Positions 1-64,000 of a stretch of DNA of 64,000 nucleotides are shown here, one piece after another. Within the stretch, counting starts at the first letter, position 1. Every line of letters begins with the position of its first letter. Under the pieces are notes generated by a model, which saw only the letters and a list, made by a program, of their open reading frames with translations, searched no databases and was not told the origin of the DNA. Source of the stretch: Lonicera japonica (lineage: Eukaryota > Streptophyta > Magnoliopsida > Dipsacales > Caprifoliaceae); NCBI GenBank assembly GCA_021464415.1, contig CM038466.1, positions 33,138,833-33,202,832 of the forward strand. Direction: 5' to 3'. The position numbers and the translations under genes were made by a program.

Positions 1-33
1 GAGACCCGGGGGTCGCATTTGCGGATTCTCACA
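1..33 (+). repeat. 3' end of the 5' LTR of element A
   Basis: These bases match the last 33 bases of the 3' LTR (17289-17321), ending GGATTCTCACA, and lead directly into the primer binding site. The rest of this LTR is off the left edge. Confidence 0.9.
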
Positions 34-34
34 G

Positions 35-53
35 TGGCGACTCTGCTGGGGAC
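35..53 (+). promoter_or_regulatory. Primer binding site of element A
   Basis: TGGCGACTCTGCTGGGGAC begins one base after the LTR and starts with TGG, complementary to a tRNA CCA end. The identical 19-mer sits at the same place in element B. Primer sites of this form are known from Tat/Ogre elements, where tRNA-Arg has been proposed as primer; the tRNA identity is not shown by this window. Confidence 0.85.
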
Positions 54-780
54 ACTAGAGAACTAGACTCTTATATGTGGACTTTTGTTTATTTGAATAC
101 TTGCTTTTTTCTACTTTCCCTACTTATGTTAATTGATTGAGAAGAAACATTTTTTCAGAAAAAGGGAATTTTTCAAAAATACGTAATCAAGATAATGATA
201 TTTGTAAACCCAACCTTTTTTACACGCACTATCACAAATCATGCATTGGTTCTACGAGTGTGAATTTACCCCAAACCCTCGGAAGTATTATAAGTGAGTA
301 GGGAGTTGGCTTGCTTGGGCCAACATAAATCGAAAGCATTTACTTCCACTCTCCTTGGCCAAGTACGCCCCCGAGGTATATCGAGTGACGAGAACACTCA
401 CGTACCCGGGAAGTATATCAAAAGGCTCTTGCACATACCCGCCCCTGGGGTATATCGCAAGGTCTTGCCAAAAAGGAGGGAGCCTGAAGCCTTAACCGTT
501 CGTACACCTGCGCTGCATATAAGATCGAGTCAAGTTAAAACACTTGTCAAACAGCCGTAGGGGATGTACCACCTTACGGCTTACTTTTGGACGCCCTTTT
601 AAATCCGAAGGCTCTTCTCGGCAATTTTTAGTGGTTCTTTTGGCAAAAATCGAGTCGCATCACAGTCTTCCTTCATCTTCGTCACGTGGTTTCGTCTACA
701 GTCGTGAAGCAACAAACAGACTGGAAGGTTGGGCCGGCCGTGATCACACCGGAAGACTAGTAAGACCAAGCACACCTGAA
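54..780 (+). other. Untranslated leader of element A (no gene supported)
   Basis: The leader runs from the primer site to the gag ATG. It is conserved in element B (61512-62243). Around 370-470 it contains related blocks with GGTATATCG and CCCGGGAAGTATATC. A short open frame (294-560) has a counterpart in B with the same N-terminal residues, but the tails diverge and no domain is recognisable. No Ogre-type extra ORF1 is evident. Confidence 0.5.
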
Positions 781-2737
781 ATGGCCGATGAACGTGAGAA
801 TCGAGAGACAGATCAGAGCCTAGCCGAGGCATCATCAGCTCAGCCAACCCTAGCCGAAATGCACCGTTTACTCATGACCGTCAGCAGGGATCTGGCAAAC
901 CTCACGAACGAGCAACAGGGTACCCGGATCCGAATAGAAGAATTATCAGCCGAACGAACTGCACCACCGGGGTTTGATCGACTACCACCGAATCGAGATC
1001 CGAACCAAGGACAGTCTTCACAAGTACTCCCCCCAGTTCAAGGAACCAATCCACCCCAAATGGGCCCTATCGTAGTTGGTCCCGTTCAAACCGACCCCAA
1101 CAATCAGAACCAATGGGCCCCGGATTCAGGCCCCACTTACCAACAGCAGGAGCCACCCATAGTCTGGCCACAACCCCAAGTACAACCCGGTTTTGACCCC
1201 CAATACCAACCATGGCCACAAGTTCCCGCAAAACCCATTCCACCACCGGCCCCAGCAGCCCTCCCTAATGAATACCCAGACATCAACCGACTTCGGGCAG
1301 TATATGCAGAATCGGTAATAGCACGGGAACAGCCCGACGAGGTGTCAAGAGAGAGTGAGGAAATGAAGAAGCTGAAAGAGCAGATGAGGGTCCTACAGAA
1401 GGGGGTGTCCCTAATAAAAGGTGCAGACGAGATCACGGATATGAATGCCTTCTCCCTCTACCCAGAAGCGAGATTACCCCAGGGATTCAAACTCCCTTCC
1501 ATCACCAAGTTCACTGGAACCACGCCCCCTAAAACTCACCTACAGTCCTACATCAGATCCATGCAAGTGTCCGGTTGTGGAGAGCCGGAATTAGCACAAG
1601 CCTTTCACATGACTCTCACGGGAGCCGCCCTGAGATGGTTCTTTGGTCTAGAAAGGCATCACACGCAGACTTGGGGAGATATCGTCAAAGAATTTATGAC
1701 CAAATACGGGTCCAACGAGGATTTGGAAATTACCCGTAAACACCTGGAAATGGCCAAACAGGGCGAGAAAGAAAGCTTCAGCGACTTTGTCACCCGCTAG
1801 AGGGATATGGCCTCCCAAATGTCCAAACGACCCGATGAAGAAGAACAGCTGGAAATCATTCAGAAGAACTTCACTCCAGCCGTACTGAGTTGCATGGGAA
1901 AGCACGTATTCCCACACTTCAGAGCCCTGTTGAGTATGGGGTCACAAGTAGAGGAAGAACTGGCCAAGAAAGTTGAAACCGATACCAAGAAAGCCGCATA
2001 CACCGGGAGAAAGACAGCCACTACAGTCGTGAATCAAATAAGCTCATACCCCTATCAATAGAACCCCTTTCAACAACCACAACAGCCACCTCCGATGAGT
2101 TGGCCCGCACAAGGAGGCCCTTCGAACACCGAGGACAAGAAAAGGAGAAACTTCTGCACCCTCCCCACTACACTGGTAAAAAGTCTAGAGCTGCTCTAAA
2201 AGGCCGGACTAATCACTCCACTCAACCCGCACCCCCCACCAAACCCTATTCCAAATACCTGGAGAATGAATGAGAATTGTGCGTATCATCAAGCTGCAGG
2301 ACACGACACGGAGCGTTGTTTGGCCCTTCGTCATCGTATTCAAGACCTCATTGAAGCCGGAACCATCCCCGCACCCGGCGGGCCCAATGTTACTAACAAT
2401 CCACTTCCTAACCATGCTCCACCTGCAGGGATTAATGCCTTGACCACTGATGAAGAGGGCTTCGATCCCGTGGGGCTCATTCGAGATGACCCAACCTACA
2501 GGGCACCCATTGTACTGCCAGCAAAGGCTCAAGTTACCCCAGGCCTCAATCCAATAATCGACCAATGGATGGCCAAAATGAACTTCCTACCCGGGCAGGG
2601 TTTAGGAAAATCAAATCAAGGGATCTCATAACCACTCACAATCAAAACTAATCCCGGAAAATCTGGGATAGGATGGACCCAGAATAAGAAGAAACAATCA
2701 TGGAAATCCTAAAACCCCCCCCAGGGAGACAATCTGT
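781..2737 (+). pseudogene. gag: gag of element A, interrupted by several stop codons
   Basis: The start is ATG at 781 (MADERENRETDQS), matching the gag start of element B. The product would be the capsid/nucleocapsid polyprotein that packages element RNA in the cytoplasm. It has a proline/glutamine-rich N-terminal third, a Retrotrans_gag-like capsid region (about 1480-1960, containing GAALRWFFGLERHH) and a downstream Cys/His motif (NENCAYHQAAGHDTERC, about 2270-2320) in place of a standard CCHC knuckle. A G-patch-like GQGLGK stretch follows near 2595-2610. In-frame stops: TAG 1798 (TGG in B), TAG 2059 (CAA in B), TAA 2197 (CAA in B), TAA 2629 (CAA in B) and TAA 2710. A net 2-bp insertion relative to B lies just after 2706. 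Most stops fit C-to-T or G-to-A decay. Confidence 0.88.
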
Positions 2738-5700
2738 ATGACAGAAACCTCCCCCAGGACTTTCAGTTGGTCGACAGAGCCAGAATCGTCAGAAACTTCA
2801 GAGGAATCAAACCCGGCATCCCTTTGGATCCAACAAATCACCCGTTCAGGAAGGGTATACCAACCACCACCGGATGCTGAGAAAACACCGCCACCTAAGG
2901 AAATAGGAGAAGATAGAGTGCTTGAGCAGTTGAAGAAGACCCAGGCACACATCACCATTTGGGGCCTCTTGGTTGCCTCCAAACCCCACAGGACCGCTTT
3001 CATCAAACTTTTGGACGAAGCCGTGATATCACCGGACTCCACACCTGAACAACTGCCAAACATGATCGGGTCACTTACAGTCCAAAAAAGTCTGTCATTT
3101 TCAGATGAGGATCTGTCTCCATTGGGGAGGAAACACAGCCTGGCTCTCCATATCACCGTCCGAACCCAAGGAAAGATTTTGCCACAAGTCCTTATCGACA
3201 ACGGGTCAACCATAAACGTCTGCCCCTTGAAGACCGCTAGATGCCTGGGTATCTTGGATTCAGAACTTTCTCCATCCGCCGTGACTGTCAGGGCCTACGA
3301 CAATACCAGAAGGGCCGTTCTGGGTTCTTTAAAGCTAGATCTCAGGGTCGGTCCCGGAATTTTTCCGGCCGATTTCCAAATCATAGACATTCCCTCCAGT
3401 TTCAACCTCCTGCTGGGAAGAGCGTGGCTACACGACATAGGAGCACTCCCCTCCTCCTTGCACCAAAAGATCAAGATACCGTTTGAAGGGAACATAATTA
3501 CCATCCAAGGAGATCCTGAAAGGACCTTGGCAGATGTGGAGTTACCTGTTTTGGGAATCGGGAGCCAGAGCATACAGTTAGGAGGCTTTTCTTATGAGTC
3601 TCAAGTACAAACTCTCAGCACTCAGATAATCGAATATCTTCCCCCAGACAATATCCCCGGTCTCAGCACCAAGATTACAAATATGCTAAGAATGATGAAA
3701 TACTTACCTGGAGCCGGCCTAGGAATGGGACAATCAGGACTACTTCAAGCCTTGGAACCGATAACGAGGTACGAAAGGGAAGGTTTGGGGTACCAACACA
3801 CTGAAGAAGACGATCAGCAAAAAAGGGGCCGAGGGCATCAGTATCCGAGTTTCAGCTCTTTGAACGGATTTTTTGTCAAAGAAGGAGAGGACTTCCCCTT
3901 TTGCGGTTTTCAGGAACCTTGGAGAAACAGCGACGGAGAGAACCTGCCGGGATGGGAAATCTTCTATGAAGAGGACCTATATGTCAAAGAAAGCATTGAA
4001 CACAGTTTCTCTACCAAATTAACGATCGGGTTGAAAGAAGGAAATGAAGACAAGACAGACAAGGAGGAAGAAATGATCGGAGATCTTTTCGACATCATGG
4101 TTCTAGGGGATGACGAGCCGAGGGATGACCCTGTACACCTGATATACGCTGATCCAGACTACCAAAGGGAAAGGGAAAAGAGTGAAATTGTAAGGGTGAG
4201 AGGTGAGAGTGAAAGTAAGGCTAGGAAAGAGCCACTCCTAGATTTACTCTTTAAACTTGTACATGTAAACACTATTATCAATGAAGAAAACTTTGTGTTG
4301 CGTTATCCTGTTATTTGTAATTCTGTAATAGCTTATAAGGAGTTAGAAAGACTGAACGAACACCCGGAACGGGAGGAACAGCTTATACAGAGTAAGGAAG
4401 GAGACACTCTCGGAATTAACCTCGGAACAGAAAAGGAAAGAAAGGAGGTCCGCATTGGGACAAGTCTGAGTGAAACAGAAAAAGAGGAATTCACACAAAC
4501 TCTGAAAGAGTACGTGGATGTCTTCGCCTGGTCTTATGCGGATATGCCAGGATTGAACAGTCAGATAATCATGCACGAGATACATACCAAGCCGGAGTTC
4601 AGACCTGTCAAGCAAAAGTTAAGAAAACTTACGCCAGAATGGTCCCTAAAGGTAAAGGAAGAAGTGATGAAACAACTGAGTGTAGGGTTTTTTTGGGTGA
4701 TCGATTACCCTTCATGGTTAGCCAACATTGTGCCCGTTCCAAAGGCAAATAGGAAGGTCCGCATGTGTGTGGATTACCGGGATCTTAACAAAGCTTGTCC
4801 GAAGGACGATTTCCCATTGCCCAACATCGATTTGATAATAGATAACACGGCCAACCATGCCCTAAAGTCATTTGTGGATGGTTTTGCCAGGTATAACCAG
4901 ATTAAAATGCACCTGGATCACCAGGAAAAAACGGCTTTCATCACACCATGGGGAACATACTGCTACACAGTTATGCCATTTGGGCTGAAGAACGCCGGGG
5001 CAACCTATCAGAGAGCAGCCACCGCTATTTTCCACGACATGATCCACAAAGAAGTAGAGGTATATGTAGACGACATGATAATCAAATCAAAGGAGAGGGA
5101 AGGTCACATACCAGCCCTGCGAACTTTCTTTGACCGGCTCCGCCAGTATCAGATGAGACTCAATCCGCAGAAATGTGTGTTCGGGGTGACCAAAGGAAAA
5201 CTCCTAGGTTATGTTGTCAGTAAGAAAGGGATCGAGGTAGACCCCGCCAAGGTTCAAGCTATCCGAGAAATGCCTAAACCTCGTACTGAGAAAGAAGTCC
5301 GGGGATTTTTAGGTAATCTGCAGTACATCAGTAGGTTCATCTCTCAGCTCACTCAGACTTGCGAACCCATCTTCAAACTCCTGAGGAAATCTTCACCGGG
5401 AGAGTGGAACGATCAGTACCAGGAAGCTTTTGATAGGATCAAAGAATATCTCTCCAACCCCCCAGTATTAGCCCCACCACAAACCGGACTACCTTTAATT
5501 TTATACCTAACCGTCACTGATTCAGCCGCAGGAGCAATGCTAGCCCAGCACCTGACTGATACCCGGAAAGAGCAGGCCATTTATTTCCTCAGCAAGAAAC
5601 TGTCCCCGTTTGAAATAAACTACACACCATTGGAGAAATCATGCACCGCTCTCATCTGGGTAACACAGAAACTACGGCACTACATGCTAATTTTCTCAGT

Positions 5701-7675
5701 CATCCTGGCATCACGGATTGATCCGTTGAAATACCTCTTCGAGAAACCGGCTCTCTCGAACCGAATGGCAAAATGGCTATTTCTACTCTCCGAATTTGAC
5801 ATCACCTACATGACCCAGAAGGCCATTAAAGGCAAGATCATAGCTGATTACCTGGCCCACAATCCAATATTGGGAGATGTGCTAGAAGAAGCCGAGTTCC
5901 CAGACGAAACCATCATGAATGTTGAGATCGATGAAGACTGGAAATTGTACTTTGACGGGGCCGCCAATCGGAATGGAAACGGGATAGGTATCCTGTTAGT
6001 CTCTCCAGACCAAACTCACTCCCCGGTATCATATCGCCTGGACTTCTTCTGCACCAACAACATGGCTGAATATGAAGCCTGCATACTCGGGTTAGAGATC
6101 GCTCTTCAAAGGGGTATAAAGAGGATACAGGTATACGGAGATTCAGCACTAGTGGTCCACCAGGTTCTGAAAGAATGGAAGATCAGAGATGAGAAATTAG
6201 TCCCTTACCTCGCCCGACTGGAAGATATCACGGAAAAGTTCAAGCATACGGAATTTTACTATCTCCCTAGGTCTCAGAACAGTTTTGCCGACGCACTGGC
6301 AACCCTGACATCTATGATCGATATCCCGGAGGGGATGGAAGAAATAACCCTTATGGTACAAAAGAAGTCAGAACCAGCACACTGCACGGCCTTGGTAATA
6401 GAGAATGAAGGGAAAGGGGATCCAACCACTTGGTTTTACGATATCTGGAACCTGCTGAAGAACCATCAGTATCCTGAGAAAACAGACAAGAAAACACGGG
6501 TCACGCTCAGAAGATTAGCATCAGGGTTCATACTTTGTGCGGGAAGATTGTATAAAAGAAACTACGACGAGACTCATCTTCAATGCCTCACCGAAGAATA
6601 ATCAGTCAGAGTAATGGATCAGATACATGGGGGCGATTGCGGACCTCATATGAGCGGACATACACTTGCCCGCAAAATCATCAGACAAGGTTATTTTTGG
6701 TCTACTCTGCAAACCGATTGCGCTAATCACGTACGCCGTTGTCACAAGTGCCAAATTTATGCTAAATCCCAGAAGCTTCCTCCAAAAGAGTTGTACACCA
6801 TGACTGCTCCTTGGCCTTTCGCAACTTAGGGAATCGACGTCATTGGGAAGATCTCGCCCAAAGCCAGCAACGGCCATGAATTCATACTAGTGGCCATCGA
6901 CTACTTCACCAAATGGGTAGAAGCCGAGTCTTACCAGACCCTCGATGCCAAAAAAGTAGCCCGATTCATCAAAAGGAATATTGTTTGCCGATATGGGGTC
7001 CCACACGAGATCATCTCAGATAACGGCACCCACTTCGAAGGAGAAGCTAATACCATCATGGAAGAATATGGTATTACCAGACACAGGTCTTCGCCATACA
7101 GGCCACAAACCAATGGGGCAGTTGAAGCCGCCAACAAAAATCTGAAGAATATCCTAAGCAAAATGACCGACACCTGTCGAGACTGGCCAGAGAAGTTACC
7201 TTATGCATTGTGGGGATATCGCACCACCGAGAGGGTCTCCACAGGGGCAACCCCGTTCTCTCTTACATACGGGATGGAAGCAGTCCTCCCTGTTGAATTA
7301 GAAGTCCCATCCCTCAGGGTAATACTAGAAAATCAAGTCAATGAACTGGAATGGGTCCAGGCACGTTATAACGAGCTAGCCCTACTAGATGAAAAGAGAT
7401 TGAAAGCCGCATACCACCATCAGGGGTATCAGAAGAGAATCGCTCGAGCATTTAACCAGAAAGTGAGGACTCGGGGTATCAACGAGAACGATATTGTATT
7501 GAAAGAAATTCGAGAACCGGCCAGAGATCCGAGGGGTAAGTTCGGGCAGAAGTGGACAGGACCGTACATCGTCAAAGAAATCGATACAGGAGGTGCCGCT
7601 ATACTCACTGATTTGGATGGGCAGTTACTACATTCACCAGTCAACATGGATCGACTGAAGAAGTATTATCAATAG
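2738..7675 (+). pseudogene. pol: pol polyprotein of element A (PR-RT-RH-aRH-INT), two stop codons
   Basis: The frame opens at ATG 2738 and is continuous for 1287 codons. Domains in order: aspartic protease (LIDNGSTINVCPL, about 3190-3230), G-patch-like YLPGAGLGMG (about 3700-3735), reverse transcriptase with YVDDMI (about 5060), a degenerate RNase H/connection region, an additional RNase H (YFDGAANRNGNG about 5950, AEYEA, GDSALV, FADAL), integrase HHCC finger (6640-6770) and DDE core (SDNGTHF about 7017, final E in VEAANK). It ends LKKYYQ at 7675 with no chromodomain. TAA at 6599 (GAA in B) and TAG at 6827 (TGG in B) break the frame at and inside the integrase. RT residues also differ from B (GFARYNQIKMHLD against GFAGYNQIKMHPD). 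Not a functional polyprotein as it stands. Confidence 0.93.
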
Positions 7676-7898
7676 GTGTGGCATGTAATAAGAACTACGT
7701 AAACCTGAGCCCCAACTCAAAACTTTTTGTTCTTTGTAAAAATCAAAAAAGGGAACGTAGGCAACCTGAGAAGTGACTTCAAGCCCGGTTTAAACTTTGT
7801 AAATAAATTTATTTTCGGCAAGCAGTCCCTCATATATTATTAAAAGGTGGTTCAGAACACCGAAGGTTACAAAGGAGACATAACAAATACGAAAGAAA

Positions 7899-9154
7899 CT
7901 AATCCCTAGGGGTTGGCCACACTGGGTCCTCAATAGCCAAGTCGATCCGAGCTTCGTCCAAGATCTGATATGCAAAGACAATATTATCATCAGTAGCCTC
8001 CGTATCCATGAACCGGAACCACTCCATTTGAAAGAGGTCGTCGATCAGTTCTCCTTCCACAGATTGCCAGCAAGAGCGGATGATATCAGCCCGGAGGGGC
8101 CGGGTAATACCAAAATGGGCATAGTTGAACTGACGAGTCAGTCAAGCACGCCACATCCTCTCTACCGATAAAGAAACATGTGGGGTCACAAATTTAGAAT
8201 CAGAAGAGAAGTTGTTCAGACTAGGGGAACCTCCTGAGGAATGTTAAACTGCCGAAGAAGACGCCCAGGGAGATAAAAGGAAGTGAACCAGAGCCCACGG
8301 AACCGAACGTAGTTCTGACCCCCAGTGCTAAGTACCATCGCCCTCAGCTTCCACCAAGGAATGTTCCACCGGATAGCCCGAAAGTTCTCCGAAAACCATA
8401 CCGTCCAATCAGAGGAAGACATGGTCAAAGCACCAAAGAGAGGCCGATGGAAGAAATGAGTCGGATTGTCGAGCCGAGCTCCGTTGAAACCCACCGATCG
8501 AAAGCGCTCTAGCAGCCACATGTATAGCAGACGCGGACTCCCCCGGAAAAAGGGCGAGGCCCCCCGTTGAACATCATCAAGACCATTCAGGGTCTCTGCA
8601 AGAATGATCGGCACTATAGACTCCCCATTTCTAGCCTGGTAAATCAGACTCAGGATAGTCGGATCAACACGGGAAGAACCCGTCACCAGCAACATATCAG
8701 AAACCAGGCAAATCAGGGCCGCTGCAGTACGCCCCACGCCATAAGAGGCCCTATCTGCATAACGATGAAAGAACCTCACCATTTTATGGAGGTCAAAAAA
8801 ACCATCGGCAATGAAACCATCACATGCCTCCTGGGGAATGGCTAACAGAGCAATTAGCATGTCACGGGGACCGATTTCTTCTATGGGAACTGCCATCGGG
8901 AGACGAACGTCAGAACGTAACAGCCAGGAGAACTCCTCATAGGTCGGGCAGAGCTCATCTAGTCCAAAACGGAAGAGATGGTCCGCAGGACTCCAGAAAT
9001 ACAAGGCACCTAACAGAAAGGAAAAATCGACGGGACGATGGCACCAACCCGCTATAGGACTGAAGGCACCAAAGTTCAAACCATTTTCGAAAGATATCAA
9101 AGCATCTCTAGCATTGACATAAGAAAAATCAGATTTTGTGCGATAAGAAGACAT
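7899..9154 (-). pseudogene. Antisense accessory gene 2 of element A (DUF7745-like), frameshifted
   Basis: Transcribed toward the 3' end of pol from a TATA box at 9193-9200. The ATG at 9154 gives MSSYRTKSDFSYVNARDAL, matching the intact 418-aa protein of element B. Near 8217-8225 A lacks one base relative to B (PQEVPL then a stop, where B continues PLGLNNFSSES). The remaining C-terminal third survives in another frame to the position of the B stop (7899-7901). The family motif FRFGLDELCPTYEEFSWLL is present. Role unknown. Confidence 0.85.
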
Positions 9155-9192
9155 TTTTGGAAGGTGTGAGGATGAAGGAAGGAAGATGGATG

Positions 9193-9270
9193 TATTTATA
9201 GCAAAAAAGAGGGACCTGTACCTGTTTGTCGCGTGACAAACCCATATCCAGGAGGGATTGTCGCGCGACA
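9193..9270 (-). promoter_or_regulatory. Promoter of antisense accessory gene 2 in A: two palindromic dodecamers plus TATA box
   Basis: On the minus strand TGTCGCGCGACA (9259-9270) and its variant at 9227-9238 (one CpG decayed) lie 32 bp apart upstream of TATAAATA (9193-9200). The ATG follows at 9154. The same arrangement occurs in element B, with three dodecamers at 32-bp spacing. Confidence 0.7.
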
Positions 9271-9600
9271 AACTCCTTTGGGGTCACCCTAATTTTGTTC
9301 TTTCTACACATAAGAGTCATGATTGCCAAAAGAATCATTTTTGGATGCTTTCTTGTTCTCACTTTGCTCTTTTTACAGGAAAAGTATCACTACACTACAA
9401 GGTATGACTTCTAAAAAACTGACTTATATATATATATATATATATATCTTTCACACACAGAGAATAAAAGTATAATCAAACACAGATAAAGATATTTTAT
9501 AAATCCTATAAAAGAACAGTTTTTTTAAAATATCTGTCTAAACATGTCTAAAATAAATACATATCTGTCCAAAACTAACACTAAATGCAGAAAGGAAAAA
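9271..9600. other. Spacer between the two antisense genes of element A
   Basis: No gene seen. Contains a TA microsatellite (9426-9446) and the presumed 3'UTR of the upstream antisense PMD gene. The corresponding B spacer (52676-52992) is similar. Confidence 0.6.
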
Positions 9601-12600
9601 CTAATCCACTCGGGCGCGTTTTGACACGCTCCCACTATCGCCCGAGCCCTCCTCGGGAGTAAGATCAACAACCGGAACGCCGGGAACAGGAGGAACTGCC
9701 GCCTGGGAAGGACCCGTAGACTGAACCGGTGCCGTCGGACGGATCACCGAAGATCGGGATCGCCTAGAAGTCCGACTGCTACTCCGCCTAGACTCCGACC
9801 GAACATGAGAGGAGGTCAGGGGGTCGTCCGACTGTAAGGAGACGTCGATAGCCCTCTGATAGTCGCGCATGTAGGCCGGAGGGTCTCGACCGACGTACTG
9901 GAGCAGGTTCCAGCTGTAAAAGTACTGGGCGTGCCAAGCCCGTAGGTCTGCCACCCGTACACTCACCCGCTGTAAAAAGACACAAGATAAAAGAATCAGC
10001 ACAGTCAAAATAGATAGATATGGATGTAAAGGTATCAAGAGAAGTTGAAGAAAGTACTTCGTCATCAGGGCGACCACCCAGATAGTCAAAAGTATCCTCA
10101 GGAAAGGGGTACTCTGGGACGGGATATCGACGTAATCCAGCGCCAACGTAAGAGATGTCCCTGGGGAGTGGGGGTAGATCTACCCACGGAATAGACATCC
10201 CCGCCGGAACACCAGCAGAAGTGGACTCGCCCTCCTCGCGGATCGGGAACAAGGGAGGCCCGGATGAAGAACCCCCGAAACCTGGAGATCGGGCAGGAGG
10301 ACCCATGACAGTCGCCGGAAGAGGAGTCAACGTGGCGTAGGTACGGACCCCCGGAGGATCCACTATGGCCGTCGCCCTCAAAGGAGGTACCCCACTAGAA
10401 GGAGTAGCCACCGCAGCTGGAGGGGTCCGCCCGAACTGCTCATAGTCTGCCCCAAGGTCCGCAGGCTCCCAGGACCTCTCAGACAATCTCGCTCTCCCCT
10501 CAGCAGCCTCAGCAGCAGCAAAAAGAACCCCTGGAGACACAGAAGGGCCGGTGGGAAACTCAAAACCCTCAGCACGTTGCTCCCTCACAAGTGTCGCCTG
10601 AGGTGACGGCTCCGGAACAGCTGTCGCATCACCTCCCTCACCCTCTGGCTGACCACCGCCCTCGGCCGCAGCAGGAACATCCCTCTCTCCCTCAGGATCC
10701 TCGTCCTCAGAATCCGGAATGTTATTTCTCTGATCGGGGACAGGTGGCAAGTGACCCGGAACCGCCCTAGCTAAATGGGTCTGTCCCCGTATGTAGTTGG
10801 GATCACCTCCCAATACCCGGTACCTCTCATAGAAGACCCGTCCCCGAGTCCCCTTCGGCTCCCTCATCAGATAACGGGCAGCAAAAACGGGGTAGTCTCC
10901 CTCCTCGACGAACGTCTGGAAGCCGAGTCCGTCGACCAAGGCCTGCACCGTCACCGGATCGATCTCGCCCGTCCGCCTCATCAGAACAGGAGGGAATAAT
11001 GGAACACAAGGCCACTGGGACGGCGTGTGCTGGCGAATGACCCTCTCGCCCAAGTAGAAGAGAAGGCCATACTCATCCCGGATAAGCCGCCTAGTCCTCG
11101 AGACGGTCAGGGCGCGGCCATATCCATAATGGGGACTCAGATCACCCCAAGGGGCCCACTCAACCTGAAAAGAAAACAAGTTTTTTTATTCTCAATAATT
11201 TATATATATTCTATCTAACTATCAAAGAGCAAAAGAACTAAAATATTTACCTGCTCCTCCAACAGGTCGTGAACGGCAGCAGCTCCGGTCTCCCGAGTCC
11301 GGTATACATAGGGAGCCCGGTAGTTCCCCGCAATGAATCGGCGGAGAAAAGGAAACTGGTCCTCGTTCTCAACGAGGAGATCCATCTGGGCACGACCCAG
11401 GCGGGTATAAGCAACAAACCAGCTCTGAAAAGGAAAGATAAAAGAAATCAGCAATGATCAACAGGTAATATGTAAAGAACTGAAGCAAGGACTAAAGTAT
11501 GTACCTCCCACAGCAGAGAAAAGCCCTTGAGGTTCAGGGCTAAATGGCGGGAGACCTGGTCCATGGCATCATAGAGGACTGCAAGAATGAAGCCTCCCCA
11601 GTCATAGTCAAACATGAGGCTGAAGTCCCGAAGATAGGGCAACCACCAAAGTGAGCCGTGTCCCCACCACGTGCCTCGAATAAATCATGGAGTGTCAACA
11701 GAAGAAGGACGCGGGCATACTGGCGCGCCTCCTGACGGGTCATAGGAACCCCTGAAGCAACTAGCGAGCTCTCTCTGTGGCTAGCCGCGTAACCAAGACA
11801 CCCCGAGGAATCGTATCACCGGAACTCCGTCGCTCCGGGAACCATCCAAGCGCACTAACAATACCCTCTGCCGTCAGACGCAAAGGGACATCGATCTGAA
11901 TGGGGACCCCCCCAAGGAATCCCGGTCAGAGCAAAAAGATCGAGGGTGTCTCATCGTCATCTCACCCCAGCTCCAATGGAAGGTATGAGTAGTATCCCAC
12001 CAATGGCAAGCCAGGGCCGACACCAAAACTGCCGCCCTAGAAACCCGCTCCAGGAGGGCGTCGAAGAGGGAGCCAAAAGGAGTCGCAAGAATCAACTCTT
12101 GGACGGGGGCCGGTGCCCGTCGCCACTCCGAAGATATAGTGTTGGGAGAGCCCCAACCCCGGCCAACCCACTGCAGACAAGATAAAGAGATATTGGGTTA
12201 TAAGGATAAAATTATGTAATTTTCCAAACCTGAGGGTACTTTGGTGTAACTATGAGAGTTATAGGGCTATAGGGGTAAATTATGTAATTTTCCAAAACCT
12301 GATGGTACTTTGGTGTAATTATGAGAGTTATAGGGCTATAGGGGTAAATTATGTAATTTTCCAAAACCTGAGGGTACTTTGGTGTAACTATGAGAGTTAT
12401 AGGGCTATAGGGGTAAATTATGTAATTTTCCAAAACCTGAGGGTACTTTGGTGTAATTATGAGAGTTATAGGGCTATAGGGGTAAATTATGTAATTTTCC
12501 AAAACCTGAGGGTACTTTGGTGTAATTATGAGAGTTATAGGGCTATAGGGGTAAATTATGTAATTTTCCAAACCTGAGGGTATTTTGGTGTAATTATGAG

Positions 12601-13691
12601 AGTTATAGGGCTATAGGGGTAAATTATGTAATTTTCCAAACTTGAGGTACTTTGTGTAACTATGTGAGTATAGGGCTATAGGGGTAAATTATGTAATTTT
12701 CCAAACCTGAGGGTACTTTGGTGTATTATGAGAGTTATAGGGCTATAGGGGTAAATTATGTAATTTTCCAAACCTGAGGGTACTTTGGTGTAACTATGAG
12801 AGTTTAGGGCTATAGGGTAAATTATTAATTTTCCAAAACCTGAGGGTACTTTGGTGTAATTATGAGAGTTATAGGGCTATAGGGGTAAATTATGTAATTT
12901 TCCAAACCTGAGGGTACTTTGTTGTAATTATGAGAGATACAGGGTATAGGGGTAAATTATGTTTTTTTCAAAACCTGAGGGTACTTTGGGTAATTATGAG
13001 AGATATGGGGTTAGGGGTAAATTATGTAATTTTCCAAAACCGAGGGTACTTTGTGTAATTATGAGAGTTATAGGGCTATAAGGGTAAACTAGTAATTTTC
13101 CAAAACCTGAGGGTACTTTGATGTAATTATGAGAGATATGGGGTTATAGGGTAAATTATGTATTTTTCCAAAACCTAAGGGTACTTTGGTGTGATTATGA
13201 GAGTTATAAGGCTATAGGGGTAAATTATGTAATTTTCCAAACCTGAGGGTACTTTGGTGTAATTATGAAGATATAGGGTTATAGGGGTAGATTATGTTTT
13301 TTTTTCCTAAAAAACTAAGAGGTATCACAGTAAAAGTATGTGTTCGCTAAAATCGGGCGTTATTCCTAGGCAGACATGCATACTAACATTATTGAAAATG
13401 AAATACAGGAAACGACAAGAAACATAACAGATAAAGAAGACATACCAGAGATCGACGGCGAATCTCGTGAGAGACAGGCTCCATCAAAGCCATGGGACAT
13501 CTGGGACTGGAGCAGCTCGGAGCATCATCTCGATAGACCATCGCTCGACCGCGGTCTATCCCATCCTCATCGTACCAATCCAAGTCCGCCCAGTCATCAT
13601 GATGAGGGCTGCAGCGGAGAACGCCCTGAGCGTCAGTAAAGGTGACCTCCTCTTGGTCACCCTCCAGTCTGTCGGGATAAGCAGGGTCCAT
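9601..13691 (-). pseudogene. Antisense accessory gene 1 of element A: five-exon plant mobile domain (PMD) gene, exon 2 broken
   Basis: Exons on the minus strand by GT-AG boundaries and comparison with element B: 13691-13446, 12170-11505, 11424-11251, 11164-10058 and 9969-9601 (stop TAG 9601-9603). Exons 1, 3, 4 and 5 have exactly the B lengths (246, 174, 1107, 369 bp) and stay open. Exon 2 (666 against 669 bp) carries at least two frameshifts: one base missing near 11652 (ACGGCTCACTTTGG) and an extra base near 11950. The PMD core therefore cannot be translated. Intron 1 (1275 bp) is filled by a 69-bp minisatellite. The TATA box of the B gene is degraded here. Confidence 0.85.
12190..13310. 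repeat. 69-bp minisatellite inside intron 1 of the antisense PMD gene (A)
   Basis: About 16 tandem units built on ACCTGAGGGTACTTTGG, AATTATGAGAGTTATAGG and GGGGTAAATTATGTAATTTT. The 5' units are near-identical and those from about 12900 onward are more diverged. The same unit, about 12 copies, occupies intron 1 in element B. Open frames across it exist only because the unit length (69) is a multiple of three; they are not genes. Confidence 0.95.
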
Positions 13692-13831
13692 CAGGTATAG
13701 GTAGGATATATGAAGAAGGTCGCAAAAGTCAAAAACACGCAGAGCTTCCGCGCTTGGGAGAGAAGAAAAGAAGAGAGAATGAAGCTAGAGAGAGAAAGAG
13801 AAAGGAGAATGAGGTAGAAATGAACTCAGCA

Positions 13832-13935
13832 GTAGGATATGTGGTCAGTCCGCGTAGGCTTATTTTGTGGGTGTTGTGCGACAAAGGCCATATTGTCCGG
13901 CGACAAAGGGCTCCCCACCGAAGTGTCGCGCGACA
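13832..13935 (-). promoter_or_regulatory. Decayed promoter of the antisense PMD gene (A)
   Basis: One perfect dodecamer TGTCGCGCGACA (13924-13935) and two decayed ones (near 13872-13885 and 13893-13906, with TTGTCCGGCGACAA) lie where element B has three perfect copies. The B TATATAA box is replaced here by a CATATCC-like sequence, so this promoter is probably dead. Confidence 0.55.
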
Positions 13936-14879
13936 ATCTCCCATCCCCCCTGATTTTTTGACCTTTTTCTCTCATTTTTACCTCCTGCAGGAGGACTTCC
14001 GAGGGGCAGTTTTCGAAAAAATTGCTAAAACCGCACACCCATGATAAAGATTTCAACGAGCAAAACTTCCAAATCATCTCCCCGAAAAATGCGAGAGCGG
14101 AATGCCACGATTAAAAGTAGTCTCTGATCTCACAGAAGGACCGAGACCATCAATTAAGAAAAAGCAGAATAGCGAGATAAGACGGGAATAGAAAAAATTG
14201 AAAGAGTAGAAAAGAGAAGAAACCCGCATGAGTGCCCAAAGCAAGCGAGAGAAACAGAAATGTAGAGTGACAGGGAGAGCCACACCAAAAGTGATAGCTA
14301 GGCCAAAAAACGGCTCAGGGCTTCGTTTTAGGGTGAGTAAGGCTCCTGATCACGACAAAGGGATGAAAAGACTCCTGGTCAAAAACAGAGAGGGGCCAGG
14401 AAAAGTCTTTCCCCAAAAGAGAGAAATAAGGGCATCGAAAAACAGAAAACGATGTTGTTGGGCCCACCAAAAGAGAAACTGAGAAAAGAACAGAGATCAG
14501 AGATTGGACTTTTAGACAAATTTTCTTTTCAGCACGATACAGAAGAGATGGTTTGGAAGATCCTCGAATCATCACGCTGCGGAAAGCAAAAGAAAATTGA
14601 AAACTGCCTTTTGAGAAAAGTACCCTCACTCGAGGAAAACATGAGAACAAAATTCAAGAAAGATATAGGAAAGCGGACATTCGGATAAGATTAGACCTCG
14701 AGGAGCTCTTTTCACCCTCACAAACTTCTCTCTCTCTCACTCTAGCAGTCTAAAGAGAGACAAATTAAATTTTAACAAAAAACACAAACACAAGCCCTCT
14801 TCAGAGGCAAAATCACAAGCCCTCTCTAGAGGCAAAAGTTACTCATGAAAGTCCTCCCAGAGGCATTTTTTCCTTCTTC
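13936..14879. other. Spacer between PMD promoter and 46-bp array (A)
   Basis: Non-coding as far as can be seen, but alignable to 47700-48627 of element B. Contains a perfect palindrome CCTCCTGCAGGAGG (13981-13994). Short open frames in it do not match between the two copies over their whole length. Confidence 0.5.
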
Positions 14880-15545
14880 TTACAGATCTAGAAGCCCTCC
14901 CAGAGAGGCACAACGGTAGTCCTCCCACCTGAGGCGAAGCCCTCCCAGAGAGGCACAACGGTAGTCCTCCCACCTGAGGCGAAGCCCTCCCAAAGAGGCA
15001 CAAACGGTAGTCCTCCCACCTGAGGCGAAGCCCTCCCAGAGAGGCACAAACGGTAGTCCTCCCACCTGAGGCGAAGCCCTCCCAAAGAGGCACAAACGGT
15101 AGTCCTCCCACCTGAGGCGAGCCCTCCCAGAGAGGCACAAACGGTAGTCCTCTCCACCTGAGGCGAAGCCCTCCCAGAGAGGCACAACGGTAGTCCTCCC
15201 ACCTGAGGCGAAGCCCTCCCAAAGAGGCACAAACGGTAGTCCTCCCACCTGAGGCGAAGCCCTCCCAGAGAGGCACAAACGGTAGTCCTCCACCTGAGGC
15301 GAAGCCCCCCAGAGAGGCACAACGGTAGTCCTCCCACCTGAGGCGAAGCCCTCCCAGAGAGGTACAACGGTAGTCCTCCCACCTGAGGCGAAGCCCTCCC
15401 AGAGAGGCACAAACGGTAGTCCTCCCACCTGAGGCGAAGCCCTCCCAGAGAAGCACAACGGTAGTCCTCCCACCTGAGGCGAAGCCCTCCCAGAAAGGCA
15501 CAACGGTAGTCCTCCCACCTGAGGCGCAATGGTAGTCCTCCCATC
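14880..15545. repeat. GC-rich 46-bp tandem repeat (A)
   Basis: About 14 units combining GCCCTCCCAGAGAGGCACAA and CGGTAGTCCTCCCACCTGAG. A few units lack a base. Each unit contains short inverted repeats (GCCTC/GAGGC) able to form hairpins. Unit length is 46, that is 3n+1, so all three minus-strand frames stay open for 200-350 codons; this is a by-product of the repeat, not evidence of protein. Related single units continue to about 15620. Confidence 0.93.
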
Positions 15546-15752
15546 TGAGGCAAGTGGAGCAAGTCAAAGCCCACGAGAGAGGCAATGAGGTAACAAAAGC
15601 CCTCCTGCAGGAGGCAAAACCAAAAACGAAGCCCTCTCCGGAGGCACTCACAAGCACTTTTTGCATAAACACTTCTTTAGAGTTCATACGGGAGCCATGG
15701 ATCATGGTCTCTTCCAGTCGCCTCAATTCCTTGCAAGCAAGGAGCTTGAGTC

Positions 15753-15761
15753 GAGAGGGTC
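15753..15761 (+). promoter_or_regulatory. Polypurine tract of element A (weak)
   Basis: GAGAGGGTC lies directly before the 3' LTR start TGTAGACACC, and is identical in element B (47092-47100 on the other strand). It is a short, imperfect purine run. Confidence 0.5.
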
Positions 15762-17321
15762 TGTAGACACCGCGATCCGTGACCCCCGCAAAAACTCTAA
15801 CGACCTTCGAGACTACTATTTTTGGAGTCCAGGACACACCCGAGCACCCGAAACTACCCCGGGGGGGTTTGTTGCGCGACAAACCTATTTTTATAAAGGA
15901 TTGTCGCACGACATATCACATTGTCGCGCGACAATCATTGGAATGTCGCGCGACAATACCACTATGACGCGCGACAATCCCTCTCTGCACCTGACCAACC
16001 ACTTTCTGACACATCACAGTGTCAGGACCCATCACTTCAGCCGTTTGTCGCACGACATACAGGAATGTCGCGCGACAAACAGATAATGTCGCGCGACACT
16101 TGCCTTTTTTGGGGAAATGTCGCGCGACAATCTTCCCGAGCAGTATAAATAGGCCAACACCCCCAAGGGTTCAAGGGCAGCAATTGGAATTGAGAATTTG
16201 GAGCTTTAGATTTGATTTTTATCAAGCACTTTTCTACTATTATCTTATTTCTGAAGAATTATCGAATCTATCCCCGACACTCGACGTGTCCCGTCTCCGG
16301 AATCGATTTCTCGGAAATATCTGAAGAAAGAGAAGATTATTATCGCCAGAGATCCCTCTGCCGTATTTATTTTTTCTTTCTTATTATTATTCTCGTCGGG
16401 AAGGTAAAGAAAGTCCCTTCTAGTATTTAAAATTAGATATCTGTGTACTTGTTTTACTTCTGTTTTTCTGTCCACGTTTTATTTGAATAAACTTATTGTC
16501 AAGTTACAAATAGTCTATCGTTTTCGACACAAAAGACCCTGATAAAAACCACTTTCAAAACCAGAAGAGTAGGTACATTATCGTCCATAAACCCTATTTT
16601 CAAACCCCGGACCGATAAAAGACTTATCTAGGAATTAAAAACCACATATCCTGTCTTTTCATAGACTGCGATGTGTCTGATAAACTCTCCTTAAGAGTCG
16701 TGATTCCATATTAAATTAGTCCCGATATAGATCCGAACTTTCACAAAAGTAAACACAACACAGAGAAAACCGTCATTATCTGAGGAAATATACGGGATAC
16801 TCTTTCAAAATAAAAGGTTTTGTCATGTGTATTTACATCTTTTCAATAAATAAAACATCGGATCTCGGAACACAAAGGTTTTCATCCCTTTCCTCGTCTT
16901 CCCCCAGAAATTAGGGTTTTCATTTGAAAAGTAGTAAACTGTCAGTAAAAGCATCCAAGTTTTTCAACATAGAATAAACATATAAGACCACTAGAGACCG
17001 AAAGGGCGGAATGGGGCTTAATATACCTTCCCAAACCGTAATATAGTTTCCGAACCCTATAGAATCCTGGTTCGCAGACAAAACGTGTAAAGAAAGGCTT
17101 ATCTTTAGCCTTTCCCCTTACACACCCCCTTTTTGTCCGTTTTCTCGTAAAACGTACTGGCGACTCTGAACAAACCCCTTTGCATCTAGAATAGACGTAG
17201 GGACACCCGATATGAATCATCAAACAACTCCAAGCAAATGGAGCGACGGAATCCCTTCCGACGCTTCAGACGCCCAACGAACGGGGACGAGACCCGGGGG
17301 TCGCATTTGCGGATTCTCACA
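15762..17321 (+). repeat. 3' LTR of element A
   Basis: 1560 bp, TGTAGACACC to CTCACA, homologous to both LTRs of element B but clearly more diverged from them than they are from each other. U3 carries nine 12-bp palindromes and a TATA box. The next five bases (GTACT, 17322-17326) are the candidate target duplication; the partner is outside the window. Confidence 0.93.
15870..16151 (+). promoter_or_regulatory. LTR promoter of element A: nine phased palindromic dodecamers and TATA box
   Basis: TGTCGCGCGACA or one-base variants start at 15870, 15902, 15922, 15944, 15965, 16046, 16066, 16087 and 16118. Spacings are 32, 20, 22, 21, 81, 20, 21 and 31 bp. TATAAATA is at 16144-16151, 15 bp after the last copy. 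The variants (TGTTGCGCGACA, TGTCGCACGACA twice, TGACGCGCGACA) are mostly CpG-decay changes. Element B preserves the same spacing. Confidence 0.8.
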
Positions 17322-17326
17322 GTACT

Positions 17327-19419
17327 AGAAAGGGTGCAACTATTAGTAATCTTACACATAGGACCACCCTTAATACCATGTTAAAAAAGAAACAAAAGGA
17401 TTAGCCGATTAGGTATATCAAAGCATTTGTAGATGCATTTATGCAAATGCTTTGCCTTTTATTTTGGTTAAAGATGATTTGTTTGAACAAATGGTGAAAG
17501 ATATTGATGAATACAGATCGGGTTTAAAGTGACCATCATATTATCAGGCACGGTTCTCATTGTTGAAGAAGGAAGTGAATTTCATAAAAAGGGATATGAT
17601 TAAGAATTACAAGGCGGAATGGAAGAAGACGGGTTGCACTATTATGTCGGATGGGTGGACAAATGGATTTCATCGGTTTATTATGAATTTTCTAGTGAAT
17701 AGCCCACGAGTAATTGTTTTTCTTTAAAGCATTGATACATCTTTCATACATAAGGATGCATATCAACTCTCCAACCTTCTTGATTCTTTGGTCAAAGAAG
17801 TTGGTGAAGAAAATGTTGTTCAAGTATCAAGATACTTTTTTAGGTGTATTTAAATTTTATGTTTTTAAAAGAAAATTTGTTTTTTATTTAAAGTTTAATA
17901 CAGATTATTACAGATATTGCATCTGCATATGTTAAAGCCGATGAGATGTTAATGGCAAAGAGGAAGCGCCTATTATGGTCCCCAGGCGTGGCTTATTGCT
18001 TGGATAATATGTTAAAAAAATTTGGGTGCTTTCAATCCATCAAGAAACTTTCTCCAAAGCAATAGCGGTGATGTTATATATATACACGCACACATGGGTA
18101 CTAAACTTGATAAGGGAGTTTATTGGAGGGGAAATCTAACTAAAGTGGGAGTGACTCAATTTGCGGATTTCTTCAATGAGTGGCAAAGAAGTCTATTTGC
18201 CAATAATAAAGATAGGATGAAGGTGAGGGACATTATAGCGATTGATCCAAACGTTTGGCCTTCCATTAAGTATTGTTTGAATTGTGTAATACCATTAGTT
18301 AAAGCTTTGAGGCTTATGGATGGAGATGCAAAGCTTACAATGGGTTATATTTATGAAAAAATGGACAAAGCCAAGCAACAAATTATAAAGAGCATGGGTA
18401 CGAAGAAGAGGTACAAGCCTATTTGGGACATTATCGATGAAAGATTGAATTTACAATTGCATAGGCCTCTTCACGCAGCTGCATATTTTATGAACCCAAG
18501 GTTTCAATATTCTCCTAACTTTAAAGTGGATTATGAGATTAAAAATGGTCTTTTATGATACCATAAAAAAGACGTGACCTTCTCCTAGTTAAGAGAAAAA
18601 AATGATAAACAATTGAACATTTTTATAAAGGCAGAGATGATGTTTGGGATAACATGGCTATCCAAATGAGAAACAAAAAACAATCTGGTAGGTTATGAAC
18701 TAGTATTTATAAAATAAATATTTATTAATATTGTGCTTTTTTTTAGCTTTGTGGTGGGAGTCTTATGATGAAGGTTGTAAAGAGTTCTCAACACTTGATA
18801 TTCGCATTTTTAGCCTAACTTATAATGCTACAGATTAAAAGAATTAAAGTATTTTTTATCAGGTATAAGTTGATTAGCTTTTATAGGATACTGAAAAAAT
18901 ACTTCGTTTATAACTTTATATATTATATTAATCTTGAACAAAATTAATTTATACATTCTAAGAAAAGGAAACAATTAGCACAACAAAGACTAGATGCTCT
19001 TGTGTTTGTGAAGTATAATCTTAGACTAGAGCAACGACACAAAAAAAGAGTCGAAAGAGGATAATCCTACGATCCTATTTCATTATCGGATATGGAATAT
19101 GATGATGAATGTATTAGGACAAATAGGGCCCCATTTTACCTTTGGACCTTGTTTGGGTGGATACAAATAATGTTGATTGTTTCCAAGTGGAAGAAATTAA
19201 AGAAAGTAGCCAAAAGAAAAGGAAGAAATGTATTTTAGTACGATATTAATTCATTATAATTCTTACAATATCTTTACACTAAATTTATTAAACCATTGTT
19301 TAAGGTCTATTAATCTTATTTATGAAAAGAATACCAATGGAAAGCAAACTATTGGTGAAGGACTGAGATGTGAAGATGGAATTCAAAAAGTAAATGAAAT
19401 TGAAGATAAAGATGGATGA
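17327..19419 (+). pseudogene. Degenerate hAT-superfamily transposase (DUF659/hAT type)
   Basis: Fragments in shifting frames resemble plant hAT transposase-like proteins. A DUF659-like part includes GCTIMSDGWTNG (about 17635), LLDSLVKEVGEENVVQV (about 17780) and WSPGVAYCLDNML (about 17980). The longest open piece (18022-18558) contains VWPSIKYCLNCVIPLVKALRLMD and LHAAAYFMNPRF, typical of the region before the hAT dimerisation domain. C-terminal remnants with DPISLSDMEYDDE lie near 19065-19105. Stops, frameshifts and possible retained introns make it non-functional. Homology begins at the LTR edge, so element A appears to have inserted within or right beside it. Confidence 0.75.
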
Positions 19420-19810
19420 AGTAAAGATGTGTTGCCCGACGAATATATGAATGCCATTTATTTAGATTTTGTCGATTGAATTCTACATGAAGACACATTT
19501 AACTTTATTTTATTTTTTGTTATGATAAATCATGATGAATTGATGATATTTTGAATTATTCATATTTAAGGGATATTATTTTATATTAATCTTAAATGAA
19601 ATATGTACTAGTCTACTAGATTGTCTTTTATTTGATTTATATGTATATTTGGTGTATGTATGCATGCGTTCATTTATAAAAAATGAAAATTTATGTAAAT
19701 ATCAAAATCAAAGTGTATCTTACGATACACGATACTATTTTTTGGCAAAACGATACGCTTCCGATAAATAATATCAACTACCTTGTCTAAGGGCAATAAG
19801 CCTTTATCAC

Positions 19811-21230
19811 TTGAGGTTGTGTGTTCAAAGTTATGTACTTATTATGGCTTTAAGTAAGAAATTGAAAATTGCTTCCTTAGGTCGTGGATTTTACTACCTA
19901 TATTTTGGGTTGGAGAGGAGAAGAATAAAACCTGGACTGCATGTTTTTTTTTATTTTAACCCAGGTACATTCAGGCTGCAACAATGGATTCCTAATTTTA
20001 GTTCGAGTAAACAAGTGCAACATATTGCTCAAGTGCGGGTCCTGTTTCATGAGATTCCACTTGACTGTTATCATTCTAATATACTTATTCGTCTTGCTAA
20101 AGCGGTGAGTTTTCCTGTTAGAATGTTTCGGTTATGAAAATAAGTATTTTATGATGTTTTTCCCGTATTTTAATTAAGATTGACTTACGCCATCTTTTCC
20201 TTGTAGATATTACTATTGATAGGGATAACAAGAATGTTGTGATTAGGATCTCGTATAAATGGTTACTAGAGTTTTGTAATCATTATGGTATTATTGGACA
20301 TTTGGTCATTAAGTGTAGTAAAGCTCGCCGGCAAGCCGAAAGTTCAATTCCTCGCGATCAGCATCATGAAATGTGATCCTTTGAGAGGTAGTTCCCATGA
20401 TCCTAGAGACCGTGGCCCCCCTGATCATGGTTATGGCAGCCTTTCGAAGGCGACTTTTGGTATGACTAGTGGTGCAGGTCCTTATATTAGTTTCGTAACT
20501 GGGTATGGTCGCACTATGGGTATGGATGCTTCCCGGTCAGCTCCTCTAGATGATTTGGATTGATTTAGGATGGCTTTATTCAAATTGCAACTTCTTCTGC
20601 TGCTCTTTCAGTTTAAAAGTTTTCTTTGGCTATTAAGGGTTCTTTAGTGATGGTTTATGCTTCCAGGAGTTTTATGGATCCAGTTGTGGTTTCAAAAGAC
20701 TCATTGACTCCATTTTCTTCTCCGGTTCAATATGTGACCTAGTTTAGTTATGGCTACAGTTTTTACATTGATATCGAGTTTGGTAGCTTATAGTGGATTT
20801 TCCTTAACTTAGCCACTCTCGTGTTTAGGTGGTAGTTCCTCCTGGGCTGATAGGCTTAATGATTCTATTAATGAAGAGGTTTTTACTTATTCCGCGACTC
20901 TTATAGGGCATGGGCCTCGTATTTTGATGCATTAATTGCTTATTATTTCGTTGATTGAGGATTAAAATGTCCCATCTTCCACGACCACTTCAATTTTAGG
21001 TTTTTCATATATTCCTTCTTTAATAGTGGTTAACATTGTTGGCTCTTCAACTAAATGTAATTTTGAGATTTCTTTGGGTTAGAACTAAGATGGCTTCACT
21101 CTAATAGTTTCCAAATCCCAAAAGAAGTGGATTATGGTGGAGTAGCAACATCAGGAAATTCAGTTGGCCATTCAGAAGGCCGTGAGGCCCTTGCTATAGG
21201 GACAATAAAATGTTCTATTTTGCGAAATCC
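19811..21230 (+). pseudogene. Degenerate LINE (non-LTR retrotransposon) ORF1, DUF4283/zinc-knuckle type
   Basis: 19840-20137 reads like the DUF4283 region of plant LINE ORF1: FYYLYFGLERRRIKPGLH, then LQQWIPNF, then QVRVLFHEIPLDCYHSNIL. 20215-20340 reads LLEFCNHYGIIGHLVIKC, the zf-CCHC_4 knuckle that follows in these proteins, with the second Cys replaced. The stretch to about 21230 is a broken C-terminal tail with no recognisable domain. No reverse transcriptase remnant was found. Several stops and frameshifts. Confidence 0.6.
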
Positions 21231-21899
21231 TAAGTAATGATTTTAGCTTTTGCTTTAGTCAGGATAGCCTTTTGTTTTATATTATGGGTTGGACTATTTT
21301 ATAAAGCCCAGTTTCAAGCTTTAGTTTTATTTTGTTTAGTTATTCACTTTAGTCCCATTTTTTTCTTTCTTATAAGCCTTTGGATTTGGGCCTTTTTATA
21401 ATACTACTAAACGATAATTCTAGAATTACTAAAACACGTATCAAAACCCTATCATAACCAATTCACTAAATTGATCCTAACATTCCATGTAATTCCAATT
21501 TCCTAAGTTACATCAATTCATTAAATTGGCCCTAAATTGACCCTAACATTCCAATCAATAAATACTTGTTAGATAAACCACTTTTCTATTATCATGTTCC
21601 TCAACAGCTAGTCACTACAAATTTGTGCGTTCTATAGTAACTCTTGTAAAGTGTGCTCACCATATCATAGTTATTCCTCATATATTAAAATTTTCAAATT
21701 TTTAATATTTTTTGTGTACATATTAGCTTGGACACATTTTAGATATAAGTACATATGTGCATAATTGTGTTCTAGGAACAATGTTTTGGAAGTCATTTTG
21801 AACGAAAAGGTTTTATTGGTACTTCAATCCTAAGTTTGATATAAGTGAAAGAAAATTAGGAAGAACAGGCATTGACATATTCACACAATATGATCCTTC
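21231..21899. other. Intergenic, no gene seen
   Basis: AT-rich sequence with a short internal repeat about CCCTAACATTCC/TCACTAAATTG around 21460-21555. No coding or RNA signal recognised. Confidence 0.5.
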
Positions 21900-24335
21900 T
21901 TTGAGAGTAATATTATTTACTATTGTTATTGAGTGAATATGGTTTATTTTATATGTAGTTTTAATCTTGAGTGAATATAGGGTTTACTATATATGTAATT
22001 TTTGTCTCTTGCTTATTAAACCCAAATATTATATTTTTATACATATTTAGATCGCTTAATATGCATGAATTTGATTCTAATTATCTTAAATTATTAAGAT
22101 TTGAGTTTTAATCATGAAATAGGAAAATATATTTGTTTCTAGTGCATTTTACCCCTTTTACAGGTTAAAAATGAACAAGAACGAATCCAAAAGAAAATTC
22201 TCCCAAAATTAGTCATTACTGGTCAAATTCGGAGCTAAATTGAGTTCAAGAAGTGAACCGGAAGCAATTCCCTACCTCAAGCATGAAGGGAGTGGATGGA
22301 AGAGACTAAGAGAAGCCGATAAATCAATCCCAAGCGAAGAAAAGTCATTTGAATCAAACTGAGAAATTTTCGAATGAAGAAGAGATTTACCGAGCGCAAC
22401 GCCTCTGTTCCAACCAATTCTGGTATTTATTCGTACATAATTTGAGGAAAACTCTAGAGACAAAAGTTGTAGAACTCTGAGTAAGCTTTGCGTGGGCAAA
22501 AACCTTGCTTTAATTGGAGTTTGGAGTACAAAGTTATGGCCAAAATATGATTGGTACGCCAAAGTATTAAAGTCCTGCGATAATGGGTCATTTTAATGAT
22601 ATGGATTTTTTTATAAATAATGGGCCAAGCCCACTTGTCCAGCCATTTAAAAAAGCCAGCAGCCCATTTATCAAGTCCACTGCCTCAAGCCCATCTAGCA
22701 AATTAAAGAGCAAGCCCATCAACCAAAGCCATTTAATTATAAAAAGAAGGCAAGGGTTTGTCAAGAGGAAAAAAATACACAGCAAGAGCCGTGCATCATC
22801 ATCAATTCAACACAGCAGCCGCAGCAACAAGAACAAGGAGCCGTGGGCCATTCCTTTTTCTTCATTCTTCTTCTTCCAGTAATTAATTCTTGTTTTAAAT
22901 ATTAAGGACTCGATTGTACCGCTTTTATTATATTTGTTTGGTGTTAATACGGAGTTAAAGACAAAGTTTTTTAATACACTCTTGAAGATTAATTTTCAAA
23001 TTTAATTATTGGATTACGCGCATACTTCAATTACAGATTTTTGATTTATTTATTGCATTGTTAATTTATCGCGTATAATTTATATGCTTAGATTATTAAT
23101 TATTTTTTTTAATTTATAAATTATATACGCTGTTTTATTTATGGAATTTATTTTCCATTAATTTATTACATATGTTTAGCTAATTCGTTAGTTACAGGTT
23201 CGTAAGGACTGAGTATGCCGATGTGATAATTTTTTGAACCCAAATTCAATTTTAATTTTTTTATAGGTTAATAGATCATTATAAATATGATTTTTATTAA
23301 ATTATTATCCTAGTATGCTAATCACATATTTTTATAATAAATTTAATAAAATATTTCCTACAAAAGAACCAAAATAATTTGAATCGTTGTTTTTGCGCTA
23401 AACCCTAACCGATCGAGTTAGAGAGCGGTCGAGTTAGAGAGCAGTCTATACTCCCTAAATTAATTGGTTTTGTATCTTTATAATTTTAAAATAGAGCGCG
23501 CCATTTTTGGTAGTAGTTTTAATCCTTACTTTTTGATACCGAAACCGCCAATTTTGTGTTTTCACCGCCCATTTTAGTTCAAATTTGATTACAATCATGT
23601 TTTAACATATTTGAATTAAATTGTAGTAATTACTTAATATTTCTAAACTCACTTTTAATCAAAGATTTTGTAGTGTCAAGCATTATTTCACTTTAATAAA
23701 CAAGTGTTTTCAGTAAAGTTAAGTAATGCAAATTAATTACATAATTAGTATTGGTACGTATAGTTCATGTCACGCTCACGCATGAATTATTGCGAAAAAT
23801 ACTAGTTTATGAAATTAATTAGTTTATGAAAAGTAGGCTAATTTTTAAAGGAAAATTAATTAGAAAAGGATTCCTGGACCACCAAATTGCCCGTTGTGTT
23901 GCCCAGAACTTCTGGATACCCTTAGCGCTTTTTATTCTTAATTAAAGTTTTTCACGCGTTTAATTAATTTAGTACGCTGTTTTTAGTATTTATTTTATTT
24001 AGCTTTATTCCATGTTCTTGTTATGCTAGTTTAGTTTTCCTTAGTATAGTAATGTTTTACTACCTTAAGAATTAGTTTTAGTTGTATGTTTTATTTAATT
24101 TTATTGCCACTAGTTGTTTTAATTGTCAATCTACATTTCATTCTTTCCATATTTTATCTTTTCTTTATTTTTCTCTTCTTCCTCTTGAAAGAAACATTTA
24201 TAACTCAAAGAACTAACCTCCTCTCCGTGGATCGACCTCGGACTTACCGAGTATTTACTACTTGACTGACCATCTGCACTTGGGTGTAATAACTCGGGTT
24301 ATTCTCGCCGAGTCACTTGCTTTATGATGTAAACT
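21900..24335. mobile_element. Probable LTR-like fragment of another large Ty3/gypsy element
   Basis: The stretch 22140-22560 (glutamate/lysine-coding-like A/G-rich text followed by GTACAAAGTTATGGCC) and the end 24215-24330 (GTGGATCGACCTCGGACTTA and TGCACTTGGGTGTAATA) are the kind of sequence found in LTRs of large plant gypsy elements. No paired LTR, TG/CA ends or target duplication could be fixed, so the boundaries are approximate. Short open frames here (for example 22583-22882) show no domain. Confidence 0.3.
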
Positions 24336-24861
24336 TTAATTTGGTATTATATATAGTGAGGGGAAGAAACACGACTTTCAGATTCTTCCTTTTATTTTTA
24401 TTGTTCTCTTGTATACAATTCAACTTAGTACCAAGACATTAAAAAGATCATCTTTTTCCACCACCGAACGCATCTCTTATTTTTTATGATATATATATAT
24501 ACACGCACACAATCCCATCTCAATTTTCTACGAGGATGAAAAGTATTAAGAAAACAATGTTTTTGTGAACAGTGATTCGCACACAATGATTTGGTTTAGT
24601 GATTTGTGAACAGTGTCACCTAAGCTATTTTTTGTTGTAATATTAAGGTTTTTAATAAACCCTAATTCAAAGAAGAAGAAAATATTCTTGGTTCGGTGGA
24701 GAAACCAAGACATTTCTGCTACTTTTGTTGCTACACTAGTATTTTTCTTTGTGATGTAAACCCCAATTAAAGATTGTACATATGATGATATAGTGAGGAG
24801 GAGAAATACAACACACACATTCCGCATTCGTCTTTATTTAATCTCTTGTATACAATTCAAC
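24336..24861. other. Intergenic, no gene seen
   Basis: AT-rich, with a TA/CA microsatellite near 24490-24510. GTATACAATTCAACT occurs twice (about 24412 and 24848), hinting at another local duplication. Confidence 0.5.
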
Positions 24862-25946
24862 TATCCAAAATACATTAAGCATCATATTCTAACATATGGG
24901 GTATTTGAGATTATATTTTATACCAATAAAATCGTGAACAAAAACGTTTAAAGGGAACAACAACCAAACATAAGAAGTTGATCATCAAATTTTAAACATA
25001 GTACTTGTTAAAGTGAATAAGCATTATTCAAAAACTTTTGAACATAAACTAAGTAAAATTGTTCAAGAACTCACTACTATATCGAGCTTGTATTCACAAA
25101 ACAATGTAGCAAAGCAAAATGCAGTGAGTAGGTCACCAAGAAAGATGAAGTAAATTGTAGTTTATTTACATCAAAAGAGAATATGAATTTAGTTCACCAC
25201 TTACTAACCATGTTATCCCTAAGCTAACATGTACTCTAATTGCTCGTTTGGTTCGAGTTTTGGTTCATTCTTGAAAATCCTAAATTGGTAAATTCACATT
25301 AATATTCCCTTATAATTCATGGCAAGAAGTTGAATTATAACCTAATAAGACTTAAACTTTCCATATGAAATTACTATTTTGGATTCCAGACCTGAACAAA
25401 AACATATCCAAAATACATTAAGCATCATATTCTAACATATGGGGTATTTGAGATTATATTTTATACTAATAAAATCATGAACAAAAACGTTTAAAGGGAA
25501 CAACAACCAAATAGAAGCAGTTGATTATCAAATTTTAAACATAATTCTTGTTGAAGTGAATAAGCATTATTCAAAAACTTTTGAACATAAACTAAGTAAA
25601 ATTGTTCAAGAACTCACTACTGTATCGAGCTTGTATTCACAAAACAAAGTAGCAAAGCAAAATGCAGTGAGTAGGTCACCAAGAAAGATGAAGCAAAATG
25701 TAGTTTATTTACATCAAAAGAGAATATGAATTTAGTTCACCACTTACTAACCATGTTATCCCTAAGCTAACATGTACTATAATTGCTCATTTGGTTTGAG
25801 TTTTGGTTCATTCTTGGAAATCCTAAATTGGTAAATTCACATTAATATTCCCTTATAATTGATGGCAAGAGGTTGAATTATAACCTAATGATACTCAAAC
25901 TTTCCATATGAAATTACCATTTTGGATTCCAGACATGAACAAAAAC
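24862..25946. repeat. Tandem duplication of a 543-bp unit
   Basis: 24862-25403 and 25405-25946 are near-identical direct copies, each beginning TATCCAAAATACATTAAGC and ending near GATTCCAGAC...TGAACAAAAAC, with scattered substitutions. A third, shorter and more diverged copy lies at about 28235-28530. No coding potential. Confidence 0.88.
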
Positions 25947-26248
25947 TTGAACCAAACAAGTATTAAGGGTTGCTTTCAATTTAAAAAAGCGTAAAAAGAA
26001 GCAAACACACACACACACACACTCAAATTCATCAATGTCAACAAAGCGAAACAGTAAACTGATTGGAATATAAATTTTACTTTGTGATGTTTTTTTTCTT
26101 ACTTTTTAGCTACATTTTTTGGACTATTGGGGAAAACTAAAAAGAAACTTTGGTGACTATCATATTTAGTCTTTAATTGTTTCGTTATGATTAAAAAAAT
26201 TTGAAAATCTACTAAAGCTGGTCCTAAATTGGGTAAAAACTTACATGG

Positions 26249-26825
26249 CAAATTTCTGCAGCCATTTACACGAAAACCCTATAAGTACAAATGATATATA
26301 TATATATATACATACACGTATTTGGACAAGGAAAAGAAAAACAATAACAATATGAATTGAACCAATCATGTGGTCCTAAAACTCGTGTAATTTCCATTAT
26401 TCCAACATACAACGGAACTGAGGATGCAAACGTGGTTCAAATCAAAACCTTAATTTCGAGTATATTCAACGTTGCAGTTTTACTCATATTTTTTCAAAGA
26501 AATCATCTAAGTCTCTTCCTTGCTACAACAACCAACAAGTGGAATACGAAGAGGGGGAGGGGGCAGCTTGGTGAGACTAACTTAGGTGCTTAAGGTTTGG
26601 GTGTGCATTTCTTACTATTTTACTTTTCTCTCTTTTCTAGAATTTTCTTTGAAATAGCTATAACTTCAATCACATTTTTTGAGAGATGAGATATTGACAA
26701 ATTATCTAGTAATCCGTCCGACTAAGAATAGACTACTCCTTTTTGGGATCTCCTTAATCAAGGTTCACTTTTCTTTTCAGAGCGTATTCAAAATTAACAG
26801 TAGGAAACATGTTTTGTTTTCAATT
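26249..26825. repeat. Direct repeat S1 (copy 2 at about 27570-28110)
   Basis: Shares AATTGAACCAATCATGTGG, CAACATACAACGGAACTGAG and GAGCGTATTCAAAATTAAC with 27570-28110. The open frame common to both copies (26357 and 27666) starts only at TTG, is about 75 codons and has no recognised domain; it is treated as non-coding. Confidence 0.85.
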
Positions 26826-27569
26826 TCATTAGTACAAATATGTTTCCTATAAAAATACATATGTTGTTATATTTTCATTTTTATCATTAGAAATATATGT
26901 ATTTTTTACATCTTCATTATATGTTTTATGAGTATAAATGTAAATATATTTTCATTTATATGACTACAAATATATATGTTATTTCATTTTTATTTTTATA
27001 TATATTATTGTCATAAATACATCTGTGTTTTACATTTATACATTTCCTGATTATAAATGTGTATATATATTTTAATTTCTATGACTATAAATATATATGT
27101 TATTTAATTTTTGATTTTTATTCTTATAAATTTTGCATTACAAGTGTATCTGTTTTTTTTATTCTTATAAATATCTACATTTATTACATCTTTATTTATA
27201 CGTTTTCTAATTATAACTGTACATTTATTTTTATTTACATGACTTCAAATATATATGTTATTTAAATCACTAAAAATGTATCTGTTATTTAAAATTTGCA
27301 TTTATATTGTTATAACTTTCACATTACAACTATATATGTTATATATAATTCCAATTTCATTCTCACAAATGCAAAAAAAAAAAAAATCTTATATATATAT
27401 ATCTGTAGCAAGTTATATATATATATATCATATTAAATATATTATATATATGCAAAAATGTGTTTTTCATTTATAATGATTATATTTTATATTTATAACT
27501 ATATATATCTGTTATATTTTTATGTATAAAAGTAAGAGATGCTAAGGAGCTTTTTGTACAATAATTAAG
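26826..27569. repeat. AT-rich low-complexity array between S1 and S2
   Basis: Irregular repetition of phrases such as ACTATAAATATATATGTTATT and TTACATCTTTATTTATA, plus TA runs at 27395-27455. Probably a degenerate minisatellite. The predicted Tyr/Ile-rich peptides are composition artefacts. Confidence 0.65.
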
Positions 27570-28110
27570 CAAATTTCTCCAACCATATACACGAAAACCT
27601 CCGTATAAGAACAAATGGTATATATATACATATTTGGACAAGGAAAAAAACAATAACAATATGAATTGAACCAATCATGTGGTCCTAAAACTCGTGTAAT
27701 TTTGATTGTTCCAACATACAACGGAACTGAGGACGCAGACGAGGTTCAAATCAAAACCTTGATTTGGAGCATATTCAACGTTGCAATTTTACGCATACTT
27801 TTCAAAAGGAATCGTCTAAGTCCCTTCCTTGCTACAACCAACAAGTGGAGTAGTAAGAAAGGACTAAAACTTGGGTGCTTAAGGTTTGGGTGAGCACTTC
27901 TTACTATTTTACTACTATCTCTTTTCTAGAATTTTCTTTGATATAACTATAACTTCAGTCACATTTCGAGAAATGAGATATCAACAAATTATCTAGTAAT
28001 CCGTCCGACGAAGAATACACTATTGTTTTTTAGGATGTCTCTAATCAAAATTCACTTTCCTTTTTAGAGCGTATTCAAAATTAACAGTAGGAAACAAGTT
28101 TCGTTTCCAA
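27570..28110. repeat. Direct repeat S2 (copy of 26249-26825)
   Basis: Same order of blocks as S1, including ATTGAACCAATCATGTGGTC and the terminal GAGCGTATTCAAAATTAAC, with small indels. Followed directly by the third copy of the 543-bp unit. Confidence 0.85.
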
Positions 28111-28234
28111 CCACTGATTAGGTTGACATTTGTGTTTTCTTAAAAATTACTAAAGTCAAAATAGGACTTTTAATTTGGGACAAAGGAGTAATTAAACTTC
28201 ATACTATGGCATATGGGCCAGTGCGATTATATTT

Positions 28235-28530
28235 CATATAATAAAATGTTGAATATAGAGATATTAAGTAAATTTTTCAAGAACTCACTTTGTCAGTTGT
28301 ATTCTTTAAACGTCACAGCAGAATCCCAGAAAGTAGGTCACCAAGAAAGAGTGTCCAAATGTGGTTTATCTACAACAAAAAATTACAAGAAAGCATTTAT
28401 GAGTGTGTATGGAAGAAGCAAGGAGTCCAAAGGAATATATATCTTTGCTTGAGGTAAGAAAAAAGGAATATGAATTCCTTACACCACTAATTAACCATGT
28501 TATTCCGAAGCTAACATGTATTTTAAATGT
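28235..28530. repeat. Third, partial copy of the 543-bp unit
   Basis: Shares TCAAGAACTCACT, GTAGGTCACCAAGAAAGA and AACCATGTTAT-CC-AAGCTAACATGTA blocks with 24862-25946, in the same order, at lower identity. Confidence 0.7.
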
Positions 28531-28759
28531 TGTTTTAAATATTAAAGAAGCAAGAGTAAACCCCCACACACTTAAACTTTGAATGCAGCAAAGTTCAAAT
28601 ATGTTTTCTTTCCTAGTTTGGTTTGGATGGCCTGAGGGAGTCGATCGAAACAAATTGGAAGTTTAAGATGCAAACTGTTGTAAAACATTGTTTTAGGTGT
28701 AATATAAAATCTTTTGATAGTGTGGGGAGCATTGGTGTCATTTACTGAAATATATGTGA

Positions 28760-29613
28760 TTAGGGGTGTGCAAAAACCAGACCGGTTCGAATGGACCAAC
28801 TGGACCAGACTGAATAATAGTGTTTTTTTTTTCTTTTCTTTTTCCAGGTTTTTCATGTACAACGGTCTGGTACGTATAATTTTTAAAGGACCAAACTTGA
28901 CAAGTCCAATTTTTGGTCTTGTGAAAAAAAAGCCTATAAAACCGGACCGGATCGGACCAATTATATTATATATATATATATATTTAAAAAGTATACCCCC
29001 TCTCTTTCACACCCACTTCTATTTTCCCCTCTATTCCTAGACTTGTCCCTCTATTCCTCTTCCCCGTGTACAAAATCTCTCTCTCTCACTCAAAACATTT
29101 CTATCTTTCAATCCCTCAATCTAAACGCAAATACAATCGATCACTCTCCTCTCCTAGTCTCAGTGCTTGTATAGACACTGTTCTCCACCATCTTCATCAC
29201 CAACCTCTTTCCACTTGTATATACACCGTTATCTACCATCTCTGCCGCCAAGTCCACAACACCGTTCTCCTCCTCATTGGTACCCCTCTTTCTTTCTCTC
29301 ATTTTTCTCTCCCCTCTTTATTTTGGTTTAATTTTGGGGTGATTGTGAGAAATTAGTTTTTGCTAAATGCAGTTTTCCGGTTACTAAAATGCAGTTTTTC
29401 GCCCATAGATTTTCGGCCAAAATAAGGCCCACCTTGAAGCCCAGAATGAGTGGACTGACTAAGACCGAACCGATCGAAACAGTCTAGTCTAGTCCAATCC
29501 GATCTTCAGTAGCCTTTTGGCCCTGTCCTAAAATTTAATGGACCAATATATTCAGTCTGGTCCGATCCGCTGCGTAAGTGAACAATCCGGTGAACTAGAC
29601 CGTGCACACCCTT
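28760..29613. mobile_element. Non-autonomous hAT-type element (MITE) with terminal inverted repeats and 8-bp target duplication
   Basis: The left end TTAGGGGTGTGCA and right end TGCACACCCTT are inverted, and both subterminal regions contain GGACCAGACTGAATA in inverse orientation. ATATGTGA flanks both sides (28752-28759 and 29614-29621), the 8-bp size expected for hAT. The inside is CT-rich with no transposase; short frames (28714-29356) are not supported as genes. Confidence 0.72.
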
Positions 29614-29689
29614 ATATGTGACATCTTCAAACTATTAATTCACGACGACAAGTATAATGTAATCTTCTCAAACTTACCAATACACTTCC

Positions 29690-29808
29690 TTTATAACTCC
29701 AGTGGTAAAGATGTACCATAACAAGGGGATAGATCTATGATTCGATTCCCTCACCTTCAAATCAAGTCACATGTGTATCCATATGCCTTCAAAAAAAACA
29801 AAAAAAAA
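29690..29808 (+). mobile_element. SINE-like element (tRNA-derived promoter boxes, A-rich tail)
   Basis: AGTGGTAAAGATG resembles an A box and GATTCGATTCCC a pol III B box about 35 bp later. The sequence ends in an A-rich run (29793-29808). No clear target duplication was identified, so the call is tentative. Confidence 0.4.
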
Positions 29809-30882
29809 TTGAAGTCCTACTTTCCTTTTTGCACTTTTTCACACATATATCCTCCCAAAAGCCTAGACACTTGTAGCAAATAAACCTATTTCATATAGGT
29901 TTATATCCTTCAACTTCAACAATTTGAAAATTACTTTCACCGTTCATTCAAATTGAAAGTTGCTTTAGTTTAAGTTTCATTTGTTATGAGATTTTATCTT
30001 ATAGTTCAACTAACTCTATTTCAAAATTTTAGATCCGCCCCTAAATACATGTTGTACCAATTCCATGTTATCACACATTTTGAATAAATAAAAGATAAAA
30101 GTGTTACTCTTATAGTCTTATGCAATTTAAAATTGCCAGCTCACTTGAAAATTCTTTTAATATTACTTCTTATATCTACACAATCTTAACAATTGACCTA
30201 TTGAGAAACTAGTAAATCTTTTTTATACACACGGTGAATGGATTGGATTGGAGATTTGAGTGGAAAAGGGATGGTGAATGGATTGGATTGGAGATTTGAG
30301 TGGAAAAGGGATGGACTCAAAAACTCATGCACCTTGTCTGTAAAAAGTTTACACGTCTCTTCATTAAATATCTCTAAGCTAAAAATTAAAATCACTTCTC
30401 TTTTTAGATGTAAATAACAGAAACATTCGAGATTTACATGTTGAATTCAAACCCATAATCACAATATTAGTCCTTTCTAAAATTGCACATGATTTCATCA
30501 CATTTTCTCTTACTCCTGTGAAGAAGTAATAGCATTTTGTGAGTTGGTTAAATAAGAAGCCTTGGTGAAGAAAATACATTTGAGTTCAGAATCTTGTGGT
30601 GCCATGGTGTTGAACTGGTTGTTCCAAGTGAATCATTAATCATACACAAGCACTTCTGATGATCGTAAACAAATAAATATGATAACAATCGATAAAGAAT
30701 TCCAGCCAAACCTAAATACACTCGTCCTCGTATTTCAATCCCCTTCTGTTATTCAAGTTCAGTGAAACAATCAATCACACATACAAAATCAATTCAGAAA
30801 CAGAAGGGTGGTTTTTTCTTTTTTTCACAACAAATATAACCATCCTCTTTATTGAAAAGCAAATGAACTATGAACTACGAAC
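29809..30882. other. Intergenic / 3' flank of the GH81 gene
   Basis: No gene seen. Contains a perfect tandem duplication of about 40 bp at 30232-30311 (GGTGAATGGATTGGATTGGA each). The last few hundred bases probably hold the 3'UTR of the GH81 gene, which is read leftward. Confidence 0.55.
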
Positions 30883-33006
30883 TCAATGACAATAGTGACC
30901 AAACCTGCAGAATTTACCCTCACCCTCAAGCCCAACTTCATCATCTCTGCTATGAATCCACCACAAAAGATTGGTAAGAGAATTCCCATCATCGTACCCA
31001 TTAAGTGTTTTTATTTTATCCAAAGCACCCTTGTTGTCATAAATCCCTTCAAGTGCATACAAAAATCCCTTCCACCCTTCGCCAACACCCCCCTCCCTTG
31101 CCAATGCCGGATACGTCCATTTCACAAGCTCCCTAACAAACCCAACATCAGTGAACAAAACCTCAGATATGGGAAGTATAGGCAAGAGCTGAATCCCCGT
31201 CCTGCACTCTCTCCACTCTGCTGGGGCAAACCAAAGGGCACTGTCCCTTTTGTTAGCCCACAAAATACCCACCACCCGGTTCTCTCTGGTGAATTCCTTG
31301 CCGTACATTTTGTCATCCTCCCTAACGTGCCACCATGTTTGAGCAGAGTGAATCTCCATTGCCAAGAGAGTTGATCCAATAGATACAAGATGGGTGTCTC
31401 CATAGGCCAACCCCATTAACGCAGCTGAATAATAAGCATTCACAGCTTCACTCGTGCTCTCTTGATTTCGCCCGTCTGGAAATTCAGTTAGCCCAGCGGC
31501 CCAAGAGTGCAGCTTCCACAAATCAAAAGATCTCAAACGGGTATACTTCGAATTGGGTCCCCTCTCCAAGTTCATAAAATCGGCCATTAGCGAATAAGCT
31601 TGTGTCTTGTACTTCCTCCCCCAAGTATGGTCAATCTTGGCAAGCACAGAAATTCCATACACAAAGTAACCCAAATGAAAATGATGATCATTATACACTC
31701 CAAAGCCAAAATCTGCCCTTGAATCCACTGATCCTTGTCTAGTCACAATTCCACCCCATTTCCTATCATACAAGAAACCGTTGCTTCCAAAAGTTCCATT
31801 CAACCACGGCTCAATTGTCTCCTTCAAGAAATTACGGATTGCAGGTATCACATCAATACAGAAGACCTCTTCAGCTATCAATGCCAGCCTCGCTGCCCTT
31901 GCAATCAATTTAGCATAAAAATAGGACGATGTTGTTGATATTGCAGTTGCATTAAGCTCCTCAACATCATTGTGTAATGCAGAAGCTATTTCATCATATG
32001 ATTCCTCTTTGACCCCTCTAATTGAATGCCAAGTTACCGAAACAGGGTCGGTTTTCAACAACCAAGAATCTCCTACAACACCCACAAGGTCACCGTCGAT
32101 GCTTTTGTACTTGAAATCATCTAAAACTGTGATTGAGCAATCATCTTTTGATAATAACTTAAGGTGGAGAGGGTGAGCAAGCATAAGCAAATCCCCGGAA
32201 CAATTTTTCTCCCATTTGTACTCCACACGAAAGGTTTTATTTAAAATGGCATGACCAGACACCGGATAGCAAGAACTGAACCGATCAAGAATAGCTTCAA
32301 ACTGAGGATCAGAATCCGGCAACAAAGCAATTCGTAGAATACCGGAAAACCCACATGAAGTTATGCTAGAGTTGTCACGATTCAAACTAATTGGTGAAGA
32401 TGAATACAAAATCCATGTCTGGCTATTGCTAAGCTTAATTGTGTACTTGGTTTGACTACTATCGCAAGAAAATTCAGTAATAGCATGAACGGTTGAAATT
32501 GAAAGGGAAACCCCACCTGTGACCGAACAGGTCAAGAAAGGGCTTCCCCTCACAAGAAAGAACCTAAGATTACTTGAAGGAAGATCCAAAGTAACACTGA
32601 GATCACTGAACGAAGATACTAAATGGGTCGAATTCGGGTTGGTGTTGTTCAATGAAGAGATGGTTAGATCAGCTACGAAAACCTGGTAGAGGATGCTAGA
32701 GTTGGAGAAGAGAAAAGGGTAACAAATGGAAAGAGAGGCTAGAGCGGATTTGATTATATATGGGTGAATGTATTCGGGTTGATCTCCATTTTCTATGACA
32801 TAGTTTTGGAAGAAAGAATTTGTGGGCAGAGGGGCGGAGAGGAGGTGGGGGGAGAAGAACTGACCCGGGTCTGGCAGGACGGTGGATTGGACTTCCGGGA
32901 AGAGGAATGGGTGGGTCGGCATGATTTGCGGCGGCAGTGACATGGCGGGGGATTCCGGTGGAGGAGGTGATGGGGGTTTAACTCTTCTTCTGATTTTCTT
33001 TAACAT
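30883..33006 (-). CDS. Glycoside hydrolase family 81 endo-1,3-beta-glucanase
   Basis: A single 707-codon open frame without introns, ATG at 33006 and stop at 30883. It hydrolyses internal beta-1,3-glucan bonds (callose or oomycete/fungal wall glucan). The N-terminal basic, proline-rich stretch (residues 1-20) is not a signal peptide, so the location is uncertain. Residues about 30-400 form the GH81 N-terminal beta-rich part (HPFLFPEVQSTVLPDP, LPTNSFFQNYVI). The catalytic (alpha/alpha)6 part follows, with VYNDHHFHLGYFVYG (Asp about residue 438) and NQESTSEAVNAYY (two Glu about residues 508-513), the family's conserved acidic residues. Near the end is SLTNLLWWIHSRD. Length fits plant GH81 enzymes, and no stop or frameshift is seen, so it should be functional. 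It is the only convincing host gene in the window. Confidence 0.95.
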   Translation of the reverse strand: MLKKIRRRVKPPSPPPPESPAMSLPPQIMPTHPFLFPEVQSTVLPDPGQFFSPHLLSAPLPTNSFFQNYVIENGDQPEYIHPYIIKSALASLSICYPFLFSNSSILYQVFVADLTISSLNNTNPNSTHLVSSFSDLSVTLDLPSSNLRFFLVRGSPFLTCSVTGGVSLSISTVHAITEFSCDSSQTKYTIKLSNSQTWILYSSSPISLNRDNSSITSCGFSGILRIALLPDSDPQFEAILDRFSSCYPVSGHAILNKTFRVEYKWEKNCSGDLLMLAHPLHLKLLSKDDCSITVLDDFKYKSIDGDLVGVVGDSWLLKTDPVSVTWHSIRGVKEESYDEIASALHNDVEELNATAISTTSSYFYAKLIARAARLALIAEEVFCIDVIPAIRNFLKETIEPWLNGTFGSNGFLYDRKWGGIVTRQGSVDSRADFGFGVYNDHHFHLGYFVYGISVLAKIDHTWGRKYKTQAYSLMADFMNLERGPNSKYTRLRSFDLWKLHSWAAGLTEFPDGRNQESTSEAVNAYYSAALMGLAYGDTHLVSIGSTLLAMEIHSAQTWWHVREDDKMYGKEFTRENRVVGILWANKRDSALWFAPAEWRECRTGIQLLPILPISEVLFTDVGFVRELVKWTYPALAREGGVGEGWKGFLYALEGIYDNKGALDKIKTLNGYDDGNSLTNLLWWIHSRDDEVGLEGEGKFCRFGHYCH

Positions 33007-33139
33007 TTTATAATGGATCTAACCGCGTAAATTGGGTGTTGACTAAAAAAAATTAAAAAAATAATTTACAAATTATATAATATATATTAAATCATATAGT
33101 ATATTCTTTGAACAGAATGAGTGGTTTCGATGGGTTGGT

Positions 33140-33800
33140 GGAAGCAGAGGAATTTCATTAACTAAATGGGGAGTCTTGAAATTAAGAGTGGGTTGGTGGT
33201 GTGGATGGGAGTTGGGTTTAGCGGAAATGGTACTAAAGTGGAAGGAGGAAGTTTGGATTGGAAGTGAAATTTGGAAGTTGCACTTTTTGTCTATATATAT
33301 GTAACAAAATGCAGAAACACACTCAAAATGAGTTTGTGAAGGAAGGAAAACAGAGTGGGGTCTTAAAATCCTTAAGGAGCAAGAAATGCAAAATAGATTA
33401 ATAGGTCAGTAATATGTATGTAATACTTGTAAACTTGTAATTCATACTAAATGCACTATTAAAAAGTTGTTGGTCGCAAAATAAATTAATAGGTCAGTAA
33501 TATGTATGTAATACGTTGTAATTTGTACTAAATGTACTATTAAAAAGTTGTTGGACTGGCTGGGAGTTGAGGAAATGAAATTAAAGGGGAAGGAGGGATG
33601 GTGCTTAGGAAGTGAAATTAGGAAGTTGCTCCTTCGGTGTGTATATATGCAAGAACACGCAAATTCAGAAACACACTCAACTTGAGTTTGTGAAGGAAGG
33701 AAAAACAAAGTGGGGACTTAATATCCTTAGGGAGCAAGAAATGCAAAATAGATTAGTAGGTTAATGATATATAGGTAATAGGTTGTAACCGTTCTAAATG
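33140..33800. repeat. Tandem duplications upstream of the GH81 gene
   Basis: A block of about 85 bp (GCAAAATAGATTAATAGGTC...AAAAAGTTGTTGG) is repeated at about 33388-33475 and 33476-33555, with a third partial copy at 33744. A larger block (GAAGTGAAATT-GGAAGTTGC... TGAGTTTGTGAAGGAAGGAAAA) is at about 33260-33400 and 33605-33750. They begin 130-400 bp upstream of the GH81 ATG, in its presumed promoter. Confidence 0.75.
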
Positions 33801-33949
33801 TAGTATTAGTTATTTAAAAAAATAATTTTAATCTTATGATTTATTTAGTTTGGGTTTTAAATCATTAATGGAATGCTAGATTCCATTTCAAAATGATTCC
33901 GATGTTTGGTTAAAGTTTTGGACTAGGAATGCATCATTCCAGAAATGAA

Positions 33950-34312
33950 GGGCTTGTTTGGTAGGGTTTTTTTTCCCAAAATTTTAAAAACTCAACTCAA
34001 ACTCAACTTTATTTTTACACATTCCAAAATTTATATCACTTTACATTATCTCTCTAATTTTTTTTTAATACACTATAACTTTAAATCTAAAAATCAAAAT
34101 TAGATAAAAAAATATATATTTGAAACTTACTTATCGAGATCTATAAAATAAGATCCATTGTGACTATTTTTTGAAAAAATTTTATAGTTGGTTGAAAAAA
34201 ATTTAAACAAAAACAAAATTCACTTTTCAACCAATTTCCAAATTCTACTAAACCACATATTTTAACAACTCAATTTAAAAACTCAACTCAAAACACCAAC
34301 CAAATATCACCT
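33950..34312. mobile_element. MITE-like repeat, copy 1
   Basis: Begins GGGCTTGTTTGGTAGGG and ends CCAACCAAATATCACC, imperfect inverted ends. A homologous copy lies at 37762-38136 with the same internal order (AAAAACTCAACTCAA, CGAGATCTATAAAATAAGAT). No coding capacity. Superfamily uncertain; the ends resemble PIF/Harbinger-type MITEs. Confidence 0.6.
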
Positions 34313-36866
34313 AAGTATTCCTTTAAAATTTCCCCTCTTAAATAGATGAGAATAAAGGATTACTCTACGTATTCTCTTTTAGATTTTCTTCTAAGATTAC
34401 CTTTTAAGACCAAAATATCCCTTCTATTTATCGAGACAACCTTTATTTTTTCAATTATATTTTTGAAAAAAAGGAAAAAAAGTATTTTTTTGTTATTGAA
34501 CTATTATTATTATTAAATACATGCAACAACTTTTCACAGTTCTTAACAATATAAACAAATTTTTACGTTTGTAAAATTGTTAAGACTTGTCTTTTAATTT
34601 TATAAAATGAAGAATGTTTTGGTAATTCACACGTATTTCATTCATCATGTCGTTCGAAACAAATATAAAGAGGTAATTTAACGTTCCAAGAAAGAAGAAT
34701 TCATATCTGAACCTAACAATGGCAAAGCATCCAAAACGCCAGGAGAAAAGCTTTCCAGGAATTTAAGGTGCCAATTTCATTCTCAAAACTCGAACCAAAA
34801 GAGCCCTTGAGTCACATATTTTTTTGTACACATCTCACCAAAACCAAGCTTAATATGCATCTCATTCATAACCAACTTCAACTTACCTTCGATTATTTCT
34901 CTTAGATGCCAATGCACATGAGTAGTTGTGATGTCTTTCCAATACATTACATCTTCAAGAGAGATAGACATGACTACACCTTTCTCTTAGATTTTTCATG
35001 ACATGATTTATGTTTTTAAGAATTTCTAAAAAAATTGATCAATAAAAGTCCATATTAAAAGTGAACTATTTAGTAAAAAAAAAGAAGCAGCAAATGTTAG
35101 GAGCTTCAATACTATTAACATCTGGAAGTGGTGAAATGGCTTGCGTTAACTAAAACTGTAATGTTTTGTATTGGTTCAAATTGATTGTGTAAAATAAACA
35201 TTCCTATTTTAACTAAAAAAGTATAGTATAATTTATAATTAATTCCTAACCAAAAGACCACGGAGTATAAGGTTTGAGTAAACTAAATATTCCTTAAGAA
35301 AAGACCAAATAGAGTAACATTTTAGCTAAAAAAATATAGCACATTTTGTTTCTAACCAATTGACAAAAGTAATAGATTAACAGTTTATAATTAAGGTACA
35401 ATTTGATAAAGGTGTAAAACACCTTTCATATGAAAATACTAACACAGCTTGCGTTAGCTAAAACTATAGGAAATAGAGTATGATTTTGAATTAAATAAAT
35501 ATTAATAATAAAAAGACCAAATAGAGTAAAATTTAACTCAAAACGGAAAAACTAAAGTTCGATTTATTCCTAACCAATTGTTAAATGTGTAAAGCAATCC
35601 AAAAAATAGAGTACCGTTTTTTCATAACCAAATGATAAAGTAAAACAAAATAAATCTAGAGTAAAATTCATTTCTAACCTACTGATGAAAACATAAAACA
35701 CCCAAAACCATTCACACATTTATAATTAGTGTACAATGACTTGGTTCTTCTTCATTACCATTCGGTCTAATTTCGTCCTATAATTTATAAATTATTTTCA
35801 CAAAATTTTATCAGAATATTCAATTGTAAAGTAGGTGAGATAATCATCTAAAATTTTAATGGTCGAAAATAAACATTTATATCAATTTTTTAACCAAAAG
35901 ACCGAGAATAGTATTTTAACTAAAATTAAAAAAATATATATGGTATAATTTATCCTAACTAATTGATAAAGAGTGTAAAACAATTGATAACATTCACACT
36001 TTTATAATTAGTATAGAACATATAATATGAAGAAATAAAAAAGTAGAGTACGATTTTAACTATAAAATAATGGACTAGAATATAAATCACATTATTAAAA
36101 AACAAAAGTTTAGACAATAATAAGGGTTAAATTGAGTAGAATAAATACTATTAACAGAAAGGCCAAATAAAAGTTAAATATATTATTATTTTAACTATTT
36201 AAAATAGATTAGTTAGAAAGAAAATTATTGACTGTAAAAAAAATATAATTAATATTATTAATCTAAATACCAAATAGAGTATGATTGTCGGTATAAGAAA
36301 ATAGAGAACTATATAAACCAAATTATTAAAAACGAAAAGCGTAAACAATCAAATTATTATTAAAAAAACAAAAATATAGAAGGTAGATTTAACCAAATAC
36401 TGTTCAAATTTTAAGGGTGCGTTAATCAGAAAAATAATTGATTTATGTAAAAATATGAAAAATATATTGAGTGATATAATAAGACGATATTTATTTTTTA
36501 TGAGTAAATGCAATCACTTTTTTTTATCTTTTGTGGTAAAAAAATTCTTCATCACAATCTAAATAAATTATTTTTTTTGTATAGAAAATTTTAAATGCAA
36601 CTTAATAGCGTAATGGTAGACAAATAAAGTAGAATTTCATTATCATAGACTTACAAAAATAAATAAATAAATAAAGAACAGTCGCAAATCAAAAGCAACT
36701 CGCCATAGCCACATATTCAAGTCAAAACTCTAAACCCTTATTATCATCACCACCCACTTCTCCACCGATCACATCACTGTTTGGCTTTTCAAATCAAACA
36801 TAAAACCCACACATATTCATCACCAAACCCGGTCAACGCAAAATCTACTAGAAAGAAGTGAATTTA
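34313..36866. other. AT-rich intergenic DNA, no gene seen
   Basis: Strongly AT-rich. Between about 35270 and 36300 a phrase like ACCAAATAGAGTA recurs at irregular intervals (about 35297, 35517, 36274), suggesting diverged ancient repeats. No domain or RNA signal was recognised. Confidence 0.5.
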
Positions 36867-37392
36867 GAATGCGTTTGATTGTAAGTATGAAATTTTTATA
36901 AAAAGGAAATAAGTTATAAGTAATTGAATTGTTTAGAATTGAGTTGCATGAAAAATGTAGTGTAATCTTTTGATTGTTTTAATTTTTTACCCGAAAAATA
37001 TTGATTGTATTATGACATTTTTAATGTAGAAAAAATTATTGGTATTTTTTTTACATAATTATATAGTTATGATAGATCTTGTTTAATTGATCTTGATTAG
37101 TAGATTTTAAATATTAAATTTTTATATTATTTCAAATTTTATATTTTAAGTTATAGTATTTTTAATGTAGAAAATGGTAAAAATCTTGTCTCGTGAACTG
37201 TGCCCAAGCATAAAAAACAAAAAACCACCTCCCCAAAGAAAATATTTTCTTCAATTGCCTTGAAAATATACATGTGTGAGTCAAAAGTGAGAATTGAATT
37301 GCCCGAAAAAAATGCAATCAAACATTTTAAATTGTCAAATCAAATGAAAATTGCTCATTTTACATGAAAAATGTTGCTAATCAAACACACCC
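36867..37392. mobile_element. PIF/Harbinger-type MITE (Tourist-like)
   Basis: The left end GAATGCGTTTGATTG and right end CTAATCAAACACACCC are imperfect inverted repeats flanked by TTA on both sides (36864-36866 and 37393-37395), the target size of PIF/Harbinger. 526 bp, AT-rich, no transposase. Confidence 0.6.
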
Positions 37393-38715
37393 TTAACATA
37401 ACACTGTATCATATCGTTTATACTATGTAACGTATCAAAAATTTAATACGCTAAAATTTGTTACTATTATTATAATAAAATTTTGGTATGATTCGATATG
37501 GTACTTAGTATTAACAAATAATCAACTTTAAAAAAAATAAAAAATCAACATAACATCATGCAAGGAGCTACCACTTTAATAAAAATGAAAATTGTCTTAC
37601 TTTATTCCTGATTATAATACTATAATTGTCAGTTTAATAAAATATGAATTTACAGTTCAAATTATAATTTAAACTACATAAGCATTATTTTTCTTGTAAC
37701 ATTACATTAACATGGTTGTTCACTATTTAAACTCACTAACATGACTTAATTTGGATATTAAGGGCTTGTTTGGTAAGTGGTTTTTTTTTTTCCAAATTTC
37801 AAAAACTCAACTCAAAATCAGCTAAACTTTTACACTTTCTAAAATTTATTTCACTTTACTTTCTCTCTCTTAAAAACTTTTAAAACACCATAATTTTAAA
37901 TTCAAAAATCAAAATTAAATAAAAAATATATATTTAAAACATACTCGTCGAGATCTATAAAATAAGATCTATTATAACTATTTTTTGAATTTTTTTTATG
38001 AGATTTTTTAGTTGGTTGAAAAAAAACTCAAACAAAAACCAAATACACTTTTCAAAACACTTTCAAATTCTACTAAACACCATATTTTAGAAACTGAACT
38101 TAAAAATTCAACTCAAAACATCAAGCAAACATCACCTTAGTGTCATTTTGGGAATCAAACAAAGTAATTAATTCAAATCAGTTAATTATTTTTATATCAA
38201 ACAAATAACATATACTTAAAGAAAAACTAATAAAAAGAGTTGTAAGAAGTCGAAATAAATAAAACGAAACGAAGACTAAATAGTGAACATAGATAATGGA
38301 GAAGAGAGAGATAGAGAGAAAGGGTGGCTCTATAGATGGTACTTGATAAATTACTAAACTTAAAGTTACTAAAGACTAAAGATCACTCAGATTATGTAAT
38401 ATGGACCGTCTGCTGTATCATATATATGAAGTTAATTATAGGATATTTCATATTTGGTATTTTGGTAGTATTGGTTCAATTTGGTATGACACGATACAAT
38501 ATATCATAGTAGTACCAATATTTCAATATGGTACGGTATGTCATCAGTATTGATTTTCGGTACTAGTACTAGTACCGTACCATAATATTTCAATATGCTA
38601 CATTACCGAAATATTGGTATGGTAATTATGGTATATTACCGTATAGTTTGGTAATGGTACGGTAACTATGGTATAGTACCGTACTGTTTGGTAATGGTAT
38701 GACAGTTATGGTATA
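37393..38715. repeat. Palindrome-rich AT repeat region interrupted by a MITE
   Basis: Both flanks of MITE copy 2 (37406-37510 and 38400-38710) share GTATCATAT, GATACGATA and GGTATGA-CGATA phrases in direct and inverse orientation, as if one older palindromic element had been split. At 38600-38710 a unit of about 46-48 bp (TGGTAATGGTACGGTAACTA, then TAGTACCGTACT) recurs about three times and can fold on itself. Confidence 0.45.
37762..38136. mobile_element. MITE-like repeat, copy 2
   Basis: Homologous to 33950-34312 in the same orientation: GGGCTTGTTTGGTAAGTGG at the left, CAAACATCACC at the right, shared interior. A TTA lies at or next to each end. Confidence 0.6.
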
Positions 38716-40539
38716 AAATGCCACCCTTACAGCCTGTATTTCTATTTCTCGAAACCATGGCACAAAACCCTATACTGTTGCCTAAAAAAAAATTAGATCC
38801 AATAATATCGTCTTGATCGTCTTTGGAAGATGAGTCCAGTAGCACGAAAACCAACCACAAATAACTGGACACGCACTCCACGCATCAGGTCCATTTCGCC
38901 TGACCAATCAAAGTAGCTACTTCATCTTTGACTTCACCAAATTAAGCTTACATAAGCCAAATCAATGTTGTAATAAAATTTAATACTGGCAAATGCACAA
39001 ATCGATTGATAATATAGTGTCAAGAAAGGTTGATCCCACGAAAACTCAAACAGTATGTTTTATAATTATGTTGTTAATCTTTCACTAAACTCTAAATCTA
39101 GCTAGAAAAATTTACGAAAATTAAACAAATTAAATAAAGCAAATAAAATAAAACAAAACAAAGCAATTAAGTGGACTAAAGTTATAGAACTAAATCAAAT
39201 AATATTATGCAAGATAACAAAATTAATAAATCAATTGACTAGGGTTCCAGAATCATATATTTAATATTATATTCCTTAGTATTCATGCACGTAAACTCTA
39301 CGTTTGTTTCGCAATAATTTGGTCTCTCAACTCTATTATTTGCACAAAATAAAATCGTACAAGTTCAATTAATTTATAAAATTTAATTATAATTCTTTCA
39401 CAATCAAACTTATGTATGATGTCAAAATACTTACTATATCCGTCAAAACACACCTTATATCCGCTCTCAACTAATTATAAGGTGGATCCAACAAAAAATA
39501 ATGAGAATTCAACTTTATTTTTATCAATTAAAATAGGCATCCAATATAAAAAATTGTATTTAACATTGAAGTACTAAATTGATAGAGTCAATTAGTATGA
39601 ACACATGTAAGAGAATCAATTAAATATATTCATCCTAACTCTAACACAAATTTACAGTAATATTAATAAAATTAAATAAATAGAAAATAATAAAATTAAA
39701 GTAAATTTATTTGACATGAAATTAATTAATTAAATAATCTTCAATATTCAAAGTCTTAGCACAATCCAAAATAATAGAAAAAATAAATAAAAGAGGAGGA
39801 AAACAATAGTGCACGACGGAAGCTTTTTGCGTGGCCCTTCCATAGGTTTTATTTTTGTATGAGCTTGGCTTGTGCCCATTCTCATTGTTTCGTTGCTTCT
39901 TATTTAGGTTCCAAAGGACTTGGGTGGTTCTTATTTTAAGGCTCGGCTGAATGAATGCAGGAATGTGCTTGGGCCATACTTGAGTATAATTCATTGAATT
40001 TTCATCTTTTAAAATTGTTGTATTTTGCGTCGCAATTTTGCACCCTAAGATGACTGAATTTGAAAAAGTGAAAAATTGAAAAGTTATAACTCTCGAAATT
40101 ATGTTCAAAATGGGCTTAAGAAAATTCCATTATTTGGAATTCTGAGTAAAAAGTTATACTTCCAGAAGTATTGAACCACTTTAAGTGTCATCACCTATTT
40201 TAATTTTTCTATTTTTATCAATCTTCTCCAATTCTTTTCTAACACGTGAGAAAGCATTAAAAATATAAAAATAGTATTAATATGTTCTCTTTAAAATATA
40301 AATTACCATACTAAATTATGCCGATTTCTTGGTACATTAATCAGTCGATTTAATTAAATCAGTTCAAAACATTTATTTTTGACTGGTTCAGTGCCATTAT
40401 GACATGTTCACCCCTTAGATCAGTTCCTAAGGTTTTTGAACCTTTTGATTTCAAGTCCAACCTCAGTTTTTTCATAATCGTCCTTTATCTTGCTGTTTCG
40501 TTTACAAAGCCTCACAATGGCTTATAACCACATTATACA
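38716..40539. other. Intergenic, no gene seen
   Basis: AT-rich. A 128-codon minus-strand frame (39722-40108) has no recognisable domain and is regarded as chance. No paired repeats found. Confidence 0.45.
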
Positions 40540-43500
40540 GATTCAGTCTAACTCAAAAAATGAAGATATATAAAGTATATACATTGTTTAGTATGCAGAC
40601 AAACTGGGCAATCAAAAAAGGGGTGCTATGAAGTAATGGGTTGTCCATACTAGTGGGGTCATTTTGGGAATCGTCATTCAAATTAAGGTGATGATAAAAA
40701 GGATTCGGGATTACTTGTAACCATTATGACACTTGGTAAAGGCCTTAAATTAAGCATATGTTTGGAATAATACATGGATAATTGATTTTGGTGCTACAGA
40801 TCATATGACATTCGATTCTAGACATGTCACATTTCTGACCCCCTCATCCAAAAAGTTTATTTTCACAGCTAATGATGATTCAGTTCTTGTTAGTGGGAAA
40901 GGGTCAATTCCTTTATTAGATTCCCTGAATTTAAATTATGTGCTCATAGCTCCCTTACTAAAAAATAATTTATTGTCAGTTTCTTTAATATATTTAAATT
41001 ATATCATTATATTCTGGCCTTCTCACCATGTCTTTAAAGATATTCAAACGAGGAAGACAATTGGTTTTGCTATTATGCGAAGAAACTTGTACTATTTGAA
41101 TTTGGCATTGAAGAACAAGAATCAGTTGCATCAGGCCTTACAAATTGGCATGACTCTGGGAAAAAAAACTGAGGATGGGATTTGGTTGTGGCATTGTCAT
41201 TTAAGTCATGCATCCTTTGGTTATTTAAAAAGGTTATTTCCTAAGTCTTTTAAGAATGTTGAACTTTTTATTTTTCGTTGAGAAACTTATGAACTTGTAA
41301 ATAGCCATCATACATCCTTCGCACCGTCGTTTAATAAATGTTCAGTTCCTTTTATGATAATCCATTCTGATGTATTGGGGGCCTCCCCTACTTCGTCTTT
41401 AAATGGTGCTTGTTGATTTGTTACTTTTATTGATGATTGCATAAGAATGACATGGATATGTCCTATGAAATCTAAAAGTGAAGTAATTTCGTTGTTTTAA
41501 GATTCTACAAGCATGTTAGTACATAGTATAAAGCTACCATTCAGGTACTTTGGAATGATAATGAAAGTGAATACATTAGTACATAATTGCAAGATTATTT
41601 TAAGCACCATGTAATTGTTCATCAAACCACATGCTCATATAACTCAACAAAATAGTGTTGCAAAAAAAAAAGAATAGGTGTTTACTAGTAGTGGTACGTG
41701 CGTCACTACTTGGGGCCAATGCTACAATGTTCTTATTGGGGCGAATCACTTATTTCTCCAGTCTATTTAATTAACCATGTTCCATTAGTGGTTCTTGATT
41801 TTCAAACACCATTTGGCGTTTTTCAAAAATTTGTATTGGCTCCCACAGTGTTAAATTTACCTCGATGTGTGTTTGGATGTGTTACATTTATTCATTTGCC
41901 GAAAGAACAATGAAACAGTTAGATTCTCGTGCTCTCAAATGCGTTTTTGTGGGTTACATATCCTCTCAAAAAGCGTATAGGTGTTATCATCCTCACACTC
42001 AGAAATTAATTATGATCATGGATGTTGTTTTTCATGAAAAAAAATGTATTTTCATTAAGGTGAACTTCAGAGGGAGCATCATAGTGAAGTTTAAGCTTTT
42101 GATTTTGTTTGTGGGGACAAGGATAAGAAAACTTAACCCAAAATATTCCCACAATCAACCTTAGAACTACCAAATTCGAAATTACCAAGTTCACCACCAA
42201 ATTCACCACGATCAAACTCACTAAGTTCATTGATGAATTCTTCCTAGTTCTCACGGTTGCCATCGCCTGGTACGATTAACCAATTGTCTCCTTCGGACAC
42301 GTTTGGATCTGAATATCAAGTACCTCCTCCTGATTCTTAAGTATCTTTTCTTGAACCTCTTAGAAAATATCTCCTTAACTGAATCAATAGAGGCGTGCCT
42401 AAACCAACATATGAACCTGATCTTGCTAGTAAGGCCAAATAAGCCAGAAGTAACCATGTGTCTTACGATAGGTTATTTGAATTAAATAAGTCATTTGTAA
42501 ATTAGTTATCTTATGTGTCTATTCCTAACAATATGCAAGAAGCCTTGGGTGATCTAAAATGAAAAGCAACAATGGACGAGGAGATAAAATCTTTAAAGAA
42601 GAATAGTACATGGGATATAGTTAAATTGTTAACGGGGAATAAACGTGTTGGTTACAAATGGGTGTATATAGTGAAATATAAGACATGCGGAACCATCAAA
42701 AGATTTAAAGCAAGACAAGTAGCGAAAGGTTACACACAGATACATATGATCGATTATTTGGAGACATTTGCTCCAATGGCAAAAATTTACATTGTATGTG
42801 CTTTGCTCTCTTTAACAGCAAATCTGGGTTGGCCGCTGTAACAGTTTAATTGAATAATGCATTCTTGCATGGGGATTTAGAAGATGAGGTATAGATGGAG
42901 CTCTCGTTAGGGTACGATGTTCTTGAGAGCATAGAAACAAAGTATGCAAATTGAGAAATTTTTTATATGGCTTAAAACAGTCTCCAAGAGCATCAATGTG
43001 GAAGTTTGATTACAAATAGAGTAATTATGATCATACGTTGTTCTTGAAAAAGTGTCATTGGAAGGTCACAACACTTATTGTTTATGTTGATGACATAGTA
43101 GTCACTAGGGATGACCCACGTGAACGAGAAGCACTGAAGAAATATCTATCTCAGGAGTTCGAGATGAAAGAGCTTAGTGAGCTGAAATATTTTTTTGGGA
43201 CTGAGGTGTCCAGATCTTCAAAGGGCTTCTTCCTCTCTTAGAGAAAGTATGCATTGGATATACTAAGTGAAATTAGACTGTCTACTTGCTATTCTTTTGA
43301 TACATCCATGGAAGAATAATTAGAATTGAAAATTAAAGTTGATCAAATGCCTGTTGATAAAAAGCGTTATCAGAGATTGGTATAAGGCTGATGTACTTAG
43401 CATATAGAAGACTAAAATCTCCTATGCATTGGGTACAATTAGCCAGTTCATGCATAATTTTGGATAAAAGCATATGCGGGTTGTGATGAAAATTCTTAGT

Positions 43501-44047
43501 TATCTGAAAGCAGCTCTTGAAAATGGGATTTTGTTTACAAAGGATAGTGATTTCTTAAAAGCTGAAGGGTACACTAATGCTGAATGGACAGAAAATGGTG
43601 GTAACAAACGGTTTGCATCAGGATATTTTACATTTATTAGTGGGAATTTCATCACATGGCGAAGTACAAAATAAAATGTTGTTTCTCGTTCGAGCGTCGA
43701 AGCAGAATATCGGGGAATAGCAGTAGAAGTCAAAGAATTATTGTGGCTGAAGTTGCTATTAATTGATATAGGTTATCCACCGAGAAAACCTATGATTTTG
43801 TATTATGATAATAAGGCAGCATGTGATATTGCTCAAAATTCGGTTTAACATGATAGAACAAAGCATGTGGAAGTTGATATATTATTCATTAAAGAGAAAT
43901 TGGAGGAAAATATAATTGCAATGCCCCATATACACTCGAAAGATCAGTTGGCTGATATACTCACTAAGGTTGTTTCTAATAGGATATTTTCTGGGTTAAT
44001 CAGCAAGTTGGACATGCTCGATATCTATGCACCAACTTGAAGGAAAG
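40540..44047 (+). pseudogene. Degenerate Ty1/copia retrotransposon polyprotein
   Basis: Copia order (integrase before RT) is visible in broken frames. Protease region WIIDFGATDHMT near 40780 and the following spacer; GAG-pre-integrase WLWHCHLSHASFGYL (about 41185); integrase core pieces IHSDVLGA and FIDDCIRMTW (about 41360-41460); RT pieces GYKWVYIVKYK, RFKARQVAKGY, ETFAPMAK (42650-42790) and LIVYVDDIVV (about 43075); RNase H pieces GYTNAEW, SVEAEYRGIA, YYDNKAACDIA and ADILTK (43565-43970). Many stops and frameshifts. A 5' LTR was not found. Confidence 0.88.
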
Positions 44048-44193
44048 TGTTAGAATATATTATAATTAGTTATGTTTTCTTTGTGTATTATGTTTCCTTA
44101 TTCACCCCTCGTACATATAAATAGGGTCCTCATGTATCAATTTAGATTAACAAAAATAAAAATCTCTTTATCTTATTTTCAATTATGCCAACA
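44048..44193 (+). repeat. 3' LTR of the degenerate copia element (short)
   Basis: Follows the purine run GAAGGAAAG, starts TGTTAGAATATATTATAATT, contains TATAAATAGGG (about 44117) and ends at CCAACA. About 146 bp, short for copia; the true end could lie further right. No matching 5' LTR was seen near 40500. Confidence 0.5.
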
Positions 44194-44369
44194 TCGAATT
44201 GTAGTCTTTGTATAACCATTGTTTATATCTTGGATATTTTGTGTAGGAAATGTCTGAAGGATGTGTCACCTAAGAGTTATAGTTGAATCATTAGTCTTAA
44301 TTGGTATACCTCTTTCATGTCGACAACATGTTGATACTATTACAATAAAGAAAAGAGCTAACGTTGCAC

Positions 44370-44460
44370 TTGCAGATAGTAAGACTCGAACATGAGACTT
44401 ACAAGTTCAAGTGATGATCGATTATCACCGTGACAATCCACTTACTTAGTGCCTTTATAT
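44370..44460 (-). other. tRNA-like / SINE-like fragment
   Basis: On the minus strand CATGTTCGAGTCTTAC resembles a pol III B box preceded by AGTGGATTGTCACGG, as in tRNA-derived SINEs. There is no convincing cloverleaf or tail. Confidence 0.25.
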
Positions 44461-45518
44461 AAGTTGCAAAATAACAATAGTGTAGAGTATTACAAATTTC
44501 AACAATTCGTTGCAAAATGACTCATGATGAAAGTACTTAAAATTTGTATGTACAAATTGATGTTGGCAATGGATGAGATGGACAAAGCATTAATAGTTTG
44601 CACTCCTTGATAAGTTAATCTAAGGGGCCGTTCATTTGGCACTTAAAATGACATTTAAATCTGAAAACCTAAAATTTTAAAATTTTCAGATTTAAATGGT
44701 TTAAAAACTTGTTTTGTAATCCAAAAAATTAAGTGGCCACTTAATTTTTACTACTTAAAACTTAAAAGTTTCATCAAAAATTTTATGTGGCAACTTTGTC
44801 ACTTAAATCTGAAACTTAATTTTAAAGGGTACGAAATGTCAATTTTACCCTCTTTTTTTAACAAAATTGTTCGAGTGATATACTAAAAGCCATAATTTTC
44901 TTGTTGGTTTGGATGTGTTATAAACTTGGTTTTGCTATTTTAATGAGAATCTTTATGGACAATGGTTGCATTATATTATTTAAATATTGTGCATGTGTGT
45001 CTTTTATTCCATATAATAGATGATTTGGTGTATTGAGTATAGCTTACATATAGAAGATCATATCATCGGTTCTTGTAGAATTAAGTTTAATAATTCACAG
45101 TCTTAGATGGAATTAGACACCCATCGGTATGATTGTAGCACAAGTTTTAGTAGTTTATCTTAACTACAGGAAACGGTATAGTTTTAACTCGTTGTGCTAG
45201 TACACTTTGTGTGTATTGAATAAGACCAGTTTGGGTTAATTGTTTTTATACTGACTATATAAAACAATTTAAAATCTCATGGTTATTATGATTACTTATG
45301 CTCTTAATCTTAAAATAATTAATAGACATATATATGTAGTGTTTGTTGTTTTGACTCATTAAGAGTGAGATTCATTTATGGATTAATAATCTTCGTGAAT
45401 TGGATGACGACACTATATGTATGATGAATATTAATTATTGATGGAATCCACGTCCTGGTATAGGGATTGATGATAGCCCCTTGAGAAGCTTATAAGTTTT
45501 GATCATGTCAAACCCTGC
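44461..45518. other. Left flank of element B, no gene; probably an older repeat
   Basis: 44625-44850 looks like a MITE fragment (GGGGCCGTTCATTTGGC). 45380-45518 and the right flank of B (63838-64000) read continuously as one sequence once B and one target copy are removed. That text resembles an LTR/UTR of a copia-like element, from memory only, so B is probably nested in an older repeat. Confidence 0.4.
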
Positions 45519-45523
45519 AGGTG
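45519..45523. other. Target site duplication of element B, left
   Basis: AGGTG directly precedes the LTR terminus TGTGAGAATCC and equals 63833-63837. Confidence 0.9.
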
Positions 45524-47091
45524 TGTGAGAATCCGCAAATGCGGCCCCCCGGGTCTCGTCCCCGTTGGTGGTGGGGGTCATGGGACGTCGGAACTGATTC
45601 CGTCGTTCCATTTGCTGGAGCGTTTTCGTTGATTCATATCAAGTGTCCCTACGTTCTATTTCTAGATGCAAGGGGGTTCATTCAGAGTCGCCAGTACGTT
45701 TTACGAGAAAACGGACAAAAAAGGTCGTGTAAGAGGAAAGGCTATAGACAAGCCTTTCTTTACACGTTTGTCTGCGAAACCGGGATTCTTATAGGGTTCG
45801 GAAACTATATTACGGTTTGGGAAGGTGTTAAGCACCCATTCCGCCCTTTCGGTCTCTAGTGGTCTTATATGTTTATTCTATGTTGAAAAACTTGGATGCT
45901 TTTACCGACAGTCTACTACTTTCTAAATGAAAAAAAACCCTAATTTGGGAAAACGGGGAAAGGAATGAAAACCTTTGTGTTCCGAGATCCGATGTTTTTA
46001 TATTTAAAAGATGTAAATGACAAATGACAAAAACCTTTTATTTTTGAAAGAGTATTCCGTATTATTTCCTCAGATAATGACGGTTTTCTCGAGTTGTGAT
46101 TATTCTGAAAAAGGTTCGGATCTTTATGTCGGGACTAATTCAATATGGAATTTGAACTCTTTGAGGAGAGTTTATCAGACACGTCGCAGTCTATGAAAAA
46201 GACAGGATATGTGGATTTTAATTCCTAGATAAGTCTTTATCGGTCCGGGGTTTTGAAAACAGGGTTTATCCGGACGATAATATACTTACTCTTCTGGTTT
46301 TGAAAGTAGTTTTATCAGGGTCTTTTGTTTTGAAAACGGTAGACTATTGGTAACTTGACAATAAGTTTATTCAAATAAAACGTGGACAGAATAACAGAAG
46401 TAAAACAAGTACACAGATATCTAATTTTAAATACTATAAGGGACTTTCTTTACCTTCCCGACGAGAATAATAATAAGAAAGAAAATATAATACGGCAGAG
46501 GGATCTCTGGCGATAGTAATCTTCTCTTTCTTCAGATATTTCCGAGAAATCGATTCCAGAAACGGAACACGTCGAGTGTTGAAATAGATTCGAGAATTCT
46601 TCAGAAATAAGATAATAGTAAAAAAAATGCTTGACAAAAATCAGATCTAAAGCACCAAATTCTCGGATTCTAATCGCCTCCCTGAACCCTTGGGGTGTTG
46701 GCCTATTTATACTGCTCGGGAGAGATTGTCGCGCGACATTTCCTTAAAAAAGGAGAATGTCGCGCGACATTGTGATATGTCGCGCGACATACGGGAATGT
46801 CGCGCGACAAACGGCTGAAGTGATGGTTCTGACAGATTGATGTGTCAGAAAGTGGTTGGTCTGGTGCAGAGGGGGAATGTCGTGCGACATAGTGGAATTG
46901 TCGCGCGACATATCAGGGATTGTCGCGCGACAATGTGATATGTCGTGCGACAATCTCTCTAAAAAACAAGTTTGTCGGGCGACAAACCCTCCTAGTGTAG
47001 TACCGGGTCCTCGGGTGGGTCCCGGACCCAAAATAGTAGTTCTCGGAGGTCGTTAGGGTTCTTGCGGGGGTCACGGATCGGGGTGTCTACA
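45524..47091 (-). repeat. 3' LTR of element B
   Basis: 1568 bp, TGTGAGAATCC to GGTGTCTACA on the plus strand. Compared with 62264-63832 there are substitutions at about 45982 (C/T), 46437 (T/G) and 46967 (C/T), and one G fewer in the G run near 46692. Confidence 0.96.
46704..46984 (-). promoter_or_regulatory. LTR promoter (3' LTR copy): nine palindromic dodecamers and TATA box
   Basis: TGTCGCGCGACA or a central variant starts at 46727, 46758, 46778, 46798, 46878, 46899, 46921, 46941 and 46973; variants are TGTCGTGCGACA (twice) and TGTCGGGCGACA. TATAAATA on the minus strand is 46704-46711, 15 bp from the nearest copy. Spacings are 31, 20, 20, 80, 21, 22, 20 and 32 bp. Confidence 0.8.
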
Positions 47092-47100
47092 GACCCTCTC
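47092..47100 (-). promoter_or_regulatory. Polypurine tract of element B (weak)
   Basis: Minus-strand GAGAGGGTC directly before the 3' LTR, same as in element A. Confidence 0.5.
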
Positions 47101-47302
47101 GACTCAAGCTCCTTGCTTGCAAGGAATTGAGGCGACTGGAAGAGACCTTGATCCATGGCTCCCGCAGGAACTCTAAGAAAGTGTATGCGTATAGAAGTAC
47201 TTGTGAGTGCCTCCGGAGAGGGCTTGGCGATTGGTTTGCCTCCGCAGAGGGCTTGTGTTACCTCGTTGCCTCTTTCGAGGACTTTCATTTGTTCCACTTT
47301 GC

Positions 47303-47684
47303 GCCTCAGATGGGAGGACTACCGTATGCCTCTCTGGGAGGGCTTTGCCTCAGGTGGGAGGACTACCGTTCGTGCCTCTCTGGGAGGGCTTCGCCTCAGG
47401 TGGGAGGACTACCGTTCGTGCCTCTCTGGGAGGGCTTCGCCTCAGGTGGGAGGACTACCGTTCGTGCCTCTCTGGGAGGGCTTCGCCTCAGGTGGGAGGA
47501 CTACCGTTCGTGCCTCTCTGGGAGGGTTTTTTTAGATCTTCTTGCCTCATGTGGGAGGACTACCATTGTGCCTCTCTGGGAGGGCTTCGCCTCAGGTGGG
47601 AGGACTACCGTTCGTGCCTCTCTGGGAGGGCTTCGCCTCAGGTGGGAGGACTACCGTTCGTGCCTCTCTGGGAGGGCTTTTAAT
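47303..47684. repeat. GC-rich 46-bp tandem repeat (B)
   Basis: About eight units of TGCCTCTCTGGGAGGGCTTC plus GCCTCAGGTGGGAGGACTAC, homologous to 14880-15545 but shorter. One unit near 47526-47550 carries an insertion with TTTTTTTAGATCTTC. All three plus-strand frames are open because the unit is 46 bp. No protein is inferred. Confidence 0.92.
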
Positions 47685-47699
47685 CTGTAAGAAGAAAGA

Positions 47700-48627
47700 A
47701 AATTGCCTCTGGGAGGGCTTCTTGTGAGTACTTTTTGCCTCTGGCGAGGGCTTGTGTTTGTGTTTTGCCTCCGAAGAGGGCTTGTGTTGTGATAAAAAAT
47801 ACTTATTGTCTCTCTTTAGACCGCTAGAGTGAGAGAGAGAAATCCTCGTGAGGGTGGTAAGAGCTCCTCAAGGTCTAATCTTATCCGGATAACCGTTTTC
47901 TTGCGCCTTTCTCGAACTTTACTCTCATGTTTTCCTCGAGCGAGGATACCTCTCTTGGAAGGCAGTTTTCGATTTTCTCTTGTTTCTCGCAGTGCGATGA
48001 TTCGAGATTTTTTCCAAACCATTTCTCCTTTATCATGCTGAAAAGAAAATTTGTTTTGAAAGTTCAACCTCTGATCTCTGTTCTTTTCTTAGTTTTCTCT
48101 TTTGGTGGGCCCACATCGTATTCTGTTTTTTCGATGCCCTTATTTCTTCCTCTTTTGGGAAAGACTTTTCCTGGCCTTCTCTGTTTTTGACCAGGAGTCT
48201 TTTTGTCCCTTTGTCGTGATCAGGAGCCTTACTCACCCAAAACGAAGCCCTGAGCCGGTTTTGGCCTAGCTGTCACTTTTGGTGTGGCTCTCCCTGTCAC
48301 TCTGCATTTCTGTTTCTCTCGCTCGCTCTGGGCGCTCATGCGGGTTCTTTCTCTTTTTTACTTTTTCAATTTTTTCTATTCCCGTTTTATCGTGGCATTC
48401 TGCCTTTTCTCTTTGCTGGTCTCGGTCCTTTCTGTGAGATCAGAGACTACTTTAATCATGGCATTCCGTTCTCGCGTTTTCCGGAGAGATGATTTGGAAG
48501 TTTTATTCTTTAAATTTCATCCTGAGTGTGCGGTTTTTAGCAATTTTCGAAAACTGCTTCTCTGAAGTACCCCTGCAGGAGATAAAAAATGAGAAAAAAG
48601 GTCAAAAATTCAGGGGATGGGGGGGAT
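47700..48627. other. Spacer between 46-bp array and PMD promoter (B)
   Basis: Aligns with 13936-14879 of element A. No conserved reading frame across both copies. Confidence 0.5.
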
Positions 48628-48710
48628 TGTCGCGCGACACTTCGGTACAGGGGTCTTTGTCGCGCGACAATGTGGCCATTTGTCGCGCGACAATCCTCTT
48701 CACTATATAA
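48628..48710 (+). promoter_or_regulatory. Promoter of the antisense PMD gene: three palindromic dodecamers and TATA box
   Basis: Perfect TGTCGCGCGACA at 48628-48639, 48658-48669 and 48681-48692 (spacing 30 and 23 bp), then TATATAA at 48704-48710. The ATG is 138 bp further on at 48848, with a CT-rich stretch between, typical of a plant 5'UTR. Confidence 0.75.
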
Positions 48711-48847
48711 TCCCTTGCTGAGCTCATTCCACCTCATTCTCTCCTCTCTCCTTCTCTCTCTAGCTCTCTTTCTCTCTCTTTCCGAGCGCGGAAGCCCTGC
48801 CGCTTTTCCGATTTTTCCGACCTTTTCACATATTCTACCTATACCTG

Positions 48848-51800
48848 ATGGACCCCGCACATCCTGATAGATTGGAGGGTGACCAGGAGGAGGTCACTTT
48901 TACAGACGCTCAGGGCGTTCTCCGCTGCAGCCCTCATCATGACGACTGGGCGGACTTGGATTGGTACGATGAGGATGGGATCAACCGCGGTCGGGCGGTG
49001 GTCTATAGGGACATTACCCGGGCTGCTCCGGTCCCGGATGTCCCATGGCTCTTGATGGAGCCTGTCTCTCACGAGATTCGCCGTCGATCTCTGGTATGTC
49101 TTCCTTTTGTGTATTTATCTGTTCCATTATTTCTGTTGTTTCCTGCATGTGTTTTTAAACAATGTTAGTATGCATGCCTGCCCAGAAATGATGTCCGATT
49201 TAGTGAAACTCGTACTTTTTACCTGTGATACCCTTTAGAAAATTATAAAATGTACCCTTATAGTCCTATAACGCTCATAATTACCCCAAAGTACCCTCAG
49301 GTTTGGAAAATTACATAATTTACCCTTATAACCTTATAACTCTCATATTTACACCAAGGTACCCCCAGGTTTTGGAAAATGACATAATTTACCCCTATAG
49401 CCCTATAACTCTCATAATTACACCAAGGTACCCTCAGGTTTTTAGAAAATTACATAATTTACCCCTATAGCCCTATAACTCTCATAATTACACCAAAGTA
49501 CCCTCAGGTTTTAGAAAATTTACATAATTTACCCCTATAGCCCTATAACTCTCATAATTACACCAAAGTACCCTCAGGTTTTAGAAAATTACATAATTTA
49601 CCCCTATAGCCCTATAACTCTCATAATTACACCAAAGTACCCTCAGGTTTTAGAAAATTACATAATTTACCCCTATAGCCCTATAACTCTCATAATTACA
49701 CCAAAGTACCCTCAGGTTTTAGAAAATTACATAATTTACCCCTATAGCCCTATAACTCTCATAATTACACCAAAGTACCCTCAGGTTTTAGAAAATTACA
49801 TAATTTACCCCTATAGCCCTATAACTCTCATAATTACACCAAAGTACCCTCAGGTTTTAGAAAATTACATAATTTACCCCTATAGCCTTATAATTCTCAT
49901 AATTACACCAAAGTACCCTCAGGTTTTAGAAAATTACATAATTTACCCATAAAGCCTTATAACTCTCATAATTACACCAAAGTACCCTCAGGTTTTAGAA
50001 AATTACATAATTTACCCCTATAGCCCTATAACTCTCCTAATTACACCAAAGTACCCTCATAACCCCATACTCGTTCCTTTGTCTGCAGTGGGTTGGCCGC
50101 GGTTGGGGTTCCCCCAACACTATATCTTCGGAGTGGCGACGGGCACCGGCCCCTGTCCAGGAGTTGATCTTCGCGACTCCTTTCGGCTCCCTCTTCGACG
50201 CCCTCCCAGAGCGAGTATCTAGGGCGACAGTTTTAGTATCGGCTCTGGCTTGCCACTGGTGGGACACCACCCATACCTTTCACTGGAGCTGGGGGGAGAT
50301 GACGATGACTCCCCTCGATTTGTTTGCTTTGACCGGGATCCCTTCAGGGGGGGTCCCCATTCAGATCGATGTCCCCTTGCGTCTGACAGCCGAGGGCATC
50401 GTTAGTTCATTAGGATGGTTTCCGGAGCGACGGAGTTCCGGCGACACGATTCCTCGGGGCGTCTTGGTTACGCGGTTAGCCACAGAGAGGGCTCGACTAG
50501 CTGCTTCAGGGGTTCCTATGACCCGTCAGGAGGCGCGCCAGTATGCCCGCGTCCTCCTTCTACTGACACTTCATGATCTATTCGAGGCTCGTGGTGGGGA
50601 CACGGCTCATCTTTGGTGGTTGCCCTATCTTCGGGACTTCAGCCTCATGTTTGACTACGACTGGGGAGGCTTCATTCTTGCAGTCCTTTACGATGCCATG
50701 GACCAGGTCTCTCGTCATTTAGCCCTGAACCTCAAGGGCTTTTCTTTGCTGTGGGAGGTACATTTTTTAGTCTTTCTGTCTTTGCTTCAGTTCTTTGCTC
50801 ATTACTTGTTGATCATTGCTGATTTCTTCTATCTTTCCTTTTCAGAGCTGGTTTGTAGCTTATACCCGTCTGGGTCGCGCCCAGGTGGATCTCCTCGTTG
50901 AGAACGAGGACCAGTTCCCTTTTCTCCGCCGATTCATCGTGGGGAACTATAGGGCTCCCTATGTATACCGGACTCGGGAGACCGGAGCTGCTGCTGTTCA
51001 TGATCTGCGGGAGGAGCAGGTAAAATATTTTTAGTTTTCTTGCTTTTCCATAGTCAGATAAAGTAGAATATATAAAATACTGAAATAAAATCTTATTCTC
51101 TTTTCAGATTGAGTGGGCCCCTTGGGGTGATCTGGGTCATCATTATGGGTATGGCCGTGCTCTGACTGCCTCGAGGACCAGGCGGCTTATTCGGGATGAG
51201 TACGGTCTTCTCTTCTACTTGGGCGAGAGGGTCATTCGTCAGCATACGCCGTCCCAGTGGCCTCGTGTCCCTTTGTTCCCTCCTGTTCTGATGAGGCGGA
51301 CGGGTGAGATTGATCAAGTGATGGTGCAGGCTTTAGTCGACGGACTCGGTTTCCAGACGTTCGTCGAGGAGGGAGACTACGCTGTTTTTGCTGCCCGTTA
51401 CCTGATGAGGGAGCCGAAGGGGACTCGGGGACGGGTCTTCTACGAGAGATACCAGACTTTGGGAGGTGATCCTCATTACATACGGGGACAGACTCATTTA
51501 GCTAGGGCGGTCCCGGGTCATTTGCCACCTGTCCCTGATCAGAGGGACAACATTCCGGATTCTGAGGATGAGGATCCTGAGGGAGAGAGGGATGTTCCTG
51601 CTGCGGCTGAGGGCGGTGGTCGGCCAGAGGGCGAGGGAGGTGATGCGACAGCGGTTCCGGAGCCGCCACCTCAGGCGACACCTACGGGGGAGCAGCGCGC
51701 TGAGGGCTTCGAGTTTCCCACCGGCCCTTCCGTGTCTCCGGGGGGCCTTTTTGCTGCTGCTGAGGCTGCTGAGGGGAGAGCGGGATTTTCTGAGAGGTCC

Positions 51801-52675
51801 TGGGAGCCCGCGGACCTTGGGGCAGATTTTGATCAGTTTGGGCGGACTCCTCCCGCGGCGGTGACTACTCCTTCTAGTGGGGTACCTCCTTTGGGGGCGA
51901 CGGCCATGGTGGATCCTCCGGGGGTCCGAACATATGCTACGTTGACCCCTTTACCGACGACTGTCATGGGGCCTCCCGCCCGATCTCCGGGCTTTGGCGG
52001 CTCATCCTCTCGTCCACCCTTGTTCCCCATTCGTGAGGGGGGAGGGTCTTCTTCTGCAGCTGCTCCTGCGGGGTCATCTATTTCGTGGGTAGATCTACCT
52101 CCACTCCCCAGAGATATTTCTTATGTCGGCGCGGGCCTATGTCGATATTCTGTCCCGGAGTATCCCCTTCCCGAGGATACTTTTGATTTCTTGGGTGGTC
52201 GCTCTGATGATGAGGTATCTTCTTCAACTTCTCCTGATACTTTTATGTTTATATCTATTTATTTTGACTGTGCTGATTCTCCTCTTATTGTATGTCTTTT
52301 TTACAGAGAGTGGGTGTACGGGTGGCGGATCTACGGGCCTGGTATGCCCAGTATTTCTACAGCTGGAACCTGCTCCAGTACGTCGGTCGAGACCCTCCAG
52401 CCTACATGCGCGACTATCAGAGGGCTATCGACGTCTCCTTACGGCCGGACGACCCCCTGACCTCTTCCCATGCTAGGTCGGAGTCTAGGCGGAGTAGTAG
52501 TCGGACTTCTAGGCGGTCCCGATCTTCGGTGATTCGTCCGACGGCGCCTGTTCAGTCTACGGGTCTTTCCCAGGCGGCAGCTCCTCTTGCTCCCAGCGTC
52601 CCAGTTGTTGATCTTACTCCCGAGGAGGGCTCGGGTGATAGCGGGAGCGTGTCAAAACGCGCCCGAGTAGATTAG
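48848..52675 (+). CDS. Antisense accessory gene 1: plant mobile domain (PMD) protein, five exons
   Basis: Exons inferred from GT-AG sites: 48848-49093, 50089-50757, 50846-51019, 51108-52214 and 52307-52675. All junctions are phase 0, and together they give 2565 bp, 854 residues. Exon 2 holds THTFHWSWGEMTMTPLDL (from about residue 143), the signature of PMD/aminotransferase-like proteins such as Arabidopsis MAIN and MAIL1 and their transposon relatives. Exons 3-4 continue the domain (SWFVAYTRLGRAQVDLL, GYGRALTASRTRRLIRDEYG). A long Pro/Gly/Ser/Ala-rich, probably disordered stretch follows, and the C-terminus is basic (RRSSSRTSRRSRSS) ending KRARVD, nuclear-localisation-like. Cellular PMD proteins act in silencing and genome maintenance; the role here is unknown. 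The gene runs opposite to gag-pol, has its own promoter, and is fully open. Confidence 0.85.
49240..50060. repeat. 69-bp minisatellite inside intron 1 of the antisense PMD gene (B)
   Basis: About 12 units built on ATTTACCCCTATAGCCCTAT, AACTCTCATAATTACACC and AAAGTACCCTCAGG. Central units are almost identical, the first ones diverged. It fills most of the 995-bp intron (49094-50088); the acceptor CTGCAG follows directly. Confidence 0.95.
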
Positions 52676-52992
52676 TTTTCTTTTTCTGCATTAGTGTTAG
52701 TTGGACAGATATGTATTTACTTTAGACGGATATTTAAAAACTGTTCTTTTATTGGTTTTATAAAATATATTTATCTGTGTTTGATTATACTTTTATTCTC
52801 TGTCTGTGCAAGATATATACATATATATATAAGAGTTTGGTAATTAAAAAGTCATACCTTGTAGTGTAGTGATACTTATGTTTCCTGCAAAAAAAGAACC
52901 AAGTGAGAACAGAAAAGCATCCAGAAGTGATTCTTTTGGCAAAGATGACCATTATGTATAAGGAAAAAAGTAGGGTGCCCCCCAGATGGTTT
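52676..52992. other. Spacer between antisense genes (B)
   Basis: Presumed 3'UTR/terminator of the PMD gene and upstream region of the next gene, with a TA microsatellite at about 52810-52830. No gene seen. Confidence 0.55.
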
Positions 52993-53104
52993 TGTCGCGC
53001 GACAATCCCTCCTGGTCATGGGTTTGTCGCGCGACACTTACCCCTGAAAATGGGTTTGTCGCGCGACAAACAGGTACAGGACCCTCTTTTTTTTGCTATA
53101 AATA
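52993..53104 (+). promoter_or_regulatory. Promoter of antisense accessory gene 2: three palindromic dodecamers and TATA box
   Basis: Perfect TGTCGCGCGACA at 52993-53004, 53025-53036 and 53057-53068, each 32 bp apart, then TATAAATA at 53097-53104. The ATG is at 53143, leaving a 5'UTR of only about 10-15 bases if transcription starts 30 bp after the TATA. Element A has two copies here, so one 32-bp unit was gained or lost. Confidence 0.75.
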
Positions 53105-53142
53105 CACCCATCTTCCTTCCTTCATCCCCACACCTCTCCAAA

Positions 53143-54399
53143 ATGTCTTCCTACCGTACCAACTCTGATTTTTCTTATGTTAAAGCTCGAGATGCTCTGA
53201 TATCTTCTGAAAATGGTTTGAACTTTGGTGCATTTAGTCCTTTGGCGGGCTGGTGCCATCGTCCTGTAGATTTTTCCTTTCTGTTAGGTGCCTTGTATTT
53301 CTGGAGTCCCGCGGACCATCTCTTCCGTTTTGGACTAGACGAGCTCTGCCCAACCTATGAGGAGTTCTCCTGGCTGTTACGTTCTGACGTTTGTCTCCCG
53401 ATGGCAGTTCCTATAGAAGGAATCGGTCCCCGCGACATGCTAATTGCTCTGTTAGCCATTCCCCAAGCGGCCTGCGATGGTTTCATTGTCGACGGGCTCC
53501 TTGACCTCCACAAAATGGTGAGGTTCTTTCATCGTTATGAAGACAGGGCCTCTTACGGCGTGGGGCGTACTGCAGCGGCCCTGATTTGCCTGGTTTCTGA
53601 TATGCTGCTGGTGACGGGTTCTTCCCGTGTTGATCCGATTATCTTGAGTCTGATTTACCAGGCTAGAAATGGGGAGTCTATAGTGCCGATCATTCTTGCA
53701 GAGACCTTGAATGGTCTTGATGATGTTCAACGGGGGGCCTCGCCCTTCTTCCGAGGGAGCCCGCGTCTGCTATACATGTGGCTGTTAGAGCGCTTTCGAT
53801 CGGTGGGTTTCAGCGGAGTTCGGCTCGACAATCCGACTCATTTCTTCCATCGGCCTCTCTTTGGTGCTTTGACCATGTCTTCCTCTGATTGGACGGTGTG
53901 GTTTTCGGAGAACTTTCGGGCCATCCGGTGGAACATTCCTTGGTGGAAGCTGAGGGCGATGGTACTTAGCACCGGGGGTCAGAACTACGTTCGGCTCCGC
54001 GGGCTCTGGTTTACCTCCTTTTATCTCCCAGGTCGTCTTCTTCGGCAGTTCAACGTTCCTCAGGATATTCCTCTCGGCCTGAACAACTTCTCCTCTGAGT
54101 CCAAATTTGTGACCCAGCATGTCTCCCTATCAGTAGAGAGGATGTGGCGTGCTCGATTGACTCGGCGGTTTAACTATGCTCGTTTCGGTATTTCCAGGCC
54201 CCTCCGGGCTGACATTATCCGCTCTTGCTGGCAATCTCTAGAAGGAGAGCTGACTGATGACCCCTTTCAAATGGAGTGGTTCCGATTCATGGATTCTGAG
54301 CCTACAGAGGATGGCATTGTCTTTGCGTACCAGATTTTGGATGAGGCTCGAATTGATTTGGCCGCTGAGGACCCAGTGTGGCCAACCCCTAGGGATTAG
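53143..54399 (+). CDS. Antisense accessory gene 2: 418-aa retroelement-associated protein, DUF7745-like
   Basis: The start is taken at ATG 53143 (MSSYRTNSDFSYVKARDAL), because the TATA box is at 53097-53104 and element A conserves this ATG; the upstream in-frame extension to 52903 lies in the promoter. Single exon, stop TAG 54397-54399. Residues 52-79 read YFWSPADHLFRFGLDELCP followed by TYEEFSWLL, a pattern I associate with plant retroelement proteins of the DUF7745 type, distantly like PMD proteins; this assignment is from memory. No transmembrane segment, zinc finger or catalytic motif was recognised. It is convergent with pol, whose stop lies 228 bp away. Intact here, frameshifted in A. 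Function unknown. Confidence 0.75.
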   Translation: MSSYRTNSDFSYVKARDALISSENGLNFGAFSPLAGWCHRPVDFSFLLGALYFWSPADHLFRFGLDELCPTYEEFSWLLRSDVCLPMAVPIEGIGPRDMLIALLAIPQAACDGFIVDGLLDLHKMVRFFHRYEDRASYGVGRTAAALICLVSDMLLVTGSSRVDPIILSLIYQARNGESIVPIILAETLNGLDDVQRGASPFFRGSPRLLYMWLLERFRSVGFSGVRLDNPTHFFHRPLFGALTMSSSDWTVWFSENFRAIRWNIPWWKLRAMVLSTGGQNYVRLRGLWFTSFYLPGRLLRQFNVPQDIPLGLNNFSSESKFVTQHVSLSVERMWRARLTRRFNYARFGISRPLRADIIRSCWQSLEGELTDDPFQMEWFRFMDSEPTEDGIVFAYQILDEARIDLAAEDPVWPTPRD

Positions 54400-54627
54400 T
54401 TTCTTCTTTGTATGCTGTACTTCCTTTGTAACTCTCGGTGTTCTGAACCACCTCTTTAATAATATATGAAGGGACTTTTTATGAGAAATAAATTTCTTTA
54501 CAAAGCTTTAAACCGGGCCTGAAGTCACTTCTCAGGTTGCCTACGTTCCCCCCCTTTTTGATTTTTTTCAGAAAATACAATATTCGAGTTGGGGCTCAGG
54601 TTTACGTAGTTCTTATACATGTCGTGC

Positions 54628-57600
54628 TTATTGATAATACTTCTTCAGTCGGTCCATGTTGACTGGTGAATGTAGTAACTGCCCGTCTAGGTCAGTGAGT
54701 ATAGCGGCGCCCCCTGTATTGATTTCTTTGACGATATACGGCCCTGTCCACTTCTGCCCGAACTTTCCCCTCGGATCTCTGGCTGGCTCTCGAATTTCTT
54801 TCAACACGATGTCATTTTCAGTGATACCCCGAGTCCTCACTCTCTGGTTAAATGCTCGAGCGATTCTCTTCTGATATCCTTGATGGTGGTATGCGGCTTT
54901 CAATCTTTTCTCATCTAGTAAGGCTAGCTCGTTATAACGTGCCTGGACCCACTCCAGTTCATTGACCTGATTCTCTAGCATTACTCTGAGGGAAGGGACC
55001 TCTAACTCGACAGGGAGGACTGCTTCCATCCCGTATGTAAGCGAGAACGGGGTTGCCCCGGTAGAGACCCTTTCGGTGGTGCGGTATCCCCACAATGCAT
55101 ATGGTAATTTCTCCGGCCAGTCCTGGCAGGTGTCGGTCATCTTGCTTAGGATATTCTTCAAATTCTTGTTGGCGGCTTCAACTGCCCCATTGGTTTGTGG
55201 TCTATATGGCGAAGATTTGTGTCGGGTGATACCGTATTCCTCCATGACTGTATTAGCTTCTCCTTCGAAGTGGGTGCCGTTATCTGAGATGATCTCGTGT
55301 GGGACCCCATATCGGCAGACAATATTCCTTTTGATGAATCGGGCAACTTTCCTGGCATCCAGGGTTTGGTAAGATTCGGCTTCCACCCATTTGGTGAAGT
55401 AGTCGATGGCTACTAGTATGAATTCATGGCCGTTGCTGGCTTTGGGTGAGACTTTCCCAATGACGTCAATTCCCCAGGCTGAAAAAGGCCAGGGAGCAGT
55501 CATGTTGTACAACTCTTTTGGAGGAAGCTTCTGGGACTTAGCATAAATTTGGCATTTGTGACAACGGCGTACATGATCAGCGCAGTCAGTTTGTAGGGTA
55601 GACCAGAAATACCCTTGCCTGATGATCTTGCGGGCAAGCGTATGCCCGCTCATATGAGGTCCGCAATCGCCCCCATGTATCTGATCCATCATTCTAACTG
55701 ATTCTTCTTCGGTGAGACATTGAAGATGAGTCCCGTCGTAGTTCCTCTTATATAATCTTCCGGCACAGAGTATGAATCCTGATGCTAGTCTCCTGAGTGT
55801 GACCCGTGTTTTCTTGTCTGCTTTCTCGGGATACTGATGGTTCTTCAGCAGGTTCCAGATATCATAAAACCAAACGGTTGAGTCACCGTCTTTTTCAATT
55901 TCCACCTCAAGGGTCATGCAGTGCGCGGGTCCTGATTTCTTTTGTACCGTGAGGGTTATTTCTTCCATCCCCTCCGGAATATCGATCATAGATGCCAGGG
56001 TTGCCAATGCGTCAGCAAAACTGTTCTGGGACCTGGGGATATAGTAAAACTCCACACGCTCGAACCTTCCTGCGACTTCTTCTAGTCGGGCGAGGTAAGG
56101 GACCAATTTCTCATCTCTGATCTTCCATTCCTTCAGAACTTGATGGACCACTAGTGCTGAATCTCCGTATACCTGTATCCTCCTTATACCCCTTTGAAAA
56201 GCGATCTCTAACCCGAGTATGTAGGCTTCATATTCGGCCATATTGTTGGTGCAGAAGAAGTCCAATCGATATGATACCGGGGAGTGAGTTTGGTCTGGAG
56301 AGACTAACAGGATGCCTATCCCGTTTCCGTTCCGATTGGCGGCCCCGTCAAAGTACAACCTCCAGTCTTCATTGATCTCGACGTTCATGATGGTTTCGTC
56401 CGGGAATTCGGCTTCTTCTATCATGTCTCCCAATATCGGATTGTGGGCCAGGTAATCAGCTATGATCTTGCCTTTGACTGCCTTCTGGGTCATGTAGGTG
56501 ATGTCGAATTCGGAGAGTAGAAATAACCATTTTGCCATTCGATTCGAGAGAGCCGGTTTCTCGAAGAGGTATTTCAACGGATCAATCCGTGATGCCAGGA
56601 TGACTGGAAAAACTAGCATGTAGTGCCGTAGTTTCTGTGTTACCCAGACGAGAGCGGTACACAATTTTTCCAATGGTGTGTAGTTTATCTCAAATGGGGA
56701 TAGCTTTTTGCTGAGGAAATAGATGGCCTGCTCCTTCCGGGTATCGGTGAGGTGTTGGGCTAGCATTGCTCCCGCGGCTGAATCAGTGACGGTTAGGTAT
56801 AGAATTAGTGGTAGTCCGATCTGAGGCGGGGCTAACACTGGGGGCTTGGAGAGGTAATCTTTGATTTTGTCAAAAGCCTCCTGGCATTGATCGTTCCATT
56901 CTCCTGTTGAAGACTTCCTCAGGAGTTTGAAGATGGGTTCGCACTTTTGAGTGAGCTGAGAGATAAACCTACTGATGTACTGCAGATTACCCAAAAAACC
57001 CCAGATTTCTCTCTCGGTACGAGGCTCGGGCATGTCTTGGATAGCTTGAACTTTAGCGGGGTCCACCTCGATTCCTTTCTTACTGACGACATATCCCAGG
57101 AGTTTTCCTTTGGTTACCCCGAACACACATTTCTGCGGATTGAGTCTCATCTGATACTGGCGGAGCCGATCAAAGAAGGCTCGCAAGGCTGGTACGTGGC
57201 CTTCCCTCTCTTTTGACTTGATTATCATGTCGTCTACATATACCTCTACTTCTTTGTGAATCATGTCGTGAAAGATAGCCGTAGCTGCCCTCTGATATGT
57301 TGCCCCGGCGTTCTTCAGCCCAAACGGCATAACGGTGTAGCAGTATGTTCCCCACGGTGTGATAAATGCTGTTTTCTCCTGGTGATCCGGGTGCATCTTG
57401 ATCTGGTTATATCCGGCAAAACCATCCACAAATGACTTCAGGGCGTGGTTGGCAGTATTATCTACTATCAAATCGATGTTGGGCAATGGAAAATCGTCCT
57501 TTGGACAAGCTTTATTGAGATCCCGGTAATCCACACACATGCGGACTTTCCCATTAGCCTTTGGAACAGGCACGATGTTGGCTAACCACGAGGGGTACTC

Positions 57601-59433
57601 GATCACCCGTAAGAATCCCACACTCAGTTGTTTCATTACTTCTTCTTTCACTTTCAAGGACCATTCTGGCGTAAGTTTCCTCAGCTTCTGTTTGACGGGC
57701 CTAAGTTCTGGATTGGTGTGTATTTCGTGCATGACTATCTGACTGTTCAAACCCGGCATATCTGCATAAGACCAGGCGAAGACATCCACATACTCTTTCA
57801 GAGTTTGTGTGAATTCTTCTCTCTCTGTCCCACTTAGGCTTGCCCCAATGCGGACCTCTTTTCTTTCCTCCTCTGTTCCGAGGTTAATCACAAGAGTGTC
57901 TCCTTCCTCGCTTTGTATACGTTGATCCTCCCGTTCAGGGTGTTCGTTCATTCTTTCCAATTCCATATAAGCAATTACAGAATTAAAAATAACAGGATAA
58001 CGCAAAATAGACTCTTCTTTATTGATACTAGTATTTACAGGTACAAGTTTAAAAAGTTCATTTAGGAGTGACTCCTTCCTATCCTTACCCTCACTCTTAT
58101 CTCTCACCCTTACAATTTCGCTCTTTTCCCTTTCCCCTTGGTAGTCTGGATCAGCGTATATCAAGTGTACAGGGTCATCTCCTGGCTCATCATCTCCCAG
58201 AGCCATGATGTCGAAGAGATCTCCGATCATTTCTTCCTCTTCGCCTTTCATGTCTTCACTTTCTTCCTTCGGCCCGATTGTCAACTTGGTAGCGAAGCTG
58301 TGTACGGTGTTTTCTTTGATATATAGGTCCTCTTCATAGAAGATTTCCCACCCAGGAAGGTTCTCTCCGTCGCTGTTTCTCCAAGGCTCCTGGAAGCCGC
58401 AAAAGGGGAAGTCCTCTCCTTCTTTGACAAAGAACCCGTTCAGAGAGCTGAAACTCGGATACTGATGCCCTCGACCCCTTTTTTGTTGATCGTCCTCTTC
58501 AGTGTGTTGGTACCCCAAACCTTCCCTCTCGTACCTTGCTACTGGTTCCAATGCTTGAAGTAGTCCTGGTTGTCCCATTCCCAGACCGGCTCCAGGCAAG
58601 TATTTCATCATTCTCAACATATTTGTAATCTTGGTGCTGAGACCGGGGATATTGTCAGGGGGAAGATACCTGATTGTCTGGGTGCTAAGAGTTTGCACTT
58701 GAGGCTCGTAAGAAAAGCCTCCTAACTGTATGCTCTGGCTCCCGATTCCCAAAACTGGTAACTCCATATCCGCCAAGGTCCTTTCAGGATCTCCTTGGAT
58801 GGTAATTATGTTCCCTTCAAACGGTATCTTGATCTTTTGGTGCAAGGAGGAGGGGAGTGCTCCTATGTCGTGTAGCCATGCTCTTCCCAACAGTAGGTTA
58901 AAACTGGAAGGAATGTCTATGATTTGAAAGTCGGCCGGGAAGCTTCCGGGACCAACCATGAGATCAAGTTTCAGAGACCCCAGAACGGCCCTCCTGGTAT
59001 TATCATAGGCCCTGACGGTTACAGCGGATGGTGAGAGCTCTGAATCTGAGATACCCAAGCATCTGGCAGTCTTTAGGGGGCAGACATTTATGGTCGACCC
59101 ATTGTCGATGAGAACTTGTGGCAAGATCTTCCCTCGGGTTCGGACGGTGATATGGAGAGCCAGGCTGTGTTTTCTCCCCAACGGAGACAAGTCTTCATCT
59201 GAAAATGACAGACTTCTTTGGACTGTGAGTGACCCGATCATGTTTGGCAGTTGTTCGGGCGTGGAGTCCGGCGATATGACAGCCTCATCCAGGAGTTTAA
59301 TGAAAGCGGTCCTGTGAGGTTTGGAGGCAACCAAGAGGCCCCAAATGGTGATGTGTGCCTGGGTTTTCTTCAACTGTTCCAGTACTCGGTCTTCTCCTAC
59401 TTCTTTTGGAGGCGGTGATTTTTCGGCATCCAT
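54628..59433 (-). CDS. pol: pol polyprotein of element B (PR, RT, RNase H, second RNase H, INT)
   Basis: 1601 open codons. From the ATG at 59433: protease LIDNGSTINVCPL (Asp about residue 110), G-patch-like YLPGAGLGMG (about 278), RT with PFGLKNAGATYQR and YVDDMI (about 730), a connection/degenerate RNase H (LTVTDSAAGAMLAQ, IYFLSKKLSPFE), an additional RNase H (YFDGAANRNG about 1028, AEYEA, GDSALV, FADALA), an HHCC finger (HGGDCGPHMSGH to CHKCQ, about 1250) and an integrase core (GIDVIG about 1320, SDNGTHF about 1384, Glu in VEAANK about 1420). No chromodomain; ends LKKYYQ. The frame really opens at ATG 59568, overlapping the gag stop, but a TAG at 59470-59472 (codon 33; element A has CAA there) separates that start from the rest. 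Enzymatic motifs look intact. Confidence 0.93.
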   Translation of the reverse strand: MDAEKSPPPKEVGEDRVLEQLKKTQAHITIWGLLVASKPHRTAFIKLLDEAVISPDSTPEQLPNMIGSLTVQRSLSFSDEDLSPLGRKHSLALHITVRTRGKILPQVLIDNGSTINVCPLKTARCLGISDSELSPSAVTVRAYDNTRRAVLGSLKLDLMVGPGSFPADFQIIDIPSSFNLLLGRAWLHDIGALPSSLHQKIKIPFEGNIITIQGDPERTLADMELPVLGIGSQSIQLGGFSYEPQVQTLSTQTIRYLPPDNIPGLSTKITNMLRMMKYLPGAGLGMGQPGLLQALEPVARYEREGLGYQHTEEDDQQKRGRGHQYPSFSSLNGFFVKEGEDFPFCGFQEPWRNSDGENLPGWEIFYEEDLYIKENTVHSFATKLTIGPKEESEDMKGEEEEMIGDLFDIMALGDDEPGDDPVHLIYADPDYQGEREKSEIVRVRDKSEGKDRKESLLNELFKLVPVNTSINKEESILRYPVIFNSVIAYMELERMNEHPEREDQRIQSEEGDTLVINLGTEEERKEVRIGASLSGTEREEFTQTLKEYVDVFAWSYADMPGLNSQIVMHEIHTNPELRPVKQKLRKLTPEWSLKVKEEVMKQLSVGFLRVIEYPSWLANIVPVPKANGKVRMCVDYRDLNKACPKDDFPLPNIDLIVDNTANHALKSFVDGFAGYNQIKMHPDHQEKTAFITPWGTYCYTVMPFGLKNAGATYQRAATAIFHDMIHKEVEVYVDDMIIKSKEREGHVPALRAFFDRLRQYQMRLNPQKCVFGVTKGKLLGYVVSKKGIEVDPAKVQAIQDMPEPRTEREIWGFLGNLQYISRFISQLTQKCEPIFKLLRKSSTGEWNDQCQEAFDKIKDYLSKPPVLAPPQIGLPLILYLTVTDSAAGAMLAQHLTDTRKEQAIYFLSKKLSPFEINYTPLEKLCTALVWVTQKLRHYMLVFPVILASRIDPLKYLFEKPALSNRMAKWLFLLSEFDITYMTQKAVKGKIIADYLAHNPILGDMIEEAEFPDETIMNVEINEDWRLYFDGAANRNGNGIGILLVSPDQTHSPVSYRLDFFCTNNMAEYEAYILGLEIAFQRGIRRIQVYGDSALVVHQVLKEWKIRDEKLVPYLARLEEVAGRFERVEFYYIPRSQNSFADALATLASMIDIPEGMEEITLTVQKKSGPAHCMTLEVEIEKDGDSTVWFYDIWNLLKNHQYPEKADKKTRVTLRRLASGFILCAGRLYKRNYDGTHLQCLTEEESVRMMDQIHGGDCGPHMSGHTLARKIIRQGYFWSTLQTDCADHVRRCHKCQIYAKSQKLPPKELYNMTAPWPFSAWGIDVIGKVSPKASNGHEFILVAIDYFTKWVEAESYQTLDARKVARFIKRNIVCRYGVPHEIISDNGTHFEGEANTVMEEYGITRHKSSPYRPQTNGAVEAANKNLKNILSKMTDTCQDWPEKLPYALWGYRTTERVSTGATPFSLTYGMEAVLPVELEVPSLRVMLENQVNELEWVQARYNELALLDEKRLKAAYHHQGYQKRIARAFNQRVRTRGITENDIVLKEIREPARDPRGKFGQKWTGPYIVKEINTGGAAILTDLDGQLLHSPVNMDRLKKYYQ

Positions 59434-59564
59434 CGGTGGTGGCTGGTATACCTTTCCTGAGCGGGTAATCTATTGTATCCAAAGGGATGTTGGGTCTGAT
59501 CCTTCTGAAGTTTCTGACGACTCTGGTTCTGCCGACCAACTAAAAGTCCCGGGGGAGGTTTCTG

Positions 59565-60332
59565 TCATACAGATTGTCTCCTTATGAGGGGGCGGGGTTT
59601 CCATGGTTGTTTTTTCTTGTCCTGGGTCCATCCTATCCCAGCTTTCCCAGGATTGGTTTTGATGGTGAGGGGTTGCGAGATCCCCTGATTTGTCTTTCCT
59701 AAGCCCTGCCCAGGTAGGAAGTTCATCTTGGCCATCCATTGGTCAATTATTGGGTTGAGGCCTGGGGCAACTTGTGCTTTTGCCGATAGCATAACGGGTG
59801 CCTTATAGGCTGGATCGTCCCGAATGCGTCCTACGGGATCAAAGCCTTCATCAGTGGTTAAGGCGTTAATTCCTGCAGGTGGAGCATGATTGGGGAGGGG
59901 GTTGTTGGTAACATTGGGCCCGCCGGGTGCGGGGATGGTTCCGGCTTCAATGAGGTCCTGGATACGATGGCGGAGAGCTAAACAACGTTCCGTGTCATGG
60001 CCTGCCGCCTGATGGTACGCACAGTTCTCATTCATTCTCCAAGTGTTGGGAATAGGATTTGGTGGAGGGCGTGGGTTGAGTGGGGTGACTAGTCCGGCTT
60101 TTTGGAGTAGTTCCAGGCTTTTGACCAGAGTAGTGGGGAGGGTGCAAAAATTTCTCCTTTTCTTGACCTCGGTGTTTGAAGAGTCTCCCTGCGTAGGCCA
60201 ACTCATTGGGGGGACTTGCGGTGACTGCTGAAAGGGGTTTTGTTGATATGGGTACGAGCTTAGTTGGTTTACGGCTGGAGTGGCCGTCTTTCTTCCAGTG
60301 TAAGAGGCCTTCTTGGTATCCGTGTCTGCCTT
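59565..60332 (-). pseudogene. gag: C-terminal part of gag of element B, downstream of a TGA stop
   Basis: Same frame as the gag N-terminal part. Contains RRNFCTLPTTLVKSLELL, the Cys/His motif NENCAYHQAAGHDTERC and a second G-patch-like stretch (FLPGQGLGKTNQG), ending RRQSV and a TGA whose bases overlap the pol ATG (ATGA, 59565-59568). It is cut off from the capsid part by TGA 60333-60335. Expression would need readthrough or reinitiation. Confidence 0.8.
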
Positions 60333-61511
60333 TCAGGTCAATTCTTCCTCTACCTGTGACCCCATACTCAACAGGGCTCTGAAGTGTGGGAATACATGCT
60401 TTCCCATGCAGTTCAATACAGCTGGAGTAAAATTCTTCTGTATGATTTCTAACTGCTCTTCTTCGTCGGGCCGTTTGGACATTTGGGATGCCATTTCCCT
60501 CCAGCGGGTGACAAAGTCGCTGAAGCTTTCTTTCTTGCCTTGCTTGGCCATTTCCAGGTGTTTACGGGTAATTTCCAAATTCTCGTTGGACCCGTACTTG
60601 GTCATGAATTCTTTGACGATATCCCCCCAAGTTTTCGTGTGGTGTTTCTCTAGGTCGAAGAACCATCTCAGGGCTGCCCCCGTGAGAGTCATGTGAAAAG
60701 CCTGAGCCAGCTCCGGCTCTCCACAGCCGGACACTTGCATGGATCTGATGTAGGATTGGAGATGGGTTTTGGGGGGTGTAGTACCAGTGAATTTGGTGAT
60801 AGAGGGGAGCTTAAATCCTTGAGGTAGTCTGGCTTCTGGGTAGAGGGAAAAGGCGTTCATGTCTGTGATCTCGTCTGCCCCTTTCATCAGAGAAACACCT
60901 CTTTGCAGAACCTTCATCTGCTCTTTCAATTTCTTCATTTCTTCGCTCTCTCTTGACACCTCATCGGGCTGTTCCCGGGCTATCATCGATTCTGCGTATA
61001 CTGCCCGGAGTCGGTTGATGTCTGGGTACTCATTGGGAGGGGCTATTGGGGCTGGTGGAATAGGTCTTGCGGGGACTTGTGGCCATGGTTGATATTGGGG
61101 ATCGAGGCCTTGCTGAGGTTGTGGCCAGACGATGGGTGGCTCTTGTTGTTGGTATGTGGGGCCTGAATCCGGGGCCCATTGGTTCTGATTGTTGGGGTCG
61201 GTTTGAACGGGACCGGCCATGTTGGGGCCCGTTTGGGGTGGATTAGTTCCTTGGATTGGGGGAAGTACTTGTGAAGATTGCCCTTGATTCGGATCTCGAT
61301 TCGGTGGTAGTTGCTCAAACCCGGGTGGTGCGGTCCGTTCGGCTGACAACTCTTCCATTCGAATCCGGGTGTTCTGTTGCTCACTTGTGAGGCTTGCCAA
61401 ATTCATGCTGACGGTCATCAACAAACGGTGCATCTCGGCTAAAGTCGGTTGAACTGCAGACGCCTCGGCTAGGCTCTGATTTGTCTCCTGATTCTCTCGT
61501 CCATCGGCCAT
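60333..61511 (-). CDS. gag: gag of element B, capsid part (392 aa, ends at an in-frame TGA)
   Basis: Starts MADGRENQETNQS at 61511, the same start as element A. Residues 1-150 are Pro/Gln/Asn-rich. A coiled-coil-like EVSRESEEMKKLKEQMKVLQ lies near residue 190. The Retrotrans_gag-like capsid domain follows (FTGTTPPKTHLQSYIRSMQV, GAALRWFFDLEKHH, SFSDFVTRWREMASQM). The frame stops at TGA 60333-60335 inside EEELT; in element A the aligned codon is AAG and the frame continues. The product would form virus-like particles but lack the Cys/His nucleocapsid motif. Confidence 0.88.
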   Translation of the reverse strand: MADGRENQETNQSLAEASAVQPTLAEMHRLLMTVSMNLASLTSEQQNTRIRMEELSAERTAPPGFEQLPPNRDPNQGQSSQVLPPIQGTNPPQTGPNMAGPVQTDPNNQNQWAPDSGPTYQQQEPPIVWPQPQQGLDPQYQPWPQVPARPIPPAPIAPPNEYPDINRLRAVYAESMIAREQPDEVSRESEEMKKLKEQMKVLQRGVSLMKGADEITDMNAFSLYPEARLPQGFKLPSITKFTGTTPPKTHLQSYIRSMQVSGCGEPELAQAFHMTLTGAALRWFFDLEKHHTKTWGDIVKEFMTKYGSNENLEITRKHLEMAKQGKKESFSDFVTRWREMASQMSKRPDEEEQLEIIQKNFTPAVLNCMGKHVFPHFRALLSMGSQVEEELT

Positions 61512-62243
61512 TTCAGGTATGCTTGGTCTTACTAGTCTTCCGGTATGATCTCGACCGGCCCAACCTTCCAGACTGACGTCGCTTTATGGCTGTAGACGAA
61601 ACCACGTGGCGAAGATGAAGGGAGACTATGATGCGACTCGATTTTTGCCAAAAGAATCACTAAAAATGGTCGAGAGAAAACCTCGAAAAATAGGTGTGGT
61701 AAAGTAGCCGTAAGGTGGTACATCCCCTACAGCTGTATGACAAGTGTTTTAACTGACTCAATCTTAGATGCAGCGCAGGTGTTCGAACGGTTAAGGCTTC
61801 AGGCTCCCTCCTTTTTGGCAAGACCTTGCGATATACCCCAAGGGCGGGTACGTGCAAGAATCTTTTGATATACTTCCCGGGTACGTGAGTGTTCTCGTCA
61901 CTCGATATACCTCGGGGGTGTACTTGGCCAAGAAGAGTGGAAGTAAATGCTTTCGGTTTATGTTGGCCCAAGCAAGCCAACTCCCTACTCACTTATAATA
62001 CTTCCGAGGGTTTGGGGTAAATTCACACTCGTAGAACCAATGCATGATTTGTGATAGTGCGTGTAAAGTTCGAAAGGTTGGTTTCACAAATATCATTATC
62101 TTTATTACGTCTTTTCGAAAAACTCCCATTTTTTAGGAAAAGGTTTCTTCTCAATCAATTAACATGAGTAGGGAAAGCAGTAAAAGCAAGTTTTTCAACA
62201 GATAAACAAAGGTCCACATATAAGAGTCTAGTTTTCTAATGGT
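61512..62243. other. Untranslated leader of element B
   Basis: Region between primer site and gag ATG on the minus strand, aligned with 54-780 of element A. A short frame (61660-61992) matches the A frame only partly and has no domain. Confidence 0.5.
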
Positions 62244-62262
62244 GTCCCCAGCAGAGTCGCCA
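62244..62262 (-). promoter_or_regulatory. Primer binding site of element B
   Basis: Minus-strand TGGCGACTCTGCTGGGGAC one base inside the 5' LTR, identical to element A. Confidence 0.87.
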
Positions 62263-62263
62263 C

Positions 62264-63832
62264 TGTGAGAATCCGCAAATGCGGCCCCCCGGGTCTCGTC
62301 CCCGTTGGTGGTGGGGGTCATGGGACGTCGGAACTGATTCCGTCGTTCCATTTGCTGGAGCGTTTTCGTTGATTCATATCAAGTGTCCCTACGTTCTATT
62401 TCTAGATGCAAGGGGGTTCATTCAGAGTCGCCAGTACGTTTTACGAGAAAACGGACAAAAAAGGTCGTGTAAGAGGAAAGGCTATAGACAAGCCTTTCTT
62501 TACACGTTTGTCTGCGAAACCGGGATTCTTATAGGGTTCGGAAACTATATTACGGTTTGGGAAGGTGTTAAGCACCCATTCCGCCCTTTCGGTCTCTAGT
62601 GGTCTTATATGTTTATTCTATGTTGAAAAACTTGGATGCTTTTACCGACAGTCTACTACTTTCTAAATGAAAAAAAACCCTAATTTGGGAAAACGGGGAA
62701 AGGAATGAAAACCTTTGTGTTCTGAGATCCGATGTTTTTATATTTAAAAGATGTAAATGACAAATGACAAAAACCTTTTATTTTTGAAAGAGTATTCCGT
62801 ATTATTTCCTCAGATAATGACGGTTTTCTCGAGTTGTGATTATTCTGAAAAAGGTTCGGATCTTTATGTCGGGACTAATTCAATATGGAATTTGAACTCT
62901 TTGAGGAGAGTTTATCAGACACGTCGCAGTCTATGAAAAAGACAGGATATGTGGATTTTAATTCCTAGATAAGTCTTTATCGGTCCGGGGTTTTGAAAAC
63001 AGGGTTTATCCGGACGATAATATACTTACTCTTCTGGTTTTGAAAGTAGTTTTATCAGGGTCTTTTGTTTTGAAAACGGTAGACTATTGGTAACTTGACA
63101 ATAAGTTTATTCAAATAAAACGTGGACAGAATAACAGAAGTAAAACAAGTACACAGATATCTAATTTTAAATACTAGAAGGGACTTTCTTTACCTTCCCG
63201 ACGAGAATAATAATAAGAAAGAAAATATAATACGGCAGAGGGATCTCTGGCGATAGTAATCTTCTCTTTCTTCAGATATTTCCGAGAAATCGATTCCAGA
63301 AACGGAACACGTCGAGTGTTGAAATAGATTCGAGAATTCTTCAGAAATAAGATAATAGTAAAAAAAATGCTTGACAAAAATCAGATCTAAAGCACCAAAT
63401 TCTCGGATTCTAATCGCCTCCCTGAACCCTTGGGGGTGTTGGCCTATTTATACTGCTCGGGAGAGATTGTCGCGCGACATTTCCTTAAAAAAGGAGAATG
63501 TCGCGCGACATTGTGATATGTCGCGCGACATACGGGAATGTCGCGCGACAAACGGCTGAAGTGATGGTTCTGACAGATTGATGTGTCAGAAAGTGGTTGG
63601 TCTGGTGCAGAGGGGGAATGTCGTGCGACATAGTGGAATTGTCGCGCGACATATCAGGGATTGTCGCGCGACAATGTGATATGTCGTGCGACAATCTCTC
63701 TAAAAAATAAGTTTGTCGGGCGACAAACCCTCCTAGTGTAGTACCGGGTCCTCGGGTGGGTCCCGGACCCAAAATAGTAGTTCTCGGAGGTCGTTAGGGT
63801 TCTTGCGGGGGTCACGGATCGGGGTGTCTACA
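62264..63832 (-). repeat. 5' LTR of element B
   Basis: 1569 bp, near-identical to 45524-47091 (three substitutions, one 1-bp indel). It carries the promoter that would drive gag-pol. Confidence 0.96.
63445..63725 (-). promoter_or_regulatory. LTR promoter (5' LTR copy): nine palindromic dodecamers and TATA box
   Basis: Same nine dodecamers as in the 3' LTR, offset by 16,741 bp, the nearest at 63468-63479. Minus-strand TATAAATA at 63445-63452. Confidence 0.8.
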
Positions 63833-63837
63833 AGGTG
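63833..63837. other. Target site duplication of element B, right
   Basis: AGGTG directly after the LTR end TCTACA, equal to 45519-45523. Confidence 0.9.
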
Positions 63838-64000
63838 GATTATGTTAATCCGACAAGTCAAATAAATTAAGTGGTAGGCTCAAGGATTAAGAAGTCATTT
63901 AAATATAGTTGTCAGTAATTTAATTTAAATGACGGTTATCTGTAATCTTAACGTGGGGAGAATAATAAGTATTTAATAACAAGGAGCTCGAAATTAATTT
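63838..64000. other. Right flank of element B, no gene
   Basis: Continuation of the sequence interrupted by element B (see 44461-45518). Nothing coding is visible in these 163 bases. Confidence 0.5.

Follow-up and report, generated by a model that had tools for sequence, protein, structure and literature searches.

A 12-bp palindrome arrayed before the LTR promoter and two antisense promoters of an Ogre-like retrotransposon of Lonicera japonica, a candidate shared operator

Why should one 12-bp palindrome, TGTCGCGCGACA, stand in rows before three separate promoters of a single retrotransposon? Element B, in which this arrangement occurs, lies together with a relative, element A, in the window analysed here, a stretch of 64,000 nucleotides of Lonicera japonica contig CM038466.1. 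The dodecamer is found 24 times in element B, in both LTRs and upstream of the two antisense genes; every one of these arrays stands just before a TATA box (Table 1), and the rest of the element has no copy at up to two mismatches. A preliminary description of the window had reported the arrays at three promoters and no copies elsewhere in element B; both statements held, and the coordinates were correct, those of the two antisense-gene TATA boxes (48704 and 53097) included. Successive copies in the 3' LTR array are spaced at 31, 20, 20, 80, 21, 22, 20 and 32.

Table 1. Features of elements A and B (window coordinates)
Feature	Position	Strand	Details
Element B	45524-63832		coded on minus strand
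Element B 3' LTR	45524..47091	-	99.745% identity to 62264-63832 (1,569 columns)
Element B 5' LTR	62264..63832	-	paired with 3' LTR, 99.745% identity
LTR array, 3' LTR	46727..46984		nine copies: 6 exact, 3 with one mismatch
LTR array, 5' LTR	63468..63725		nine copies: 6 exact, 3 with one mismatch
LTR promoter TATA box	46704..46711	-	TATAAATA on minus strand; nearest dodecamer 15 bp away
Gene-1 promoter array	48628..48692		three exact copies, spaced at 30 and 23
Antisense gene 1 TATA box	48704..48710	+	TATATAA; last dodecamer 11 bp before
Antisense gene 1	48848..52675	+	multi-exon, exon limits inferred
Gene-2 promoter array	52993..53068		three exact copies, 32 bp apart; TRF unit 32 bp
Antisense gene 2 TATA box	53097..53104	+	TATAAATA; last dodecamer 28 bp before
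Antisense gene 2	53143..54399	+	single-exon ORF, 418 aa, PMD/DUF7745-like
pol ORF	54628..59469	-	RT, RNase H, second RNase H (RVT_3), integrase
gag ORF	60333..61583	-	PF03732, E = 1.7e-11
Element A LTR array	15870..16129		nine copies that align colinearly with B
Element A gene-1 promoter array	13872..13935		three copies with 0, 2 and 2 mismatches; damaged TATA box
Element A gene-2 promoter array	9227..9270		two copies remaining: 0 and 1 mismatch

The dodecamer is far more abundant than chance would provide and, in the sequence sampled, nearly confined to this family. The window contains 36 matches with at most one mismatch, against 0.02 expected (mean of 100 dinucleotide shuffles), and the genome contains 29,561 exact copies, against a single copy of a reversed-pattern control. 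When the first 50 of these 29,561 places, all from contig 1, were inspected, 50/50 places and 14/14 regions proved to be an LTR, a gene-1 promoter or a gene-2 promoter of element B's family. Conversely, only one of twenty 10-kb samples taken at fixed positions (200 kb) held the dodecamer at 0-1 mismatch, and that one was itself a copy of the family; on this small sample, the motif is not equally frequent in unrelated sequence. Viral contigs yielded no paired dodecamers and no relative of gene 2, and a literature search for the dodecamer as an exact string returned a sole, irrelevant match (chicken PRMT4).

Element A, whose 5' LTR falls outside the window, has the layout of element B, with nine LTR copies, three gene-1 copies and two gene-2 copies. 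It had been described as the same arrangement in more decayed form, which we confirm with one addition: because the two elements are 86-89% identical over long BLAST segments, A is a diverged relative of B as well as a decayed one. The arrays recur in other members of the family. Among gene-2 copies picked by protein, 20/20 carried the array, at a distance of 26-28 bp from the TATAAATA that follows it, and 16 of these had three exact dodecamers; the six copies read further retained all three arrays (6/6), with 18/18 gene-1 sites exact. In one copy, L063, the LTR array is rearranged.

Comparison of the motif with its spacers suggests conservation of the dodecamer that is modest and uneven. Between A and B, the LTR motif was identical at 103/108 against 277/320 outside it (Fisher p = 0.007); the comparison was not significant at gene 1 or gene 2 (p = 0.80 and 0.28, respectively), and pooling the three regions gave p = 0.025. 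At the gene-1 promoter of five copies compared with B, which share one divergence, the motif was identical at 36/36 and the spacers at 86.6-88.8% (p 0.009-0.02). Among young copies, the LTR and gene-2 sequences differ too little for a conservation test, and in two of 20 gene-2 copies (L051 and L056) the spacer was better conserved than the motif. At loci ascertained through the motif itself, for which one exact site per locus was removed before counting, motif and spacer identities were 746/828 vs 3065/3598 in 12 LTR arrays, 93/96 vs 862/993 in four gene-1 promoters and 22/24 vs 405/466 in two gene-2 promoters; individually, the L007 LTR, the L013 LTR and L006 showed no real motif excess, or the reverse. 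CpG transitions were also unevenly distributed, with 25 at the central CpG vs 19 at the outer two (1:2 expected, p = 0.001), as counted over 133 distinct contexts, many of them related. The dodecamer has half-site symmetry and is flanked by A/T (98% at -2, 91% at -1).

These comparisons bear on whether the arrays are merely the product of passive micro-duplication, in which one promoter segment was copied and tandem growth with homogenisation kept the copies alike. We regard this as very improbable. The flanks of LTR sites do resemble those of gene-1 and gene-2 sites (6.0 and 6.7 of 16, vs 5.3 shuffled), with a gene 1 to gene 2 likeness that is not significant (p about 0.16), and changes to arrays occur, as in the L063 LTR. 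However, the 12-mer is kept while spacers differ, in the LTR of A and B and in gene 1 of five copies; turnover differs between central and outer CpGs; and placement before a TATA box is repeated at all three sites.

Alternatively, the palindromes could act as nucleic-acid structure, with pairing of the 3' U3 RNA and hairpins feeding or blocking small-RNA silencing, as proposed for the palindromes of maize Sireviruses, where small-RNA hotspots offer a precedent (available text of PMC5311732 and PMC10760457). As RNA, the U3 array of element B reached -126.3 kcal/mol (z = -15.4), and with the dodecamers held fixed the spacers still contributed pairing in all five of the LTR arrays analysed (z = -5.3 for B, -4.3 for A, -4.2 for L014, -3.7 for L018 and -3.5 for L005). 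The internal arrays of B, in contrast, showed little structure of this additional kind (z = -0.2 at gene 1 and -2.0 at gene 2; 1.0 and -1.3, respectively, when two flanking bases were also held), and, being promoters, may go untranscribed. The three places have in common the dodecamer and a TATA box, not a fold, and we consider a structural role unlikely.

The domains of element B place it in the Tat clade of Ty3/gypsy, of the Ogre/Retand type, by the presence of a second RNase H (aRH) between RH and integrase (rule as given in the available text of PMC6317226); the pol ORF matches RVT_1 at 635-794, RT_RNaseH at 886-988, RVT_3 at 1047-1158, H2C2 at 1259-1310 and rve at 1328-1424. Ogre is the best-fitting candidate lineage. 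A plant mobile domain (PMD), the extra ORF found in 57% of Ogre elements according to the same source, is encoded by gene 1 in an exon within 50041-50898 (PF10536; E = 1e-17, 64.8 bits, above the cut-off of 34.9). The rule for Ogre is gag-pro and RT-RH-INT in two ORFs with an intron between; in element B the gag ORF is separate, but the pol ORF starts well upstream of RT. Transposase_28 (PF04195), a trait of Retand, had no match at E <= 0.1 in the five larger antisense ORFs of B that were scanned. Gene 2 is 97% identical to Lonicera macranthoides LguiA_007186 and its PMD match (E = 3.3e-4, 20.4 bits) falls below the cut-off of 34.9. A domain scan recognised no DNA-binding domain in the gene-1 or gene-2 protein. 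Of two structure models for the gene-2 protein, the first was useless (mean pLDDT 38) and the second moderate (mean pLDDT 61); a Foldseek search of the PDB with the latter gave no solved match at E <= 0.001, and the gene-2 sequence had no relative in the PDB at E <= 1.

The array shared by the LTR and the two antisense promoters recurs in the copies read and speaks for one regulator with the dodecamer as its target. We favour, with a probability of roughly 0.4, a reading in which the dodecamer is the operator of a dimeric factor over three promoters, the element's own PMD-type antisense protein, as factor or recruiter, being likelier than a purely host protein. A dimeric, sequence-specific factor would bind TGTCG-CG-CGACA (best seen as WWTGTCGNNCGACAWW) in rows upstream of the three TATA boxes, making the sense LTR and the two antisense genes one regulon. 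That factor would be one of the two antisense PMD-type proteins, or be recruited by one, which would create an autoregulatory loop comparable with foamy-virus Tas or with the anti-silencing by VANC in VANDAL transposons; the antisense protein would open its own promoter and the LTR, and might protect or read CpG-rich sites otherwise methylated by the host. Binding by a protein, its dimeric form, and activation or anti-silencing at the dodecamer are what we infer from the arrays. The more specific version, that an antisense PMD-type protein itself binds the dodecamer at its own, the second antisense and the LTR promoters and keeps all of them open against methylation, we advance more tentatively. 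Our literature search returned no report of a plant retrotransposon encoding a protein that transactivates the element's LTR.

The LTRs of Tnt1, Tto1 and ONSEN contain repeated boxes to which MYB, HSF or stress factors of the host bind, and a host transcription factor might likewise bind these arrays, the element having placed its sites at all three promoters; this we consider possible, if somewhat doubtful. CAMTA proteins fit poorly because both CGCG cores of the dodecamer are preceded by T, which the CAMTA consensus, VCGCGB, does not allow. ARF proteins also fit poorly, because the TGTC-GACA spacing differs from that of ARF inverted repeats, in which TGTC sites are spaced by 7-8 bp. The common trans-acting regulator suggested in the preliminary description is supported in part, by the shared array, which is real and recurs in the copies read; CAMTA and ARF are poor candidates for it. 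One host candidate is the INDETERMINATE DOMAIN (IDD) zinc fingers: TTTGTCGC agrees with the initial eight bases of the IDD site, TTTGTC(G/C)(T/C)(T/a)(T/a)T (as given in the available text of PMC7349898), and each of the three sites in B's gene-2 promoter has the sequence TTTGTCGC. However, the dodecamer sites leave the final three positions of the IDD site unmatched, and TT precedes TGTC (positions -2,-1) in just 92/266 half-sites. Sirevirus palindromes, near-identical in distant plants, recovered mainly stress-factor sites, which favours a host factor, and the authors, in the portion of the paper available, found no single common binding factor (PMC2829016). Against a host factor stands the near-confinement of the 12-mer to element B's family in the sequence sampled.

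The closest published layout is that of the Sireviruses, described by Bousios et al. 2010 for 13 elements (PMC2829016, here and below from its available text). These carry 8-32 copies of a palindrome, mostly CpG-bearing and located mainly in the upper LTR half, ahead of a TATA box, and nine env-bearing elements have further linker copies, 77/79 of them before the env-like gene; function is described as unproven and the internal env promoter as not conclusively identified. Element B likewise has a multi-copy palindrome ahead of both the LTR TATA box and an extra gene. Sireviruses, however, are Ty1/copia elements with a CGG-CCG core in all but one, whereas element B has a Ty3/gypsy Tat pol, a TGTCG-CGACA core (TCGCGCGA) and two antisense genes with clear TATA boxes. 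The initial remark that no described Tat element is known to have this code agrees with our limited literature search, but a similar layout was already published for Sireviruses (PMC2829016): the kind of layout is known, and what is new is its setting in a Tat/Ogre element, the particular motif and the TATA promoters of two antisense genes. Antisense accessory genes are familiar in Tat elements (Grande gene23, Retand TRP28, Ogre PMD), and the available text of the sources describes no operator common to the LTR and antisense promoters (PMC7264820, PMC11963269, PMC6317226).

Other systems offer models for the favoured operator reading. In Arabidopsis, VANDAL elements have a short motif dense in their own non-coding regions, accessory genes and arrays that turn over, as here (available text of PMC5735166 and PMC10398659), and the dodecamer is similarly dense in its own non-coding regions and rare elsewhere, judging by the 50 places and the 200-kb samples. 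In VANC-type systems, related families differ in motif and protein together. VANDALs are, unlike element B, DNA transposons with a 9-bp non-palindromic motif, and VANC binding and methylation loss are proven experimentally, whereas element B is known from sequence and its proteins are PMD-type. Foamy virus Tas is one regulator for the LTR and an internal promoter, as we propose here, but belongs to an animal retrovirus and is a known DNA-binding transactivator (available text of PMC4929722); in element B the factor is a candidate and the internal promoters are antisense. The PMD proteins MAIN and MAIL1 are required for expression of genes sharing a 'DOWN' promoter motif, although these are host genes, and the authors put forward two possible routes, an unknown transcription factor or recognition of the motif by the proteins themselves (available text of PMC7156037).

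What antisense genes do in plant LTR retrotransposons is left open by two papers (available text of PMC7264820 and PMC11963269), and under the operator reading these genes would gain a function. A plant Tat/Ogre retrotransposon would then have a control circuit like that of complex retroviruses, feedback would help explain the rise to about 30,000 intact operator sites, and, by extension, Sirevirus and Tat palindrome arrays would be operators of element-encoded regulators. Were the antisense proteins to bind the dodecamer, it would perhaps be the first such operator for a plant LTR retrotransposon and a possible explanation of the similar Sirevirus palindromes; were a host factor to bind instead, it would name the cue driving an abundant element.

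Helical phasing of the sites is not claimed, since other periods (10 and 12) score higher and distinct intervals give p = 0.056; the spacings, of 20-23 and 30-32 bp, gave R = 0.79 at 10.5 bp over 83 related spacers, and the 12 intervals of element B gave R = 0.70 at the same period (p = 0.003).

The palindromic dodecamer TGTCGCGCGACA occurs 36 times in the window at zero to one mismatch, against a shuffle mean of 0.02. As the preliminary description had claimed, its copies in element B are confined to arrays; all 24 belong to four clusters, of nine copies apiece in the two LTRs and three apiece before gene 1 and gene 2, and every cluster lies upstream of a TATA box directed at its own gene, at distances of 15 bp (LTR), 11 bp (gene 1) and 28 bp (gene 2). 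Being palindromic, the site is usable on either strand. The same layout, also anticipated, was recovered in the decayed element A, with nine LTR, three gene-1 and two gene-2 copies at up to two mismatches.

Pairwise alignment of the two 1.57-kb LTRs of B gave 99.745% identity (three mismatches and one gap), and the insertion is therefore young. A domain scan of the pol ORF returned RT, RNase H, a second RNase H and integrase, the order reported as a mark of angiosperm Tat elements (PMC6317226); because of the second RNase H between RNase H and integrase, B was assigned to this type. The best-fitting candidate lineage is Ogre, since 57% of its elements reportedly contain a plant mobile domain (PMD) gene (PMC6317226). 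A sub-threshold G-patch match precedes RT (E = 6.4e-4; 20 bits, cut-off 22).

Coordinates of features in the window and, where indicated, at another locus
Feature	Positions	Strand	Remarks
Element B	45524-63832	minus	coding strand
3' LTR of B	45524-47091	minus	
5' LTR of B	62264-63832	minus	
U3 array of B	46727-46984		
U3 array of A	15870-16129		
pol ORF of B	54628-59469	minus	
Gene 1 of B	48848-52675	plus	
Gene 2 of B	53143-54399	plus	
69-bp tandem repeat, B	49234-50059		12 copies
69-bp tandem repeat, A	12186-13297		16 copies
45-46-bp tandem repeat, B	47302-47679		
45-46-bp tandem repeat, A	14891-15526		
Rearranged LTR array	L063:430-737	minus-strand reading	

Across the 886 Mb of genome searched, the exact dodecamer was found 29,561 times and its reversed pattern once. 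We fetched all of the 50 places listed, the first on contig 1, and these fell in 14 regions; every one lay inside a promoter of B's family, whether LTR (12 regions), gene-1 (4) or gene-2 (2), some regions holding two types, and identity of the LTR segments to B went down to 73-75%. Independently of the motif, a gene-2 protein search yielded 4,446 first-look candidates, and 20 were hand-picked from the best 100 listed, which included the window's own. An array was present in 20/20, its nearest dodecamer ending 26-28 bp before TATAAATA; three sites were found within two mismatches in 18 copies (three exact in 16), two in one copy and one in another. Because these copies are young, the result shows generality rather than deep conservation. 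Where the LTR and gene-1 side was also read (six of the 20), all three arrays were present in every copy, with eight or nine LTR sites each and 18/18 gene-1 sites exact; TATA strings were seen at the LTR in 6/6 and at gene 1 in 4/6. The frequency in unrelated sequence was gauged from 20 fixed-position 10-kb segments, scored for the motif at zero to one mismatch and for family matches over 100 bp, and 18 contained neither. Segment L033 held family gag-pol and the gene-2 coding part, with promoter and motif both absent; in segment L038 a family copy was present, its gene-2 promoter bearing two sites. At locus L063, the LTR array is rearranged and contains a second step spaced by 80-81 bp, which indicates turnover of the array.

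The nine LTR sites of A and B are colinear, and identity was 103/108 in motif columns versus 277/320 outside (Fisher p = 0.007). In this A-B comparison, identity inside and outside the motif did not differ significantly at gene 1 (32/36 versus 205/224, p = 0.80) or at gene 2, where one site is deleted in A (23/24 versus 210/235, p = 0.28); the three promoters pooled gave p = 0.025. At the gene-1 promoter of five of the six young copies, spacers were 11-13% off B and motif bases unchanged (36/36 in each; p 0.009-0.02, reflecting one shared divergence). Among the LTR arrays of these six copies, and likewise among the 20 gene-2 arrays, similarity was too high to reveal a motif-versus-spacer difference, and at loci L051 and L056 the gene-2 spacer was more conserved than the motif. 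Of 133 distinct sites (from 191, part found by motif), 98% and 91% had A or T at flanking positions -2 and -1; CpG transitions numbered 25 at the central CpG and 19 at the two outer CpGs combined, against a ratio of 1:2 expected if all CpGs were equally mutable (p = 0.001). All these p values are rough, the copies being related. The A/T flanks and the excess at the centre point to TGTCG and CGACA as half-sites with a looser centre between them, the pattern that a homodimer would read. At loci L060-L064, LTR-array spacers are 93-99.5% like B, and the segment of gene-1 promoter and exon 1 has promoter spacers only 87-89% like B, which suggests recombinant (mosaic) elements; the BLAST value of 79-81% for the longer gene-1 segment counts masked dodecamers as mismatches.

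Both antisense genes are located between pol and the 3' LTR of B. Gene 1 has several exons, with inferred limits, and a PMD (E = 1e-17); gene 2 is a single-exon ORF of 418 aa whose weak PMD likeness falls below the Pfam cut-off. Among 16 aligned gene-2 relatives, gene 2 included, five matched PMD and five DUF7745 (E <= 0.01); gene 2 is 97% identical to a Lonicera macranthoides protein, which marks the host as Lonicera-like. The gene-2 ATG lies 46 bp past the start of its TATA box. In P0001, the public L. macranthoides gene-2 model, the first 40 residues start inside the counterpart of the promoter array, the dodecamers being apparently translated; the true start is probably the later ATG, past the TATA box, rather than that of P0001.

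The preliminary description had also proposed a common regulator. The arrangement behind that proposal stands: one palindrome is arrayed at the three TATA promoters, of which one is sense and two are antisense, in the copies read, and is near-absent from other sampled sequence; the regulator itself we infer. A sequence-specific dimer would bind the arrays and would govern the LTR, gene-1 and gene-2 promoters together. We lean towards a factor that is element-encoded or element-recruited, because the promoters sharing the site drive the element's own accessory genes, because the complete site seems nearly exclusive to B's family, and because in two comparable layouts, that of VANDAL transposons with VANC (PMC5735166, PMC10398659) and that of foamy viruses with Tas (PMC4929722), the protein comes from the element or virus. 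In Arabidopsis, a promoter motif has been linked to the PMD proteins MAIN and MAIL1, direct binding being unproven in the account cited (PMC7156037). Binding of the arrays by a host factor is a close rival, since the domain scan detected no known DNA-binding domain in either antisense protein and a search with a middling predicted model of gene 2 gave no match among solved structures. The site fits one such host family, the IDD zinc fingers, only partly, the needed TT being present in 92/266 halves.

The nearest published layout, of the same kind as B's, is that of the Ty1/copia Sireviruses, in which 13 elements carry 8-32 copies of a mostly CpG-rich palindrome shortly before the LTR TATA box, its function left open there; nine env-bearing members have it also before env (77/79 linker copies; PMC2829016). 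Unlike these, B's family belongs to another superfamily; its palindrome is a different one, and it carries two antisense genes. Tat elements are already known to have antisense genes, and Grande gene23 to have a promoter of its own (PMC7264820, PMC11963269); we found no report of an LTR and antisense operator shared in a Tat element in the open-licence literature. Judged from that literature, the palindrome-array layout in a Tat element with two antisense genes is thus a new case of an already known kind.

The predicted RNA fold of B's U3 array reached -126.3 kcal/mol (z = -15.4), a stability that is partly trivial because any two palindrome copies pair. When only spacers were shuffled and the dodecamers fixed, LTR arrays gave z = -5.3 (B), -4.3 (A) and, at three loci elsewhere in the genome, -4.2 (L014), -3.7 (L018) and -3.5 (L005), versus -0.2 and -2.0 for the gene-1 and gene-2 arrays of B; with two flanking bases also fixed, four LTR arrays gave -4.9, -3.9, -4.1 and -2.8, versus 1.0 and -1.3. 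The five LTR arrays therefore have a higher-order inverted symmetry that is largely missing from B's internal arrays, resembling the structured, small-RNA-rich palindromes described for maize Sireviruses (PMC5311732, PMC10760457). This structure may be a separate effect and leaves the internal arrays unexplained. Both elements also carry a 69-bp tandem repeat in the apparent first intron of gene 1, as judged from inferred splice sites, and a 45-46-bp tandem repeat in the stretch that separates the 3' LTR from the gene-1 promoter.
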